Assembly: GCA_030446805.1 (NCBI GenBank)
Contig: JAUJMO010000003.1
Location: 124,001-188,000, forward strand
Reading direction: 5' to 3'
Origin: Caulobacteraceae bacterium
GTDB taxonomy: Bacteria > Pseudomonadota > Alphaproteobacteria > Caulobacterales > Caulobacteraceae
Length of the DNA: 64,000 nucleotides
Below, in pieces: positions 1 to 64,000 of this stretch (positions are counted from its first letter, which is position 1; every line of letters begins with the position of its first letter). Position numbers and translations under genes: made by a program. Under the pieces are notes generated by a model. It saw only the letters and a list, made by a program, of their open reading frames with translations, had not been told where the DNA came from and made no database searches.

Positions 1-148
1 CCACACGATCAGCCTGCCGCACCACCTCGGGCCGGTCGGTCACCACCACCCGGGTCTGGACGCCGGATCGGCGCGCAGCCTCGTTCAGCGCCCGCTCCGC
101 CGAGCGGAGATTGCCGGACCCATAGTCGATCAACGCCACCGTTTGCAT
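1..148 (-). CDS. hisH: Imidazole glycerol phosphate synthase subunit HisH (N-terminal part)
   Basis: Only the first 49 codons are inside the window; the gene runs off the left edge. The N-terminus reads MQTVALIDYGSGNLRSAERA, the typical opening strand of class I glutamine amidotransferases of the HisH type (ALIDYGxGNLxS). HisH releases ammonia from glutamine for HisF in step 5 of histidine synthesis. It begins 4 nt after the hisB stop codon, so the two are one transcript. The catalytic Cys-His-Glu residues lie outside the window. Confidence 0.9.
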   Translation of the reverse strand, partial: MQTVALIDYGSGNLRSAERALNEAARRSGVQTRVVVTDRPEVVRQADRV

Positions 149-152
149 GGGC

Positions 153-743
153 CTAGAGCACCCCCTTGGTGCTTACTGCCGCGCCGCCCGCCTTGGGGTC
201 GATCTCGACCGCGGTGCGCAGCGCACGCGCCAGCGCCTTGAACCCGCTCTCCGCGATGTGGTGATTGTTCACGCCGTACAGCGTCTCCAGGTGCACGGTC
301 GCGCCCAGGTTCATCGCCACCGCATGGTGGAACTCGCGGAACAGCTCCGTGTCGAAGTCGCCGATCTTGTCCCGCGTGAACTGCACCCTCCATACCAGGT
401 AGGGTCGTCCAGACAGGTCCACCGCGCAGCGCGTCAGCGTCTCGTCCATGGGCGCATAGGCGTGTCCGAACCGCCGGACCCCTCGAAAGCCGGGCAGGGC
501 CTGGGCCAGCGCCTGGCCCAGCACGATGCCCGTGTCCTCCACCGTGTGGTGTTGGTCGATGTGCAGGTCGCCCTGGGTCTCGACGTCCAGATCGAAGCCG
601 GCGTGGCGCGCGAAGCCGTCCAGCATGTGGTCGAAGAAGCCCACGCCGGTGGCCACCCGGGCCTGGCCCGTCCCGTCCAGGTCCACGCGCACCCGAACGC
701 GCGTCTCCCGCGTCTCCCGCGAGATCTCGCCGACCCGGTTCAC
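153..743 (-). CDS. hisB: Imidazoleglycerol-phosphate dehydratase HisB
   Basis: 196 residues, the usual length for a monofunctional IGP dehydratase. The family's metal-binding signatures are present: [38 protein letters not shown], and the repeat EFHHAVAMN and NNHHIAE. It catalyses the sixth step of histidine synthesis using two Mn ions. The GTG start at 743 is chosen because it overlaps the upstream kinase's TGA as GTGA and leaves a normal HisB N-terminus; the frame is open further upstream, but that stretch is unlike HisB. hisH follows 4 nt downstream. Confidence 0.95.
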
Positions 744-1726
744 AGTCCCGCCGCCCGCGCCAGCTCGGCCAGCGAGGTCTCCGGACGCGGCCCGTAATGC
801 GCGATCACCTCCGCCGCCGCGATGTGGCCCAGCCGAGCGCAGTCCCGCGGCGCCCGCCCGTGGGTGCGCCCATAGAGGAAGCCGGCCGCGTATTGATCCC
901 CCGCCCCGGTGGTGTCGATCACGCGCGCCACCGGCTCCGCCGCCACGGCTTCCGCCTCGCCCGCCGTCACCGCCACCGAGCCGTTCGCGCCGCGGGTGAC
1001 TCCCGCCGCGCGCACCCGGGTCCGCAGGCGCTCGACCGCCACATCGAAGTCGCACTCGAACAGGGCGCACAACTCCGCCTCATTGGCGAACAGGACGTCG
1101 ACCTCGCCCAGGAAGCTCAGCAGCTCCGCCCGGTGCCCCACGACGACAAAGGTGTCCGACAGCGTGAGCGCCACCTCGCGCCCGGCCTGGTGCGCCAGCC
1201 CCGCCGCCTTGCGGAAGGCCTCTCGCGCCGTGTCGCTGTTGAACAGATAGCCTTCCAGGAACACCAGAGCGCTGTCGGCCACCACCGCCGGGTCCACGTC
1301 GTCTGGACCAAGCAGGTTCGACGCTCCAAGGAAGGTGGTCATGGTCCGGTGCCCGTCCGGCGTCACGTTGATCATGCACCGCCCCGTCGCCGCCCGCGCC
1401 CGCTCCAGCGGCAGGCTCTCGAACCGCACCCCGATGGCCCGGATGTCGTGCGCAAAAGCGCCGCCCAGGGCGTCGTCCGCCACCTTTCCCATATAGGCCC
1501 CGCGGCCGCCCAGGCTGGCCAGCCCCGCCATGGTGTTGGCCGCCGACCCGCCGGACGCCTGCACGCGCGGTCCCATGCGCTCGTACAGCGCCTCGGCGCG
1601 GGCTTCGTCGACCAGCACCATGCTGCCCTTCTCCAGTCCTTCCTGCGACAGAAAGGCCTCGTCCGCAGGCGCGATGATGTCCACCAGGGCGTTGCCGATC
1701 CCGGCCACGTCGTATTGCGAGGTCAT
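740..1726 (-). CDS. PfkB-family carbohydrate kinase, adenosine kinase-like
   Basis: 328 residues with the ribokinase/PfkB fold. The N-terminus [18 protein letters not shown] and the substrate-lid motif [16 protein letters not shown] are those of the adenosine kinase-like branch. Near the C-terminus lies PfkB signature 2, [16 protein letters not shown], whose Asp is the catalytic base. Family knowledge says it phosphorylates a nucleoside or sugar with ATP; adenosine is the best guess but the substrate is inferred. It heads a hisB-hisH transcript with a 4-nt overlap. ATG at 1726. Confidence 0.85.
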
Positions 1727-1774
1727 TGAGGCTGTTCAGAAAGCTGCAAGCTGCGCTCTATAGGCCGGTCTCCC

Positions 1775-2116
1775 ATGTGCGCAAACCGACGAGCGTGGAG
1801 CCTGGCCGCCGCCCTGTTGCTGGTCGGGGCGCCCGCGTGGGCGCAACCGGCCAAGCATACGCCCACGGTACCCCTCCTGATCGGCGCCGGCGAGGCCGAA
1901 GCCGTAATCCGCCTGGGCCGCCCCGACATCGCCCGCCGCGAAGCCGGCGGCGCCGTCTGGACCTATCGCCGCCCCAGCTGCGCCTTGTTCCTCTATCTGC
2001 GCGCCCAAGGCCCTGACCTCCGCGTCACCGGCGCAGCCGCCGGCCCCCGCCGCCGAGGCCAGCCCGCCCCCGACACCAACGCCTGCCTCGCGGCGGTGGC
2101 GGCGGACAAGCGCTGA
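1775..2116 (+). CDS. Small exported protein of unknown function
   Basis: 113 residues. An N-terminal signal peptide (RRAWSLAAALLLVGAPAWA, cleavage near AWA-QP) is followed by a short domain containing GAGEAEAVIRLGRPDIARRE and VWTYRRPSCALFLYL. This resembles the outer-membrane assembly lipoprotein-like fold in which a 'G.P......G..W.Y' segment recurs, but there is no lipobox Cys. It is divergent from the kinase gene (48 bp apart) so both promoters share that gap. No specific function can be assigned. Confidence 0.7.
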   Translation: MCANRRAWSLAAALLLVGAPAWAQPAKHTPTVPLLIGAGEAEAVIRLGRPDIARREAGGAVWTYRRPSCALFLYLRAQGPDLRVTGAAAGPRRRGQPAPDTNACLAAVAADKR

Positions 2117-2197
2117 CTCCTCCCACCCGTTCGGCCCGGAACAGGGGCGAAGCGCAGACGCCTTCGCCCGCCTGGCGCGTTGCGCTAAGCACCCCGG

Positions 2198-3058
2198 ATG
2201 CGCATCGCCATTCTCACGCCCGACCCTGCTGATCCTGCGCGCGAGAGCCGCTGGGACCAAGTGTTCGCCCGCATGGCCGACCCCCTGACCGCAGCCGGCG
2301 CTCAGGTGGACGGTCCCGCCTGGACGGATGGGGGCGACCTCACCGGGTATGACCTTGTCCTACCGCTCAAAGTCTGGGGGTATCACCGCGCGGGCGACCG
2401 CTGGGCCGGGCAGGTCTCCGCCTGGGAGGCCGCGGGCGTCCGCGTGCAGAACCCCGCTTCCGTGCTTCTCTGGAACGCCGACAAGGGCTATCTCGGCCGC
2501 CTCGCCGAGCGCGGCGCCCCCGTGCCCTCCACCCTTTACGTCGACCGCGTCACCCCCGAAGCCATGGCCGGGGCCGCTGCAAGTTTCGGGACCGAGCGTT
2601 TGGTGGCTAAGCCCCGCGTTTCCGCCAGCGCCTACCAGACGCTGCGCTGGTCACCCGGCGAGCCGCTGGACACGGGCCCGCAGGGCCCGGCCCTGATCCA
2701 GCCCTATCTGCCCGCCATCGAGCAGCACGGCGAGCTGTCGATGTTCTTTCTCGGGGGCGCATACAGCCACGCCGTGCGCAAGGTGCCCCGCTCCGGCGAC
2801 TTCCGGGTTCAGCCCGAGTACGAGGGGGTCATCAACGCCGCCGACCCCTCGCCGGACGAGCAGGCCGCCGCCGCAGCCATCCTGGCCGCGGTTCAGGAGC
2901 CCCTCCTCTATGCGCGCGTGGACCTCGTCCGCGGCCTGGACGACCGCCCCGTCCTCATGGAGCTCGAACTCGTGGAACCTGACCTCTACCTGGGTCACGC
3001 CCCCGATCGCGGTCGCCGCTTCGTCGAAGCCGTGCTGGACAGGGCGAAGTCCGCCTAG
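2198..3058 (+). CDS. ATP-grasp domain protein (RimK/glutathione synthetase-like)
   Basis: 286 residues. An N-terminal Rossmann-like part (MRIAILTPDPADPARESRW) precedes an ATP-grasp core: NADKGYLGRLAERGAPVPST (lid and hinge), RLVAKPRVSASAY (ATP-binding Lys), ALIQPYLPAIEQHGELSMFF, and a C-terminal metal-binding strand PVLMELELVEPDLYLG in which the Glu residues replace the usual E-x-N-x pair. Such enzymes join a carboxylate to an amine using ATP; neither substrate is evident. It stands alone between an exported protein and nth. Confidence 0.75.
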   Translation: MRIAILTPDPADPARESRWDQVFARMADPLTAAGAQVDGPAWTDGGDLTGYDLVLPLKVWGYHRAGDRWAGQVSAWEAAGVRVQNPASVLLWNADKGYLGRLAERGAPVPSTLYVDRVTPEAMAGAAASFGTERLVAKPRVSASAYQTLRWSPGEPLDTGPQGPALIQPYLPAIEQHGELSMFFLGGAYSHAVRKVPRSGDFRVQPEYEGVINAADPSPDEQAAAAAILAAVQEPLLYARVDLVRGLDDRPVLMELELVEPDLYLGHAPDRGRRFVEAVLDRAKSA

Positions 3059-3091
3059 GGCAGGGCGAGCTCCTTCGGCTCCTCCTCTCCC

Positions 3092-3188
3092 GCTCTCCCG
3101 GCGAAAGCCGCGGTCCACCCCCGCCGCAGACGCCTCCCGGGAGAGAGCGCGTGACACCACGATGACCCCGGCTCACGCCGGGGAGAGC
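3092..3188. repeat. Inverted pair of a GC-rich intergenic palindrome
   Basis: Two copies of one sequence lie head to head in the gap after the ATP-grasp gene: 3092-3115 (CTCCCGGCGAAAGCCGCGGT core) and 3164-3188, which on the other strand reads CTCCCCGGCGTGAGCCGGGG. Each copy is itself a short hairpin (CCGGC-x-GCCGG). The same unit occurs again as an inverted pair at 11226-11372. They fall between convergent genes and may act as terminators or be a REP-like family. Confidence 0.7.
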
Positions 3189-3225
3189 AGGCCGGGGGGT
3201 ATGGAAGGAGCGCAGGGCCGAGCGC

Positions 3226-3894
3226 TTAGGCCCCAAGATAGGCCGGCGCGGTGGGGCACAGGTCCGCCACGGGGCAGGTTTCGCATTTGGGTCGCCGCGC
3301 CACACACACATAGCGTCCGTGTAGGATCAGCCAGTGGTGCGCGCGCGTCAGGTAAGGCGCCGGCGTCACGCGCATGAGGTCCGCCTCCACCGCGTGCGGC
3401 GTCTTGCCGTTGCTCAACGCCAAGCGCCAGCTCACCCTGAAAACGTGGGTGTCCACCGCGATGGCAGGTTCCACCCCCAGCTCGTTCAGCACCACGCTGG
3501 CCGTCTTGCGCCCGACGCCCGGCAGGGCCTGCATCGCCTCCCGGTCCAGCGGAACCTGGCCCCCGTGCCGCTCCAGCACCTGCTGCGACAGCGCGATCAC
3601 GTTCTTGGCCTTGGTGTTGAACAGCCCGATGCTCCGGATGAAGGGTGTCAGCCCTTCCACCCCCAGCGCCGCCATCTTCGCCGGCGTGTCCGCGACCTGG
3701 AACAGAGGGCCCGTCGCCTTGTTGACCGAGACGTCAGTCGCTTGGGCCGACAGCACCACGGAGACCAGCAGGGTGAAGGGATCGAGGTATTCGAGCTCGG
3801 GCTTGGGCGCAGGCTCGATGGCCTCGAAGCGGCCAAAGATCTCCGCGACGCGCGGATCTCCCGGCTCCACGGCCGGCGCGTCGGGCTGCGTCAT
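3226..3894 (-). CDS. nth: Endonuclease III
   Basis: 222 residues. The helix-hairpin-helix LPGVGRKTASVVLNE contains the catalytic Lys, and VDTHVFRV the catalytic Asp. The C-terminus carries the 4Fe-4S loop with spacing C-x6-C-x2-C-x5-C (CVARRPKCETCPVADLC). It removes oxidised pyrimidines from DNA and nicks the abasic site. It is divergent from the DUF2244 gene, an arrangement common in alphaproteobacteria. Confidence 0.95.
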   Translation of the reverse strand: MTQPDAPAVEPGDPRVAEIFGRFEAIEPAPKPELEYLDPFTLLVSVVLSAQATDVSVNKATGPLFQVADTPAKMAALGVEGLTPFIRSIGLFNTKAKNVIALSQQVLERHGGQVPLDREAMQALPGVGRKTASVVLNELGVEPAIAVDTHVFRVSWRLALSNGKTPHAVEADLMRVTPAPYLTRAHHWLILHGRYVCVARRPKCETCPVADLCPTAPAYLGA

Positions 3895-3939
3895 CGGGAC
3901 GATTGGCGCCGTCGCCGTTCGACGGCTATCGAGGAGCTC

Positions 3940-4416
3940 GTGACCACCGCCGCCCTATACATGGACGCGACCATCACGCCCAACCGCTCGCTCAGTCCGC
4001 GGGGCTTCGCCCTGCTGCTCACCGCGCTGGTGGCGATCAACGGCGCCACCGCCACCCTGTTCTGGATCGCGGGCGCCTGGCCGGTGCCGGTGTTCCTGGG
4101 CCTGGACGTCCTGGCGGTCTTCGTCGCGTTCAAGGTCAGCTACCGCGCCGCCCGCCTGAGCGAACGCGTCCAGGTCTCCGCGGACGAGGTCCGCGTCCGC
4201 TACGAGGCCCCCAACGCCGCCCGAACCGTCTGGACGTCGCCCACCGCCTTCACGGGCGTGGCGCTGGAGGACGTCGACGCCCACCATTCCCGCGTCCGCC
4301 TCACCTTGTCCGGCCGCAAGCTGACGGTCGGCGGCGCCCTCAGCCCCAAGGAGCGCATGGCGTTCGGTCGCGCGCTGGAGTCCGCCGTCCAGCGCGCGCG
4401 CAGCGAGCGGTGGTGA
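3940..4416 (+). CDS. DUF2244 membrane protein
   Basis: 158 residues if translation begins at GTG 3940; 151 if at ATG 3961. The longer form is preferred because GAGGAG lies just upstream and because the family's conserved opening (aromatic-DAxITPxRSLSPRGF) would then be preceded by residues. Two transmembrane helices follow, at about residues 22-60 (GFALLLTALVAINGATATLF and VPVFLGLDVLAVFVAFKVSY), then a soluble beta-rich domain. This matches DUF2244, a family of unknown function usually next to nth. Confidence 0.8.
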   Translation: MTTAALYMDATITPNRSLSPRGFALLLTALVAINGATATLFWIAGAWPVPVFLGLDVLAVFVAFKVSYRAARLSERVQVSADEVRVRYEAPNAARTVWTSPTAFTGVALEDVDAHHSRVRLTLSGRKLTVGGALSPKERMAFGRALESAVQRARSERW

Positions 4417-4465
4417 CCATCCTCCCCGGTCCCGAAGAGGACGGGGGAGGATCGCGGGCGAGGAG

Positions 4466-5770
4466 TCAGAGGATGAAGCGGCTGAGGTCCGCGTTCCCCG
4501 CCAGCTCGCCGACGTGCTGGCGCACATAGGCCGCGTCCACCGTGATCGTCTGGCCGGTCAGGTCGGCGGCGCGGAAGCTCACATCCTCCACCACCTTCTC
4601 CAGCACCGTCTGCAGCCGGCGGGCGCCGATGTTCTCCACCGAGCCGTTCACCTCCACGGCCGCGTCCGCCAGCGCCTCGACCGCCTCGTCCGTGAACTCC
4701 AGGTTCACCCCTTCGGTGTCCAGCAAGGCCTTGTGCTGCCGGATCAGATTGGCCTCCGGCTCCGTCAGGATCCGCCGCATGTCCTCGCGCGAGAGCGCCT
4801 TGAGCTCCACCCGGATCGGCAGCCGTCCCTGCAGCTCGGGCAGGAGATCGCTGGGCTTGGCCACATGAAAGGCCCCCGAGGCGATGAACAGAATGTGGTC
4901 CGTCTTCACCGGCCCGTACTTGGTGGCCACCGTGGTGCCCTCGATCAAGGGCAGCAGGTCGCGCTGCACCCCCTCGCGGCTGACCTCCGCCCCGCTCCGC
5001 CCTTCCGAGCGGGACGCGACCTTGTCGATCTCGTCGATGAAGACGATGCCCGCGTTCTCCGCCAGGTCCAGCGCCTCCTTGGTCAGCGCCTCCTGGTCCA
5101 GCAGCTTTTCGCTCTCCTCGGCGACCAGCGGCGTGTGCGCTTCCTTGACCGTGGTCCGCACCGTCTTGGTGCGCCCGCCCATGGCCTTGCCCAGCATCTC
5201 CGACAGGTTCAGGACCCCGATGTTGGGCTGCCCCGGCACCTCGAAACCGCCCAAGGGCGAGGCGGTCTCCGCCAGGCTGATCTCCACCTCCTTGTTGTCC
5301 AGCTCCCCGGTCCGCAGCCGTCGGCGGAAGCTGTCGCGCGTCGCCGGCCCGGAGCCCGGCCCCACCAGCGCGTCCAGGATTCGCTCCTCGGCCGCCGCCT
5401 CCGCCCGGGTGGTCACCGCCGCCCGGCGCTTTTCCCGCACCATGCCCATGGCGGCCTCGACCAGGTCGCGCACGATCTGCTCCACGTCGCGCCCGACATA
5501 GCCCACCTCCGTGAACTTGGTGGCCTCCACCTTCAGGAAGGGCGCCTGCGCCAGCTTGGCCAGCCGCCGCGCGATCTCCGTCTTGCCCACCCCCGTGGGC
5601 CCGATCATCAGTATGTTCTTGGGCGTCACCTCGTCGCGCAGGTCGGGGGCGACCCGCCGCCGCCGCCAGCGGTTGCGCAGGGCGATGGCCACGGCCCGCT
5701 TGGCGTCGGCATGCCCCACGATGAAGCGGTCCAACTCTGAAACGATCTCTCGGGGTGAAAACTCGGTCAT
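4466..5770 (-). CDS. hslU: HslU, ATPase subunit of the HslVU protease
   Basis: 434 residues, full length. AAA+ signatures are all present: Walker [19 protein letters not shown], Walker [13 protein letters not shown], the pore motif GYVGRD, and sensor-2 region [11 protein letters not shown]. The C-terminus DLSRFIL is the tail that docks into HslV. HslU unfolds proteins and feeds them to HslV. In most genomes it directly follows hslV; here 504 bp containing an inserted cassette separate them. Confidence 0.97.
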
Positions 5771-5776
5771 GGGCAG

Positions 5777-5812
5777 GGGTTCTTCACGAAGGGCACGAAG
5801 GAGACACGAAGG
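5777..5812. repeat. Left terminal inverted repeat of the GxxExxY cassette
   Basis: The 36-bp arm begins 6 nt upstream of the hslU start codon. It contains the words TTCTTCACGAAGG, CACGAAGG and ACACGAAGG, a short internal periodicity of about 11 nt. It lies in the hslU leader and leaves little room for a normal ribosome-binding site in front of hslU. Confidence 0.8.
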
Positions 5813-5821
5813 ACGCCACGG

Positions 5822-6229
5822 TCAGAGGATGATCCGGCGGATTCCGTCGCTGAGACGGACGGAGTTGAAGTTGATTAGAAAGCCCAGGCGGCGCTCCGAG
5901 AAGCGGAGATAGGTGAGAACCTGGGAAAGGTGGACGGGCGAGAGCCCGTCAACGGATTTGATCTCCACGATCACCGCCCCGCCGACGAGCAGATCCATGC
6001 GATAGCCGACCTGGAGTTTGACGGACCGGTAGACGACGGTAAACGGAACCTGCTGCTCGACCTGGAGTCCCGCCTCCCGGAGTTCCTCGGCCAGGCAGTG
6101 CTCGTACACCGTTTCCAGCAGTCCGGGCCCTAACGTGCGATGCACCCTGAAGCTGGCGTCGAGGATAGCCCGACCGATCCGCTCCACGCCGGGGGAGATC
6201 GGCCGATGCCCGTCGCGCCCTTCGTGCAT
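5822..6229 (-). CDS. GxxExxY-family protein (PD-(D/E)XK nuclease-like)
   Basis: 135 residues. The family motif GPGLLETVYEHCL (G-x2-E-x2-Y variant) sits at about residues 33-46. A PD-(D/E)XK-type active site is visible further on: YRMDLLVGG followed by AVIVEIKSV, giving D and E-x-K. Homologues are annotated GxxExxY proteins (nuclease-superfamily fold, role unknown). The ATG at 6229 lies inside the right inverted repeat; an in-frame GTG lies about 13 codons downstream. The gene is visibly less GC-rich than its neighbours, suggesting transfer. Confidence 0.85.
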   Translation of the reverse strand: MHEGRDGHRPISPGVERIGRAILDASFRVHRTLGPGLLETVYEHCLAEELREAGLQVEQQVPFTVVYRSVKLQVGYRMDLLVGGAVIVEIKSVDGLSPVHLSQVLTYLRFSERRLGFLINFNSVRLSDGIRRIIL

Positions 6230-6254
6230 CCTTCGTGTCCTTGGTGAAGAACCC
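6219..6254. repeat. Right terminal inverted repeat of the GxxExxY cassette
   Basis: This arm is complementary to 5777-5812 at 32 of 36 positions. It ends 20 nt before the hslV stop codon region and contains the start codon of the GxxExxY gene, so the gene's translation signals are carried by the repeat itself. Confidence 0.8.
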
Positions 6255-6274
6255 GGCCCCGGCGCCGCCCTTCG

Positions 6275-6820
6275 TCACGCCTCGATCCGCTCCAGCACGA
6301 GGTTGCCGTTGGTGTAGACGCAGATCTCCGCCGCGATCGCCATGGCGCGGCGCGCGATGGTCTCCGCGTCCAGCTCCGTATCGGCCAGGGCCCTCGCCGC
6401 TGCGAGCGCGAACTGCCCGCCCGAGCCGATCGCCGCCACCCCGTGCTCCGGCTCCAGCACGTCCCCGGCGCCGGTCACCGTGTACAGCCCCTCCCGGTCC
6501 GCCACGATCAGCATGGCCTCCAGCCGCCGCAGATAGCGGTCCGTGCGCCAGTCCTTGGCCAGCTCCACGCAGGCGCGCGCCAGCTGCCCGGGATAGGTCT
6601 CCAGCTTGGCCTCCAGCCGCTCCAAAAGCGTAAAGGCGTCCGCCGTGGCCCCCGCGAACCCCGCCACCACCTTGCCGTTCTGCAGGGTGCGCACTTTTCG
6701 CGCCGCGCTCTTGACCACCGTAGGCCCGAGCGAGACTTGGCCGTCGCCGGCCACCACGGTTGTCCCGCCCTTGCGCACGGCCAGGATGGTCGTGCCGTGC
6801 CAATTCGGAAACTCGGACAT
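6275..6820 (-). CDS. hslV: HslV, peptidase subunit of the HslVU protease
   Basis: 181 residues from ATG 6820. The mature N-terminal threonine nucleophile is in [13 protein letters not shown], after a short propeptide (MSEFPNWHG), as in other alphaproteobacteria. [13 protein letters not shown] and [16 protein letters not shown] are conserved HslV blocks. It forms a double hexameric proteolytic chamber with HslU. An earlier in-frame ATG at 6877 would add 19 unlikely residues. The isoaspartyl peptidase gene ends 46 bp upstream. Confidence 0.96.
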
Positions 6821-6866
6821 GGCCGCCGATGTGGCGGCCCGCCGACCCGCGATCAAGCAGGGACGA

Positions 6867-7754
6867 TCAATCCTCAAAAGCCGCTGAGGTGATCCGGCCG
6901 TCGGGGAACAGCGCCGCCCGCTTCATCCCCTGGCTGTTGTACGGCATGGCGATCCGTCCGTCCCGGTCCACGGCGATCAAGCCGCCGTCTCCGCCCAAGG
7001 CGCCGACCGATCCGATCGCCGCCTCCGCCGCCGCTGAGAGGTCCTGCCCCGCCCAGCGCAGCCGATGGGCCACCTGCACGGCGGTCGCGGTGCGCAGGAA
7101 GAACTCGCCGCTTCCCGTTGACGACACGGCCACCTGATCGTCCGCCCAGGTCCCCGCGCCGATCACCGGGGTGTCGCCCACCCGGCCAGGCATCTTATCG
7201 AACACGCCTCCGGTCGAGGTGCCGGCCGCCAGCCGCCCGTCCCGGTCCAGCACCGCACAGCCCACCGTGCCGTGCGTCAGCCGCGCCCCCGTGGCGTGAT
7301 TGTCCTCATCCGCGCCGGCGTGGATGAACCAGTCACCCGGCTCGCCCGGGATTGGCTCCATGTCCTGCTCGCCCGCGAACATGGCCGCGCCTTCGCCGGC
7401 CAGCAGCACATGATGCGTCCGTTCCATCACCGCCCGAGCGGTGCGTACCGGGCTTATAAAGCCCTGCAGCGCGGCCACGGCCCCCGCCCGAGCCGTGGGC
7501 CCGTCCATCAGGCTCGCGTCCAGCTCGTAGCGCCCGGCGGTGTTGGGCGAAGCGCCTCGCCCCGCGACATATAGGCCCGAAGCCTCAAGCTGGGCGATCG
7601 TCTCCACCACCACGTCCAGCGCCGAGGCCCCTCCGGCCAGCCGGTCCCGCCCGGCCTCGACCAGCCTGCGCATGTGCGCCACCTCGACCGAATAGTCCCG
7701 CCCTCTCTGGGCGCCCGCTCCGCCGTGCAGCACGAGTGCGAACCTGTCCGCCAT
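6867..7754 (-). CDS. iaaA: Isoaspartyl peptidase/L-asparaginase (Ntn hydrolase)
   Basis: 295 residues. LVLHGGAG near the start and [20 protein letters not shown] in the middle identify plant-type asparaginases; autocleavage before Thr163 would create the nucleophile. [12 protein letters not shown] and [10 protein letters not shown] complete the active site. It hydrolyses isoaspartyl dipeptides and asparagine, so it repairs or recycles damaged protein. Its position just upstream of hslV hints at shared protein-quality control, though this is inference. Confidence 0.9.
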
Positions 7755-8012
7755 GGTGTCTCTCCGGCTGGTGTGGGCCGGCTCCCATGCGCCAGCGTCC
7801 GCCCCTGTTCAACCCTGCACCCACTGGAGCGCTGCTCAACCACACCTCCGCCAAGGCGATCCGCCGTCCCGAAGCTCCCGAAGAGAACGGCGCGCGCGTT
7901 GCTCTCCAAAGGAGGTCTCGCTACATGCACGCTGTCCCGCGAGGTTCCGCCCCGCCCTTCCACCGCTTCGCGGTCCCGCTCCCCCGCAAGCGGGTGGGGA
8001 ACAACGGCCCCC

Positions 8013-9887
8013 ATGCTCAACATCAGCGATCTCACCTTCGACGCCTACGGCCGCCGCTTCTTCGACGGCGCGAGCGCGCTCATCCCGGCCACCGGCAAGG
8101 TCGGCCTGGTGGGCCGCAACGGAGCCGGCAAGTCCACCCTGTTCCGCCTCATCAAGGGGGAGCTGACGCCCGGCGGCGGCGAGATCGCCCTGCCCAAGGC
8201 GGCCCGCATCGGCAGCGTCGACCAGGAAACCCCGGCCTCGCCCGTGTCCCTGCTGGATACGGTGCTGGCCGCCGACGAGGAGCGCGCCCGCCTCACGGCC
8301 GAGCTGGACAGCGCCGACCCCGAGCACCTGGGCGAGATCTATGCCCGCCTGATCGCCATCGACGCCGACCGGGCGCCCTCGCGCGCGGCCGAGATCCTGG
8401 CCGGCCTCGGCTTCTCCGCCGCCGACCTGCACCGGCCGATGTCGGAGTTCTCCGGCGGCTGGCGCATGCGCGTGGCCATGGCCTCGGCCCTGTTCGCCGA
8501 GCCCGACCTGCTGCTGCTGGACGAGCCCACCAACTACCTTGACCTGGAGGGCGCGCTTTGGCTGGAGGCCCGCCTGCGCAAATACCCCAAGGCCGCGCTG
8601 GTCATCAGCCACGACCGCGAGCTTCTCAACAACTCCGTGGACGCCATCCTGCACCTGGGCGACGCCAAGCTCGACATGTACACGGGCGGCTTCGACGACT
8701 TCGAACGTCGCCGGGGCGAGAAGGCCCGCCTGCTCGCCGCCACCCGCAACAAGCAGGAAGCCGAGCGCGCCCACCTCCAGGCCTTTGTGGACCGCTTCCG
8801 CGCCAAGGCCTCAAAGGCCGCCCAGGCCCAGTCGCGCATGAAGCGCTTGGCCAAGCTGGAGCCGGTGGCCACCCTGATCGAGCAGCGCGTGGCCCCCTTC
8901 CACCTGCCGTCGCCCGCCCGCCCGCTCGCCCCGCCCTTGGTGCGGCTGGAGGGCGCCAGCGTGGGCTACGGAGGAGCGCCCATCCTGCGCAACCTCAATC
9001 TCCGCCTGGATCTGGACGACCGCATCGGTCTCCTGGGCGTCAATGGTGCGGGCAAGTCGACCTTCGCCAAGATGATCGCCGGCGCGCTCACCACCTCGCA
9101 CGGCTCGCTGCACCGCGATCGCCGCATGCAGGTGGGTTGGTTCCACCAGCACCAGATCGAAGCCCTCGACCCGGCCGACACCCCGCTGGCCATCCTGGGC
9201 CGCGCCCTGCCGGAAGCCTCCGAAAGCCAGCGGCGCTCCAAGCTCGCCCAGTGGGGCTTCGGCTACGACAAGGTCGAGACCACCGTGGCCAATTTGTCCG
9301 GCGGCGAGCGCGCCCGTCTGCTGCTGAACCAGGTGGCCATGAACGCGCCCCACCTGCTGATCCTGGACGAGCCCACCAACCACCTGGACATCGACAGCCG
9401 GCGCGCGCTGCTGGACGCGCTCAACGACTACGAAGGCGCCGTGATCCTGATCACTCACGACCGCTCGCTGATGGAGCTGGTCGCCGACCGCCTCTGGCTG
9501 GCCGACGAGGGCACGGTGAAGCCATTCAACGGCGACATGGACGATTACGCCCGCCGCGTGCTGGACCGCGCCCGCAGCGCGGCCAAGACCGGCGCCCCCG
9601 CCGCTGTCTCCGTGGCCGCCCGTCCACCGGAGCCCACGCCGGCTCGCCCCTCGCGCGTCGATCCCGCGCCGCTCAAGCGCAAGCTGGACGCCGCCGAGCT
9701 GAACCTGGCCCGCGCCAACGAAGCCTTGCAAAAGGCGGGCGATCCCGCCCTGCTGTCCCGCCCCGATCCGTCCGGAGAGGTCGCGCGCAAGCTTGCGGCC
9801 GCCCAGAAGCGCGTCGATGACGCCGAAGCCAAATGGATGGAAGCCGCGGCGGCCCACGAAGCCGCTCTGGAGAGCGTCGCGGCCTGA
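8013..9887 (+). CDS. ABC-F family ATPase (YheS/Uup-like)
   Basis: 624 residues with two nucleotide-binding domains and no membrane segments. Domain 1: Walker A GRNGAGKS, signature FSGGWRMR, Walker B LLLLDEPTNYLD. Domain 2: GVNGAGKS, LSGGERARLLL, LILDEPTNHLD. The linker YKPKAALVISHDRELLNN-like region and a C-terminal coiled-coil tail (KRKLDAAELNLARANEALQKA) fit ABC-F proteins, which act on ribosomes. ATG 8013 begins MLNISDLTF; the frame stays open upstream but has no family similarity. Confidence 0.92.
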   Translation: MLNISDLTFDAYGRRFFDGASALIPATGKVGLVGRNGAGKSTLFRLIKGELTPGGGEIALPKAARIGSVDQETPASPVSLLDTVLAADEERARLTAELDSADPEHLGEIYARLIAIDADRAPSRAAEILAGLGFSAADLHRPMSEFSGGWRMRVAMASALFAEPDLLLLDEPTNYLDLEGALWLEARLRKYPKAALVISHDRELLNNSVDAILHLGDAKLDMYTGGFDDFERRRGEKARLLAATRNKQEAERAHLQAFVDRFRAKASKAAQAQSRMKRLAKLEPVATLIEQRVAPFHLPSPARPLAPPLVRLEGASVGYGGAPILRNLNLRLDLDDRIGLLGVNGAGKSTFAKMIAGALTTSHGSLHRDRRMQVGWFHQHQIEALDPADTPLAILGRALPEASESQRRSKLAQWGFGYDKVETTVANLSGGERARLLLNQVAMNAPHLLILDEPTNHLDIDSRRALLDALNDYEGAVILITHDRSLMELVADRLWLADEGTVKPFNGDMDDYARRVLDRARSAAKTGAPAAVSVAARPPEPTPARPSRVDPAPLKRKLDAAELNLARANEALQKAGDPALLSRPDPSGEVARKLAAAQKRVDDAEAKWMEAAAAHEAALESVAA

Positions 9888-9912
9888 CCCCTAGGGAAGG
9901 AGGGCCGGCTCC

Positions 9913-10326
9913 CTATTCCCCCATTCGCTGCAGCAGGTTCTTGGCCGCATCCTTGTGCTTCGGCTTCACGCTGCGGCCGACCACGTTCATAAGCGCGAAC
10001 AGCACCGCCGCATCGTCGGTGAAGCCCAGGCCGGTGATGATGTCCGGGATTGCGTCCGCCGGCATCACGAAATAGGCCAGCCCGGCCAGCATCAACCCCT
10101 TGCTGCGCAAGGGCGTGTCCTCGTCACGGGCGCTGAAATAGACGGACAGCAGGTCCTTGGCGAAAGGCACCTTGGTGGCCACCCGCCGGAACTTGGGCCA
10201 GAACCCCTGCTGCACCCGCAGCTCGTTCACCCGCACCGTGGCCGGCACCAGCGCCTTGGACGGGTCCAGCGCCGCCCGGGGGTCGAACTCGGCCGTGGAG
10301 CCGCTTGTGTTGGAATGCTCGCTCAT
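9913..10326 (-). CDS. YkvA-like DUF1232 protein
   Basis: 137 residues from ATG 10326. The DUF1232 core is plain: KDLLSVYFSARDEDTPLRSK, then GLMLAGLAYFVMPADAIPDI and TGLGFTDDAAVLFALM, a membrane-associated hairpin with the signature 'Y-x3-P-x-D-x-I-P-D'. A polar N-terminal extension of about 40 residues precedes it. Function unknown. A longer start at 10362 is possible but would overlap the divergent SDR promoter. Confidence 0.85.
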   Translation of the reverse strand: MSEHSNTSGSTAEFDPRAALDPSKALVPATVRVNELRVQQGFWPKFRRVATKVPFAKDLLSVYFSARDEDTPLRSKGLMLAGLAYFVMPADAIPDIITGLGFTDDAAVLFALMNVVGRSVKPKHKDAAKNLLQRMGE

Positions 10327-10373
10327 GGTGCGTAAACCCCTGGCGTCGTCGTTCCGCTCCACAAGGATATAGT

Positions 10374-11156
10374 ATGCGCCTGTCGCCTGACATCGCCGCC
10401 GTCGTCACAGGGGCGGCCTCCGGCCTGGGCGAGGCCACCGCCCGCGCCCTGGCCGCCCAGGGCGTGCGCGTGGCCATCTTCGACATGAACCGAGAACGCG
10501 GCGAACAGGTGGCCGGCGAGATCGGCGGGGTCTTCTGCCCGGTGGACGTCACCGGCGACGACAGCGTGGCGCGCGGCTTCGAACAGGCTCGCGCCGCCCA
10601 CGGCCCCGAGCGCATTCTGGTCAACTGCGCGGGCATCGCCATCGGCCAGAAGACCGTGGCCCGCGACAAGCAGACCGGGGATATCCGCGCCCACGACCTC
10701 ACCGCCTTTGAGCGCGTGATCCGCATCAACCTGATCGGCAGCTTCCGCTGCGCCGCCCTGTCCGCCGCCGGCATGATGACGACGGAGCCGCTCGAAGACG
10801 GCGAGCGCGGCCTGATCGTCTCCACCGCGTCGGTGGCCGCCGACGAGGGCCAGATCGGCCAGGCGGCCTACGCCGCCAGCAAGGGCGGGGTGAAGGCCAT
10901 GGCCCTGCCCATGGCCCGCGACCTCATGGGCGAGGGCATCCGCGTCAACACCATCCAGCCCGGCATCATGCTCACCCCCATGATGGCCGCCATGCCCCAG
11001 AACGTGCAGGACGCGCTCGCCGCGGCCATCCCCTTTCCGAAACGCCTGGGACGGCCTGAGGAGTACGCCAGCCTGGTCCTGGAGATGGCGCGCAACTCCT
11101 ACCTCAACGGCGAAAGCGTCCGGTTGGATGGGGCGATCCGGATGGGGCCACGCTAG
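10374..11156 (+). CDS. Short-chain dehydrogenase, HSD10/3-hydroxyacyl-CoA dehydrogenase type II-like
   Basis: 260 residues. Cofactor motif TGAASGLGEA, NAG in VNCAGIA, catalytic Ser in STASVAADEGQIGQ and Y-x3-K in YAASKGG. The layout (CPVDVTGDDSV, the long insert before INLIGSFRC, then GIMLTPMMAAMP and PFPKRLGRPEEYA) is that of bacterial 3-hydroxyacyl-CoA / 2-methyl-3-hydroxybutyryl-CoA dehydrogenases. An AAGGA ribosome-binding site precedes ATG 10374. Substrate assignment is by family only. Confidence 0.85.
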   Translation: MRLSPDIAAVVTGAASGLGEATARALAAQGVRVAIFDMNRERGEQVAGEIGGVFCPVDVTGDDSVARGFEQARAAHGPERILVNCAGIAIGQKTVARDKQTGDIRAHDLTAFERVIRINLIGSFRCAALSAAGMMTTEPLEDGERGLIVSTASVAADEGQIGQAAYAASKGGVKAMALPMARDLMGEGIRVNTIQPGIMLTPMMAAMPQNVQDALAAAIPFPKRLGRPEEYASLVLEMARNSYLNGESVRLDGAIRMGPR

Positions 11157-11225
11157 GGTCTGTTGATGTTCATCGCGAGTGGATCACCGCGGTGGCGAGA
11201 TGGATCATGCTCGTTCCCCCTTTCC

Positions 11226-11372
11226 GATCTCCCCGGCGGAAGCCGGGGTCCAGGTTGCGGGGGAACCCGAGCGTCTCGACCCGGCGGGCGAGACTCGCAG
11301 CCCCCTGTCAGATCACCTCCGGCTGGGGCGCGGCGGCGGCGTGGGCCCCGGCTTTCGCCGGGGAGAGCGGGA
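11226..11372. repeat. Second inverted pair of the GC-rich intergenic palindrome
   Basis: Within the 374-bp gene-free stretch 11157-11530 lie copies at 11226-11253 (TCCCCGGCGGAAGCCGGGGT) and, on the other strand, 11343-11372 (CCCCGGCTTTCGCCGGGGAG). They match the pair at 3092-3188 in sequence and in their head-to-head arrangement. No protein-coding potential is visible in the stretch. Confidence 0.7.
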
Positions 11373-11496
11373 TTGGGGCGCCGGGGCCGGGGTGAGGGCC
11401 GTGCTGGCAAGCCGCCGCCGTTCAGGGCGAGGAGTCGGCGCGACGAGGCGGGCCGGGCGGTAGTGGGGCTGGCCGCCGTGTTCGACGAAAGGGAAA

Positions 11497-11523
11497 GGCC
11501 CCGCTCTCGCCGAGAACGGGGCC
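11497..11523 (-). terminator. Hairpin terminator after the CC0125-type lipoprotein gene
   Basis: GGCCCCG at 11497-11503 pairs with CGGGGCC at 11517-11523, with TCTC/GAGA extending the stem inside after one mismatch. On the minus strand the hairpin follows the stop codon at 11531 and is followed by a CTTTCCCTTTC tract. This suits a factor-independent terminator. Confidence 0.65.
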
Positions 11524-11530
11524 CCCTTGA

Positions 11531-12178
11531 TCAGTACCGGCGGGAGCCGCCCGGAGCCGGCTGCGCCGGCCGGGGGACGCGGGCCGAGAGGTTGGCGAAG
11601 ACCTCCCGGGCGTCGAAGGTCTGCGGGTCGCCCGTGCGCGGGCCGCGGCCCATGACGATCTCGGCCGTGGCTTCGTACTTGTCGATCTCGCGGATATCGA
11701 TGTCGTCGAAGAACGGGTCGTAGCCGAAGCCGAACCCGCCGCCGAACCGGCCGTAATGTCCGAACGGACGCCAGCCGAACCCCGGGCCGTAGGCGCGCCA
11801 GTAGGGGCTCCAGTAGGGATAGCCGCCGAACCGGCTGTAGCCGAAGCCTCCGTAGCCGAAGCTCGAGCCGAACCGGGGCGAGGCGCTGTAGCGCACGTCC
11901 CGCTCGGTGGCGCGGTTCACGGCGGTGAAGTGGTCGAACCCTTGCTGCAGGGTCAGCTCGGCCGCCCGTAGCAGCAGGGCGTCCTCCACCTGCTCGCGCG
12001 AGGTCACGGTGTTGCCGCTAAAGGTCACCCGCCAGCGGTTCTGCGTCAGCGGGGCTTCGGAGAAGCCGTTGACGGGCCCGCGGGCGGTCAGGGTGGCGGG
12101 TTGATAGGGGGTGGGCGTCGCGCAGGCGCTCAGCGCCGTGGCCGCCGCCAGAGCCCCCGCGATAATTAGGCGCTTCAT
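11531..12178 (-). CDS. CC0125/CC1285-type outer lipoprotein
   Basis: 215 residues from ATG 12178 (MKRLIIAGALAAATALSAC), with a clear lipobox LSAC. After YQPATLTARGPVNGFSE comes a compact domain (VTSREQVEDALLLRAAELTL) and a long Gly/Tyr/Phe/Trp-rich stretch at about residues 100-150, then DIDIREIDKYEATAEIVMGRG. This composition matches a lipoprotein family named after Caulobacter CC0125/CC1285. Function unknown. A perfect DnaA-box sequence lies 37 bp upstream. Confidence 0.8.
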   Translation of the reverse strand: MKRLIIAGALAAATALSACATPTPYQPATLTARGPVNGFSEAPLTQNRWRVTFSGNTVTSREQVEDALLLRAAELTLQQGFDHFTAVNRATERDVRYSASPRFGSSFGYGGFGYSRFGGYPYWSPYWRAYGPGFGWRPFGHYGRFGGGFGFGYDPFFDDIDIREIDKYEATAEIVMGRGPRTGDPQTFDAREVFANLSARVPRPAQPAPGGSRRY

Positions 12179-12214
12179 GGTTGCTCCTGAGAACTCCGGT
12201 GGGTGTTCCCGTCC

Positions 12215-12223
12215 TGTGGATAA
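12215..12223. promoter_or_regulatory. Single consensus DnaA box
   Basis: TGTGGATAA, the complement of the consensus TTATCCACA, lies 37 bp upstream of the lipoprotein start. It is isolated: no second box is seen nearby. It may be a DnaA-regulated promoter or chance. Confidence 0.35.
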
Positions 12224-12312
12224 GGACAATGGGACCGAAATTAACGAGTTCCAAGAGCCTGAGGACGCCTGCGACAACTTAGTTGATCATCGCAGGCGGC
12301 CCCGGCGAGCCG

Positions 12313-12588
12313 TTAGTGCAGAGTCCCGATCTCGCCCGCGATCCGCACCCGCGGCGCCTGCACGACGCCCTCCGCCGAAAGGGTGACCGAGTGGATCACC
12401 GCCTCGATCTCGCGGCGCCAGAACTGCAGGAACCGGTGCACGCGCGGATAGTCGGGCGCGAGATCCAGCGTCTGCCAGGTGAAGCGCTGCAACAGGTTCG
12501 GATGGTCCGGCATGTAGTAAAGCACCTCCGCCGTCGTCAGCCGCTCCCCGCGCAGCCGCCGCTCGAACTCGCTCATCGCCTCAGTCAT
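12313..12588 (-). CDS. usg: Usg family protein
   Basis: 91 residues. FERRLRGERLTTAEVLYYMPDHPNLLQRFTWQTLDLAPDYPRVHRFLQFWRREIEAVIHSV is characteristic of Usg, a small soluble protein found almost only in alphaproteobacteria and first described upstream of trpF/trpB in Caulobacter. No biochemical role is established. An AGGAGGAG ribosome-binding site precedes ATG 12588. Here it stands after a LysE exporter rather than beside trp genes. Confidence 0.9.
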   Translation of the reverse strand: MTEAMSEFERRLRGERLTTAEVLYYMPDHPNLLQRFTWQTLDLAPDYPRVHRFLQFWRREIEAVIHSVTLSAEGVVQAPRVRIAGEIGTLH

Positions 12589-12650
12589 GGCCCTCTCCTC
12601 CTGGCCTCCACCGTCAGGGAACGCCCGGCTTAGTGAAAGAGCGGTGAACG

Positions 12651-13304
12651 TCAGTCGATCAGTCGCACCAGGATCAAGGCCGCCACCGTCAGCAGCAAGG
12701 CCCCCACGAACAAGCCGACTCCCCGCCGGAACGCCGGCCGCTGCATCTGCGACGTCAACGCCGCCCCGCCCAGGCCATAGGCGGTCATGAAGACGATATC
12801 CAAGCCCAGGGTTCCGGCCGCAAACAGCAGCAGCTGCGGCGCGACCTCCCGCTCCGCGTCGATGAAAGGCGGCAGCACGGCCGTGAAGAAGAGCAGCACC
12901 TTGGGATTGGCGATCTGCACCGCGAATCCACCGGCGAAGGGCGATCCCAGCCGCCGTTTCGGCGCGCCGTGCGAGCCGGCGACCGAGGGCTGATCCGGTT
13001 GCGGCTTCAGCGCGCCCCTGATCGACTGCACCCCAAGCCAGGCCACATAACCGGCGCCCGCGACCGAGAGCCAGCGGAACACCCCCGGGTAGGCCGCGAA
13101 CAGCGCCGACAGCCCCAGCGCCGCGCCGGTGAACCAGACGATCATGGCGATGTTGATCCCCGCCACGCCTTGAAGGACCGCTCGCTTGCCGCGCTCCACG
13201 CCCTGCGCAACGGCGTAGAGCACCGCCGGTCCTGGCGTCATGGCCATCACGGTCATGGCGATCAGGAAGGCGCCGTACAGCTTGGGATCGACAGGAAGGG
13301 TCAC
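12651..13304 (-). CDS. LysE/RhtB-family amino acid exporter
   Basis: 217 residues with about six transmembrane helices. The N-terminal signature MAMTPGPAVLYAVAQGVERG is diagnostic of LysE/RhtB exporters; FAVQIANPKVLLFFTAVLPPF is the second conserved block. Members export amino acids or homoserine lactones; the substrate here is unknown. GTG start at 13304. It ends 62 bp before usg. Confidence 0.88.
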   Translation of the reverse strand: MTLPVDPKLYGAFLIAMTVMAMTPGPAVLYAVAQGVERGKRAVLQGVAGINIAMIVWFTGAALGLSALFAAYPGVFRWLSVAGAGYVAWLGVQSIRGALKPQPDQPSVAGSHGAPKRRLGSPFAGGFAVQIANPKVLLFFTAVLPPFIDAEREVAPQLLLFAAGTLGLDIVFMTAYGLGGAALTSQMQRPAFRRGVGLFVGALLLTVAALILVRLID

Positions 13305-13334
13305 ACGGGCCGCCGAAGAGGAGAGGGCGGCGAC

Positions 13335-14108
13335 CTACACGCCTCGGCCGCCCGCGATCAAGGCGGCCCGCTCGGCGGCGGTGATCGGCCGCCAACGCCC
13401 TTCGGGCAGGTCGCCCAGCGCGAGCGGCCCGACGCGGATGCGGAACAGGTCGAGCACGCGCAGCTCCACCAGCTCGCACATCCGGCGGATCTGCCGGTTG
13501 CGCCCTTCGGTCAGCACGAAGCGCAGCCGCCCGTCGGGCTCCACCCCCACCTGCGCCCGCCTGAGCTGCCGTCCGTCGAGCCGCAGCCCATAGCGCAACA
13601 GCCCCAGCTTGCGCCCGGTCACGGCGCCCTCGACCTGGACCAGATACTCCTTACTCAGGGTCGACTCCGGGCCGATCACCGCCTTGGCCGCCACCCCGTC
13701 CTCGGACAAGAGCAGCAGCCCCCGCGAGTCCATGTCGAGCCGACCCAGCGGCGGCAGGCTCCGCTCCGGCCCGGGAGCCTCCGCCGCGCCGCCCCACAAC
13801 CGATCGGCCGTCAGGAGCTGCGCCGCCTCCGTCTGACTCCGCTCCGGGTGGGCGGAGACCACGCCCACGGGCTTGTGCACCATCACCGTCAGGGCGTTGG
13901 ACAGCTCGGCCTCGGCGTCGTCCGCCAGCAGGAGCAACTGCCCCGCCGCGATCTTCCGTCCCGGGTCGTCCACACGCTCGCCGTTGATTGAGACCAGCCC
14001 GCGCGCGATCAGGGCCTCCGCCTCCCGGCGCGAGCACACGCCGCTCTGCGCCAGCCACCGATTGACCCGCTGCGGCTCGGCCTCCTCATAACGACGGCTC
14101 CAGGACAT
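13335..14108 (-). CDS. rRNA pseudouridine synthase (RsuA/RluB/RluF family)
   Basis: 257 residues. An N-terminal S4 RNA-binding domain (VNRWLAQSGVCSRREAEALI) precedes the synthase domain. The catalytic Asp is in GRLDMDSRGLLLLSEDG; SKEYLVQVEG and LTEGRNRQIRRMCE are family blocks. It isomerises a uridine in rRNA. Which position is modified cannot be told; the overall pattern is nearest the large-subunit enzymes RluB/RluF. Confidence 0.88.
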   Translation of the reverse strand: MSWSRRYEEAEPQRVNRWLAQSGVCSRREAEALIARGLVSINGERVDDPGRKIAAGQLLLLADDAEAELSNALTVMVHKPVGVVSAHPERSQTEAAQLLTADRLWGGAAEAPGPERSLPPLGRLDMDSRGLLLLSEDGVAAKAVIGPESTLSKEYLVQVEGAVTGRKLGLLRYGLRLDGRQLRRAQVGVEPDGRLRFVLTEGRNRQIRRMCELVELRVLDLFRIRVGPLALGDLPEGRWRPITAAERAALIAGGRGV

Positions 14109-14190
14109 GGCCGCTTGTCGCCTCGTGTTGAGCGGCCTTCAAGAGGCCGCGCCCGGCTGCTAGCCAGGCGGGGTCGCGGAGGAGAGGGCC

Positions 14191-14262
14191 ATGACGCTTC
14201 GCGCACGCGTCCACGACGCGCTGGATCCGAACGACCGGCGCCTCACCGCGGCGGAGCCCTAG
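14191..14262 (+). CDS. Possible 23-codon leader ORF upstream of the phosphoesterase
   Basis: An ATG at 14191 is preceded by GGAGGAGAG at a good distance and opens a 23-codon frame (MTLRARVHDALDPNDRRLTA, then AEP) ending in TAG at 14260-14262. Four nucleotides later comes the TTG from which the phosphoesterase must start. The phosphoesterase TTG has no ribosome-binding site of its own, so its translation may depend on re-initiation after this peptide. The peptide itself resembles nothing I know. Confidence 0.4.
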   Translation: MTLRARVHDALDPNDRRLTAAEP

Positions 14263-14266
14263 CGCC

Positions 14267-14749
14267 TTGGTCGTCTTCTTCACCAGCGACAGCCACTTCG
14301 GCGACCACCGCGTACTCAACATCGGCAAGCGCCCCTTCGCCTCCACGGCGAAGATGGACGAAGCTCTTCTCGCGAACTGGAACGCGCTCGTCCAACCTGG
14401 GGACGAGGTCTGGCACCTCGGCGACTTCGCCCGGACGGCCAAGGCGGCGGCCGCGGTTCTCCCCCGCCTGCACGGCCGCAAACACCTCATCATCGGCAAC
14501 AACGACCCGCCGGGCGTCGTCGCGCTCGACGGCTGGGCCGACACTGCGGCCTATGTGGAGCTCGAAGTGGAAGGGACCCGCCTCGTGCTCTGCCACTACC
14601 CCTTCCGGAGCTGGAACGGCATGGCTCGCGGCGCGCTCAACCTGCACGGCCACAGCCACGGCCGGCTCAAGCCCATGCCCCGACAGTTTGACGTCGGCGT
14701 CGACGCCCGGGGCTTCAGGCCGGTCCGCCTCCATGAACTCCGGGCGTAG
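14267..14749 (+). CDS. Calcineurin-like metallophosphoesterase
   Basis: 160 residues. Metal-binding motifs are in order: TSDSHFGDHR (D-x-H), WHLGDFAR (GD), IIGNNDPP (GNND in place of GNHD), CHYPFRSW and HGHSHG. It is of the small bacterial phosphodiesterase type. The start is TTG 14267; no ATG or GTG is available upstream in frame. The 3' end overlaps the convergent carbonic anhydrase gene by 35 bp. Substrate unknown. Confidence 0.85.
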   Translation: MVVFFTSDSHFGDHRVLNIGKRPFASTAKMDEALLANWNALVQPGDEVWHLGDFARTAKAAAAVLPRLHGRKHLIIGNNDPPGVVALDGWADTAAYVELEVEGTRLVLCHYPFRSWNGMARGALNLHGHSHGRLKPMPRQFDVGVDARGFRPVRLHELRA

Positions 14750-15482
14750 CGCGGCCGACCGGCTGGGCTATGTCGAAGAAGTCCACCGCGCCGTCGTCCA
14801 GGTCGTAACGCGCGCCTACGATACGGAGCCGGCGTTCGGCCAGCGGACGCAGCAAGAGCGGCTCGGACGCGGTGCGAAGGCGGTCCACCGTGCGTGAGAC
14901 ATTGCGTCGGACCGCGTTGTCGAGCAGGTCGCCGTGGTCGCGCTTGGCCTGGAGCACGGCCGGCACGATGGGCTCGATCATCTGGCCGATGGATCCCGGA
15001 TAGATGGCGTTCTTCTCCACCACGGCCACCGCCGCCTCGACGGCGCCGCAGCGTTCGTGGCCCATGACCACCACCAAGGGCACGCCGAGCTGGGCGACCG
15101 CATACTCGATCGAGCCCAGGGCGGTGGTGTCCACCGTATTTCCAGCGTTGCGCACGATGAACAGCTCGCCCAGCCCGCGCCCGAAGAGCAGTTCGGGCGG
15201 CACTCGGCTGTCGGAGCAGGACACCAGCACGGCGAAGGGCGCCTGGCTCCGGGCCAGCTCCAGCCGCCGCATTCGTCCCGTCACACTGCGAACGGGACTG
15301 TCGGTGACGAAGGATCGATTGCCGTCGATCAGGGTCTGCAGCGCCTGATCCGGAGTGAGCGTGGTGCGCGGCGTCGTGCTCGACGCAAGGGCCGGCCGGC
15401 GCGTCAGGGCGGCGGCGGCGGGCGCACAGCAGGCGCAGGCGAAGAAGGAGCGGCGGGACAGGGCGGGCACTAGGGTCTCCAT
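14715..15482 (-). CDS. Beta-carbonic anhydrase with N-terminal export signal
   Basis: 255 residues. Zinc ligands are in SCSDSRVPPELLFG (Cys, Asp) and GHERCGAVEAA (His, Cys). The start METLVPALSRRSFFACACC followed by an Ala-rich stretch and ALAS looks like a Tat-type signal (S-R-R-S-F-F), so the enzyme is probably periplasmic. It interconverts CO2 and bicarbonate. Its last 11 codons overlap the phosphoesterase gene on the other strand. Confidence 0.9.
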   Translation of the reverse strand: METLVPALSRRSFFACACCAPAAAALTRRPALASSTTPRTTLTPDQALQTLIDGNRSFVTDSPVRSVTGRMRRLELARSQAPFAVLVSCSDSRVPPELLFGRGLGELFIVRNAGNTVDTTALGSIEYAVAQLGVPLVVVMGHERCGAVEAAVAVVEKNAIYPGSIGQMIEPIVPAVLQAKRDHGDLLDNAVRRNVSRTVDRLRTASEPLLLRPLAERRLRIVGARYDLDDGAVDFFDIAQPVGRATPGVHGGGPA

Positions 15483-15645
15483 GGGCGCATGCAACCTCGG
15501 CTTAGAGGTCAAGGACGAGCATCCGATTAAGACGTCGCCGATCGCGCCTCTGGGCGGGCCACGGCCACCGGTCGACCGGCCGACCGTCGTTCGAACGGCA
15601 GCCGTGCCGGTTGCAGTCCACGGCGACCGGGTTCACACGGCGCCC

Positions 15646-16902
15646 ATGACCCGCCCCGATCCTTCCGAGCGCAACCCGCACCCCGGGCTGGGCTTCAAGG
15701 CTTTCGTCGCCCTGGTCGCGTCCATGATGGCGATCAACGCCCTGTCCATCGACGCCATGCTGCCCGCGCTGCCGCAGATCGGCGAGGCGCTGGGCCTGCC
15801 TGAGGCGAACGACCGGCAGTGGGTGGTCACGGCCTACCTCCTGGGCTTCGGCCCGGCCCAGTTGATCTATGGACCGCTGGCCGACCGGTTTGGGCGCAAG
15901 CCCGTCCTGCTGGCGGGGCTGGGCGCCTATACGGTGTTCACGGTCATCGCGGCCTTCGCCAATTCCCTGGAGACCATGATCCTGGCCCGGGTGCTGCAGG
16001 GCGCCGGCGCCGCCTCCACCCGCGTGCTGTCCGTCTCCATCGTGCGCGACTGCTACTCGGGCCGCCGCATGGCCCGGGTGATGTCCCTGACCTTCATCGT
16101 CTTCCTGGCGGCCCCCATAGTGGCGCCCACCCTGGGTCAGGTGATCGTGCTTTTCGCCCCCTGGCCCTGGATCTTCGGCGTTCTGGCCCTGATCGGCGGG
16201 GTGATCCTGGTGCTGGCGGCCCTGCACATGCCGGAGACCCTGAAGCCGGAAGCCCGCCGGCCCATCTCGCTGGCGGGCGTGCTAGGCGCCTTCCGCCTGG
16301 CGCTCACCACCCGGGCGGCGGTGGGTTACATGCTGGCGTCGACGGCCATGATCGGTGCCCTGTTCGGCTTCATCACCTCGGCGCAGCAGGTGTTCGCCGA
16401 CGCCTTGGGCGCCGAGCGCTGGTTCACCGCGGTCTTCGCGCTCGTGGCCGTGTTCATGGCGCTGTCGTCGCTGCTCAACTCTCGCATCGTCGAGCGGCTG
16501 GGGACCCGCCGCGTTTCGCACACGGCCTTGTTGGGCTTCATCGCTTTCGCCGCGACCCACGCCGCTGTGGCGCTGACCGGCCACGAAAGCCTCCTCAGCT
16601 TCATCCTGCTGCAGTCGGGCATGATGTTCTGCTTCGGGCTGGTGGGTTCGAACTTCAGCGCCATGGCCATGGAGCCCCTGGGCCACATCGCAGGCGCCGC
16701 CTCCTCCATACAGGGCCTGGTCACCACCACGGGCGGCGCCCTGATCGGCTTTGCGGTGGGCCAGCAGTTCAACGGCACGGCCGTCCCGCTCACCCTGGGC
16801 TTCACGACCTGCGGCTTGGCCGCCCTGCTGATCGTGCTGGTCACGGAGAAAGGCCGCCTGTTCGGGGCCGTCAATCCGATCCCCCAGAGTCCGGTCCGTT
16901 GA
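15646..16902 (+). CDS. MFS drug exporter, Bcr/CflA family
   Basis: 418 residues with twelve predicted membrane helices. DAMLPALPQIGEALGL, GPLADRFGRKPVLLAGLGAY (the MFS loop 2-3 motif) and RVLQGAGAASTRVLSVSIVRD are typical of the Bcr/CflA subfamily, drug/proton antiporters of the inner membrane. ATG 15646. It is divergent from the carbonic anhydrase gene with 163 bp between. Substrate unknown. Confidence 0.9.
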   Translation: MTRPDPSERNPHPGLGFKAFVALVASMMAINALSIDAMLPALPQIGEALGLPEANDRQWVVTAYLLGFGPAQLIYGPLADRFGRKPVLLAGLGAYTVFTVIAAFANSLETMILARVLQGAGAASTRVLSVSIVRDCYSGRRMARVMSLTFIVFLAAPIVAPTLGQVIVLFAPWPWIFGVLALIGGVILVLAALHMPETLKPEARRPISLAGVLGAFRLALTTRAAVGYMLASTAMIGALFGFITSAQQVFADALGAERWFTAVFALVAVFMALSSLLNSRIVERLGTRRVSHTALLGFIAFAATHAAVALTGHESLLSFILLQSGMMFCFGLVGSNFSAMAMEPLGHIAGAASSIQGLVTTTGGALIGFAVGQQFNGTAVPLTLGFTTCGLAALLIVLVTEKGRLFGAVNPIPQSPVR

Positions 16903-17030
16903 GCCTCCCGGGCCGTCTTCCGCACCTGGGTTCAAGCGCAGGCCGGAGAACGCCGACGACCGCCTCGAGCCCTTCGCCTCTGCCGTGGCGGCGTACGCCC
17001 TCACGGATCGGTCGGCCGGACCTCAAAGCA

Positions 17031-17064
17031 GATGGGGCGGAACCGTCGCCGGTTCCGCCCCATC
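17031..17064 (-). terminator. Terminator hairpin after pnp
   Basis: A perfect 14-bp stem, GATGGGGCGGAACC (17031-17044) with GGTTCCGCCCCATC (17051-17064), encloses a 6-nt loop. It lies 38 bp past the pnp stop codon and between two convergent transcripts, so it may serve both. The following T-runs are weak on both strands. Confidence 0.8.
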
Positions 17065-17102
17065 CTTTCATCCGCCAGACGTGGATCGCTGACCGGAGGT
17101 GC

Positions 17103-19412
17103 TTACTCCGCCGGCTCTTCCGTCCGCTCGCGACGGGGACGGTCGCCGCCCTCGCCGCGGTCGCGGCCGCCGCGCGAGCGGCTGCGTCCGCGGTCGCCGC
17201 CTTCGCGGCCGCCGCGCTCGCCGAAGCCGCCGCGCTCACGACGGGGTTCGTCCGTTTCCGGCTCCTCCCCGCGCGCCGCACGTTCGGCCGCCAGCTTCTC
17301 CGTGAGATCCTCGCCCGTTTCCTGGTCGACCACCTTCATCGACAGCTTGGTCTTGCCGCGATCATCGAAGCCCATGAGCTTGACCTTGACCTCCTGGCCC
17401 TCGCTGACGACGTCGGAGGTCTGCCCCACCTTGTTGGGGGCCAGTTGGCTGATGTGCACCAGCCCGTCCTTGGCGCCGAAGAAGTTCACAAAGGCGCCGA
17501 AGTCCATCACCTTGACGACCTTGCCCGTGTAGATTTGGCCCACTTCCGGATCCATGGCGATCGAGCTGATCCATTCGCGGGCCGCGTCGATCTTGGCCTG
17601 CTCGGAGGCCGCGATCTTGATGGTGCCGTCGTCCTCGATGTTGACCTTGGCGCCCGTCTTTTCCACGATTTCGCGGATCACCTTGCCGCCCGTGCCGATC
17701 ACTTCGCGGATCTTGTCCGTGGCGATCTGCATGGTCTCGATCTTGGGGGCGAACTCGCCGATCTCGGCCCGGGGGGCCTCCATCGCCTTGTTCATCTCCT
17801 CGAGGATGTGCAGGCGCCCGGCGGTGGCCTGGGTCAGCGCCTGGCGCATGATCTCTTCGGTGATGCCCGCCACCTTAATGTCCATCTGCAAGGAGGTGAT
17901 CCCGTTGGCCGTCCCCGCCACCTTGAAGTCCATGTCGCCCAGGTGATCCTCGTCCCCTAGGATGTCCGACAGGATGGCGAACTCGCCAGAAGGCTCCAGG
18001 ATCAGGCCCATGGCGATGCCCGAGACCGGCGCCTTGAGCGGCACGCCCGCGTCCATCAGCGCCAGGGAGGTGCCGCAGACGGTGGCCATGGACGAAGAGC
18101 CGTTGCTTTCCATGATCTCCGAGACCACCCGGATCGTATAGGGGAACTCGCCCGCGGCCGGCAGCATCGGCCGGATCGCGCGCCAGGCCAGCTTACCGTG
18201 GCCGATCTCGCGGCGGCCCGGCGAGCCCATTCGGCCCGTCTCCCCCACCGAGAACGGGGGGAAGTTGTAGTGGAGCAGGAACTTCTCCTTATAGGTCCCG
18301 GCCAGGGCGTCGATGTACTGCTCGTCCTCGCCGGTGCCCAGGGTGGCGACACAGAGCGCCTGGGTCTCTCCGCGAGTGAACAGCGACGAACCGTGGGCCC
18401 GGGGCAGCACGCCCACTTCGCTCACGATTTCGCGCACCGTATCCACCGAGCGGCCGTCGATGCGACGCCCGTTGTCGATGATGTCGCGGCGCAGGACCTC
18501 GGCTTCGGCCTCCTTGAAGGCGCCCCCGAACTTGGCGGGGTCGATGCCGTCCGGATTGGTCTCGGACCGGCCGAGCTCGGCGAGGGCGCGCTCCTTGGCG
18601 GCGGCGACGCCGTTGCGGCGTTCGAGCTTGGCCTTGATCGCATAGGCGGCCCGAAGGTCGGCGCCGACGAGGTCGCGGATGCGGCTGGTGTAGGCGCTGA
18701 TGTCCTCCGGCTGGAAGTCGAACGGGTCCTTGGCTGCGTGCTCGGCCAATTCGATGATGGCCTGGATCACCGGCTGCATGCCGCGGTGGGCGAACATGAG
18801 CGCGCCCAGCATCTGGTCCTCGGGCAGCTCCTGGGCCTCGGACTCGACCATCATCAGGGCGTCTTCGGTGCCGGCCACCACCAGGTCGAGCCTGGAACTC
18901 TCCATCTGCTCCAGCGTGGGATTCAGCACGAACTCACCGTCCACCACGCCCACGCGGGCACCGGCGATCGGGCCCATGAAAGGCACGCCGGAGATGGTCA
19001 GGGCCGCGGAGGCGGCCACCATGGCCACCATGTCCGGGTCGTTCTCCAGATCGTGGCTCAGCACGGAGCAGACCACCAGCACTTCGTTCTTGAAGCCCTT
19101 GAGGAACAGCGGGCGGATCGGCCGGTCGATCAGGCGGCTGGTCAGCGTCTCCTTCTCGGTCGGACGGCCTTCACGCTTGAAATAGCCGCCCGGAATCTTG
19201 CCGGCCGCGTAGGTCCGCTCCTGGTAGTTCACCGTCAGCGGGAAGAAGTCCTGCCCCGGCTTGGGTTGGCGCGCGTAGGTCACCGCGGCCAGCACGGAGG
19301 TGTCGCCGTAGGTCGCGAGAACCGCGCCGTCGGCCTGGCGCGCCATGCGCCCGGTCTCCAGGGTCAGCGTGCGGCCGCCCCACTCGATCGTCTTGCGTTT
19401 GATGTCGAACAT
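17103..19412 (-). CDS. pnp: Polynucleotide phosphorylase
   Basis: 769 residues. Two RNase PH domains (first with [11 protein letters not shown] and [21 protein letters not shown]; second with [19 protein letters not shown] and [28 protein letters not shown]-like catalytic region), a KH domain ([19 protein letters not shown]) and an S1 domain ([20 protein letters not shown]). The tail is rich in Arg, Gly and Glu (about residues 725-769), the RNase E-binding type of tail in Caulobacter. It degrades RNA 3' to 5' with phosphate. Confidence 0.97.
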
Positions 19413-19646
19413 TTCGGTCTTTCAGTTCCCCTGGCCGGATTGCCGAGGGGGCGGACGGATGTGCGGGATGGCCAGTTCTGCGGCCCGAAGTCCTCGTCCA
19501 GAGAGACGCGTCCCATGACGCGGCTCGGGGATCGGGCTCATGAGGACTTCAACGGAGCCCTCGCGGTTTGGAGCTCGAAAGCGAGCCCCATCCGCCCCCG
19601 CGCCGAGCCCAACAGGCGCGCGAGGGCGAAGCCGGTAGATAGGTGC
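19413..19646 (-). promoter_or_regulatory. Structured pnp leader between rpsO and pnp
   Basis: This 234-bp gap holds a long inverted repeat, GAAGTCCTC at 19487-19495 with GAGGACTTC at 19542-19550, enclosing a second stem CGCGTC/GACGCG. A further hairpin GCTCG-aaag-CGAGC is at 19573-19586. In enterobacteria the rpsO-pnp gap forms an RNase III-cut stem through which PNPase represses its own mRNA; the same use here is inference from the position and structure. Confidence 0.5.
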
Positions 19647-19916
19647 TTAGCGGCGCAGGCCCAGGGTCTCGATCAGGGCGCTGTAACGCGCCTCGTCGCT
19701 CTTCTTCAGGTGGTCCAGCAGGCTCCGGCGGGCGCTGACCAGCTTGAGCAGGCCGCGGCGGCTGTGGTTGTCCTTCTTGTGGGTCTTGAAGTGCTCGGTG
19801 AGGTTGGAGATGCGCTCGCTCATGATGGCGACCTGCACCTCGGCGCTGCCGGTGTCGGCCTCGCCGCGCGCGTGTTGGTGGATGACTTCGGCTTTGCGTT
19901 CGCTGGTGATGGACAC
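19647..19916 (-). CDS. rpsO: Ribosomal protein S15
   Basis: 89 residues from GTG 19916. [26 protein letters not shown]-type and [20 protein letters not shown] blocks are S15. The GTG is preferred to the upstream ATG (19934) because GGAGA lies at the right distance before it, it gives the family's usual length and N-terminus (SITSERKAE), and it falls 4 nt after the truB stop, whereas the ATG would overlap truB and has no ribosome-binding site. Confidence 0.95.
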
Positions 19917-19920
19917 GTGT

Positions 19921-20859
19921 TCAGTCTCCGGCATCGGGGTGAAGGACGCGTACGGGGTTCAACCGTCCGGCCCGCATCTCGCAGAGCGCGACGACCTGAT
20001 CTCCTGTCATGGCGGAAACGGTGCGGTCCTCGCCGAGGCGGGGAGTCAGCGCGTCCACCTGGCGGGGGAGCAGGACGATGGCGCGTCCCTGCCTGAGCCG
20101 GAAGGCGTCCTCATCGGTGACGGCGAACGCCGGGATGCCGTCCAGCGCCGTCGACACCGGAAGCAAGGCCTCCGAGCCGCGCCCCTCATACACGAGCTCC
20201 TCCAATTGCGCCAGAGAGACGCCGCGGGCCTCGTCGAAGCCGCCCACCCGCGTCCGCCGCAGCGCCGAAACATGGCCCTCGGCGCCCAGCGCGGCGGCCA
20301 GGTCGCGAGCCAGCGAGCGGACGTAGGTTCCCTTGCCGCATTCGATTTCGATCTCGACATGGTCCGGGTCCGGAGCCCCGCTCACGCGCGCGGCATGGAT
20401 CACCACGGGCCGGGCCTGGAGCTCGACCGCCTCACCCGCCCGCGCCAGGTCGTAGGACCGCTCGCCGTTCACACGGATGGCCGAAAAGGCCGGCGGGATC
20501 TGTCGGATGGGGCCCACAAAGGCGGGCAGGGCGCGGGCCACCTGCTCCGGCGTGGGCCGCACGTCCGAACGCGCCGTCTGGGCGCCTTCCGCGTCGAGGC
20601 TGTCCGTGGACACGCCCCAGGCGATGGTGAACAGGTAAGCCTTGTCGGCGTCCATCAGGAACGGGACTGTTTTGGTGGCTTCGCCCAGGGCGATGGGCAG
20701 CAGCCCCGTGGCCAGCGGGTCCAGCGTCCCCGCATGTCCGGCCTTCTGCGCCTCGAACAACCGTCGCACCCGCGACACCGCCGGCGTGGAGCCCAGCCCC
20801 AGGGGCTTGTCGAGCGCGACCCAGCCGTGAACCGCCTGGCCCTTGCGACGCCGGCTCAC
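19921..20859 (-). CDS. truB: tRNA pseudouridine-55 synthase
   Basis: 312 residues. The catalytic Asp is in [39 protein letters not shown] and [18 protein letters not shown] are TruB blocks. It modifies U55 in the T-loop of tRNAs. GTG start at 20859 overlaps the rbfA stop as GTGA. rpsO follows 4 nt downstream. Confidence 0.95.
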
Positions 20860-21338
20860 CGCTTCCTAGCAGGCGGGGCGCGACGGGAGGTGGGCTGGGA
20901 TGACTCGGCCAAAAAGGCGTCGACGACCGAGTCGGTGGCTGCGGCCGCCGGCTCCAGGTCGCGTCGCACCGCCTCGCTGGCGAACAAGGCGTCCATCTTC
21001 CGCGCCGCCTCGTAGCTCTCGTCCACCATGAAGCGCAGCTCGGGCGTGAACTTCAGCTCGATGTGCGAGCCCAGCCGCCCTCGCAGGAACTTGGCGTGCC
21101 GGTTCAGGCCGGCGACCACCTCGGGCGCATTGCCGCCGCCCAGAGGCTGAACGAAAGCCGTCGCATGGCGCAGGTCCGGGCTCAATCGGACCTCGGCCAC
21201 GGTCACCGACACGCCGCTCAGCGCCGGGTCGTCGATGTCCTCCACGCGGAGCACCTCGACCAGCGCGTGCCGCACCACCTCGCCGGCGCGCAACTGACGT
21301 TGTGAGGGCCCGGTGGCCTTGCTCGATCCGTGTCTCAT
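20856..21338 (-). CDS. rbfA: Ribosome-binding factor A
   Basis: 160 residues from ATG 21338 ([20 protein letters not shown]). [24 protein letters not shown] and [21 protein letters not shown] are the RbfA KH-like core. It matures the 30S subunit. In-frame alternatives are ATG 21347 and GTG 21374; the last is 3 nt after the preceding gene's stop and could be used by coupling, but no ribosome-binding site distinguishes them. Confidence 0.93.
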
Positions 21339-21377
21339 GCCTGCCATGTCGGGGAGGCGGGCCGCGTTGTCCACCCG

Positions 21378-22487
21378 TCAGGGCTGCCGGTAGCGCATCA
21401 CCGCGCAAGGCTCGCCCGCCGGCGCTTCGGTGGCGAAGGCCGCGAGCACGATCTCGTACCGCCGTCCCCCGTTCGGGCGGAAGCCTACACCCAGCGAGCG
21501 CACGGGCGCGGCGCACGGCCCTTCGCCGCCAGCCGTCACTCGCCGCGTCTCGACCAGGCCGTCCGCCTCCACGCCCAGCAATGAGGCCCAGCTGCGGCCC
21601 GGCGCCTGGGCCGTCTCCGCCGCGACCAGGGCGACCGGCGCCGTTGTCCAGCGTGGCCCGGTCTCGAACCGGATCCGGTACCCGTCGAAGTGAACATCGC
21701 CGGTTCGAGCGGCCGCGGCGTTGGTCGGAACGAACCGGCCGGAGTAGGCCGGCGGCGTCTCCCGCCCGAAGTCGGCCGGTTCGCCCAACTCGCCCTCGAC
21801 CGGCTCGGCGTAGGCGCGCCGCTCCAGGCTCCACGCCAGCCCCGCCGTCATCGTGTCCGTCACGGGCGTGGTGGGCACGCCGGCGGCGTCCAACAGGTTG
21901 GCCACCCAATGATTGCAGACGCGCAGGAGGTCTCCGGTCTCCACGCTGCGGAAGAACAGCGCGGCGGGGTCGCGACCCCGCCCGGCCATGACCGGCCGGC
22001 CCGCCTGCAGCGCGAAGGAGCGATCCAGCCGCTCGTTCAATCGCTCGAAGCCCGCGCGTGACAGCGCCAGCCGCAGCACGGGTTTGCCGGTGGTCTGCGG
22101 CGTGGGGCGGTCCGACAGGGGTTGGATGTGAATGACGGAAGGATTGTTCGGGGCGAGGAACGACCGCCACAGGTCCAGCATGCGCAGCAGCGTCTTGCCC
22201 CGTTCGCGATAGTGCCGGGCGTCGCCCCAGCCTAGCAGGACGTACTCGCCCTCGCTCGGCAAGGCCGCCACTGCCTGCGCTGCGTGACCGTCCGCGCGCA
22301 GGGCCGACACCGGCACGGCTAGGTTGGCGTGCAGCCAGTTGCGCACCACGAACACCTCGATGGCGGACTCCTCCTCGACCGGCGGATACAGGGCAGGGTC
22401 GCCCTTCCGCGCGGTCGCTGCCGCCGCCATCGCCAGGGCGGCGACCGGCAGCAGCAGGGTCGCAGCCAGGGCCAGGCCCCGCCTCAC
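21378..22487 (-). CDS. DUF2459-like exported protein with C-terminal extension
   Basis: 369 residues from a GTG at 22487 that overlaps the preceding stop as GTGA. A signal-like segment (GLALAATLLLPVAALAMAAA) is followed by a DUF2459-like domain: GDPALYPPVEEESAIEVFVV, WLHANLAVPVSALRADG, VLLGWGDARHYRER and CNHWVANLLDAAGVPTTP. The last 130 or so residues (from about 235) are an added domain absent from its neighbour, with GRFVPTNAAA and DVHFDGYRIRFETG. Function unknown; the paralogue next to it suggests duplication. Confidence 0.75.
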   Translation of the reverse strand: MRRGLALAATLLLPVAALAMAAAATARKGDPALYPPVEEESAIEVFVVRNWLHANLAVPVSALRADGHAAQAVAALPSEGEYVLLGWGDARHYRERGKTLLRMLDLWRSFLAPNNPSVIHIQPLSDRPTPQTTGKPVLRLALSRAGFERLNERLDRSFALQAGRPVMAGRGRDPAALFFRSVETGDLLRVCNHWVANLLDAAGVPTTPVTDTMTAGLAWSLERRAYAEPVEGELGEPADFGRETPPAYSGRFVPTNAAAARTGDVHFDGYRIRFETGPRWTTAPVALVAAETAQAPGRSWASLLGVEADGLVETRRVTAGGEGPCAAPVRSLGVGFRPNGGRRYEIVLAAFATEAPAGEPCAVMRYRQP

Positions 22488-23212
22488 CGCGGAGGGTCGG
22501 CGGGCGGCTGCCCCCGCGTCACGTCCCGCATCAGACCTCGCGGGTGGGTCGCCGCCACCGGCCGGATCGGCACGCCCGCCTCGCCCAGCAGGTTGCCGAC
22601 CCAATGGTTGCAGATGCGCTTGATGCTGAAGCTCAGGCTCCCCTCGAAGAACCGGCTCGTGGCGGGCTCCTCGATGCCGGGGCCTGCATCGATCACTCGC
22701 CCGTTCTCCAGCTTGAAGCTCTCGTCCAGCTCATCCGCCAGATTTTCGAAACCCAATTGCGAGAGTCGGACGGGCGCGATGTAGCGCGCCTCGAACAGCC
22801 GCGGCGGCGCCGCCTCCAGCACCTCCAGATTGATCAAGGAGGGATTGCCGGGTGCGAACATGGCCCGGAGCGCGCTGCCGAAACGCTGGAGGCCGGCTCC
22901 ACGTCCCTTGTAGAACACCGCGTCCCCGAACCCGGCCAGCACCCAGGGTTGGGGCGGAAGCGCCTCCAGCGCCTGCGCCGCCGGTCCGCCGTGCTGCAAA
23001 ATCAGCTCGCGCGGGATCGCCAGATTGGTGTGGTAGCCGTTGTTGACCAGGTACAGCGTCACCGCCGGCTGCCCAGGTTTCACGGGATACAGCGCTGGAT
23101 CGCCAGGCCGGCTGTAGGCGCACCCGGCGACATTGCCGGTCAGCAGCAGACCGGCGAAAGCGACGGGCGCAAGCAGGCGGGCCCGAAAGCCCCGTCCTGC
23201 GGGCCGTCTCAT
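22484..23212 (-). CDS. DUF2459 family lipoprotein
   Basis: 242 residues from ATG 23212, which overlaps the preceding stop as ATGA. Lipobox VAGC at about residue 30. The DUF2459 core follows: VTLYLVNNGYHTNLAIPREL, WVLAGFGDAVFYKGRG, FAPGNPSLINLEVLE and ICNHWVGNLLGEAGVPIRP. The family is of unknown function; the fixed His and Cys-Asn-His-Trp residues look peptidase-like, which is inference. It shares GDPALYP and CNHW blocks with the next gene. Confidence 0.8.
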   Translation of the reverse strand: MRRPAGRGFRARLLAPVAFAGLLLTGNVAGCAYSRPGDPALYPVKPGQPAVTLYLVNNGYHTNLAIPRELILQHGGPAAQALEALPPQPWVLAGFGDAVFYKGRGAGLQRFGSALRAMFAPGNPSLINLEVLEAAPPRLFEARYIAPVRLSQLGFENLADELDESFKLENGRVIDAGPGIEEPATSRFFEGSLSFSIKRICNHWVGNLLGEAGVPIRPVAATHPRGLMRDVTRGQPPADPPR

Positions 23213-23690
23213 CCGCCCCGACCCGAGCCGATGTTCACGTCGCCCGCGTCGATGGCGACCAACTTCCAGTCCTGACCGCGCTCGGCGAAGGTGATGGCGC
23301 AGGGTCCGTCTTGCGACCGCGGCAAGCACACTTGCCCGCCCTCCACCACGCGCAGCTGCGTCGCAATCTCCGCCGCGGTGGGCGTTCGACCGGGCGCCCC
23401 GGATCGTTCCAGCGCAAGCTGGAAGCTTTCCGGCCGGATCAGCTGATCGACCGCCTGCTCCGCCAAGGCCCCGCCCAGCGGGCCGGCCTGGTCGCCGATG
23501 GCCGCGCGAACCTGCCCGAGCAGCTGCTCACGCAGCACCGGCCGGTCGATATGGCGCTCGAAGGTCGCCTGATCGCCTTCGCGCACGGCCACGATGAAGG
23601 CGCGCACGTCCTCCGCAGCATCATACTGGGTGGCCGCCTGCTGACAGGCGGCCAGGCCCAGCAGCGCGGCCACGGCGATCCCCGACCGGA

Positions 23691-26837
<3,147 letters not shown>

Positions 26838-26978
26838 TCAACCGCCGAATAGGCCTCGGCCATGACCGAGGCGTCGTTTCAAAACAGCCGCCCGATCCAC
26901 GATCGAGCAACCCAATACTAAACGGGACGGCGCGACCATCGCTCCGCCCTGCTGCCGCGCCGACCCGAGGATGAGGCC

Positions 26979-27620
26979 CTAAACGGGCCAGTCTTGGGGG
27001 ACGATCCGGCGAAACCCCGCCAGCCTGCGGACCTCTTCGGTCCAACGTCCGGCCCGTCGCCCCGCAAGCAAGGCTACGTGTATCACAGTCTCCCCCCCTG
27101 TGGACACACCCAATTCGTGCGCCGAGAAAGCACCGCAGACGGGCAGGTCCGGTTGCGGAGATTTGGCGCGAACCGCGAACAGCTTGCGCCGCCCGTCCAT
27201 CGCCCCGTCGGACGCCTCGATCCACCATGCCGCCTTTGCGGACCGTATGGCGGCGGACGTCTTCTCGAAACCGGATATAAGCGCGCCCTCCCTCCGGGCA
27301 AGGCCGAGCTGGTCCAGGCAGCGTCGTACGAGCAGCTGTTCGACCTGGTCGGCCAGATCCGGCGCGGGCTTCAGCGGCGCCTTGGCCGAGCGCGCGAAGC
27401 TGTTCTTCTTGACGGCCGCGGTCACCGCCTCCCGCGTGGCCTCGACCCAGACTCCGCGCCCGGGCAGCTTGCGCCCCAGGTCCGGGACGACCGCCCCGTC
27501 CGGACCCGCCACGAAGCGGATCAGCCGGGCTTCCGGCATGACCTCGCCCGAGACCACGTCCCGCCGTTCTCGCGTGCTTTGCGCGTGCGTTTGCGGTCCC
27601 GAGACCCTCTCTTCAGTCAC
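26979..27620 (-). CDS. ylxR: YlxR (DUF448) fused to an L7Ae-like domain
   Basis: 213 residues from GTG 27620, overlapping the pncC stop as GTGA. YlxR half: ERRDVVSGEVMPEARLIRFVAGPDG and GRKLPGRGVWVEATREAV. L7Ae-like half: LGLARREGALISGFEKTSAAIRSAKAAWW and LSTGGETVIHVALLAG-type end. Both domains bind RNA. YlxR proteins normally sit between nusA and infB; here pncC takes the place of nusA. Confidence 0.9.
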   Translation of the reverse strand: MTEERVSGPQTHAQSTRERRDVVSGEVMPEARLIRFVAGPDGAVVPDLGRKLPGRGVWVEATREAVTAAVKKNSFARSAKAPLKPAPDLADQVEQLLVRRCLDQLGLARREGALISGFEKTSAAIRSAKAAWWIEASDGAMDGRRKLFAVRAKSPQPDLPVCGAFSAHELGVSTGGETVIHVALLAGRRAGRWTEEVRRLAGFRRIVPQDWPV

Positions 27621-28141
27621 AGGGGCGGACCCGCCCCGTCCAGCGCCGTTTTCAGCATCTCCAGCGCCGTCTCGAGGCAACGAAGGCGGACAAGGCCGCG
27701 ATCCTCCGATCCGAAGTGCTCGCAGCGGTGCACGGTGGGCCCGTCCCGCTGTGCAAGGCCGAAGTGCACCAGGCCCGGCTCGTCGTTCGGCCCCGCCGGC
27801 CCGGCGAACCCCGTCACGGACAGGGCGAAGTGGCCCCGGCTGTTCTTCAGCGCGCCCTCGGCCATGGCGCGCGCCACGGGCTCCGAGACGGGGCCGGGGT
27901 CGTCCAGGATTGCGCGGTCCACACCCAGCACCTCGGCTTTCGCATCGTTGGTGTAGGTCACGAACCCCCGCTCGAACGCATGCGCCTGGCCCGAAACATC
28001 CGTCAGGGCTGAAGCCAGCAGCCCGCCCGTGCAGCTTTCCGCCGTCACCAGCATCAACTCCCTGGCGCAGGCCGCCTTGAGCACCTGGTCCACGGCGCGG
28101 TCGAGGTGGTCGGGAAGGGCGTCGGTCAGGGTCTCTGTCAT
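27617..28141 (-). CDS. pncC: Nicotinamide-nucleotide amidohydrolase (CinA C-terminal domain)
   Basis: 174 residues, the length of a stand-alone CinA C-terminal domain. LMLVTAESCTGGLLASALTDVSG contains the conserved Ser-Cys-Thr-Gly-Gly; FVTYTNDAKAEVLGV and ALSVTGFAGPAGPNDEPGLVHFGLA are the other blocks. It deamidates NMN to nicotinate mononucleotide. ATG 28141. It leads the infB operon by a 4-nt overlap with ylxR. Confidence 0.92.
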   Translation of the reverse strand: MTETLTDALPDHLDRAVDQVLKAACARELMLVTAESCTGGLLASALTDVSGQAHAFERGFVTYTNDAKAEVLGVDRAILDDPGPVSEPVARAMAEGALKNSRGHFALSVTGFAGPAGPNDEPGLVHFGLAQRDGPTVHRCEHFGSEDRGLVRLRCLETALEMLKTALDGAGPPL

Positions 28142-28215
28142 TGTGGGCTGTGGGCTGTCGGGTGAGAGGTGAGTGAGTGGGTCAGGTGTGGGTTGTGCGT
28201 GCAGGCTCGGACCTC
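28142..28215. other. G/T-rich low-complexity stretch upstream of pncC
   Basis: On the plus strand the gap reads almost only G and T with short direct repeats (TGTGGGCTGTGGGCTG, GTGAGTGAGTGGGT). It is unlike the rest of the window. On the pncC coding strand it is C/A-rich, which would give an unstructured leader. Confidence 0.5.
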
Positions 28216-28258
28216 AGAGCAAGGGGGGATCAGCCAGCCACGCCGCTGGCCCCCATAT

Positions 28259-30256
28259 TCAGACCGTCACCTGGGCGCCCAGCTCCACCACCCGGCCCGG
28301 CGGGATATGGTAGAAGTCGGTCGGGTTGGCGGCGTTTTTCAACAGAAAGATGAACAGCTTGTCCTGCCAGAGCGGCATGCCGCTGGTGGCGCTGGCCACC
28401 ACGGAGCGCCGGCCCAGGAAGAAGCTGGTCGACATGATGTCGAACTTCAGGCCCTGTTTGCGGCACAACCCCAGCGCCTTGGGCACGTTCGGCTGTTCCA
28501 TGAAGCCGTAGCGGACCGTCAGCTTCCTGAAATCGGGGTTGATCGTCTCCAGGCTGATGCGGTCCTTCTCCGGCACCCGCGGCGTCTCCGCCGTCTCCAC
28601 GGTCAGGATCACATTCTTTTCGTGCAGCACGCGGTTGTGCTTGAGATTGTGCATCAAGGCCACGGGGGCGGTGGAGGGGTCGCTGGTCAGGAAGATGGCC
28701 GTCCCCGGCGCCCGGTGCGGAGGCCGCGCGCGCAGCATCTCCAGCAGATCGGCCATGGGCACGGCGTCCCGCTTGACCTTGGCCACCACGATTCCCGTGC
28801 CGCGGCGCCAGGTCCACATCAGCATGACCAGAGCCGCGCCCAGAACCAGAGGCAGCCAGGCCCCCTGCGGGATCTTGAGCAGATTGGAGCTGATGAAGAC
28901 CAGATCGATCAGGCCGAAGCTCACCACCGCCAGCACCGCCTGCCACATCGGGCGGTTCCACTTCCAGCGCAGGATGATGAAGAACAGCAGGGTGTCCACG
29001 AACATCGAGCCGGTGACGGCGATGCCATAGGCCGCGGTCAGGTTGGAGGAGGTGCGGAACATGACCAGCAGGGTCAGCACGCCCACCAGCAACAGGGCGT
29101 TGATCGCCGGCACGTAGATCTGGCCGGCCTGGGTTTCCGAAGTGCGGCGAATGTCGATCCGCGGCAGGATTCCTAGCTGCACGGCCTGCTGGGTCAGGGA
29201 GAAGGCCCCGGTGATCACCGCCTGGGCGGCGATGCAGGCCGCGGCCGTGGCCAGCAGCAGCACGGGCCAATAGACCATCTCCGGGATCATGCGGAAGAAG
29301 GGGTTCTCCGCCGCTTCCGGCTCGGCCAGCACCAGGGCGCCCTGGCCCAGGTAATTCAACATGAGACAGGGCAGGACGAAGAACAGCCAGGCCGCGCGGA
29401 TGGGCGCTTTCCCGAAGTGCCCCATGTCGGCGTACAGCGCCTCGGCCCCGGTCACCACCAGAAAGACGCTGCCCAGGATGACAAAGCCCACCAAGCCGTT
29501 GTTGATCAGGAAGAGCACGCCGTAATGCGGCAGCAGCCCGCGGATGATGGACGGGTCGTCGCCGATGTGGATGACGCCCAGTCCCGCCAGGGTCAGGAAC
29601 CACAGCGCGGTGATTGGACCGAAGAAGCGGGCCACACTGGCCGTGCCGCGAGACTGAACCAGAAACAGCCCGATCAGGACCGCGGCCGCCGTAGGCAGGA
29701 TGAAGGGCGCGAAATAGCGGCCCACGCCGGGCGCCTCGCCGAGGCCCTCGAGCGCGCCCACCACCGACACCGCCGGCGTGATGATGCCGTCGCCGTAGAA
29801 CAGCGCCGCCCCGACCACCCCCAGGAAAAAGACGGCCACCGGGCGCTGGCCGCCCAGCGCCCGCTGGGCCAGGGCCATCAAGGCGAGTGTGCCGCCCTCG
29901 CCCTTGTTGTCCGCCCGCATCAGAAAGACGACGTATTTGAGCGTCACGATCAGCAGCAGGGCCCAGAAGACCAGGCTGACCACGCCCAGCACGGCTTCGG
30001 CCGTGCCGCCCCCGCGCGAATGGGCCAGGGCCTCGCGCATGGCGTAGAGCGGGCTGGTGCCGATGTCGCCGAACACCACGCCAACCGAGCCCAGGGCCAG
30101 ACCGAAGAAGCCGGAGCCGTGCGTGGCCACCCCGGGTCCCAGGCCGGAACCGTCCGTATAACCGGTGGCGCCCGCAACTGCGGCGTTGCGTGAGGCGCTG
30201 TCCCCGCCCTTGGACGCAGCCGGGGCGCCCGGCCCGGGCGCGACGTCGTCAGCCAT
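28259..30256 (-). CDS. kup: Kup-type potassium uptake protein
   Basis: 665 residues with about twelve membrane helices and a soluble C-terminal domain. GVVFGDIGTSPLYAMREAL is the Kup signature; FYGDGIITPAVSVVGALEGL and SRGTASVARFFGPITALWF are conserved. It imports K+ with protons. The first 45 residues are a polar, Gly/Ala-rich extension. It is divergent from the Rrf2 regulator gene, 147 bp apart. Confidence 0.95.
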   Translation of the reverse strand: MADDVAPGPGAPAASKGGDSASRNAAVAGATGYTDGSGLGPGVATHGSGFFGLALGSVGVVFGDIGTSPLYAMREALAHSRGGGTAEAVLGVVSLVFWALLLIVTLKYVVFLMRADNKGEGGTLALMALAQRALGGQRPVAVFFLGVVGAALFYGDGIITPAVSVVGALEGLGEAPGVGRYFAPFILPTAAAVLIGLFLVQSRGTASVARFFGPITALWFLTLAGLGVIHIGDDPSIIRGLLPHYGVLFLINNGLVGFVILGSVFLVVTGAEALYADMGHFGKAPIRAAWLFFVLPCLMLNYLGQGALVLAEPEAAENPFFRMIPEMVYWPVLLLATAAACIAAQAVITGAFSLTQQAVQLGILPRIDIRRTSETQAGQIYVPAINALLLVGVLTLLVMFRTSSNLTAAYGIAVTGSMFVDTLLFFIILRWKWNRPMWQAVLAVVSFGLIDLVFISSNLLKIPQGAWLPLVLGAALVMLMWTWRRGTGIVVAKVKRDAVPMADLLEMLRARPPHRAPGTAIFLTSDPSTAPVALMHNLKHNRVLHEKNVILTVETAETPRVPEKDRISLETINPDFRKLTVRYGFMEQPNVPKALGLCRKQGLKFDIMSTSFFLGRRSVVASATSGMPLWQDKLFIFLLKNAANPTDFYHIPPGRVVELGAQVTV

Positions 30257-30403
30257 GATGCAGCAAACTCCGGCGGACGCCGGACCTGACGGGGCGGCGA
30301 ACGGCGGGGCTGATACGCCGGTTGCGCTTCCGCTACAATCCGGCGCGCCGCCGCCCTGGTTGCGCGGCCTTGCGTGCGCGCAGCGTGGCCTTAAGTCAGT
30401 TGG

Positions 30404-30841
30404 GTGAGCGACAGTCAGCGATTTCCGGTAGCGGCCCACGCCCTGGCCTATATGGCCCACAAGGGCGCGACCACGCCCGAGACGGCGGTGAGCTCGTCCT
30501 TGCTGGCGGCCTCGATGCCGACCAACCCTGTGGTCGTGCGCCGGGTCACCGCCATGCTGGCCCGCGCCGGCCTGATCGCGACTCGTCCTGGCGCCTCCGG
30601 CGGTTGCTGGCTGCTGCATTCCCCGGAGGACATCGGTCTGGACAAGGTGCTTCGCGCCGTGAACGGTTGCGCGCACCTGGGCTGCCCCCCACCGGGCGCC
30701 AAGGGCTGCCCGGTCGGGGAGCGCATTCCCCGCGCGGTGTCCGCCGCCATCAAGGCCGCCGACCAGGCGGCGGCCGAGCGCCTCGCCGGCATCACTGTGG
30801 CCGACCTGCTTAGGGAGCCGGAGCTGGCCGCGGTCGCGTAA
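30404..30841 (+). CDS. Rrf2-family regulator with three clustered cysteines
   Basis: 145 residues from GTG 30404. The winged-helix region runs through ALAYMAHKGATTP, SSLLAASMPTNPVVVRRVTAML and GLIATRPGASGGCWLL, as in Rrf2 proteins. Cys89, Cys94 and Cys102 give C-x4-C-x7-C, close to NsrR/IscR cluster ligands (C-x5-C-x7-C in NsrR), so an Fe-S sensor is plausible. Many Rrf2 relatives (YwnA type) lack a cluster, so this needs a test. Its divergent partner is kup. Confidence 0.8.
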   Translation: MSDSQRFPVAAHALAYMAHKGATTPETAVSSSLLAASMPTNPVVVRRVTAMLARAGLIATRPGASGGCWLLHSPEDIGLDKVLRAVNGCAHLGCPPPGAKGCPVGERIPRAVSAAIKAADQAAAERLAGITVADLLREPELAAVA

Positions 30842-30975
30842 CCGAGCCCCGAGGCCCGGCCCCTCCCTTCCGCCCTCCCGACGAAAAGCCCGAACCGTCC
30901 CGCCGCGATCGGCCGCCCCTGGAGAGAACTGCTCCCTCCAGGCGTGAGCCCGCTTGCCCACCGCCCCGCCCCGTG

Positions 30976-31800
30976 ATGCTTCGACTTATGCGCTGGACCC
31001 TTCCGCCCCGCCGCCTCGCCCTGGTGACCGGCGCTTCCTCCGGCATCGGCGCTGCCTTCGCCCGCCTGCTGGCGGGCCAGGGGTTCGATCTGGCCGTCAC
31101 CGCGCGTCGCCTTGACCGTCTCCAGACGCTCGCGGACGAGCTCCGTGGATGCGGCGCCCAGGTCCTGGTGCTGCCGGAAGACCTCTCGGTGACGGGCGCC
31201 GCCGACAGCCTGCTGGCGGCGGTGGCGGCCCAGGGCCGCACGATCGACGTCCTGATCAACAACGCGGGGCTGGGTCTGCCGGGGGCCTACGCCCGCAGCG
31301 GCTGGGCTGAACAGGCCGCCTCGCTTCAGCTCATGCTGGTGTCGGTCTGCGAGCTCACCCACAAGGTCGTACCCGGCATGCTCGAAGGCCGCTACGGCCG
31401 CATCGTCAACGTAGCGTCGCTGGCGGGCCTGCTTCCCGGGGCTTCGGGCCACACCCTTTACGCAGCGAGCAAGTCCTTTTTGATCAAATTCTCGCAAAGC
31501 CTGCACCTGGAGACGCGCGGCACGGGCGTGAAAGTCACCGCGCTCTGCCCCGGCTTCACCTTTACGGAGTTTCACGACGCCAACGGCACGCGGGAGCGCG
31601 TCACCGCCGGCACGCCGCCTTGGGCGTGGCAGGAGGCCGAAGCCGTGGTCCGCGAAGGCTGGTCCGCCGCCGAGCGGGGCCGCGCCGTGGTCGTGACCGG
31701 TCGCGTGAACCGGTCGATCGCCGCCCTGGCCAAGGCGCTCCCCGACGAGCTCGCATTGAGCGTCATGGCGCGGGCCGGCGCCCGCATCCGTGAGCCCTGA
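30976..31800 (+). CDS. Short-chain dehydrogenase
   Basis: 274 residues. TGASSGIGAAFARLLAG (cofactor), LINNAGLGLPG (NAG), IVNVASLAGLLPGASGHTLYAASKSF (catalytic Ser and Y-x3-K) identify a classical SDR of the DltE/YqjQ type. PGFTFTEFHDANG and a C-terminal segment with basic residues follow. Start could also be GTG 30973 or ATG 30988. Substrate unknown. Confidence 0.85.
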   Translation: MLRLMRWTLPPRRLALVTGASSGIGAAFARLLAGQGFDLAVTARRLDRLQTLADELRGCGAQVLVLPEDLSVTGAADSLLAAVAAQGRTIDVLINNAGLGLPGAYARSGWAEQAASLQLMLVSVCELTHKVVPGMLEGRYGRIVNVASLAGLLPGASGHTLYAASKSFLIKFSQSLHLETRGTGVKVTALCPGFTFTEFHDANGTRERVTAGTPPWAWQEAEAVVREGWSAAERGRAVVVTGRVNRSIAALAKALPDELALSVMARAGARIREP

Positions 31801-31905
31801 TCAGGTCGGAATGATCATCGCGGCCGTGAGCGCCGCGATCCATCCATAAAGCAGCAGGTGGACGGGGGCATTGATCCAGCAGGCCGCTTCTGCTCGCCTT
31901 CCCAA
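31801..31905 (-). CDS. Possible 34-residue membrane peptide after marC
   Basis: Directly downstream of the MarC stop on the same strand, a TTG at 31905 opens LGRRAEAACWINAPVHLLLY then GWIAALTAAMIIPT and a TGA. The sequence forms one membrane helix and its composition is protein-like, unlike shadow frames here. The 14-nt spacing from marC would allow coupling. No family is recognised; it could be the remnant of a longer gene. Confidence 0.3.
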   Translation of the reverse strand: MGRRAEAACWINAPVHLLLYGWIAALTAAMIIPT

Positions 31906-31919
31906 GGATGCATGGGCTG

Positions 31920-32609
31920 TCAGTGCGCGTACGGGTTCGCCGCTTCAGCGTTGATGAGCCCCGTGGTGGCCTCGCCCAGGCCGATGATGATGAACTGAAT
32001 CGCCAGAGCGCACAGGATCAGCCCCAGGACCCGGACCACGAGGGCCACTCCGATCTTGCCCAGCAGCCGGCTGATCGGCCCGGTGAGGAAGAGGCACAGC
32101 AGAATCGTCAGGGCCGCCACCGCCAGTACCCCGATTCCCATGGCGGTCCCCGCCGCCCCGTACTGCTCGGCTTCGCCTGCGAAGATGATCACGGCCGAGA
32201 TCGCGCCCGGCCCGATCAGCAACGGCATCCCAAACGGCACCACCAGCCGCTCGAAGCCGCGTCGCGCATAGCTCCGGTAGTCCGAGGGGTCCTCTTCGCG
32301 GGCGGCGTCCGCAAAGGCGGCCGTGAAGTTCTCCCGCACCATCTCCAGCCCGAGCAGCAGCAGGAGGATCCCGCCTGCGATCCGGAAGGCCGGCAGACCG
32401 ATGCCGAAGAACTCCAGCAGCCCCAGACCGCTGAAGTAGAAAAAGGCCAGAAAGGCGAACAGGAACAGCGCCAGATAGGTCGCAAGCGTGCGCCGGCCCT
32501 TGCCCGTGGCCCCTGAGGTGGCGGCCGCGAACACCGGGACATTGCCGATCGGATCGAGCAAGGCGATCAGGGCGATGAAGAAGTTGACCGCGAACTCGCC
32601 CAACCCCAT
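31920..32609 (-). CDS. MarC family membrane protein
   Basis: 229 residues with six membrane helices. FFIALIALLDPIGNVPVFAA and GIGLPAFRIAGGILLLLLGLEMV are MarC signatures; VPFGMPLLIGPGAISAVIIF is the second half of the internal repeat. The family's function is unresolved (it was once linked to multiple antibiotic resistance). ATG 32609. Confidence 0.92.
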   Translation of the reverse strand: MGLGEFAVNFFIALIALLDPIGNVPVFAAATSGATGKGRRTLATYLALFLFAFLAFFYFSGLGLLEFFGIGLPAFRIAGGILLLLLGLEMVRENFTAAFADAAREEDPSDYRSYARRGFERLVVPFGMPLLIGPGAISAVIIFAGEAEQYGAAGTAMGIGVLAVAALTILLCLFLTGPISRLLGKIGVALVVRVLGLILCALAIQFIIIGLGEATTGLINAEAANPYAH

Positions 32610-32676
32610 CGCTCAACCTCCCGCGCCCTGGCTGGATAGATCAAGCCCGAGCATGCGGGGCAACCGAGGACCTTTC

Positions 32677-33357
32677 ATGAGCGACCCTCGCCTGATCGTC
32701 GGCCTCGACTTCGCCGAGGTCGAGGAGGCGCGCCGCGCCGCCGAGACGCTGGACGACCTTGTTTCCGTCTATAAGATCGGGCTGACCCAGCTGGCCGGCG
32801 GCGGCCTGGCGCTGTCCCGCGAGCTCAAGGCGGCCGGCAAGCAGGTGTTTCAGGACTGGAAGCTCCACGACATCGGCGCCCAGGTGGAAGGGGCGGCCCG
32901 CGCGATCGCGGCCAACGGTTGCGACTTCGTCACCGTTCACGCCGAACCCCAGGTCATGGAGGCCGCCGTTCGGGGGCGCGCGGACGCCCCGCTGAAGATC
33001 CTGGCCGTCACCGTGCTGACCAGCCTGGGTCCGGAGGCCTTGCAGGAGATCGGCTACGCCCTGTCCGTTCAAGACCTGGTGGCGCGCCGCGTGCGTCAGG
33101 CGGTCGAGTCCGGCTGCGACGGCGTGGTGGCCAGCCCCCGCGAGGCCGCGCTCGCGCGCCGGATCGGGGGCCCGGACTTCCTGGTGGTGACGCCCGGCGT
33201 GCGCCCCGCCGGCGCTTCGCTCGACGATCAGGTTCGCGTGGCCACCCCTGCAGCCGCCCTCGGCGCAGGCGCCAGCCACCTGGTGGTGGCGCGTCCGGTC
33301 ATCCGGGCGGCGGACCCCCGCGCCGCCGCCCGTCAGATACTGGCCGAGATGGCTTAG
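32677..33357 (+). CDS. pyrF: Orotidine 5'-phosphate decarboxylase
   Basis: 226 residues. LIVGLDFAEVEEA, the catalytic D-x-K-x2-D in FQDWKLHDIGAQVEGA, VTVHAEPQ, and LVVTPGVRPAGASLDDQ with VVARPVI mark OMP decarboxylase, the last step of UMP synthesis. The usual 'DLKFHDIPNT' is DWKLHDIGAQ here but the charged residues are kept. GAGGA precedes ATG 32677. The 3' end overlaps the next gene by 4 bp, tail to tail. Confidence 0.95.
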   Translation: MSDPRLIVGLDFAEVEEARRAAETLDDLVSVYKIGLTQLAGGGLALSRELKAAGKQVFQDWKLHDIGAQVEGAARAIAANGCDFVTVHAEPQVMEAAVRGRADAPLKILAVTVLTSLGPEALQEIGYALSVQDLVARRVRQAVESGCDGVVASPREAALARRIGGPDFLVVTPGVRPAGASLDDQVRVATPAAALGAGASHLVVARPVIRAADPRAAARQILAEMA

Positions 33358-34163
33358 CGGCGGAGGCCGCCGTAGCCCGTGGTCCCGATGCCCTGGCCGT
33401 GAACGCTCGGCTTGAAGCCCAGATAACCGCCTGTGTTGTAGCCGGGCGCGGGCCCGTAGCCGAACCCGTGGCCGTAGGTTCCGCCATGCACGCCGTAGCC
33501 GTAGTTGGCGCCGCCATAGGCCTGGGCCGAGGAATAGGCCGAGGCTGAGGAGCCGCCGAAGCGGGTCACCCGAGAGCCGGGCGAGAAACGGCCTCCCGGA
33601 ACGACAAACACAGTGCCGCCGCTGAACACGGGCCCGCCGTCCACGCCATAACCCACGCCGCCCGTCAGCCCGCCATGATGGAAGCCGGGCTGGATCATCG
33701 TCGTCCCGCCGTGGCCGTAGCTGGAGCCGTACGCCGATCCATGCTGTGCGCCATAGCCGTAGGCCGCGCCGTCGACATAGGGCGTTCCGCGGCTGTAGCC
33801 GCAGGGCGCCTGCGGGTGGCAGCCGCGGTGCGGGGCGATGTAGCGCTCGCTATAGCTGGTGTAGGGCCCCGATACGTAACCGTTCACCTCCTGGGTGAAG
33901 CTGGTCTCCACCGTCTCCAGCTCCTCGTATTGCACATGGGCGGCCGCATAGCCGTGCGTCTTGGGCCGGTGCACCCGGGGCTTGTGCCGCGCCTGCTTGT
34001 GCGGCTTGGCGGCCGGCTTGGCCTGGGCGCGAGGCTTGGCCTTCGGCTTCGGCTTGGCCTGCATATAAGCCGGGCGGGCGTTGTACCCGTCGGCCAGGGC
34101 GGCCGTGGCGGGGAGCGCCAGGGCGAGCGCCGCAGCGCCCCCGGCGAGCAGAAGATGCTTCAT
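33354..34163 (-). CDS. Exported Lys/Pro-rich and Gly/Tyr-rich protein
   Basis: 269 residues. Signal peptide MKHLLLAGGAAALALALPAT with cleavage near ALA-DG. Residues 32-70 are repeats of Lys-Pro/Lys-Ala (AKPKPKAKPRAQAKPAAKP), a likely wall- or DNA-binding basic stretch; the remainder is Gly/Tyr/Ser-rich with TYGHGFGYG-type repeats and two Cys (RGCHPQAPCGY). Such composition suits a surface or periplasmic structural protein. No family recognised. Confidence 0.7.
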   Translation of the reverse strand: MKHLLLAGGAAALALALPATAALADGYNARPAYMQAKPKPKAKPRAQAKPAAKPHKQARHKPRVHRPKTHGYAAAHVQYEELETVETSFTQEVNGYVSGPYTSYSERYIAPHRGCHPQAPCGYSRGTPYVDGAAYGYGAQHGSAYGSSYGHGGTTMIQPGFHHGGLTGGVGYGVDGGPVFSGGTVFVVPGGRFSPGSRVTRFGGSSASAYSSAQAYGGANYGYGVHGGTYGHGFGYGPAPGYNTGGYLGFKPSVHGQGIGTTGYGGLRR

Positions 34164-34247
34164 GGTTTGAACCTCTCGGGGGTGGTCCCGACAGGGTTAA
34201 CGCGCGCCGAGCCGATGCGTTAACCATTGCACCCATGGGGCGAACGC

Positions 34248-34451
34248 TCAGGAGAAGTCCACCGCCAGGCCCTTCTTCTCCCAATCGCCGAAGCGCGTGG
34301 GATCCGGCCCGCCCCGCCCGCCCTCTTCGGGCGGCAGGTCCGGCTGAGTAGCGGCCGCACGACGCGCGGCCGCCTCCTCCAGCGCACGCTGCGCTTCCGG
34401 CGTGAGCGCCTTTCCCGGTGCAGCGCCCAGCGTCGTGTCGTGATCGGCCAT
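34248..34451 (-). CDS. Succinate dehydrogenase assembly factor 4 (DUF1674)
   Basis: 67 residues from ATG 34451. The C-terminal block PPEEGGRGGPDPTRFGDWEKKGLAVDFS is the DUF1674/SDHAF4 signature (P-x-E-x-G-G-x-G-G-P-(D/E)-P-T-R-(F/Y)-G-D-W-E). In mitochondria SDHAF4 (Sdh8) helps load flavinylated SdhA onto SdhB. No sdh genes are nearby in this window. Confidence 0.88.
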   Translation of the reverse strand: MADHDTTLGAAPGKALTPEAQRALEEAAARRAAATQPDLPPEEGGRGGPDPTRFGDWEKKGLAVDFS

Positions 34452-34510
34452 GGACGTCAGATAGGAAGCAGGCCGCACGGCTGCGAACCGCGCGGCCATG
34501 CGCCGCCTGC

Positions 34511-36793
<2,283 letters not shown>

Positions 36794-36811
36794 TCAAGGG
36801 CGTCAGAGCGC

Positions 36812-36850
36812 CAATCGATTGTTCCAGAGCGAAAGAACGAAAAAATCGAT
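36812..36850. promoter_or_regulatory. Imperfect dyad in the katG-oxyR gap, candidate OxyR operator
   Basis: CAATCGATTGTTC (36812-36824) and GAACGAAAAAATCGAT (36835-36850) form an imperfect inverted repeat with ATCGAT at both ends, in the AT-richest part of the gap. OxyR binds long dyads of this size between such gene pairs. The exact ATAG-N7-CTAT pattern is not evident, so the call rests on position and symmetry. Confidence 0.45.
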
Positions 36851-36946
36851 AGCTTCGCTCCGGGACCTTGGTCTCGCGCGCTCGCCGGAGGCCCAAGCGT
36901 CGGACCCATCTGGATGCTGCGTCGGCATCGACTATTTCGATGCTTC

Positions 36947-37840
36947 ATGATCCTGCCGACCCTTCGCCAGCTTCGTTATCTCCAGCTTCTCACGCAGCAC
37001 CGATCTTTCAGCCGCGCCGCTGCAGCCGGGCACGTCACCCAACCCACGCTGTCCGCCGGGATCCAGGAGCTCGAGCGCGTGCTGGGCGGTCCGGTGGTCG
37101 AACGCGGGCGCTCCGGCGTGATCCTCACGCCTATCGGCGAGGACGCCGTGCAACGGGCGAGCGACATCCTCGCGCGCGCTGAGGACCTGGTTGAGGCCGC
37201 GCGGGCCGCCGGCCGGCCCCTGTCCGGGCGATTTCGCCTGGGCGTCATCCCGACGATCGGCCCCTTTCTCCTCCCAAAGGCGCTGCCTCGTCTGCGCGAG
37301 CGGCACCCGGAGCTGAAGCTGTTCCTGCGCGAGGAGCCCACGGCGAAGCTGCTCGCGGCGCTCCGGGCGGGCGGTCTGGACGCCGCCTTGATCGCCTTGC
37401 CTTACGACACCGCCGGGCTCGAGCTGGCCACGGTCGGATCCGATGCGCTGGAGGCGGTGCTGCCGAGAGGTCATCCCTTGTCGGACCGAGCACGGCTCGA
37501 CCCCGCGGCGCTCGAGGGGCAGGATCTGATCCTCCTGGAGGACGGCCACTGTCTTCGCGACCATGTGCTGGGCGCTTGTGAACTGTCCGGCCCTCGCGCG
37601 GAAGGCGCCTTTGCCGCGACGTCCTTGGGCACCCTGGTGCAGATGGTGGGTTCCGGCCTGGGCGTGTCGCTTCTGCCCGCCATGGCGGTCGAGGCCGGAC
37701 TGGCGCAAGAGGCGGCCGTCACCGTTCTTCCCCTGTCCGGATCCGGCTCGACCCGGCGCGAGATCGCCGTGGCCTGGCGGGCGGGTTCCAGCCGGGGCTC
37801 GGACGCCCGCCTGCTGGCCGACGCGTTCCGCGACCGCTGA
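36947..37840 (+). CDS. oxyR: OxyR, peroxide-sensing LysR-type regulator
   Basis: 297 residues. The helix-turn-helix is in LRQLRYLQLLTQHRSFSRAAAAGHVTQPTLSAGIQELE. The redox loop LLEDGHCLRDHVLGACELSG carries Cys202 and Cys211, nine apart like Cys199/Cys208 of E. coli OxyR. Oxidation by peroxide forms the disulfide and activates target genes; katG is divergently adjacent. ATG 36947. Confidence 0.95.
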   Translation: MILPTLRQLRYLQLLTQHRSFSRAAAAGHVTQPTLSAGIQELERVLGGPVVERGRSGVILTPIGEDAVQRASDILARAEDLVEAARAAGRPLSGRFRLGVIPTIGPFLLPKALPRLRERHPELKLFLREEPTAKLLAALRAGGLDAALIALPYDTAGLELATVGSDALEAVLPRGHPLSDRARLDPAALEGQDLILLEDGHCLRDHVLGACELSGPRAEGAFAATSLGTLVQMVGSGLGVSLLPAMAVEAGLAQEAAVTVLPLSGSGSTRREIAVAWRAGSSRGSDARLLADAFRDR

Positions 37841-37895
37841 GCGCAGCCTGGAACCCTGGCCGTCCGCGCGCGTCCTGGGTCCGAGGAGCCTCCAT

Positions 37896-38396
37896 ATGTC
37901 CATTCTGCGGGCCTCGGCCCTGTTCGGCGCCGCCCTCCTGGCGAGCGGCTGCGTGAGCCTGTCCCGGAGCGGGGCCGTCTCGCCCCTAGACTCGAGCGTG
38001 GCTCAGGACGGGCGCGTGACGGAGATCCTGCTCGACAAGGGCGAGATCGACGTCACGCCGGAGTTCGACGCCATCTTCCGGCAGCGCGTGCAGGCCAAGC
38101 TCGACGGCTGCGCGCGCGGGCGGCGTCCGCTGCGACTTGAGGCCCGGATCGAACGGCTAAGCAAGGCCAATCCGCTGCTCACGGCGGTGGTGGCGGGGGC
38201 CAATGTGCTCCGGGGAACGGCGCGGCTGGTGGACCCGGGCACAGGGGAAGCCGTGGGCGAGTATCGCATCGGACAGACGGTGGTGGGCGGCCGCATCGCG
38301 GTGATCCGCTTGGCCCAGGCCGAGGAGCAGATGAGCGACGGCTTCGGGCAGGAGCTCTGCCGACAAGCCTTTTCCCCCGGCGGCCCGCCTCCCTGA
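37896..38396 (+). CDS. Lipoprotein of unknown function, apparently frameshifted near its 3' end
   Basis: 166 residues. Signal with lipobox ASGC at residues 16-19 (SALFGAALLASGCVSLSRSG), then LLDKGEIDVTPEFDAIFRQRVQAKLDGC and LRLEARIERLSKANPLLTAVVAG, a periplasmic-type domain. The frame ends soon after a TTTTCCCCC run (about 38370-38378). Beyond it, the plus-one frame continues as a Pro/Glu-rich tail for about 60 codons. A near match to an EcfG promoter (GGAAC-N16-CGTC, 37850-37874) lies upstream. Function unknown. Confidence 0.7.
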   Translation: MSILRASALFGAALLASGCVSLSRSGAVSPLDSSVAQDGRVTEILLDKGEIDVTPEFDAIFRQRVQAKLDGCARGRRPLRLEARIERLSKANPLLTAVVAGANVLRGTARLVDPGTGEAVGEYRIGQTVVGGRIAVIRLAQAEEQMSDGFGQELCRQAFSPGGPPP

Positions 38397-38568
38397 CGGG
38401 CGAGCCCGCATCGCAGATTCCGGAGCCTGCGCCGGCCGCTCCGAAGCCGGACCCGTCGCCTGAAGAGCCGGCGCCCCCGGCCGAGCAGCCCACGCCCCCG
38501 GTGCAAGAGCCCGGCGTCCCGGCCCAGGAGCCCGCGCGCCCCCGGTTCCGACACCTGCTCCAGGCTAA
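38397..38568 (+). pseudogene. Out-of-frame proline-rich tail following the lipoprotein gene
   Basis: In the frame one base ahead of the lipoprotein (GAG codon at 38402), the sequence reads GEPASQIPEPAPAAPKPDPS, then PEEPAPPAEQPTPPVQEPGV and PAQEPARPRFRHLL. This Pro-Glu-Ala pattern is protein-like, while the opposite strand and other frames are not. It has no start of its own. One inserted base in the C-run would join it to the lipoprotein. It may be a true frameshift, a phase-variable tract or a sequencing error. Confidence 0.45.
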
Positions 38569-39077
38569 AGCGCGACCCTGCCCGGTCGGAGGCGGAGCAC
38601 CAGCTCGGTCGCCAGGCCGAAGGTCATGTGGGCGAGCAGGCCGCGCAGGTGCGTGCTTGCGGGATAGTCGGTCGGCTTGCCGCCCGCGCCCGTAAGCGCG
38701 TTCAGCCCCTCGTCCTGCACCAGCCACAGCAGGGCTCCGAACACCGCGCCCGCGCCCAGACCCGCGGCTGGGAAGCGCCGACGCAGGGCGGCGTAGCCCA
38801 TGGCGGCGCTGACGCCCAGGCCGTAGTGGACCCCGATCCCGGCCGGGTTCGGCTGACCGGGCAGCTCGCGCCCGAACAGCCCCGCAGCCGTGGCCGCCAA
38901 GTTGTGCGCCGGATCCATGCCGTTGGGCCGGGCCTGAAGCGTCCTCTGCTTGGCGGCCGGGCTTTCGCGCTCGTACAAGGTCCAGTCCACCCGATCGAGC
39001 GCCCAGACCCCGACCACCCCGGCCACGGCCCCCGTGATCAGGTCGACCAGGATGTTGTCGTCGGGGGAGGTGGTCAT
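38565..39077 (-). CDS. DUF1440/YagU-like inner membrane protein
   Basis: 170 residues with about four hydrophobic helices: LVDLITGAVAGVVGVWALD, GIGVHYGLGVSAAMGYAAL, GLGAGAVFGALLWLVQDEG and LRGLLAHMTFGLATELVLRL. The pattern and the 'HxxxG...AxxYA' layout recall the YagU/DUF1440 family, of unknown function. ATG 39077. It is the last gene of the S9A-VKOR-GT-START-radical SAM run. Confidence 0.65.
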   Translation of the reverse strand: MTTSPDDNILVDLITGAVAGVVGVWALDRVDWTLYERESPAAKQRTLQARPNGMDPAHNLAATAAGLFGRELPGQPNPAGIGVHYGLGVSAAMGYAALRRRFPAAGLGAGAVFGALLWLVQDEGLNALTGAGGKPTDYPASTHLRGLLAHMTFGLATELVLRLRPGRVAL

Positions 39078-39142
39078 AGGGGCGGGTCCTCGAAGATGAA
39101 GCCTCCGCAACCCGCGGCTGCCGCATGGAGTTCCGCGGCGGC

Positions 39143-40117
39143 TCAGGCCGAGCAGCTGGCTCCGCCCAGCACGCAGAACTTGGCGCAGTGGGGGTGGTTC
39201 AGGGCCACGGGGCCCAAGGCGTCCGACAGGGTGGGACCGGTGTCGAAAGCCAGATCGTAGGGCACCAGGGTACAGGCCACCACGCTGGCCTGGGCGGAGC
39301 CCTTGCGGCGCACCACCATGCGCGAGCTGCTGCACATGACCGAGGACGGGGTCTTGCCCAGTATGCCCCAGCAGGCTTCGGTGATCTCGGGGACGTCGTG
39401 GCTGGCGTCCATCTCGGGAAACAGGACCAGCCGGCCGGGGTTGGCCGCGTCCACGGGCACGGCGAGGCGGTCGAACATGGCCTGATAGGCGCTGCGGGCT
39501 TCGACCTCCGGCTCCTGCGCCAGCCTGCGGCCCGCCACCGCCAGGTTGAAGCCGTGGCGGCCCAGCCACTGCAGGCCGTCCAGCGTCTTGCCCCAGGTGT
39601 TCAGGCCCCGCTCGGCTTCGTGGATGGCCCGGGTGTGGTGGTCCAGGCTGACGCGGATCGCCAGACGGTCGCCGAACCGCTCACGCAGGGCGAGCAGGGC
39701 CGCCTCGTGCCGGCGCATGGGGCGCATCGCATTGGTCAGGACCAGGGCTTCGAACCCCCGCCCGAGGGCGTCCTCCAGCATGGGAAGGAGGTCGCGGTTC
39801 ATGAAGGGCTCGCCGCCGGTGAAGCCGATCTCGCGCGTGTCCAGGCCCAGCAAGGCGATGTCGTCCAGGTAGGCGGCGGCCTCGGCCGCGGTGAGATAGA
39901 CCAGGGCGTCGTTCTTCGGGCTGCTTTCGATATAGCAGTTGGCGCAGGTCAGGTTGCAGAGCGTGCCCGTGTTGAGCCAGAGCGTCTCCAGGCGCTGCAA
40001 GGGCACGGTGGCGCGACGCTCGCCCTTGGCCGTGACGGCGACGTCCTGGAACTTGAGAGCGTTCAGGCGCGGCGCCTCCGGGGCCACGAAAGGCGAGATG
40101 CGGGCGAGCAGGGTCAA
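39143..40117 (-). CDS. Radical SAM enzyme of unknown substrate
   Basis: 324 residues. The 4Fe-4S motif is C54-x3-C58-x2-C61 in TLCNLTCANCYIESSPKND; GFTGGEPFMNRDLLPML is the SAM-binding GGE motif. The C-terminus has further cysteines (CTLVPYD, HPHCAKFCVLGGASC) that could bind an auxiliary cluster, SPASM-like but shorter. Its partners are a START-like protein, a glycosyltransferase and a VKOR homologue. Reaction unknown. Confidence 0.85.
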   Translation of the reverse strand: MTLLARISPFVAPEAPRLNALKFQDVAVTAKGERRATVPLQRLETLWLNTGTLCNLTCANCYIESSPKNDALVYLTAAEAAAYLDDIALLGLDTREIGFTGGEPFMNRDLLPMLEDALGRGFEALVLTNAMRPMRRHEAALLALRERFGDRLAIRVSLDHHTRAIHEAERGLNTWGKTLDGLQWLGRHGFNLAVAGRRLAQEPEVEARSAYQAMFDRLAVPVDAANPGRLVLFPEMDASHDVPEITEACWGILGKTPSSVMCSSSRMVVRRKGSAQASVVACTLVPYDLAFDTGPTLSDALGPVALNHPHCAKFCVLGGASCSA

Positions 40118-40129
40118 AGGCGGCCTCCG

Positions 40130-40690
40130 TCAGCCGGCCTGGCCGGCCCGCCGGACCGCGGCGTTGCGCAGGCCGCGGAGCGAGGCGGGCGCGTCACGGC
40201 GGATCGCCTGGCGAGCGATAGGGCCGGGCACGGGCGTCTTCGGCTGGGAGCGGGACTGGTATCGCACCCGGGTGGCCTTGCCGCCGTCCAGGGGCTCCAG
40301 CCGCCACTCGCCCTGGCTGGCCTTGAGGTCGCCGCCCACGCGGGAGGTGCGGATCCGGGTCTCGCCCGTGTAGTCGGAGCGGAAGACGTGGCGGATGCGG
40401 CCCAGCACGCCGTAGTCGAACACGTGCTCGCGCACGTCCCAGGCGCCGCCGGGGCCGGTCTGGACCACGCGGCAGGCCTTGAGCTTGGGAACGTAGCGGA
40501 GGGCCTCGCCGCAGTCGTGCATGACCTTCCACACCACCGAGGGCGGGGCGGGAATGTCGATGCCCCCCTGCACCCGCGCGCCGCCGGCGGGGTCGGGATC
40601 GACCTGCAGCACCAAGTTCTCGGGAACTTGCGCCCGCACGGGTCCGGCGATCAACAGAAGGGCGGCGACAGCCGCAGCGGGGACGTTCAT
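40130..40690 (-). CDS. Exported START/SRPBCC-like protein
   Basis: 186 residues. Signal peptide MNVPAAAVAALLLIAGPVRA-Q. The domain shows IDIPAPPSVVWKVMHDCGEA, ACRVVQTGPGGAWDVREHVF and ASQGEWRLEPLDGGKATRVRY, typical of START/polyketide cyclase-type lipid-binding folds. It probably binds a hydrophobic ligand in the periplasm. It starts at ATG 40690, overlapping the glycosyltransferase stop as ATGA. Confidence 0.78.
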   Translation of the reverse strand: MNVPAAAVAALLLIAGPVRAQVPENLVLQVDPDPAGGARVQGGIDIPAPPSVVWKVMHDCGEALRYVPKLKACRVVQTGPGGAWDVREHVFDYGVLGRIRHVFRSDYTGETRIRTSRVGGDLKASQGEWRLEPLDGGKATRVRYQSRSQPKTPVPGPIARQAIRRDAPASLRGLRNAAVRRAGQAG

Positions 40691-41451
40691 CGGCTGGCTC
40701 CAGGCGAGGACGGCGTTCCGCGGCAGGCGGTCGCCGCCTGTCCGCTCCACAGACTAGGCCCCGAGCCGCCCTGCCGGAAGTGCGGCCGATGATCCGGCCG
40801 GTAGAAGCGCAGCAGCCGCCCGGGCCGCACGCCCAGCCGGTGCAGCAGCAGGATCCAGGCGTTGAGGGCGAAGCGGCGCAGGGTTCCCTCCGCCTCGAAC
40901 CGGCGGGCGGAGGTGTGCACCGCCGACTCCAGCTTTACGAACCGACCCAGCCGCTTCAGCCGGCGGCGCATCCCGACGTCCTCCAGGAAGGGCTCCTCGG
41001 GAAAGCCGCCGGCGGCCGCCCAGGCGCTCCGCCGCATGAAGAAGCCCTGGTCGCCGAAGGTGGTCAGGCCCGTTTCGAAGCGGGTGAACCAGGCCGCGAG
41101 GCGCAGGGTTCGCCCGCCGCCCTCGAAGCCCGCCCGAAAGGCGCCGCCGGCCACCGTCGGATGTGCCAGGGCCTCTCGGATCAGGCGGGGGCCGTCCGGC
41201 GGCGGCAGGGTGTCGGCGTGTAGGAAAAGCAGCAGCTCCGCGCCGCAAGCCCGGACGCCTGCGTTCATCTGCGGCCCGCGCCCGCGCGGAGCCGCGACAA
41301 CCTCCACGCCCCGCGCTCTGGCGATCTCCGGCGTCCCGTCCGTGCTGCCGCCGTCGGCCACCACCACCTCGTCCCAGCCGGAGAGCGCCTCCAGCAGCGG
41401 CCCGATTCGGGCCGCTTCGTTCAGGGCGGGGACGATGACGGCCAGCCGCAC
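40687..41451 (-). CDS. Family 2 glycosyltransferase (TIGR04283-like)
   Basis: 254 residues. LAVIVPALNEAARIGPLLEAL, VVVADGGSTDGTPEIARARG, GRGPQMNAGVRACGAELLLF with LHADT (D-x-D equivalent), and FFMRRSAWAAAGGFPEEPFLEDVGMRRRL are those of the glycosyltransferases named for arsenosugar loci (TIGR04283). No arsenic genes are near, so that role is not supported here. The last 25 residues are low-complexity. It starts 3 nt after the VKOR stop. Confidence 0.88.
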   Translation of the reverse strand: MRLAVIVPALNEAARIGPLLEALSGWDEVVVADGGSTDGTPEIARARGVEVVAAPRGRGPQMNAGVRACGAELLLFLHADTLPPPDGPRLIREALAHPTVAGGAFRAGFEGGGRTLRLAAWFTRFETGLTTFGDQGFFMRRSAWAAAGGFPEEPFLEDVGMRRRLKRLGRFVKLESAVHTSARRFEAEGTLRRFALNAWILLLHRLGVRPGRLLRFYRPDHRPHFRQGGSGPSLWSGQAATACRGTPSSPGASR

Positions 41452-41454
41452 GGG

Positions 41455-41994
41455 CTAGCGGGAAAGGCCGCGCACCGCCTTGACCGTCTCGGGCACGGTC
41501 AGCGCCAGGGTGGCGAAGTGGGTCAGGGCGTCCACGATGCAGTAGGGGCACCAGGCCTTCTCGACCTTGGGCATCTGATAGAACAGGTATTTGGCCGCGA
41601 CGGCCGCCTGGGCTGCGGCGCCCAGCGTCGCCAGCACGGGCAGCCAGGGGCGGTTGCGCCAGCGATCCGGCGGCCCGGCGGCCGCCAGGCTCATATTGGC
41701 CCCGTGGGCGAAGACGGTCAGCGGAGCGTCCGGCATGCCCCATCCGTAAGCCTCGTCGGAGGAGTTGACCTGGTCGGAGCGCCAGTTCGGGCGCTTGGTG
41801 GGCGGATCGGGCAGGTGCTTGATCGCGCCCATCTGGAACAGGCTGACAATGGCCATGGAGCTGATCCCGACCAGCGACACGGCCGTGATCGCCCGGCGCA
41901 GCGTCATGTCCCGGCCGTCGTCCTCCTGGATGGCCCTGCGCAGGTCGGAGGGGCTCAGGTCTCCGCTGGTGGCCCACATGAGCGGGTTCTTCAT
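41455..41994 (-). CDS. Vitamin K epoxide reductase (VKOR)-like membrane protein
   Basis: 179 residues, about four membrane helices. The active C-x-x-C is in EKAWCPYCIVDALTHFATLAL. LRRAITAVSLVGISSMAIVSL and WLPVLATLGAAAQAAVAAKYL are the other helices. Bacterial VKORs reoxidise DsbA through a second pair of loop cysteines; none is present here, so electron transfer must differ or involve a partner. ATG 41994 overlaps the peptidase stop as ATGA. Confidence 0.85.
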   Translation of the reverse strand: MKNPLMWATSGDLSPSDLRRAIQEDDGRDMTLRRAITAVSLVGISSMAIVSLFQMGAIKHLPDPPTKRPNWRSDQVNSSDEAYGWGMPDAPLTVFAHGANMSLAAAGPPDRWRNRPWLPVLATLGAAAQAAVAAKYLFYQMPKVEKAWCPYCIVDALTHFATLALTVPETVKAVRGLSR

Positions 41995-44339
41995 CGCGCG
42001 CCTCCGGCCGTTGCGGAAGCCGAACCCGCGGTCGAGGCCCGGGTTCCGTCCATCAGCCTGCGGCTGAGATAGGTGTAGTGACGGGCCCAGCGCTCGGCGT
42101 TCATCACGGGGTCGCTGTCGTTGGAGTGACCGCCTTCCGTGTTCTCGTAGTAGAGGGCGGGGTAGCCCATGGCCTGCATGCGCGCGGCGAACTTGCGAGC
42201 ATGGCCGGGGTGAACGCGGTCGTCCAGGGTGTTGGTGGTGATGTAGGGTTCCGGGTACCGTCGCCCGGGCTTGAGGTTCTGATAGGCCGAGTAGCGGGCG
42301 ATGAAGGCGGCATCCTCCGGGATCCGGGGGTCGCCGTATTCGCCGATCCATGAGGCACCCGCGGGCAGCTCGTGGTAGCGGAGCATGTCCACCAGTGGGC
42401 TTTCGATCACGGCGGCGTCGAACAGCTCCGGCCGCTGGGTGATGGACACGCTGGTCAGCACGCCGCCGTTGCTGCGGCCGTAGACGCCCAGCTGCTCGGG
42501 CGTGGTGATCCCGCGCCGGATCAGGTCCTCGGCCACCGCGGCGAAGTCGTCGAAAGCGCCCTGACGGCTCGCCTTGAGCACGGACTGGTGCCAGGCGGGA
42601 CCGAACTCGCCGCCGCCCCGGATGTTGGCGTTGACGAACACGCCGCCGTTCTCGAGCCACAGCTTGCCCATCTCCGGGATGTAGACCGGCGGCTTGGCCA
42701 CGGCGAAGCCGCCATAGCCGAACAGGATGGTGGGCGCGCCCGACGCGGGGATGCTCTTCGGCCGGGTGACGAAGTAGGGAATCCGGGTCCCGTCACGCGA
42801 GGTGGCGGTGAACTGCTCGACCGTGGCGTCCGCCGCGTTGAAGCGGACGGGCAAGGCCTTGATCTGGACGGGAGCGCCGCCTGCGGCGTCCGCCAGGAAC
42901 AGGGTCGACGGCGTGATGAAGCCCTGCACATTGACCAGCATGCGGTTGCTGGCGGTGGTGGTGGCCGACAGGGTCACCGTTGAGTTGTCGGGCAGGGGGA
43001 TGTTCGTCGGGGCGGCGCCGGTCGGGCCCATGTCGAAGCTGATCAAACGGCCGCGCACTTCATCATAGACGACGGCGGCTATGCGTTCGGCGGTGATGGC
43101 GACCTGCTCCACCGCCTGGCGAGGCGTCGGGGCGAACAGGAGCACCGTCGAGGCGGAACCTGCAGGGGCGTCGTTCGCGAAAGCGGTCCCCAGAAGAGCG
43201 CCGGCCGGAAAGGACTTCCACGGCTCGCCGCTGGTGAAGATCAGGCGACCCTCGTGCCAGCCGTGCAGGGTGGCCTTGGCGGGCAGGTCCATCCGCTGCG
43301 AACCGGAGGGGGTCAGCCGGTGATGCTCGGCGTTGAAGGTGTCGATCGGGCGCTCGATCACGACGCCCTGGACCACGCCCTTCGCGTCACGCAGAACGAG
43401 CGGGTCTACCCCGTAGCCCCCGTCCTCCGCCGAGCCGCGGAACACTTCGCGGGCCTGGGCCAGGCTCTGGCCGCGCTTGAGCTCGCGAACGATGTACGGG
43501 TAGCCGCTTTCGGTCAGCGTGCCCGGGCCGAAGTCGGTGGCGACCAGCAGGGTGTCGCGGTCCAGCCAGCTGAAGCGGTGCTTGCCTTCGGGCAGGGTGA
43601 AGCCGTCGGCGACGAAGCGCTGGGTCCGGGTGTCGAACTCGCGAACCGTCACCGCGTCCTTGCCGCCGTCCGACAGGCTGACCAGGCAGAGGCGCTCGGC
43701 CGGCTCCAGGCAGCGGTCGCCCTTGAAGATCCAGTTGCGACCCTCGGCCTTGGCCAGGGCGTCGATGTCGAGGATCGTCTTCCAACGCGGCTTGGCGGTG
43801 CGGTAGCTGTCCAGCGTCGTGTGTCGCCAGACGCCTTTGACGTTGGTCTTGTCCTGCCAGAAGTTATCCACCCCGCCGGCGCGGAACGAGGGGCTGGGGA
43901 TGCGGTCGGTGGCGGTCAGGATCGACAGCGCCTGGTCGCGAAAGCGCGGGTAACGCGGATCGGTGGTGAGCACCGCCGCCGTGCGGGCGTTCTGCTCGCG
44001 GACCCAGGCCAGGGCGCGGGGGCTGTTCACCTCTTCCAGCCACAAGAATTCGTCGGCCGCCTTGACCGCCTCGGGAGAAAGGTCCGCGCGAGGGGCGGCG
44101 GGACTGGGTTCTCCGACCGCGGTGGAGGGCCGAGGCGGGAGCCGCAGGTCCGACTCGAGAGGCGGAGCGGCCGTGGCGCAGGCGGAAAGCAGAGCGGCGC
44201 CCAGGACCACGACCGCGCCTCGCGAGAGCGGCGAGGCGGCAGGGCGGCGCCCGCGGCCGTTCTCGACAAGCGTGGCGGGTCGGTCACCTGCGGTCGCGCG
44301 CGCGGAGAAGGCCGTCGGCTTCGGCGGTTGGTCGGTCAT
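41991..44339 (-). CDS. S9A prolyl oligopeptidase, lipoprotein-like N-terminus
   Basis: 782 residues. N-terminal beta-propeller (DEFLWLEEVNSPRALAWVREQN opening) and C-terminal alpha/beta-hydrolase. Nucleophile Ser623 in GVYGRSNGGVLTS, Asp in DDRVHPGH and His in EGGHSNDSD. LGAALLSACATA near residue 50 is a lipobox, but it is preceded by about 38 residues, so the real start may be further in. It cleaves peptides after Pro or similar. It heads the VKOR-GT-START-radical SAM run. Confidence 0.9.
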   Translation of the reverse strand: MTDQPPKPTAFSARATAGDRPATLVENGRGRRPAASPLSRGAVVVLGAALLSACATAAPPLESDLRLPPRPSTAVGEPSPAAPRADLSPEAVKAADEFLWLEEVNSPRALAWVREQNARTAAVLTTDPRYPRFRDQALSILTATDRIPSPSFRAGGVDNFWQDKTNVKGVWRHTTLDSYRTAKPRWKTILDIDALAKAEGRNWIFKGDRCLEPAERLCLVSLSDGGKDAVTVREFDTRTQRFVADGFTLPEGKHRFSWLDRDTLLVATDFGPGTLTESGYPYIVRELKRGQSLAQAREVFRGSAEDGGYGVDPLVLRDAKGVVQGVVIERPIDTFNAEHHRLTPSGSQRMDLPAKATLHGWHEGRLIFTSGEPWKSFPAGALLGTAFANDAPAGSASTVLLFAPTPRQAVEQVAITAERIAAVVYDEVRGRLISFDMGPTGAAPTNIPLPDNSTVTLSATTTASNRMLVNVQGFITPSTLFLADAAGGAPVQIKALPVRFNAADATVEQFTATSRDGTRIPYFVTRPKSIPASGAPTILFGYGGFAVAKPPVYIPEMGKLWLENGGVFVNANIRGGGEFGPAWHQSVLKASRQGAFDDFAAVAEDLIRRGITTPEQLGVYGRSNGGVLTSVSITQRPELFDAAVIESPLVDMLRYHELPAGASWIGEYGDPRIPEDAAFIARYSAYQNLKPGRRYPEPYITTNTLDDRVHPGHARKFAARMQAMGYPALYYENTEGGHSNDSDPVMNAERWARHYTYLSRRLMDGTRASTAGSASATAGGAR

Positions 44340-44501
44340 GAGGCGCTCCAGTGGTCAGCCCACAAGCCTAACCGGCGTGGGAGGAAGTGGGCGGACAGGG
44401 GGAGAACAGAGGGGAAGGTGGGCGGATGCAAGGCGCTAGGGTGGCGGGGACCGTGACTCAGGCGAGCATGATGTCGCGCCCCGCTCTCCCCCAAACAGAA
44501 C

Positions 44502-44690
44502 GTCACCCTCGGACTCCGAGGGCCCATGGCGCCGCAAGCCCGACGGCATGTCGGGACGCGACCTAATCGCCGCATACCGGAGGGCCCACAGGAGGATCTC
44601 TATCCAGGGCTGGTCCGCTTGCACGCGCACAAGCTTCGAACGCGCGCGTGGTGCGGAGGAACGGGCCCTCGGAACACGTCCAAGGGTGAC
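44502..44690. repeat. Long inverted repeat in the gap between the two S9A genes
   Basis: The 377-bp gene-free stretch 44340-44716 contains GTCACCCTCGGAC and TCCGAGGGCCC at 44502-44525, whose complement recurs at 44663-44690 (GGGCCCTCGGA, then GTCCAAGGGTGAC) with a 4-nt insertion. The arms enclose 137 bp and share nearly every base. It could fold into one long hairpin, or be a non-autonomous mobile element. No coding frame inside is convincing. Confidence 0.6.
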
Positions 44691-44716
44691 GCTCGGTCGC
44701 CGGCTTGGATTGCTCC

Positions 44717-46858
44717 TCAATCCTTCAGCTTGCGCGTGAGATAGGTGTACTCCAACGCGGCGCGCTTGGCGGACTCCTTGAGGTTGGCCGCGGCGGAGTG
44801 CCCGCCGTCAGTGTTCTCGTAGTAGAAGTAGGGGTAGCCCAGTTGCTCCAGCTTGGCGGCCGCCTTCCGGGCGTGGCCGGGGTGGACGCGGTCGTCCTTG
44901 GTGGAGGTCAGGATAAAGGGCTCGGGGTAGCCCTTGCCGGCCGCGAGCTTCTGATAGGGCGAGTATTCGGCGATCCAGGCGCGCTGCTCGGGGATGTCCG
45001 GGTCGCCGTATTCGGCGATCCAGCTGTTGCCGGCGAGCAGCTTGTGAAAGCGCATCATGTCGAACAGGGGCACCTGGATTACGGCCGCGTTGAACAGCTC
45101 CGGGTGCTGGGTCATGGCCACGCCCATGAAGAGGCCGCCCTGCGAGCCGCCCATGATGCCGAGGCGGCGCGGCGAGGTGATCTTGCGCGCGATCAGATCC
45201 TGGGCCACGGCCACGAAGTCCTCGTGCGCCCGCTGGCGATTGGGGCCTTGGGCGGCTTGGTGCCAGCTTGGTCCGAACTCGCCGCCCCCGCGGGTGTTGG
45301 CGACGACATAGGTCCCGCCGTCCTCCAGCCAGAGCTTGCCCACCGTGCCCGAATAGCCGGGCAGCAGCGAGTTTTGATAACCGCCGTAGCCGTAGAGCAG
45401 GGTGGGGTTGGAGCCGTCCATCTTCGCAGCCCTGGGCCGCACCACGAAATAGGGGACCTTGGCGCCGTCCTTGGAGGTGGCCTGGTGTTGCTCCACCAGG
45501 TGATCGGCGCTGTTCCAGCGCTCGGGCAGGGACTTCAGCTTCTCGACCTTGCCAGACGCGGCGTCGGCCAGCCAGAGCGTGTTGGGTGTGGTGTAGTTGC
45601 TGACCGTGAAGAAGACCTGGTCGTTCAGCTCCGACGCCGAACCGATGTTGACGGACGCGTTCTCCGGCAAGGCCAGCTTGCGCCGGGTCCACTGCCCGCC
45701 CTTGCGGTCGTAGACATAGGCGGCGCCTTTCACCTCGTCATAGAGGGCCACCACGAGCTTGTTGCGGGTGGTGGTCACGCCTTCGATCGACTGGCGGGGG
45801 CCCGGGCGGAGGATCAGGTAGGGCTTGGGCCGGGTGGGCGCGGCCTTGAGCTCCGAAAGGTCCAGTCCCACCAGGTCGCCGATGCGGTAGTCGCCCCAAT
45901 TCTCCTCCAGCGTCAGGATCAGCTGGTCGTCGACATAGCCCGCGATGGACACCTTATTGGGCATGGGCAAGCGCACCGCGCCCTGGTCGGTGAGCAGGCT
46001 GTATTCGGTCTCGAAGAACTTGGGCGAGCGGTGAAGCAGGACGGCCTGCAGCTTGCCATCGGCGTCGCGGATGGCCGAGGCGCCGGCCGACACATCCTCC
46101 GGCTTGCCGCGGAAGACCTCTTGCGCCTGCTCGAGCGTCTGGCCGCGCGTCATGCGCTTGACGATGAAGGGATAGCCCGAGGCCGTCAGCGTGCCGGGCC
46201 CGAAGTCGCGCGACACCAGCAAGGTGTTCTCGTCGAGCCAGGTGGCGCCGCCCTTGCTCTCGGGCAGTTTGACGCCGTTCGGGACGAAGCGCTTGGCCGC
46301 CACGTCGAACTCACGCAGCTCCACCGCGTCCTTGCCGCCGTTGGACAGGGCGATGAGGCAGCGGGTCTGGGCCGGGGGGAGGCAGTTGCTGCCCTTGTAG
46401 ACCCAGTTGGCGCCTTCGGCCGTGGACAGGGTATCGACGTCGAGGATGGTCTCCCACTTGGGAGCGGCGCTGCGGTAGCTGTCGAGGGTGGTGCGCCGCC
46501 ACAGGCCGCGAACCTGCTGCGGGTCCTGCCAGAAGTTGTGAATCTCGTCGTTGACGAAGCCCGGGGCGGGGATGCGGTCCTTGGCCTCCAGTATTCGGAG
46601 CGCGGCGTCCTGGAACCGGGCGAACCGCGGGTCCGCCTGGAGAACGCCCAGAGACCGGGTGTTGCGAGCCCGGACCCAGTCCAGCGCGCGCTGGCCTTCG
46701 ACATCCTCCAGCCACAGGAAGGGGTCGTCCGAGGCGGCCCCGGGAGGAGAGCCGCCGGGCGAGGTCTGGGCCGCAGGGGTCTGGGCCGGGGGCGTCTGGG
46801 CGGAGGCGGCGGTCATCAGGGCGAAGGAAGCCGTGGTCGCGGCGAGAAGAAGGCGCAT
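44717..46858 (-). CDS. S9A prolyl oligopeptidase, exported
   Basis: 713 residues from ATG 46858, with a signal peptide (MRLLLAATTASFALMTAASA). Same two-domain build as its neighbour: DDPFLWLEDVEGQRALDWVR opening, nucleophile Ser572 in GIMGGSQGGLFMGV, Asp in TKDDRVHPGHARKAA, His in DGGHSAAAN. It is soluble in the periplasm rather than lipid-anchored. A Gln/Thr/Pro linker (QTPPAQTPAAQTSP) follows the signal. The two peptidases are a tandem pair. Confidence 0.92.
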   Translation of the reverse strand: MRLLLAATTASFALMTAASAQTPPAQTPAAQTSPGGSPPGAASDDPFLWLEDVEGQRALDWVRARNTRSLGVLQADPRFARFQDAALRILEAKDRIPAPGFVNDEIHNFWQDPQQVRGLWRRTTLDSYRSAAPKWETILDVDTLSTAEGANWVYKGSNCLPPAQTRCLIALSNGGKDAVELREFDVAAKRFVPNGVKLPESKGGATWLDENTLLVSRDFGPGTLTASGYPFIVKRMTRGQTLEQAQEVFRGKPEDVSAGASAIRDADGKLQAVLLHRSPKFFETEYSLLTDQGAVRLPMPNKVSIAGYVDDQLILTLEENWGDYRIGDLVGLDLSELKAAPTRPKPYLILRPGPRQSIEGVTTTRNKLVVALYDEVKGAAYVYDRKGGQWTRRKLALPENASVNIGSASELNDQVFFTVSNYTTPNTLWLADAASGKVEKLKSLPERWNSADHLVEQHQATSKDGAKVPYFVVRPRAAKMDGSNPTLLYGYGGYQNSLLPGYSGTVGKLWLEDGGTYVVANTRGGGEFGPSWHQAAQGPNRQRAHEDFVAVAQDLIARKITSPRRLGIMGGSQGGLFMGVAMTQHPELFNAAVIQVPLFDMMRFHKLLAGNSWIAEYGDPDIPEQRAWIAEYSPYQKLAAGKGYPEPFILTSTKDDRVHPGHARKAAAKLEQLGYPYFYYENTDGGHSAAANLKESAKRAALEYTYLTRKLKD

Positions 46859-46935
46859 CAATATCCCCGGACGTCTGCCGCACACATTAACCTTCCGCCC
46901 AAGCCGGGCCAAGCCGGCGAGCGAGCGCTGCGTCG

Positions 46936-47733
46936 TCACGCTTGAGCGGCCGCCAGGGCCGCGCCGCAACAGCGGCAGTGCTTGGCGTCAGCCTCGTGGC
47001 GGTCCAGCCCGCAGTCCAGGCAGCGCATTCGGCTTTGGGCAGGCTGGAAAACGGCCTGGGCCAGACGCAGGAAAAGGGTCACCCCGCTGACCATGATGAT
47101 GATCGACAGCAGCTTGCCGGCCGTGCCTGGCAGGGTCACGTCGCCATAGCCCGTGGTGGTCAGGCTGGTGATGGTGAAATAGAGCGCATCCACATAGCCG
47201 TCAGGTCCACCCTCGCTTCGTCCGAAGACCGCGTAAACGAAGCCGGTGGTCACGAAGACGAAGGTGAGCAGGGCGCCGACCGCGCGGGTGACGTCCTCCA
47301 CACGCGTGTCGTCGAACCGCTTCAGCACCGTGTCCCAGAACACCTCGCTGTTCACCAGGGTGTAAAGTCGCAAGACGCGCAAGAAGCCCAGGTTGAAGAA
47401 CTGCTGGGGAAAAAGAAGCGTGACCAAGACGAGGAGGTCGATCCAAGCGGCGGGCCTGCGGAAGAAGTCGCTCAGCCGCTCGCGCGCCAGCGCCCGGGCG
47501 CCGAGGTCGACGGCCAGCACGGCGGCCAGCGCATAGTCGACCGCAAGGAAGAAGGCGGTTTCCCGGATCAGGGGCGCGGCGATGAAGAAGCCGATGATCA
47601 GCAGGTCGAGCACCACCCAGGCGGTTCGGAACCGAACGGCCGTTGGCGTGCCGCCGTGATACAGCGTGTGCAGGACCCTTCGCAGGGGGGAGCGAGGCGG
47701 AATCTCGACCGGGAGTGGAGCGGCGTGGTCCAT
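46936..47733 (-). CDS. Voltage-gated-type potassium channel with C-terminal zinc ribbon
   Basis: 265 residues. Helices S1-S4 (AWVVLDLLIIGFFIAAPL to FLRVLRLYTLVNSE), a pore loop with filter SLTTTGYGDVTLPG, and a last helix KLLSIIIMVSGVTLFLRLA. The tail ends in CLDCGLDRHEADAKHCRCCG, C-x2-C-x11-C-x2-C, a zinc-ribbon/rubredoxin-like knuckle. The ribbon may sense metal or redox state; that is inference. Its divergent neighbour is under an EcfG promoter. Confidence 0.88.
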   Translation of the reverse strand: MDHAAPLPVEIPPRSPLRRVLHTLYHGGTPTAVRFRTAWVVLDLLIIGFFIAAPLIRETAFFLAVDYALAAVLAVDLGARALARERLSDFFRRPAAWIDLLVLVTLLFPQQFFNLGFLRVLRLYTLVNSEVFWDTVLKRFDDTRVEDVTRAVGALLTFVFVTTGFVYAVFGRSEGGPDGYVDALYFTITSLTTTGYGDVTLPGTAGKLLSIIIMVSGVTLFLRLAQAVFQPAQSRMRCLDCGLDRHEADAKHCRCCGAALAAAQA

Positions 47734-47790
47734 CCCGCGGCTATAGGGGCCTGGGAGCCGGCGCGCATCTCGCAGTTGCGAAATGAGCGG

Positions 47791-47816
47791 GGAACTTTCG
47801 CGCCAAGCTCCGCGTT
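47791..47816 (+). promoter_or_regulatory. EcfG-type general stress promoter
   Basis: GGAAC (47791-47795), 17-nt spacer, CGTT (47813-47816): an exact match to the alphaproteobacterial EcfG/SigT consensus. It lies 48 bp before the DUF883 gene. Confidence 0.75.
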
Positions 47817-47863
47817 GGAGGCGGGTTCCACCCATCGGCCCTTTCGGGACGGGAGACTTCCCC

Positions 47864-48184
47864 ATGACTGACACCACCGGCTCGAGCGGCCTCAACGACA
47901 GCGCTCTGGACGCATCCGAAATCACCCAGGGCGGCACCGCCGGCCTGTCCGGCAAGGCGTCCGACCTGAAGGCCCGCGCTCAGCAGGCGCTGGGCCAAGG
48001 CAGCGATCAGGTCCGTCTCCAGGCGATGCAGGCCAAGGACTACGCCAACCAGCAGTTCGGCCAGTATCAGCAGCAGCTGACGGACAAGATCGTCGAGAAG
48101 CCGTTGACCTCGGCCCTGGTCGCCCTGGGAGCCGGCGTGGTTCTGGGTCTGGCGCTCACCTCCGGCCGCGGCGATCGGGATTGA
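47864..48184 (+). CDS. DUF883/YqjD-like membrane-anchored protein
   Basis: 106 residues. A helical soluble part (LSGKASDLKARAQQALGQGS, YANQQFGQYQQQLTDKIVEK) ends with one membrane helix PLTSALVALGAGVVLGLALTS and a short charged tail, as in ElaB/YqjD/YgaM, which bind ribosomes at the membrane in stationary phase. An EcfG promoter precedes it. It overlaps the next gene by 4 nt. Confidence 0.8.
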   Translation: MTDTTGSSGLNDSALDASEITQGGTAGLSGKASDLKARAQQALGQGSDQVRLQAMQAKDYANQQFGQYQQQLTDKIVEKPLTSALVALGAGVVLGLALTSGRGDRD

Positions 48185-48630
48185 TCGATCGCTTGAAGAA
48201 AACGGCCGTCTTCGGGGCGGCCATGGCCGTCGCCGGCGTTTTCGCGCTGGCGGCGGCTTTTTGCGCGCTCTACGGCCTGCTCGAGTTGGTGGTGGACGGG
48301 CCCTGGGCGGCGGCCATCACCGCCCTGACCTTTGCGGCGGTGTTCGGGGTTTTCGCGCTCACGCACAAGCCGCCCAAGAGCAAGCGGTCGTCCGGTGACG
48401 ATAGCGAGCACCACGGCGCCCTGGCTGGCGCGGCGGGTGCGGTCTCGCATCTGCCTTCACAGCTGATCGCGATTGCGCGCCGCTACCCGGCCGCCGCGGT
48501 GGGCGTGGGAGCGGTCGCCGCCCTGATCGCACTGCGTCGTCCCGCCTTGATGCTCATGGCCGCCACCCATCTCCTGGGTCGCCGGAAGAAGACCCCCTGG
48601 GAACGCGCCCGGGATCTGCTGCCCTTTTAA
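48181..48630 (+). CDS. YqjE-like membrane protein
   Basis: 149 residues from TTG 48181, overlapping the preceding stop. Two close helices (AAMAVAGVFALAAAFCALYG, AAAITALTFAAVFGVFALTH), then a charged linker with KPPKSKRSSGDDSEHH, then a second hydrophobic pair (AVGVGAVAALIALRRPALML). The yqjD-yqjE order is kept from enterobacteria. Function unknown; probably a stress-induced membrane partner. Confidence 0.7.
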   Translation: MIDRLKKTAVFGAAMAVAGVFALAAAFCALYGLLELVVDGPWAAAITALTFAAVFGVFALTHKPPKSKRSSGDDSEHHGALAGAAGAVSHLPSQLIAIARRYPAAAVGVGAVAALIALRRPALMLMAATHLLGRRKKTPWERARDLLPF

Positions 48631-48654
48631 GCGGCTTTCAGCCGATCGGAAGGG

Positions 48655-48718
48655 GCGGGGCGTCTGCGCCCCGCAGAGGGGAGCGACCCCCTCCCCATAC
48701 GCTCAGCATGGGGAGGGG
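48655..48718. terminator. Two GC-rich hairpins between convergent genes
   Basis: GCGGGGC/GCCCCGC (48655-48674) and an 11-bp stem CCCCTCCCCAT/ATGGGGAGGGG (48688-48718) lie between the yqjE-like gene and sodB, which converge. There is no U-tract. They probably end both transcripts. Confidence 0.6.
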
Positions 48719-48725
48719 CGAACGT

Positions 48726-49325
48726 TCAGCCTCGCGCCTGCTCGAACAGTTGCTCGGCGTATTCCCAATTGATCAGGTGATCGAACCAAGCCTCCAGGTA
48801 CTTTGGCCGGGCGTTGCGGTAATCGATGTAGTAGCTGTGCTCCCAGACGTCGACGCCCAGGATCGGCACGCCGCCCGTGGCCAGCGGGTTCTCGCCATTG
48901 GCGGCCTTGGTCACGGCCAGCTTGCCGTCTCGCCATTCCAGCCAGGCCCAGCCTGAGCCGAACTGCGTCTTGCCGGCGTCGATAAAGGCCGCGCGGAATG
49001 CGTCCATGCCGCCCAGGTCCTGCTCGATCTGGCGCTGCAGGCCGCCGGGCGCTGCGCCGCCGCCACTCGGCTTCATCCAGTTCCAGAAATGCAGGTGGTT
49101 GTAGTACTGGCCGGCCTGGTTGAAGAGCTTGGGATCGGAGCGGAAGCTCTCCGCGACGACCTGCTCGATTGGGGCGTTCTCCAGGGGCGTGCCCGCGATC
49201 ATGGGCAGCATGGCGTCGAGATAGGCCTTGTGGTGCTTGTCATGATGGAATTCGAGCGTCTCCGCCGACATGAAGGGCTGCAGCGCGTCATAGGCGTAGG
49301 GCAGGTCGGGCAGGGTGAAGGCCAT
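48726..49325 (-). CDS. sodB: Superoxide dismutase (Fe/Mn)
   Basis: 199 residues. Metal ligands in EFHHDKHHKAYLDAMLP, YYNHLHFWNWMKP, and DVWEHSYYIDYRNARPKYL. QFGSGWAWLEWRDGKL with Gln in the second shell suggests the Fe type, but metal cannot be settled from sequence. No signal peptide, so cytoplasmic. ATG 49325 with AGGAGA upstream. Confidence 0.96.
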   Translation of the reverse strand: MAFTLPDLPYAYDALQPFMSAETLEFHHDKHHKAYLDAMLPMIAGTPLENAPIEQVVAESFRSDPKLFNQAGQYYNHLHFWNWMKPSGGGAAPGGLQRQIEQDLGGMDAFRAAFIDAGKTQFGSGWAWLEWRDGKLAVTKAANGENPLATGGVPILGVDVWEHSYYIDYRNARPKYLEAWFDHLINWEYAEQLFEQARG

Positions 49326-49391
49326 CGCGTTCTCCTTGGATGCGGGTCGGAAGCTTAACTGCGGACGGCTCGGTGCGAGCGCAAGGCGACC

Positions 49392-50342
49392 TCAGACCCC
49401 GGTCGGCTCCCTAGGCGCGGTCTCCGCGACCGCCGGCGCGGCCTGGGCCGCCGCGATCTCGGGCGGGGTGGTCTCGTGGCGCGTGGGGTCGAGCGCAGGC
49501 AGGCCCTCGGGCGTGGCGAGCTCCGGCTCGTTGTGGCGCTCTTTCAAGGGAGCGAACGGCTTGCGCCGCTTCAAGGCCCAGCTCCGGCCTGGGCAAATCC
49601 GTCCCCCGTCGCAGTCCATGGCCTGAACGCGAATCTCGGCCGGGTCGGCCTCGATCACGCCGAAGCTCAACGGAACTCCACGGCGGCGTGTGGACAGGGT
49701 GCCCGCGCCCACCCCATGGGTGCGCTCGTCCACGACCGGATAGGTGGCCGCGAACGGGTAGTGAAAGTGCCCGCCGAGCACCAGGTCGATCCGATGCTCG
49801 GCCAGGATGGCGGCGGCCTGCTTGCCGCGCGTGACGTCGCCGGTGATGGGCTCGCCCAGAACCTCCATGAGCGGATGGTGGCACACGATCACCTGCAGGG
49901 TGTCGTCGGAGCAGTCGTTCAACGCCTCGGCCGCCGCGCGGAAGTCCTGGAGGTCGGCCCGCCCCTTGGACCAGTTCCTCCGCATCTGGATGCCGCGCGC
50001 GGTGTTCAGGGTGCGCACAGCCAGGCCCGGGCTGCGGTGCTCCTGCCCCTCCACGGGCCCGATCCAGTGCTTGAACCGGCCCCACGGCTTCAGGATGCGC
50101 ATGGGCACGTTGTAATAGGTGGTGTCGTGATTGCCCGCACAGGTGATCACCGGCCCGGGCAGGCGCTTCAACCATGCGGCCGCAGCTTCGAACTCCGCGG
50201 GGACGCCCGTTTGAGTGAGGTCGCCGGAGATCACCGTCAGGTCGTGGGCGTTCTCCTGGGCGTAGGCGGTCGCCGCCTCGACGGCGCGGGCATCCTCCGT
50301 GCCGAAGTGCACGTCGGTGAAATGCAGGATGCGCACGGTCAC
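49392..50342 (-). CDS. Metallophosphoesterase (3',5'-cyclic-nucleotide/Mre11-like fold)
   Basis: 316 residues. Motifs in order: HFTDVHFG (D-x-H), ISGDLTQTG (GDx), CAGNHDT (GNHD), VCHHPLME and GGHFHY. GTG start at 50342, 10 bp after the DAG kinase-like gene. The last 45 residues are an Ala/Pro/Thr-rich tail. Its pairing with a lipid kinase suggests a lipid or pyrophosphate substrate, as in UDP-diacylglucosamine hydrolases, but this is inference. Confidence 0.85.
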   Translation of the reverse strand: MTVRILHFTDVHFGTEDARAVEAATAYAQENAHDLTVISGDLTQTGVPAEFEAAAAWLKRLPGPVITCAGNHDTTYYNVPMRILKPWGRFKHWIGPVEGQEHRSPGLAVRTLNTARGIQMRRNWSKGRADLQDFRAAAEALNDCSDDTLQVIVCHHPLMEVLGEPITGDVTRGKQAAAILAEHRIDLVLGGHFHYPFAATYPVVDERTHGVGAGTLSTRRRGVPLSFGVIEADPAEIRVQAMDCDGGRICPGRSWALKRRKPFAPLKERHNEPELATPEGLPALDPTRHETTPPEIAAAQAAPAVAETAPREPTGV

Positions 50343-50352
50343 GGGTTGGGTC

Positions 50353-51282
50353 TCAGACTCGGGGCTCGCCCACGTCGCGCCGGGGCTCGAGCGCCCGGAA
50401 CGCCTGGGGAATGAAACGGATGGAGGCCGGCGAGCTCAACCGGATCGGCTCGCCGTCGAGGATGGCCGGGATGGTGCGGCGGGCGTAGACCTCACCGTGC
50501 TGAACGTGGCGCACGCTCACGGCCGGATCGTTGCGCCACTCGCCCCACATGGTGCGGAAGCCCAGTCGAAAGGCTTCGATGGCGTTGGCGGGATCGACCA
50601 CGGCGGCCTCCAGCGCGGTCTGCTCGTCCATGGCCTTTGAGATCAGGGGACAGAGAAGCGACAGGGCCTCCGCCTTTTCCACGGGTCCGCCGTTCAGGGC
50701 GAACCGGAGGCGTCCGTGAAAGGCGCGTCGGGCGGCGCGCAGGCTCCTGCGGGCGGCCGTGAGCACCTGCCGCTCCCGCACCGCCTCGCGCGCTTCGGCC
50801 CACAGCGCCGGCGCGCCCAGGATGGCGGCGACATAGAAGGTGCGTCCGCTGACCTCGCCGCCGGAGACGACGCGCACCACGGGATCGGCGAGAGCGCAGC
50901 GAAGGGAGTCCTGCCAGCTCCGGTCGCCGTAAAAAGCCTTGGGCAGCATGTTCATCGTGCCGCCGGGCAGGGTGGAGACCACCGGGCCCTCCGGTCCGCA
51001 GAGCGAAGCGGCCAGGCGCGCCGTCCCGTCCCCCGCCAGAACGATCACCAGATCGGGCTTGGCGGCCACCGCTGCGCGCACCGCGGCCTCGATGCCGGAG
51101 GGCGGCACGTCGCGGACATTGACCTCCAGCCCGTGCTCGCGGACGATGGCCTCCAGTTCGGCTGCGGCGCCGGGACCCGTGGAGCCGGAGGCTTGATTGA
51201 TCACGGCCTCGGCCGTGCGGAAGCGCGCCGGTTCCGCCTGCGGTTCCTCTTTCGCAATCAGAAGCGCGCCGGCGTCATCCAT
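50353..51282 (-). CDS. Diacylglycerol kinase-family lipid kinase
   Basis: 309 residues. AEAVINQASGSTGPGAAAEL, the G-x-GDGT nucleotide motif in IVLAGDGTARLAASL, and STLPGGTMNMLPKAFYG identify the DAG kinase catalytic domain; RRTIPAILDGEPIRLSSPASI is the conserved C-terminal beta-domain. An exact EcfG promoter ends only 9 nt before ATG 51282, so the mRNA is nearly leaderless or an internal start is used. Confidence 0.85.
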   Translation of the reverse strand: MDDAGALLIAKEEPQAEPARFRTAEAVINQASGSTGPGAAAELEAIVREHGLEVNVRDVPPSGIEAAVRAAVAAKPDLVIVLAGDGTARLAASLCGPEGPVVSTLPGGTMNMLPKAFYGDRSWQDSLRCALADPVVRVVSGGEVSGRTFYVAAILGAPALWAEAREAVRERQVLTAARRSLRAARRAFHGRLRFALNGGPVEKAEALSLLCPLISKAMDEQTALEAAVVDPANAIEAFRLGFRTMWGEWRNDPAVSVRHVQHGEVYARRTIPAILDGEPIRLSSPASIRFIPQAFRALEPRRDVGEPRV

Positions 51283-51291
51283 CTGTCCGGG

Positions 51292-51316
51292 AACGTAGGC
51301 TGACGGGCGCGGTTCC
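51292..51316 (-). promoter_or_regulatory. EcfG-type promoter of the DAG kinase/phosphoesterase pair
   Basis: On the minus strand GGAAC (51316-51312), 16-nt spacer, CGTT (51295-51292). Exact consensus. It lies unusually close to the start codon at 51282. Confidence 0.7.
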
Positions 51317-51333
51317 GCCCGCCGCGCGCCCGA

Positions 51334-51780
51334 TCAGGGTCGTTGCTGCGCCGGCCGAGCCTGGCCGCCGCCTTCGCCCACCTGCTCCACCTGCCGACCG
51401 GCGTCCTGAAGGCCTTCGCCCGCCTCGTCGGCGACCTCGCGGCTGACCTCGGCCGCCTCCTGCTGCGCGCGGGTGGTCACCTGGTCCAGATCGCGCCCCG
51501 TCTCGGTGAAGGAGCCGCCATTGTAGATGTACAGTCCGATCACAGCCAGGCCGAAGATCGCCGCTAAAGCGATCAGCAGGGTCAGCAGCGGGCTCCGCTT
51601 GTGCCGGGCCCGCTCGTCGGCGCGCCCGCGCTCATAGGCGTCCTTGCGCACCTCCTTGGTCAGGCCCGGATCGGGCGCCGCGTGCGCCACGCGCTCATGC
51701 GACGTGCGATCAGCGGCGTCGACGTGCCCGTCGTGGTTGCGGTCGCGCCTCGCATCCTTGGGGTCGTAGCCGGTGGCCAT
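51334..51780 (-). CDS. Single-pass membrane protein with an EF-hand-like loop
   Basis: 148 residues. DRNHDGHVDAAD near residue 13 resembles a calcium-binding EF-hand loop. A charged segment precedes one membrane helix (SPLLTLLIALAAIFGLAVIGLYIY), then a coiled-coil-like Gln/Glu/Ala-rich part (VTTRAQQEAAEVSREVADEA). An exact EcfG promoter lies 30 bp upstream. Unknown function. Confidence 0.75.
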   Translation of the reverse strand: MATGYDPKDARRDRNHDGHVDAADRTSHERVAHAAPDPGLTKEVRKDAYERGRADERARHKRSPLLTLLIALAAIFGLAVIGLYIYNGGSFTETGRDLDQVTTRAQQEAAEVSREVADEAGEGLQDAGRQVEQVGEGGGQARPAQQRP

Positions 51781-51809
51781 GCGGTTCTCCGAGCGTGTTC
51801 GCCGAGCGT

Positions 51810-51835
51810 AACGGCAAAGCTAGGCCGGGGGTTCC
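51810..51835 (-). promoter_or_regulatory. EcfG-type promoter of the EF-hand-like membrane protein
   Basis: Minus strand: GGAAC (51835-51831), 17-nt spacer, CGTT (51813-51810). It is back to back with the plus-strand promoter at 51886-51910. Confidence 0.72.
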
Positions 51836-51885
51836 GAGCCTGTGGCCGTTCAGCCACGGGTCACCTCGGCCCGGGCAGGGTGGGG

Positions 51886-51910
51886 GGAACCTCGCTCAAC
51901 CGGGGCCGTT
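51886..51910 (+). promoter_or_regulatory. EcfG-type promoter of the glycine-zipper gene
   Basis: GGAAC (51886-51890), 16-nt spacer, CGTT (51907-51910), 37 bp before the start codon at 51947. Confidence 0.75.
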
Positions 51911-51946
51911 GTGTCGGCTCAGGGGCGGGTCAATAGGAGAGCCGAA

Positions 51947-52288
51947 ATGAAGACGACGATTATCGCCCTCGCCGGCGCCGGCCTGATCGCCGCCGGCTGC
52001 ACCGCCACAGGCAATGTTGAACGCAACGCCGCCGGCGGCGCCGCCCTGGGCGCCATCGCCGGGGCCGTGATCGGCAACAACGTGGGTGGTGAGAGCGCCG
52101 CCACGGGCGCCGCGATCGGCGCGGCTATCGGCGGTTCGGCCGGAGCCATCCGGGGTTGCCGTCAGGACGGCAGCTGCGGCGCCAACAGCACCAGCCGTCG
52201 CCAGTACTACGATCAGCGCGTGGGCCGCTATTACTATTACGACCAGCGCACGGGCCGCTACTACTGGGAGAACGGTGAGCCGCGCTAA
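51947..52288 (+). CDS. Glycine-zipper lipoprotein (YMGG-like)
   Basis: 113 residues. Signal with lipobox AAGC (IALAGAGLIAAGC), then a glycine zipper AAGGAALGAIAGAVIGNNVG and ATGAAIGAAIGGSAGAIRGC, and a Tyr-rich tail with repeats of YDQRxGRYYYYD. Likely anchored in the outer membrane. AGGAGA before ATG 51947. EcfG promoter upstream, strong terminator downstream. Confidence 0.85.
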   Translation: MKTTIIALAGAGLIAAGCTATGNVERNAAGGAALGAIAGAVIGNNVGGESAATGAAIGAAIGGSAGAIRGCRQDGSCGANSTSRRQYYDQRVGRYYYYDQRTGRYYWENGEPR

Positions 52289-52330
52289 GCCGCAAGCCCG
52301 GCAGGGCCTCGGAAAGGCGTTTGATTTCGG

Positions 52331-52363
52331 GGCGGCCGGCGTGAGAACGTCGGCCGCCTTTTT
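52331..52363 (+). terminator. Factor-independent terminator after the glycine-zipper gene
   Basis: GGCGGCCGGCG (52331-52341) pairs with CGTCGGCCGCC (52348-52358) with one G-U pair, followed by TTTTT. It ends 20 bp before the OmpA-like gene, which must have a promoter inside or depend on read-through. Confidence 0.85.
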
Positions 52364-52382
52364 CGCAAGCGGGACAGCTCCA

Positions 52383-52856
52383 ATGCGTCAGACCACCATC
52401 GCCATTCTTCTCGCTGCGGCCACAGGGCTGGGCGCCTGCACCACGGTCAACGAGGGGGTCCGCCGGGTCACGGGCCGCAGCGCCGTCGTGACCGCGCCGG
52501 TGTGCCAGGACTTCGCCTTTCCATTGTATTTCCGCACGGGGTCCGAGCAGTTGACCCCCGAGGGGCTACAGGTGATCGATAACTATTCGTCGCGGGTGCG
52601 CGCCTGCCCCGTCGCGGAGCTGCGCGTCACCGGCCTGGCCGATGCGGAGGGCGGGGCGGTGTCGAACCTCGAGCTCTCCCAGCGGCGGGCCACGGCCGTG
52701 GCTCAGATCCTGGCCGCCCGCGGCTATCCCACGCCGACCTTCGAGGTGGGGGCTCAGGGCGAGGCCGGTGCGGCCACCGCGGCGGGGCGGACGGAGCCCC
52801 TGCGCCGCCGCGCGGAGGTCAGCGTCCGCTTCGCCACGCCCACGCCGGCCTCCTAG
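52383..52856 (+). CDS. OmpA-family peptidoglycan-binding lipoprotein
   Basis: 157 residues. Lipobox LGAC (AAATGLGACTT). The OmpA_C-like domain is seen in FPLYFRTGSEQLTPEGLQVIDNYSSRVR, LRVTGLADAEGGAVSNLELSQRRATAVAQIL (the usual 'GHTD...N..LS..RA..V' pattern; His and Thr replaced) and GRTEPLRRRAEVSV. It probably tethers the outer membrane to peptidoglycan. Confidence 0.85.
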   Translation: MRQTTIAILLAAATGLGACTTVNEGVRRVTGRSAVVTAPVCQDFAFPLYFRTGSEQLTPEGLQVIDNYSSRVRACPVAELRVTGLADAEGGAVSNLELSQRRATAVAQILAARGYPTPTFEVGAQGEAGAATAAGRTEPLRRRAEVSVRFATPTPAS

Positions 52857-52873
52857 CGTCGGGCGCACACGAA

Positions 52874-52903
52874 AACGCCGGCCTGGAGGTCCAGGCCGGC
52901 GTT
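52874..52903. terminator. Terminator between OmpA-like and CsbD genes
   Basis: A perfect 13-bp stem AACGCCGGCCTGG/CCAGGCCGGCGTT with loop AGGT, followed by CTCTCTC. It lies between convergent genes, so it likely works in both directions. Confidence 0.8.
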
Positions 52904-52924
52904 CTCTCTCAAAGCTGCGCGAGT

Positions 52925-53224
52925 CTAGCGGCGGCGGCGGGTCAGCAGGAAGGTCACCGCGGCCAGACCCAGCATGGTGGCCACCGGCTTGTCGCGCGCC
53001 ACGCCCAAGGCCTTGCGCGCCTGCGGCCGGACGCCTTCCGGTACGCGGTCCACCTGTCCGTCCAAGGCGTCCACCGCCCGGCCGAAGGCGCTGAGCAGGG
53101 CGCCCTTGGCTTGCTTGAACTGGCCCTCGACTTGGCTCTTGCCGTCGCCCGTCAGGCGGCCGAAGCCCTCCTGCAGCCGTCCCGCAACCTGATTGCCGCC
53201 GCCTTCGATACGTTGTTCGGTCAT
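52925..53224 (-). CDS. CsbD-like stress protein with membrane tail
   Basis: 99 residues. IEGGGNQVAGRLQEGFGRLTGDGKSQVEGQFKQAKG is the CsbD pattern (x-G-x2-x2-G-K-x2-G... repeated). Unlike plain CsbD, a C-terminal helix DKPVATMLGLAAVTFLLTRRRR would anchor it in the membrane. A near-EcfG promoter lies upstream. CsbD proteins are general-stress induced. Confidence 0.82.
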   Translation of the reverse strand: MTEQRIEGGGNQVAGRLQEGFGRLTGDGKSQVEGQFKQAKGALLSAFGRAVDALDGQVDRVPEGVRPQARKALGVARDKPVATMLGLAAVTFLLTRRRR

Positions 53225-53247
53225 GAGGTGATCCTTTCGGCGCAAAC

Positions 53248-53272
53248 AACCATCGAGGGCCGAGGTCGTTCC
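53248..53272 (-). promoter_or_regulatory. Near-match EcfG promoter of the CsbD-like gene
   Basis: Minus strand: GGAAC (53272-53268), 16-nt spacer, GGTT (53251-53248) where CGTT is expected. It lies 23 bp before the start codon. Confidence 0.45.
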
Positions 53273-53341
53273 CGAGGCGGCTCCGCTTGCCAGGCGCCCC
53301 CCTGCCCGGCCTAGAACCGCCGTCCGCCTCACAGGTCCCTC

Positions 53342-54400
53342 ATGACGCACACCCACGGTTACGCGGCCTTCGACCCCCAGTCGCCGCTCGGCCCCTACGA
53401 CTTCGAGCGACGCACGCCCGGGCCGCGGGACGTGAGCATCGAGATCCTGTTCTGCGGCGTCTGCCACTCCGACCTGCACACGGCCCGCAGCGAGTGGGGC
53501 GGCGCCAAATATCCGGTCGTGCCCGGCCACGAGATCGTGGGCCGCGTGACCGCCGTCGGGTCCGAGGTCACGCGCTACCGCGAAGGCGAGCTGGTGGGCG
53601 TGGGCTGCATGGTGGACTCCTGCCAGCACTGCGCCGGCTGCGACGAGGGGCTGGAGCAGTACTGCCTGAACGGCTTCACGGGCACCTATGACGGGATCGA
53701 AAAGGAGACGGGCCGGACCACCCAGGGCGGCTATTCCGACAGGATCGTGGTGGACGAGCGGTTCGTGTTGCGGATCCCCGAGGGCATGGACCCGGCTGCG
53801 GCGGCGCCCCTGCTCTGCGCCGGCATCACGACCTATTCGCCCCTGCGCCGCTGGAAGGTGGGCCCGGGCAGCAAGGTGGGCGTGGTGGGCCTGGGAGGGC
53901 TTGGCCACATGGCGCTGAAGTTGGCCCGCGCCATGGGCGCGGAGGTGGTGCTGTTCACCACCTCTCCGGGCAAGCGCGACGACGCGCTGCGCCTGGGCGC
54001 GCACGATGTGGTGGTCTCACGCGAGCGCGAGCAGATGGCCCGCCACGCCGCCAGCCTCGACCTGATCGTGAACACCGTGGCCGCGCCCCACAATCTGGAT
54101 CCCTTTCTGTCGCTGCTGAAGCGGGACGGAACGATGGTCCTGGTAGGCGCCCCGGCCGAGCCCCACCCCTCGCCTGCGGTGTTCAATCTCATTCTGCAGC
54201 GGCGCAGCCTGGCGGGGTCGCTGATCGGCGGCATCGCCGAAACCCAGGAGATGCTCGACTTCTGCGCGCAGCACCGCATCGTCTCCGATATCGAGACCAT
54301 TCCGATCCAGGCGATCAACGAGGCCTATGAGCGGATGCTCAAGGGGGACGTGAAGTACCGTTTCGTGATCGATCTGCGGTCCTTGGAGGCCGCGGCCTAA
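53342..54400 (+). CDS. Zinc-dependent alcohol dehydrogenase (YahK/CAD-like)
   Basis: 352 residues. Catalytic zinc site CGVCHSDLHTARSEWGG and GHEIVGRVTAVG; structural zinc in SCQHCAGCDEGLEQYC; cofactor motif VGLGGLGHMALKLARAMGAEV; GTMVLVGAPAEP. This is the cinnamyl alcohol dehydrogenase-like group that reduces many aldehydes with NADPH. Its divergent neighbour is csbD; it may serve aldehyde detoxification. Confidence 0.93.
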   Translation: MTHTHGYAAFDPQSPLGPYDFERRTPGPRDVSIEILFCGVCHSDLHTARSEWGGAKYPVVPGHEIVGRVTAVGSEVTRYREGELVGVGCMVDSCQHCAGCDEGLEQYCLNGFTGTYDGIEKETGRTTQGGYSDRIVVDERFVLRIPEGMDPAAAAPLLCAGITTYSPLRRWKVGPGSKVGVVGLGGLGHMALKLARAMGAEVVLFTTSPGKRDDALRLGAHDVVVSREREQMARHAASLDLIVNTVAAPHNLDPFLSLLKRDGTMVLVGAPAEPHPSPAVFNLILQRRSLAGSLIGGIAETQEMLDFCAQHRIVSDIETIPIQAINEAYERMLKGDVKYRFVIDLRSLEAAA

Positions 54401-54727
54401 GCTAAGCGCGCCGCCGAGGCTGCGAGCGAATCCAAGCCGGGCGCCCTGAGGGTATGCCGACCGGAGCGCGGAGGCGGGCCCGAAGGAAGGGCTCTCTCTG
54501 ATGGCCGGGTCCACGCTCCTGTGCGCACGCTCGCGCGGCAGCCGGAGCGCCCAGCGTGCGCCGCCGGGCTCGGGCCCCGGGTGGCCTGCCGGCGCTGGCG
54601 GCGTCATTGCAGCGCAAAGGCAGCCGTAGAGCCGATCGCGACGCGGGGCCGGGGTGTTGCGCCGGGAGCTTGAGTTGGGGATGAGGGCAGGCCGCGCGCC
54701 ACGCGACCCGCCCGAACCTGGCGGTGG
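54401..54727. other. Gene-free stretch after the alcohol dehydrogenase
   Basis: 327 bp of very GC-rich sequence between convergent genes. Reading frames on both strands are open but Arg/Pro/Ala-rich and look like shadows. Several self-complementary segments occur, none a clear terminator. Nothing else is recognised. Confidence 0.4.
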
Positions 54728-55378
54728 TTAGACAGCGTTCCAGCGGTTCACCGCCAGTTGGCGGCCGCCCCAGCTCAAGCTTTGCGGAGCCTCGGCCGAA
54801 GGGTCGAAGATGCGCACATTGAGCAAGGCGCCGTAGCCGCCGGACTGCTGGGGATCGATCCACCAGCCGGCGCTGGCGTCCCACAGCTTGACCTCGTCGC
54901 CGTCCACAGTGACCGCGCAGCCTTCGTGATAGATCACATCGCCGTCGATCCAGCCGGCGGGGACCTGGTCCTCGCCCCATTTGTGGCCCCAGTGGCGCGT
55001 CGCGTCCTCGCTGAACTGCTGGACGAACTGCGCCGGGCGGCTTTGCACGCCGCGCGCGGTGAACAGCTCTTGCGAGATCGCCTGGTGGGCGCCGCAGTCC
55101 AGCTTCTTGCGGCCAACCGCCTCGCACCAGTGCATGGGCCAAGGCGACGGTCCCCAGGGGTATTTTTTCGGCAGCCAGCGCGGGCCGGTCAGGGCCGCAG
55201 CGTCGCCCAGCTGGGAGAAGTCGTTGGCCAGCATCCACTCACGTGCAATCTCGCAGCAGGCCTGGCCGTGATGGGAGATGGTGGACGCCGGCCAGCTGTC
55301 CCACTTTGCGGTGCAGGAGGTGACCTCCGGGACCTCGGTCGCCTGGACGGCGCGGGTCTCAACCTCGGCCAAATACAT
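54728..55378 (-). CDS. Unknown protein with a possible transglutaminase-like Cys-His-Asp triad
   Basis: 216 residues from ATG 55378, overlapping the upstream fusion gene by 20 bp. No family is recognised with certainty. A candidate triad is Cys95 (LDCGAHQAISQELFTARG), His151 (DVIYHEGCAVTVDGDEV) and Asp167 (KLWDASAGWW), in the order and rough spacing of transglutaminase-like or papain-like enzymes. Trp is frequent (GPRWLPKKYPWGPSPWPMHW). No signal peptide. The coupling implies it acts on a substrate or product of the fusion enzyme. Confidence 0.6.
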   Translation of the reverse strand: MYLAEVETRAVQATEVPEVTSCTAKWDSWPASTISHHGQACCEIAREWMLANDFSQLGDAAALTGPRWLPKKYPWGPSPWPMHWCEAVGRKKLDCGAHQAISQELFTARGVQSRPAQFVQQFSEDATRHWGHKWGEDQVPAGWIDGDVIYHEGCAVTVDGDEVKLWDASAGWWIDPQQSGGYGALLNVRIFDPSAEAPQSLSWGGRQLAVNRWNAV

Positions 55379-57617
55379 AGGACATGCTCCTGTCGTAACC
55401 GCCCGCGTCACAGAAAACGAGAACATCGCCGGCGCGCGTGCCTTCCGGGAGTTCGATATTGGCCGCCACCACGTCGTGCTCCATGCACAGGCGGCCCATC
55501 AGCTGGCTCTTGCCGCGCTTCAGAGTCTTCCAGTCGCCGCCCCGGTCCTGGGTCAGAACCCGGTGCGGATAGTGGAAGTACATCGGCAGTTCGGCGATGG
55601 AGGCGTCGACCACGGCTTCGGTGATCTCGCCGTCCTCCTCCTGGGTCTCCAGCACGCGCATGGCGAGCGCCATGGTGGGTTGGGCCATGGCCTTGCCGGG
55701 CTCGGAGATGATCTGACCGACGTTGGGCAGGGCGGCCTGGGCCCGCTTCACGGCTTTGGCGAAGTCGCTGTGGTCGACGTTGTGCCAGTCGTCGGGGAAC
55801 CAGCCGCCGCCGATGTCCAGCACCTCGATGGTGCGGCCGGTCAGCCGCTCCAGTGACTGGCACCAGCGCAGCATGGAGTCGAACAACCGCCACCACGCCT
55901 TCACCCCGATGTTGCTGCTGGCCATGTGGAAGTGGACGCCGAAGCCGGTGTCCTCCGGCAGGGTGGCGATCGACTCGACCAACGACTTGAAGGTCTCGGG
56001 CGTGTCCAGAGCGATGCCGAAGCGCGACGGGATGTGCGGGGTGCGGATGCGGACGCCCACGATCTTGGCCTTGAGCTCGCCGCTCTTCAACGCCGCCACC
56101 GTCTTTTTCAGGTCCGGGGCGGAGTCGCAGAAAACGGCGTGGATCTGCTCCTTGGGGATCATCCCTTCCGGCCACCATTTGCCGGGGCCGTTCAGAATGA
56201 GCTGGTCGGGCCGGAAGCCTACCTTCAAGGCCTTGTGCAGCTCCAACAGGCTGATGCCCTCGGCCATGAAGCCGGAGTCGAGCGCCAGCTTGATGAGGCG
56301 GGCGTCAGGATTGGTCTTGATGCTGTAGGCGTTGGTGACGCGAGTCTGGTTGGTGCTCAGCGTGTGCGCCATGGCGGCGGCGCGCTTGAAGGTATCAACG
56401 GCGGTGCTCTCCATGAACACCCAGGCGGGGGTCTCGATGCGGTTGAAGTCCTGTGCGAGCAGGTCCTCGACCATGGTGTTGGGAACGGTGGGCGCGTCGC
56501 CGCCGCTCGAACTTTCGTTGTCGCCGCCGTCCAGCACGTTCAGCTTGTGCAGGCGCTCGGCCAGGGCGGGCAGGCCGGACGGGTGTTTGAGCGAGTGACC
56601 CGCCCCGCCGCCCAGGTGTTCGGGCAGAGGCGGCAGCGGAAACTCCGAGCGCACCGGCACCTCGACCACAACCCGGGTGAACTCTCCACGGCCGGGCTCA
56701 GGCCGCTGCGCCGCTACGCCCGTAGCGCCTTCAACAAGCAAGGCGGGCAGGTTGACGCCGGCGATGGTCGCGCCATGAACCCAGGCGGGGAAGCGCGGGT
56801 TCATTTCGAGCAGCCAGAGCTTGCCGTCCGCGTCGCGGACCATCTCCAGCTCGCCGCCGCCGGTCCAGTTCAGCTCGTGGATGATGCGACGCAGCGGGGT
56901 GAGGAAGGCCTCGTCCACTTCGGAAACGTCGCCGGCCCAGGTCTTGCCTTCCTCGGTGATCTCCCGCTTGCGCATCCGCACACAGCCCAGCAGCTCGCCT
57001 TCGTAGGCGCACAGCATGACGGACTCTTCGTATCCGGTGACGTGCGATTGCAGGAACAGCCGTTCGGTGTTCCACACCTTGGCCAGCGCGTTGCGAACGG
57101 CTTCGAAGGAGTCCCACGAGCGGGTGCGCACGGCATCGTAGTACGGTCCCTTGAGCCACACCCGCCAGTCGTGCTTGCGGCAAAAGGCGTGCAGGTCCCA
57201 GTCCGAACGGTCGGTCGGGATATAGGGCGGGATCTGAACCGGCAGCCCTTCATGAGCCTCCACCTGCGGCTTGGTGATCCGCGCCAGGGCGGCGGCGTTC
57301 GGGGTCAGCAGATTCGCATGGCCTTCAGGGAAGACGCTGGCCAGCCACATGGACTCCAGGTCGCTGCCGGAGATCCAGAGGGCCCCGCCGTCCAGCAAGG
57401 CGCGGATGGCGTCGCCGTGAGCGGAAAGGTTCAGCTCGTCCCACGGACGCTGCAGCCAGACTTCGTCCAACTGGGGCCAGTGGATGCCCGAACTCCGGTT
57501 GGAGTATTCCACCCCCACCAGAGTCGCGTCGGGGTAACCCTGCCGCAACGACCGGGTGATGCCCACACCCGGCTGCGGATTGCCGCCGCTGTACAGGCCG
57601 CTAACGTATATCTTCAT
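55359..57617 (-). CDS. ATP-grasp ligase fused to a PLP-dependent (ODC/DapDC-type) decarboxylase
   Basis: 752 residues in one frame. N-terminal ATP-grasp, about 1-310: ITRSLRQGYPDATLVGVEYS, RVWLKGPYYDAVRTRSWDSF, LFLQSHVTGYEESVMLCAYE, and metal/ATP residues in LEMVRDADGKLWLLEMNPRF. A low-complexity linker (about 345-375). C-terminal fold-III PLP domain from about 385: Lys434 in YSIKTNPDARLIKLAL, GGGWFPDDW, LCMEHDVV (position of the active-site Cys) and CDAGGYDRSMSY. AAGGA precedes ATG 57617. Substrates unknown. Confidence 0.85.
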   Translation of the reverse strand: MKIYVSGLYSGGNPQPGVGITRSLRQGYPDATLVGVEYSNRSSGIHWPQLDEVWLQRPWDELNLSAHGDAIRALLDGGALWISGSDLESMWLASVFPEGHANLLTPNAAALARITKPQVEAHEGLPVQIPPYIPTDRSDWDLHAFCRKHDWRVWLKGPYYDAVRTRSWDSFEAVRNALAKVWNTERLFLQSHVTGYEESVMLCAYEGELLGCVRMRKREITEEGKTWAGDVSEVDEAFLTPLRRIIHELNWTGGGELEMVRDADGKLWLLEMNPRFPAWVHGATIAGVNLPALLVEGATGVAAQRPEPGRGEFTRVVVEVPVRSEFPLPPLPEHLGGGAGHSLKHPSGLPALAERLHKLNVLDGGDNESSSGGDAPTVPNTMVEDLLAQDFNRIETPAWVFMESTAVDTFKRAAAMAHTLSTNQTRVTNAYSIKTNPDARLIKLALDSGFMAEGISLLELHKALKVGFRPDQLILNGPGKWWPEGMIPKEQIHAVFCDSAPDLKKTVAALKSGELKAKIVGVRIRTPHIPSRFGIALDTPETFKSLVESIATLPEDTGFGVHFHMASSNIGVKAWWRLFDSMLRWCQSLERLTGRTIEVLDIGGGWFPDDWHNVDHSDFAKAVKRAQAALPNVGQIISEPGKAMAQPTMALAMRVLETQEEDGEITEAVVDASIAELPMYFHYPHRVLTQDRGGDWKTLKRGKSQLMGRLCMEHDVVAANIELPEGTRAGDVLVFCDAGGYDRSMSYVFGRG

Positions 57618-57872
57618 GGTTTCCTTGAGCGGCAGCGAAGAGCCGCAGCTTTGCGCAAGCTGCAGCAGCGATTCGAGTTGTACTTAAGCGTTGAGTCGGC
57701 TTTCCGACAGTAGGTGAGCCGCCGTCCGAGACGTAGCCGACTCCCCGTCGAAGATGAGGAACGTCCAACTCTCACATGAGTTCAAAGGGCGCCACGCCAG
57801 GCCGGAGAACCTCCCTCACTCCGAGCGGTGGGTTCGGAGACGAGCTTTAGGGCGCGCAACGAGAATGCGACC
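57618..57872. promoter_or_regulatory. Divergent promoter region of the fusion gene and the oxygenase gene
   Basis: 255 bp, the only region where both cluster transcripts can start. It is less GC-rich than the flanks, with GTCGG-cttt-CCGAC at about 57693-57706 and AACTC-n6-GAGTT near 57768 as short inverted repeats that could bind a regulator. No sigma consensus is certain. Confidence 0.4.
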
Positions 57873-58586
57873 ATGAGTAGCGGCGCGCTTTTCGAACAGT
57901 TGGATCCGCGGATCAGCTATCCCTCCTACAAGTCCTTCGACGAGTTCGTCGATGTCGACGCACTGAGAGCTCTGGACGGATATGTCCGAAGCCGCATCGA
58001 GCGACGCTTGGCCGCGGAGGAGGACCGGCGATTCTACACCGGGCCGTTCCTGCTAGATTCGTCCGCCGCCGAACTCCCCGGCACACGGATGATCTACTTG
58101 TCGCGTTCCACGCGGGCGGAGGACTACTACGATCTGGACAAGACCGACGTATGGGAGCCGACAGAAGCGGCGGAGGAGTTCTCGCTCTTGATTGACTTCA
58201 TCGCCACCCTGCCGTTCAGCCGCACCGGTCGGATGATGATCATCTATGACGACGTGGCCCGGCCGGTCTCCGCCCATCGCGACCACGACAGCACGGACCT
58301 TTGCCACGAGTTCGTGTGGTTCCGGACCAATCTGGACAAGCCCTTCTACATGCTGAATCCCAGGACGGGAGAGCAGGCCTATGTTCGATCCCATTGCGCC
58401 TGGTTCGATACGGTGAACCAGTTTCACGGGGGCGACGGCCGGGACGGCCTGACCTTCAGCATCCGTGTGGACGGCGTGTTCGACGACGCCTTTCGCGCCC
58501 GCATCCCCGTTCCGCAACACAATCGGGCGTCCACGCCGGCCTTATGGGCCGCCTTGGACAGGGCTCCAGCTAGAGCGCCTTCTTGA
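57873..58586 (+). CDS. Fe(II)/2-oxoglutarate-dependent oxygenase
   Basis: 237 residues. The iron triad is His135-x-Asp137 (SAHRDHDSTD) and His185 (NQFHGGDG); Arg198 in FSIRVDGVF would bind 2-oxoglutarate. The pattern 'H-x-D ... N-x-x-H ... x-I-R' resembles aspartyl/asparaginyl hydroxylase-like and amino acid hydroxylases. No signal peptide. ATG 57873 is preferred to a start at 57828. It is divergent from the ATP-grasp/decarboxylase fusion. Substrate unknown, probably an amino acid or peptide. Confidence 0.82.
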   Translation: MSSGALFEQLDPRISYPSYKSFDEFVDVDALRALDGYVRSRIERRLAAEEDRRFYTGPFLLDSSAAELPGTRMIYLSRSTRAEDYYDLDKTDVWEPTEAAEEFSLLIDFIATLPFSRTGRMMIIYDDVARPVSAHRDHDSTDLCHEFVWFRTNLDKPFYMLNPRTGEQAYVRSHCAWFDTVNQFHGGDGRDGLTFSIRVDGVFDDAFRARIPVPQHNRASTPALWAALDRAPARAPS

Positions 58587-58980
58587 GGAAGCACCGCGCG
58601 CTTCCGGGCGGGTAGTCGTCGATCTGGCCGAACAGGCGGTAGCCTTGCCGTTCGTAAAAGCCGCGGGCCTGGAATTCGAAGGTGTCCAGCCAAGCGCCCG
58701 TGCAGCCCCGGGCGCGCGCCTCCCCCTCCGCCCGCCGGAGGATGTCCGCGCCCAGGCCTCGCCTGCGCAAGGCCGCAGGCACATAGAGCAACTCGGTGAA
58801 CAGCCACCCGTAGGAGGTCACGCCCCACAAGCCTCCGGTGACCACCTCGCCTTCCTGGATAAGCACGGCGAGACGGCGCCACTCCCCGGGCCCGGCCCGC
58901 TCCGTGTTGAAGGCGCCGAGACCCGAGGCGATGACCTCGCGGGCACGGGCGTCCGGCGTTTCAGTGAGATGGATCTGCAT
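58570..58980 (-). CDS. GNAT-family acetyltransferase
   Basis: 136 residues. LLYVPAALRRRGLGADILRRAEGEARARG is the acetyl-CoA binding motif A (R-R-x-G-x-G/A); DTFEFQARGFYERQGYRLFG is motif B. The 3' end overlaps the oxygenase gene by 17 bp, tail to tail. Substrate unknown. Confidence 0.88.
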   Translation of the reverse strand: MQIHLTETPDARAREVIASGLGAFNTERAGPGEWRRLAVLIQEGEVVTGGLWGVTSYGWLFTELLYVPAALRRRGLGADILRRAEGEARARGCTGAWLDTFEFQARGFYERQGYRLFGQIDDYPPGSARCFLKKAL

Positions 58981-59153
58981 GCTTCACCTGAGCTGAGGCC
59001 GAGCACGATGGGGCCCGCCGCCTCAAGGAAGCGTAGCGGGCCGCTCGCCCCGGCGGGGCGGTGGAACGATCGGAAGGGGAGCGAGCGGATGCGCGCCGGC
59101 CAGACCTCCGGCCACCCGGCCATCCTTCACCGCAGGACCCTCGGAGGAGAAGG

Positions 59154-60269
59154 CTAGACCCGCAGCGGCATCAGCACGTATTGCGCGCCGGCGTCGGTGG
59201 GATCCAGCACAAGCGTGGGAGAACTGGGGTCGTTGAACTTGAACTCGGCGTTTTCGCCGCCGATCTGGCCCGCGACGTCGAGCAGGTAGCGGGCGTTGAA
59301 GCCGATTTCGAAGGGCTCGCCGTCGTAGTCGATCTCGACCTCCTCGACGGCCTGGCCGGCCTCCATGTTGCGCACGGTCAGGGTGACGCGGCCGGGCTCA
59401 AGCGCCAGCTTCACGGAGCGGCTCTTCTCGGCCGAGATGGTCGCGACCCGGTCGACGGCCGCGGCGAAAAGGGCGTTGTCGATCAGGGCGGTGCGCTCGT
59501 TGTTGCGCGGGATCACGCGGACGTAGTCGGGGAAGCTGCCGTCGATCACCTTGGAGGTGAGGGAGGCCTGGCCGAGTTCGAGGCGGACCTTCTGGGCGCT
59601 GACGGAGAGCTGGACGGGGCCGGTGACGCCGTCGAGGAGGCGGCGGATCTCGCCCACCGTCTTGCGGGGAACGATCACGCCCGGGGCGCCGACGGCCCCT
59701 TCGGGCGCCTCCATCTCGGCCAGCGCCAGTCGGTGGCCGTCGGTCGCGACCGCGCGCAGACGGGGCGCGCCGCCCTCGCTCACCGTGTGGAGATACAGGC
59801 CGTTCAGGTAGTAGCGCGTCTCCTCCGTGGAGATGGCGAAGCGGGTCTTGTCGATCAGGCGGGAAAGGTCGGCCGCCTCCAGCGTGATCGCGCCGCCCCC
59901 GTCGCGGGCCATGACGGGGAAGTCGCCGGCGGGCAAGACGGGCAGATGGTAGACGCCGCGGCCCGCGCGCACGGTCAGGCGGGGATCGTCGCCGGTGAAC
60001 TTGAGCTCCACGTCGGCGCCGTCGGGAAGCTTGCGGACGATGTCGTAGAGGTAGTGGGCCGACGCGGTGATCTGGCCGCCCGTGGACACCTGAGCCTCGG
60101 TTTCGTCGATGATCTCCATGTCGAGGTCCGTGGCGGAGAAGGACAGCGCGCCTTCGTCAGCCGAGAGCAGGACGTTGCTGAGAATGGGGATGGTGTTGCG
60201 TCGCTCCACGACGCTTTGCACATGGCCCAGCGCCTTCAGCAGCGCCGCGCGCTCAATCGTCAGCTTCAT
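59154..60269 (-). CDS. dnaN: DNA polymerase III beta clamp
   Basis: 371 residues. MKLTIERAALLKALGHVQSVVERRNTIPILSNVLL opening, FAISTEETRYYLNGLYLH, ATDGHRLALAEM, and the C-terminus TLVLDPTDAGAQYVLMPLRV are DnaN. The ring clamp holds replicative polymerase on DNA. It lies directly downstream of dnaA, with a terminator between; in Caulobacter crescentus dnaN is far from dnaA. Confidence 0.97.
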   Translation of the reverse strand: MKLTIERAALLKALGHVQSVVERRNTIPILSNVLLSADEGALSFSATDLDMEIIDETEAQVSTGGQITASAHYLYDIVRKLPDGADVELKFTGDDPRLTVRAGRGVYHLPVLPAGDFPVMARDGGGAITLEAADLSRLIDKTRFAISTEETRYYLNGLYLHTVSEGGAPRLRAVATDGHRLALAEMEAPEGAVGAPGVIVPRKTVGEIRRLLDGVTGPVQLSVSAQKVRLELGQASLTSKVIDGSFPDYVRVIPRNNERTALIDNALFAAAVDRVATISAEKSRSVKLALEPGRVTLTVRNMEAGQAVEEVEIDYDGEPFEIGFNARYLLDVAGQIGGENAEFKFNDPSSPTLVLDPTDAGAQYVLMPLRV

Positions 60270-60374
60270 CGGAGGTCCGTCGTGTTCATCGCGACACTAG
60301 CGGATTGTGCGGCGTGGGGAAGCGGGGGCGAGGGCGTGAGCCGGGTGTTTCGCCCACGGCGGGCCCGACTGTCA

Positions 60375-60408
60375 GGCCGGGGGAGGCGATCGTAGGCCGC
60401 CCCCGGCC
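60375..60408 (-). terminator. Hairpin between dnaA and dnaN
   Basis: GGCCGGGGG (60375-60383) and CCCCCGGCC (60400-60408) form a 9-bp stem 10 bp past the dnaA stop. It may uncouple dnaN from dnaA transcription. A GCTAGTGTC -10-like sequence follows at about 60280-60295 on the minus strand. Confidence 0.6.
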
Positions 60409-60418
60409 GACCCCGGCC

Positions 60419-61828
60419 TCACCCGCGCAGCTTGCGGCCGAGCGTCTCTACGTCCCTCGCCATGGCGGGGTCTTCGGTGATCATGCGTTCGATGGTGCGG
60501 ACGGCGTGAAGCACGGTGGTGTGGTCGCGGCCGCCGAACCTGCGGCCGATGTCAGGATAGCTCTTGGTGGTCAGGCTCTTGGCCAGGTGCATGGCGATCT
60601 GACGGGGGCGGGCCACGGCGCGGGTGCGGCGTTCGGAAAGGAGGTCCGCCTGTTTCAGGCCGAAGTGTTCGGCCACCAGCTTCTGGATTTCGTCCACGGT
60701 GACGCGGCGCTCGGCCCCTTTGAGGTGGGGACGCAGGATGGCCTGGGCTTCGTCCAGCGACAGGGTGGGCAGGCGGGCCTCCGCGCGCGCGAACAAGGTG
60801 TTGAGCGCGCCTTCCAGCTCGCGGACGGACTCGCTGAAGCGGTCGGCCACGAACTGCAGGACCTCGGGGCGGCCCTTGATCCCGTCCATCCCGCGTTGAC
60901 GGGCCAGTTGGTGGAGTTTGCGTTCGATGATGCCGACGCGCAGGGTCCGGTCGGCCGGCTCGATGCCGCAGACAAGGCCAGCCTGAAGGTGGGAGCGGAG
61001 ACGCGGCTCCATCTCCGCCAGGGCGGCGGGAGGGCGGTCGGAGGCCAGGACCACACGTTTGCCGTCCTCCATGAGGGCTGACAGGGTTTGTAGCAGCTCC
61101 TCCTGCGAGGAGGGCTTGCCGGCGATGAAGTGGACGTCGTCGATCAGGAGGAGGTCGGCCGAGCGAAGCTCTTCCTTGAAGCCGGCCGTGCTGCGATCCA
61201 TCACCGCGCGGACGAAGCCGGACAGAAAGCGTTCGGACGTCATGTAAAGCACGGTCTTGCCGGGCTGGGTGCGCTGGGCTTCCAGCGCCATGGCGTTCAG
61301 CAGGTGGGTCTTGCCGAAGCCGTAAGGGCCGTGGATCACCACGGGATTGAAGTGGCCGTCCGCCCAGGAGGCCACGGTGCGGGCCACCGAATGGGCGAAC
61401 TCGTTGCTGGGGCCCGAGACGAAGCTGTCGAAGGTCCAGCGCTCCTGCAGGCCGGAGGCGCGGCCGCGCACGGTCTGCACGGGGGCTTGGGCGACCACGG
61501 GCGCCGGCAGCGCGGGTTCGGCGGCGGATTCCAGGACCGCGCAGGCGGCGGCGTCGACCTCGGCGCGGCACTTCAGGTCCAGCGGGCGGTTCAGCGGATC
61601 GTTCGCGGCCCAGAGCTCGGCCACGCGGCGCGACGCGTTGCGGCGGATCCAGTCGCGCGCGAAGCCGGTGGGCGCGACCAGGGCCACGCGGCCGTCGCGC
61701 CCTTCCAGGACTGCGGCCTGGGCGAGCCAGGAGGCGAAGGCGTTTTCACCGAGTTCCTGACGCAGGGCCGCGCTGGCGCGCGCCCAGACTTCGCCCGGAG
61801 CAGCTGTGATTTCACGCGTCGCCGTCAT
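60419..61828 (-). CDS. dnaA: Chromosomal replication initiator DnaA
   Basis: 469 residues from ATG 61828. Domain III: Walker A GPYGFGKTHLLNAMA, Walker B LLLIDDVHFIAGK, sensor ASDRPPAALAEM, box VII SVRELEGALNTL. Domain IV DNA-binding: GGRDHTTVLHAVRTIE. The first two Walker residues (GPYGFG) differ from the usual GGVGLG but the GKT is intact. It opens the origin and is also a transcription factor. A strong promoter is at 62024-62051. Confidence 0.97.
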   Translation of the reverse strand: MTATREITAAPGEVWARASAALRQELGENAFASWLAQAAVLEGRDGRVALVAPTGFARDWIRRNASRRVAELWAANDPLNRPLDLKCRAEVDAAACAVLESAAEPALPAPVVAQAPVQTVRGRASGLQERWTFDSFVSGPSNEFAHSVARTVASWADGHFNPVVIHGPYGFGKTHLLNAMALEAQRTQPGKTVLYMTSERFLSGFVRAVMDRSTAGFKEELRSADLLLIDDVHFIAGKPSSQEELLQTLSALMEDGKRVVLASDRPPAALAEMEPRLRSHLQAGLVCGIEPADRTLRVGIIERKLHQLARQRGMDGIKGRPEVLQFVADRFSESVRELEGALNTLFARAEARLPTLSLDEAQAILRPHLKGAERRVTVDEIQKLVAEHFGLKQADLLSERRTRAVARPRQIAMHLAKSLTTKSYPDIGRRFGGRDHTTVLHAVRTIERMITEDPAMARDVETLGRKLRG

Positions 61829-62023
61829 CGTTCCCCTACCCACCGCTGCAATCACCGACCCCACCCCGACAACAAGCTCAACTGACGTTTCTTCCGGCGA
61901 CTTCTCGAACTCTGCACCAATTCCACCTACCGTTTGGACACACCTTTCCGAGGGCGGCGAACACCCGTCATGGTCGCCGCTTCTTTGATTTTCCGTGCTA
62001 AGCTGGAAGGCCGTTGGAGGGCC

Positions 62024-62051
62024 ACACTAGCCCCGGCGCGGGGTCGGTCAA
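62024..62051 (-). promoter_or_regulatory. dnaA: Predicted dnaA promoter with adjacent GANTC site
   Basis: Minus strand: TTGACCG (from 62051), 12-13 nt, GCTAGTGT (62031-62024), close to the Caulobacter sigma-73 consensus TTGACGS-N10-14-GCTANAWC. A GANTC site (GATTC, 62056-62060) sits 5 bp upstream of the -35, where CcrM methylation regulates dnaA in Caulobacter. The dnaA leader would be about 190 nt. The rest of 61829-62262 has no convincing gene; 62223-62241 is an AT-rich patch after rpsT. Confidence 0.65.
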
Positions 62052-62262
62052 CCGGGATTCTTAAGCGCCGCGAGCGATAAATTGGTTGACATCCGCAAGC
62101 CCAAGCCGGGCTTGGGACTCCGGCGGAAACGGGCGCCGGAACGCCATAATGTCGCAGGGCCGACGTTCAGAGGGAGCGTTCCGGACAAGCGAAAGGCCGC
62201 CGACGCGAACGCCGACGACCTTGAAATAGTTCAGTTATACAAGGCGAACGAGTGCGTCCGCC

Positions 62263-62535
62263 TTAGGCGGCGACCGCGAGTCTGCGAAGCTGGGCCGACA
62301 AACGGCTGACTTTGCGGGAGCCGGTGTTCTTGTGCACCACACCCTTGGACACCGCGCGCATCAGCTCGGACTCGGCCTCCACGAAGGCCAGCTTGGCCGC
62401 CTGAGCGTCGCCCGCGGCCAGAGCGTCGTCGAACCGCTTCAGGAAGGTGCGAACGCGCGAGCGCCGCGCGCGGTTGACGGCGGTCCGACGTTCGATCTTG
62501 CGGACCGCCTTCTTGGCGCCCGGCGTATTGGCCAT
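62263..62535 (-). CDS. rpsT: Ribosomal protein S20
   Basis: 90 residues. [20 protein letters not shown] with [16 protein letters not shown] and [19 protein letters not shown] are S20 blocks. The rpsT-dnaA order matches Caulobacter. ATG 62535; CTTCCC complement gives GGGAAG before it. Confidence 0.97.
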
Positions 62536-62682
62536 GGGAAGATACTCGAGTTGGATGTCTGGCGCGAAGAGGGCCGTGGCCCGGCGCGAAGCGGGCGCAT
62601 ATAGCCGAGGCCTTGCCGGGGGTCAACGCCGGACGCCGATGGCGGCGGGGGCCGAGACGTCCGATCCCCGCCTGCGGAGATC

Positions 62683-62949
62683 TCAGCGCTTGCCGCTCGG
62701 GCTGTGGTAGCCCGGGTGCGACGGGTGTTTCTTGCTGGGAAAGTTCCCAAAGCCGGGGCCGCCCGCGTTCTTCTGGCCGCGGGAGCCCGATGAGGGCTTG
62801 GCGCCGGGGTTCTGACCGTTCGGGCCCTTGGCGCCGAAGCCGCCCGGCTTTTGCGGGCCGGTGAATCCGGCGGGCGGCTGGCCGGCGAACACGGCGGCGG
62901 GAGCGACGGCCAGGGCCAGGGCGGCCGCGGCGGCGAGTGCGATCTTCAT
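62683..62949 (-). CDS. Small exported Gly/Pro/Lys-rich protein
   Basis: 88 residues. Signal MKIALAAAAALALAVAPAAV with cleavage near VFA-GQ; the mature 66 residues are Gly/Pro/Lys/Asn-rich (GFGAKGPNGQNPGAKPSSGS, HPSHPGYHSPSGKR). Disordered; no family recognised. It lies between the enoyl-CoA hydratase and rpsT on the same strand. Confidence 0.7.
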   Translation of the reverse strand: MKIALAAAAALALAVAPAAVFAGQPPAGFTGPQKPGGFGAKGPNGQNPGAKPSSGSRGQKNAGGPGFGNFPSKKHPSHPGYHSPSGKR

Positions 62950-63063
62950 GGGTCTCTCCGGAATGTCGGGTCTTGCGACCGCCCAACAACCGGACAGGTC
63001 CGGGAAGGTTTCATTCGCCCGAAGGGCGAGCGGGCCGGATCGGGCTCCCGATCAGCGGCCCGG

Positions 63064-63855
63064 TCAGCGTCCCCGAAACTGCGGCTTGCGCTTCTCCACA
63101 AAGGCGGCCATGCCCTCTTTCTGGTCCTCAAAGGCGAACAGGCTGTGGAACAGCCGGCGTTCGAACTTGACGCCGGCGTCCAGCGTCATCTCCTGGGCGG
63201 CGGCCACCAATTCCTTGTTCATCATGGCGGCCAGCGGGGACTGGGCGGCGATCTTGCCGGCGGCGGCCAGGGTTTCGGCCATGAGCCGGTCTGCGGGGAC
63301 CACGCGGGCGACCAGGCCAGAGCGCTCGGCTTCCGCCGCGTCCATCATGCGGCCGGTCAGCATGAGGTCCATGGCCTTGGCCTTGCCCACGGCGCGGGTC
63401 ATGCGCTGGGTGCCGCCGATGCCCGGCGCCACGCCCAGGTTGATCTCCGGCTGGCCGAACTTGGCGGTCTCCGATGCGATGATGAAGTCGCACATCATCG
63501 CCAACTCGCAGCCGCCGCCGAGCGCATAGCCGCTGACGGCCGCGATCACCGGCTTGCGGCAACGGGCGACCGCCTCCGCCTCCCCGCCGAAGAAGTTGGA
63601 CTTGAACATGTCGGCATAGGATTGGCCCGCCATCTCCTTGATGTCGGCCCCTGCGGCGAAAGCCTTCTCGCTGCCGGTGACCACTAGGCAGCCGACCGCC
63701 TCGTCGGCTTCGGCCTCGCGCACCACGGCGGCCAGTTCGCCCATGAGCGTGCTGTTCAGCGCGTTCAGCGCCTCCGGGCGGTTGAGGCGGATCAGCAGCA
63801 CGCCGGGCGCACCCTCCGGGTCGCGTTCGACGATCAGGGTTGAGTAGTCCGCCAT
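63064..63855 (-). CDS. Enoyl-CoA hydratase
   Basis: 263 residues from ATG 63855. [33 protein letters not shown] (oxyanion hole), [20 protein letters not shown] and [19 protein letters not shown] with the two catalytic Glu positions are crotonase signatures. It hydrates 2-enoyl-CoA in fatty acid or phenylacetate breakdown. The same gene lies upstream of rpsT in Caulobacter. Confidence 0.94.
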
Positions 63856-63958
63856 CCCACATCTCCGCTTTTCCCCGCGGAGCGGGGCTCCGAGCTTTTT
63901 CTGCACGCGGCCGCGCTGTGCAAGCCATGGGTCGAAAAACGCCCGGGCGGACAGGTTC

Positions 63959-64000
63959 CTAAGGGCCTTCGACCTTGAAGCCCTTGGCGCGCAGCAGGGC
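63959..64000 (-). CDS. C-terminal end of an unidentified gene
   Basis: The last 13 codons of a minus-strand gene entering from the right: [13 protein letters not shown] then TAG. Too short to name. It ends 104 bp before the enoyl-CoA hydratase start, so it may be in the same transcript. Confidence 0.5.

Follow-up and report, generated by a model that had tools for sequence, protein, structure and literature searches.

Gene content and conservation of the locus

The question raised by this locus is which of its genes belong together and what such a set of enzymes might make. The window, i.e., the whole stretch of 64,000 nucleotides analyzed from a Caulobacteraceae genome, contains on its reverse strand a gene for a 752-residue fusion of an ATP-grasp ligase and an alanine-racemase-fold PLP decarboxylase (55359..57617) and, overlapping it by 20 nt, a gene for a 216-residue protein with a candidate Cys-His-Asp triad (54728..55378). 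A putative Fe(II)/2-oxoglutarate oxygenase of 237 residues is encoded divergently on the forward strand (57873..58586, with its ATG at 57873). The initial annotation had given the same coordinates, and all three frames are real: relative to locus L018 of the window's genus, dN/dS was 0.06 for the fusion, 0.08 for the 216-residue gene and 0.24 for the oxygenase gene, so that the frames are not due to chance and a reading as decaying pseudogenes was ruled out. The gap between the divergent genes (57618..57872, assigned to neither strand) has, as had been noted, a lower GC content (0.608) than the window (0.697), and 1.5% of 255-base segments (step 25) were as low. A role in anti-phage defense was discarded, since none of the three proteins had a PADLOC match.

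Sampled genome searches identified the fusion in six genomes, on which the distribution given here rests: two of the window's genus (G000 and G017, the latter carrying L018), two related MAGs, G395 and a Streptomyces plasmid. The gene for the 216-residue protein directly follows the fusion gene in every one of them (G000, G017, and loci L019, L020, L021 and L024), and as judged from this gene order the conserved core is two genes, which as a pair are rare in bacteria. The second gene is frameshifted in the L020 contig. Fusion-related matches in phage records (four records) covered the decarboxylase half alone, at 21-23%. As had been stated initially, no described pathway with this gene set was found in the literature searched, which was covered in part by titles and the beginnings of abstracts.

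The oxygenase and other neighboring genes

Fe(II)/2-oxoglutarate oxygenases are recognized by an HxD...H...R motif on a double-stranded beta-helix. The annotated motif residues (His135, Asp137, His185, Arg198) were present, and the motif was shared by 3/3 aligned oxygenase sequences, the two relatives being 93% and 54% identical. Profile searches gave no match in NCBIfam, PHROGs or PADLOC and a sub-threshold match to the Pfam model Cas9_b_hairpin (E-value 0.014; 15.6 bits against 25), and the structure model was too poor to use (pLDDT 32). The name is taken from the motif, because no profile match exceeded its cut-off.

Homologs of the oxygenase occurred in three of 199 family genomes (G000, G017 and G014) and in one of 190 class genomes, its own; none were found in phages and plasmids, and none of three candidate stretches in viral contigs was confirmed. 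The initial annotation had joined the fusion, the Cys protein and the oxygenase in one dedicated three-step pathway. Consistent with this, the divergent layout and the shared GC-poor gap are kept in G000 and G017 (L018), the two of the six fusion genomes in which the oxygenase adjoins the pair; both belong to one genus, however, the locus stretches (as distinct from whole genomes) around the L019, L020, L021 and L024 pairs hold no oxygenase homolog, the 54% identical homolog stands alone in G014, a genome with neither the fusion nor the 216-residue gene, and the oxygenase is under looser selection according to its dN/dS. A conserved three-gene pathway is therefore only partly supported, the co-occurrence of the fusion and the 216-residue gene having held and that of the oxygenase having failed, and we regard it as unlikely. 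The oxygenase was accordingly rejected as a core member and is probably a local, optional neighbor of the pair.

Two further neighborhood relationships were rejected. A neighboring GNAT gene (58570-58980, reverse strand) is also present in L020, but 14 of the 16 GNAT-carrying genomes (among 99 family genomes) lack a full-length fusion. The window pair lies near what we take to be dnaN/dnaA and the L019 pair near what are presumably recF/gyrB, but none of eight L019 and three L020 neighbors matched the window at 1e-6, and a common replication-gene neighborhood was dismissed. A desaturase-family gene lies near the pair in two other lineages.

The fusion protein and its putative substrate

The annotated fusion was borne out by its motifs (Lys434, GGGWF at 603-607, CDAGGY at 736-741) and by three Pfam domains above cut-off, namely PF15632 (ATPgrasp_Ter; 39.7 bits against 29.1) and the two decarboxylase domains PF02784 and PF00278. 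ATP-grasp enzymes bind Mg/ATP through two Lys residues and a Glu...Glu-x-Asn pattern. In the ATP-grasp half (about residues 1-350; 56568..57617, reverse strand) ten hand-picked positions, including Lys116, Lys156, Glu256, Glu258, Glu271, Asn273 and Arg275, were unchanged in 5/5 aligned homologs; the Mg/ATP residues Lys116, Lys156, Glu258, Glu271 and Asn273 together with the profile match identify a ligase of this family, and further profile matches were obtained to PDB entries 8j4z, 2pn1 and 8evy.

For the decarboxylase half (about residues 391-752; 55362..56447, reverse strand) nine relatives were aligned, comprising five fusions and four separately encoded partners. Lys434, His564, GGG603-605, Glu639, Cys711, Met712 and Tyr741 were present in 9/9, which with the two domain matches places this half among the alanine-racemase-fold PLP decarboxylases; the EPGR motif reads EPGK in 4/5 fusions, and the protein ends in FGRG, lacking the tail that its separately encoded relatives carry at the C-terminus. 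The residue after the catalytic Cys is Met in all nine, as against Glu in 7/7 LysA rows, and the RPxxY segment of the specificity helix, present in 7/7 LysA rows, is absent from the fusion. Scores were far below the cut-offs of both the LysA equivalog TIGR01048 (98.1 against 297.9 bits) and the FigC/FslC family NF041039 (67.2 against 500 bits), so the fusion is a member neither of the diaminopimelate decarboxylases nor of the N-citrylornithine decarboxylases as these models define them. The genome encodes a separate LysA, and an identity of the fusion as the housekeeping LysA was excluded on this basis and by the missing LysA residue features.

The best PDB sequence match of this half was nevertheless 7kh2, an N-citrylornithine decarboxylase. 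In FigC, according to the sections of the source available, M355 takes the place of the acidic residue that contacts the side-chain amine and the Arg of diaminopimelate decarboxylase (R343) is lost (PMC7857480); R343 would correspond to the R of RPxxY. A FigC/FslC-like site was defined by Met after the Cys, His three residues past the Cys, and the absence of Asp and Arg from the positions of T327, T330 and Y331. The window protein shows this arrangement, with a CMEHD loop (CMQHD in FigC) and, by our own mapping, Met679, His682 and Tyr683 at the three helix positions. The initial annotation had put forward free lysine, DAP, ornithine and arginine as substrates to assay. These look unlikely, because the window protein has other residues where the published structures recognize a free distal amine or the carboxylate of DAP. 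A decarboxylase of free basic amino acids serving polyamine or lysine supply, with the ligase domain merely protecting the product, would agree with the fold family, which is that of LysA and ODC, but in view of these replacements and of the separate LysA it is a very improbable explanation.

Met also follows the catalytic Cys in the N-citrylornithine decarboxylase of known structure, an enzyme whose substrate is a conjugate (PMC7857480, in part). This shared Met suggests that in the fusion ligation comes first and decarboxylation second. In the window, L019 and L020 His714 corresponds to FigC His357; L021 has Asn there (CMEND) and L024 Ala (CMEAD), and the specificity helix carries Glu and Arg in L021 and Glu in L024. 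Because these residues vary, substrates may differ between lineages.

The 216-residue protein

The proposed triad was upheld by the alignments, Cys95 and His151 being present in 5/5 homologs and Asp167 in the 4/4 that reach this position. The protein matched no family above cut-off in Pfam or NCBIfam (one sub-threshold Pfam match, DUF7710, E-value 0.098) and had no significant PDB sequence match. Its structure model was of low confidence (pLDDT 56). Among the best 50 Foldseek rows, 45 were transglutaminases, arylamine N-acetyltransferases, the amide synthase GdmF, TglA or protein glutaminase, all of them insignificant (best E-value 0.12), and the best Z (4.3) was under the level typical of models without a clear match. 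Transglutaminase/NAT-like enzymes carry the Cys at a helix start and the His and Asp on the following strands; the order and conservation of the three residues fit this pattern, and together with the consistent fold signal they hint that the protein may be such an enzyme.

A 35-nt block at the end of the fusion coding sequence (55369..55403, reverse strand) is identical among the window, L018, L019 and L020, which represent three related lineages, and carries an AGGAG 8 nt upstream of the ATG of the 216-residue gene. The AGGAG-to-ATG arrangement is repeated in L024 and absent in L021. We infer from this arrangement that the 216-residue gene is translationally coupled to the fusion gene.

Comparison with known and related systems

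In the rhizoferrin systems FigC/FslC work with the NIS synthetases FigA/FslA, ligation coming first and the conjugate then being decarboxylated (PMC7857480, in the sections available). The window system differs in that its ligase is of the ATP-grasp type and fused, that an additional Cys-His-Asp protein is present, and that the tail is lacking.

Butirosin biosynthesis combines an ATP-grasp enzyme and a fold-III decarboxylase with a cysteine acyltransferase, as the window set may do; the ATP-grasp enzyme there is presumably BtrJ, which was compared by description only. In the accessible text, BtrK decarboxylates glutamyl-BtrI, i.e., carrier-bound glutamate (PMC7857480). The closthioamide pathway likewise contains an ATP-grasp enzyme (CtaD), a decarboxylase (CtaF) and a transglutaminase (CtaJ), the likeness again being one of description, in a larger cluster with two carrier proteins and an AANH thioamide enzyme that have no counterpart in the window set (PMC6772006, in part). 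A thiotemplated route, in which the ATP-grasp half loads an amino acid onto a carrier protein, the decarboxylase acts on the thioester and acyl transfer falls to the Cys protein, would fit both precedents as well as an adenylation enzyme upstream in L024. A search of the whole genome with PF00550 (E-value 0.001), positive in 11 of 14 control genomes, however, gave two carrier matches, both on contig C1 and none on the window's contig C5, and we judge this route quite unlikely.

The same ATP-grasp subfamily is paired with a separate, unfused decarboxylase in four loci (L040, L042, L043 and viral L026), all four decarboxylases sharing the Met after the catalytic Cys. Unlike at the window, no homolog of the 216-residue protein was found in G283, G372, G255 or the viral record, which may be a fragment. 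The ATP-grasp gene is in tandem in L042 and L043, and TPR and urea-transporter-like/Sir2 or M23 proteins are encoded near the bacterial loci. With the viral L026 ATP-grasp as query, phages gave no match and viral contigs only itself. In three of the four (L042, L043, L026) a gene for a PqqD-like, peptide-binding protein directly precedes the ATP-grasp gene (in L026 at 3405-3665; PF05402, 30.0 bits against 23.4), which points to peptide substrates there. By extension, a ribosomally made peptide or protein could be the target of the fusion: the ligase would add an amino acid to the peptide tail and the decarboxylase would trim it, and the Cys protein would cut the peptide or transfer it. An enzyme of the same decarboxylase clade, MccE, has a peptide-nucleotide as its substrate (PMC7857480, in part). 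Against this, a PqqD profile built from L042 and L043 gave nothing at an E-value of 1 or better among frames of at least 40 residues in the window, L018-L021, L024 and L040, a search that may miss a divergent or distant gene, and the peptide reading appears improbable.

Proposed function and significance

The explanation we tentatively prefer, its chances being somewhat short of even, is a two-gene unit that ligates, decarboxylates the conjugate and carries out an acyl step through the Cys protein, with the oxygenase as an accessory. The ATP-grasp half would couple a carboxylic acid with an amine-bearing amino acid at the expense of ATP, and the decarboxylase half, as its active site suggests, would strip the alpha-carboxylate of the conjugate, rather than that of a free basic amino acid, and yield an acylated amine. 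The Cys-His-Asp protein could then transfer or cleave the acyl group via a cysteine thioester, and tailoring may be lineage-specific, by the oxygenase in the window's genus and by the desaturase-family gene in two others.

It is possible, though we hold this with considerable doubt, that these systems form a new pathway class in which one ATP-grasp subfamily and conjugate-specific PLP decarboxylases make undescribed decarboxylated amides or peptide-tail amines, being fused and coupled with a Cys-His-Asp acyltransferase in proteobacteria and on a Streptomyces plasmid, or separate behind PqqD-like proteins in other bacteria and a viral contig. If true, a single polypeptide, in a two-gene unit spanning two phyla, would perform the reaction order of rhizoferrin and butirosin biosynthesis, with conjugation preceding decarboxylation, the Met after the catalytic Cys would serve as a sequence rule for finding other such systems, and the pair would offer a compact, testable route to an undescribed amine metabolite.

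Gene families and genomic distribution

Reading frames bore out three ORFs in the window: a 752-aa ATP-grasp/PLP-decarboxylase fusion (55359-57617, minus strand), a 216-aa putative Cys-His-Asp protein (54728-55378, minus strand; with the fusion, the pair) and, divergent from the fusion, a 237-aa putative Fe(II)/2-oxoglutarate protein, here the oxygenase (57873-58586, plus strand). The fusion was assigned in Pfam to ATPgrasp_Ter (PF15632) and both ornithine/DAP/arginine decarboxylase domains. Its NCBIfam matches were all sub-threshold, diaminopimelate decarboxylase (LysA) being the best (98.1 bits, cut-off 297.9) and the N-citrylornithine decarboxylase family FslC reaching 67.2 bits (cut-off 500). 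No family above cut-off was found in Pfam or NCBIfam for the 216-aa protein or the oxygenase. With dN/dS values of 0.06 (fusion), 0.08 (216-aa) and 0.24 (oxygenase) against L018, a locus from the window's genus, all three genes are under purifying selection, loosest on the oxygenase. The locus is adjoined (58570-61864) by genes which we take from their sequences to be a GNAT gene, dnaN and dnaA; the GNAT gene was rejected as a partner because it is not linked to the pair.

The fusion was matched in 236 of 249 family genomes (E 0.001), and among the matches listed only the window's genome (G000) and G017 had full-length coverage; the remaining listed matches (24-30% identity) covered the decarboxylase half, L012 alone from residue 297. 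The 216-aa profile recovered 2 of 385 class genomes (G000 and G395); among 398 genomes of the phylum it hit just its own, and among 17 from the family of G395 it hit G395 alone. An exact-peptide-pattern scan of GTDB contigs added L018, L019 and L020; L018 and G017 were counted once, since the 216-aa gene has an identical contig number and coordinates in both. L019 and L020 are labelled Alphaproteobacteria, and G395 belongs to the same class as the window. A Streptomyces zaomyceticus plasmid (L021) also bears the pair; for Actinobacteria the sampling was limited to plasmid records plus the pattern scan. The L020 homologue of the 216-aa gene (1704-2345) is frameshifted after about residue 155, through either assembly error or decay, and the L020 fusion runs off the end of its contig.

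Proposed coupling of the pair and position of the oxygenase

The initial annotation had grouped the three genes as one pathway and proposed a co-occurrence check, in which only the pair held together: the fusion is known from six genomes and is directly followed by the 216-aa gene in all six, and the oxygenase stands beside them in two (G000 and G017). As the best reading we tentatively favour a unit of two genes that ligates first and decarboxylates second, with the cysteine enzyme coupled to the fusion. Within its 3' end the fusion gene contains an AGGAG, eight bases 5' of the 216-aa ATG. The surrounding 35 nt do not differ between the window, L018, L019 and L020, although synonymous divergence of the fusion between the window and L019 is about 0.85. 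The AGGAG-to-ATG arrangement is present in L024 (the G395 locus), with about 32% decarboxylase identity, and L021 has a four-base gene overlap in its place. An embedded start signal may be the reason for the conserved fusion end, and the arrangement argues for a probable fixed co-production of both proteins.

A three-gene version including the oxygenase appears unlikely. The HxD, His and Arg of the oxygenase are conserved in all three sequences, found in 3 of 199 family genomes (G000, G017 and G014). No match was obtained by tblastn in the locus stretches of L019, L020 and L024, by phmmer in frames of 100 or more aa from those of L019, L020, L021 and L024, or in the plasmid records. The 16.5 kb around the G014 oxygenase (L048) hold no ATP-grasp or 216-aa relatives; the whole G014 genome yielded no 216-aa relative, and its match to the fusion is at LysA level only. 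Because the structure model failed (pLDDT 32), the name Fe(II)/2-oxoglutarate oxygenase remains motif-based.

Active sites

In the ATP-grasp half of the fusion, ten positions picked by us were the same in 5/5 aligned rows, and in the decarboxylase half 11 of 16 checked positions were the same in 9/9 (including Lys434, Glu639, Cys711, Met712 and Tyr741; variable: 562, 642, 713, 714 and 743). At residue 642 (window 55692-55694) the family EPGR reads EPGK in 4/5 aligned fusions. The residue after the catalytic Cys is Met in 9/9 rows vs Glu in 7/7 LysA rows, and the RPxxY of the LysA specificity helix is missing from the nine. Where FigC has M355 and His357 (PMC7857480), Met712 and His714 stand in the window, L019 and L020; position 714 is Asn in L021 and Ala in L024. 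The FigC structure paper further notes that members of this clade outside DAPDC and D-ODC are likelier to be dedicated to specialised metabolites (PMC7857480). Since L021 and L024 carry Glu in the specificity helix, substrates may vary by lineage, which would speak against simple carry-over from FigC. The acid and amine substrates are indicated by neither half of the fusion.

The proposed Cys-His-Asp residues of the 216-aa protein held up, Cys95 and His151 being the same in 5/5 homologues and Asp167 in the 4/4 long enough to include it. With conservation in only 4/5, the SHHGxACC motif is a less likely candidate for the catalytic site. In a low-confidence model (pLDDT 56, pTM 0.58) Cys95 starts helix 95-108, His151 lies in strand 148-159 and Asp167 ends strand 162-167. 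None of the 129 Foldseek matches with E up to 10 was significant, the best having E 0.12. Of the best 50 of these 129, many being repeat entries of one protein, 45 were transglutaminase/NAT-type folds, all insignificant (23 arylamine N-acetyltransferases, 15 transglutaminases, five amide synthase GdmF, one TglA and one protein glutaminase). The best VIA-align match, a pseudomurein endoisopeptidase, was weak (Z 4.3, rmsd 4.3, 94 residues), models without a clear match typically giving Z 7 to 8.

Separately encoded relatives

With an E cut-off of 1e-20, the ATP-grasp-half profile hit 7 of the 385 genomes of the class, two as fusions (G000 and G395). A separate decarboxylase adjoins the ATP-grasp gene in G283, G372 and G255; none was found in the G311 contig (just 4,093 bases) or in 17 kb of G491. 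G372 and G255, which represent two different families within the class of the window, share the order TPR, PqqD-like, tandem ATP-grasp, PLP decarboxylase and urea-transporter-like/Sir2 fusion, the conserved cluster after the TPR gene spanning L042 3562-8979 and L043 7117-12600. In G283 a fusion of a urea-transporter-like protein and an M23 peptidase adjoins the two genes (L040 1776-6472). The 65.7-kb viral contig L026 also encodes both separately, in a row with a directly preceding PqqD-like gene (3405-5922; PF05402, 30.0 bits vs 23.4 cut-off), close to a DNA polymerase gene. The 216-aa family is missing from G014, G283, G311, G372, G255, G491 and the viral record (7/7). In a tree of 16 decarboxylases, five fusions, four separate partners and seven LysA rows formed three groups, each with support 100/99 and under a long-branch warning.

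PqqD-like genes accompany three of the four separately encoded pairs, and a PqqD profile built from the L042 and L043 genes found nothing in L040 or the fusion-bearing stretches. A peptide-based version of the pathway is rated improbable, and a carrier-based version slightly less probable than the peptide-based and three-gene alternatives.

Known systems and variable neighbours

No pathway with this gene set was found in the literature search. The nearest concepts are FigA/FigC of rhizoferrin synthesis and closthioamide (PMC6772006).

An FA_desaturase-family gene follows the pair in L021. In L024 the pair is preceded by an adenylation enzyme and by a protein of 575 aa (no Pfam match), beyond which is a divergent FA_desaturase gene; downstream are an SBP_bac_5 solute-binding protein and a PhyH-like oxygenase. 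With the SBP_bac_5 protein lie genes that resemble its permeases and ATPases. The L024 pair sits inside a larger putative cluster (2272-16117). None of these neighbour types was seen in L019, two neighbours of which were scanned. The possible tailoring enzymes therefore differ between lineages.
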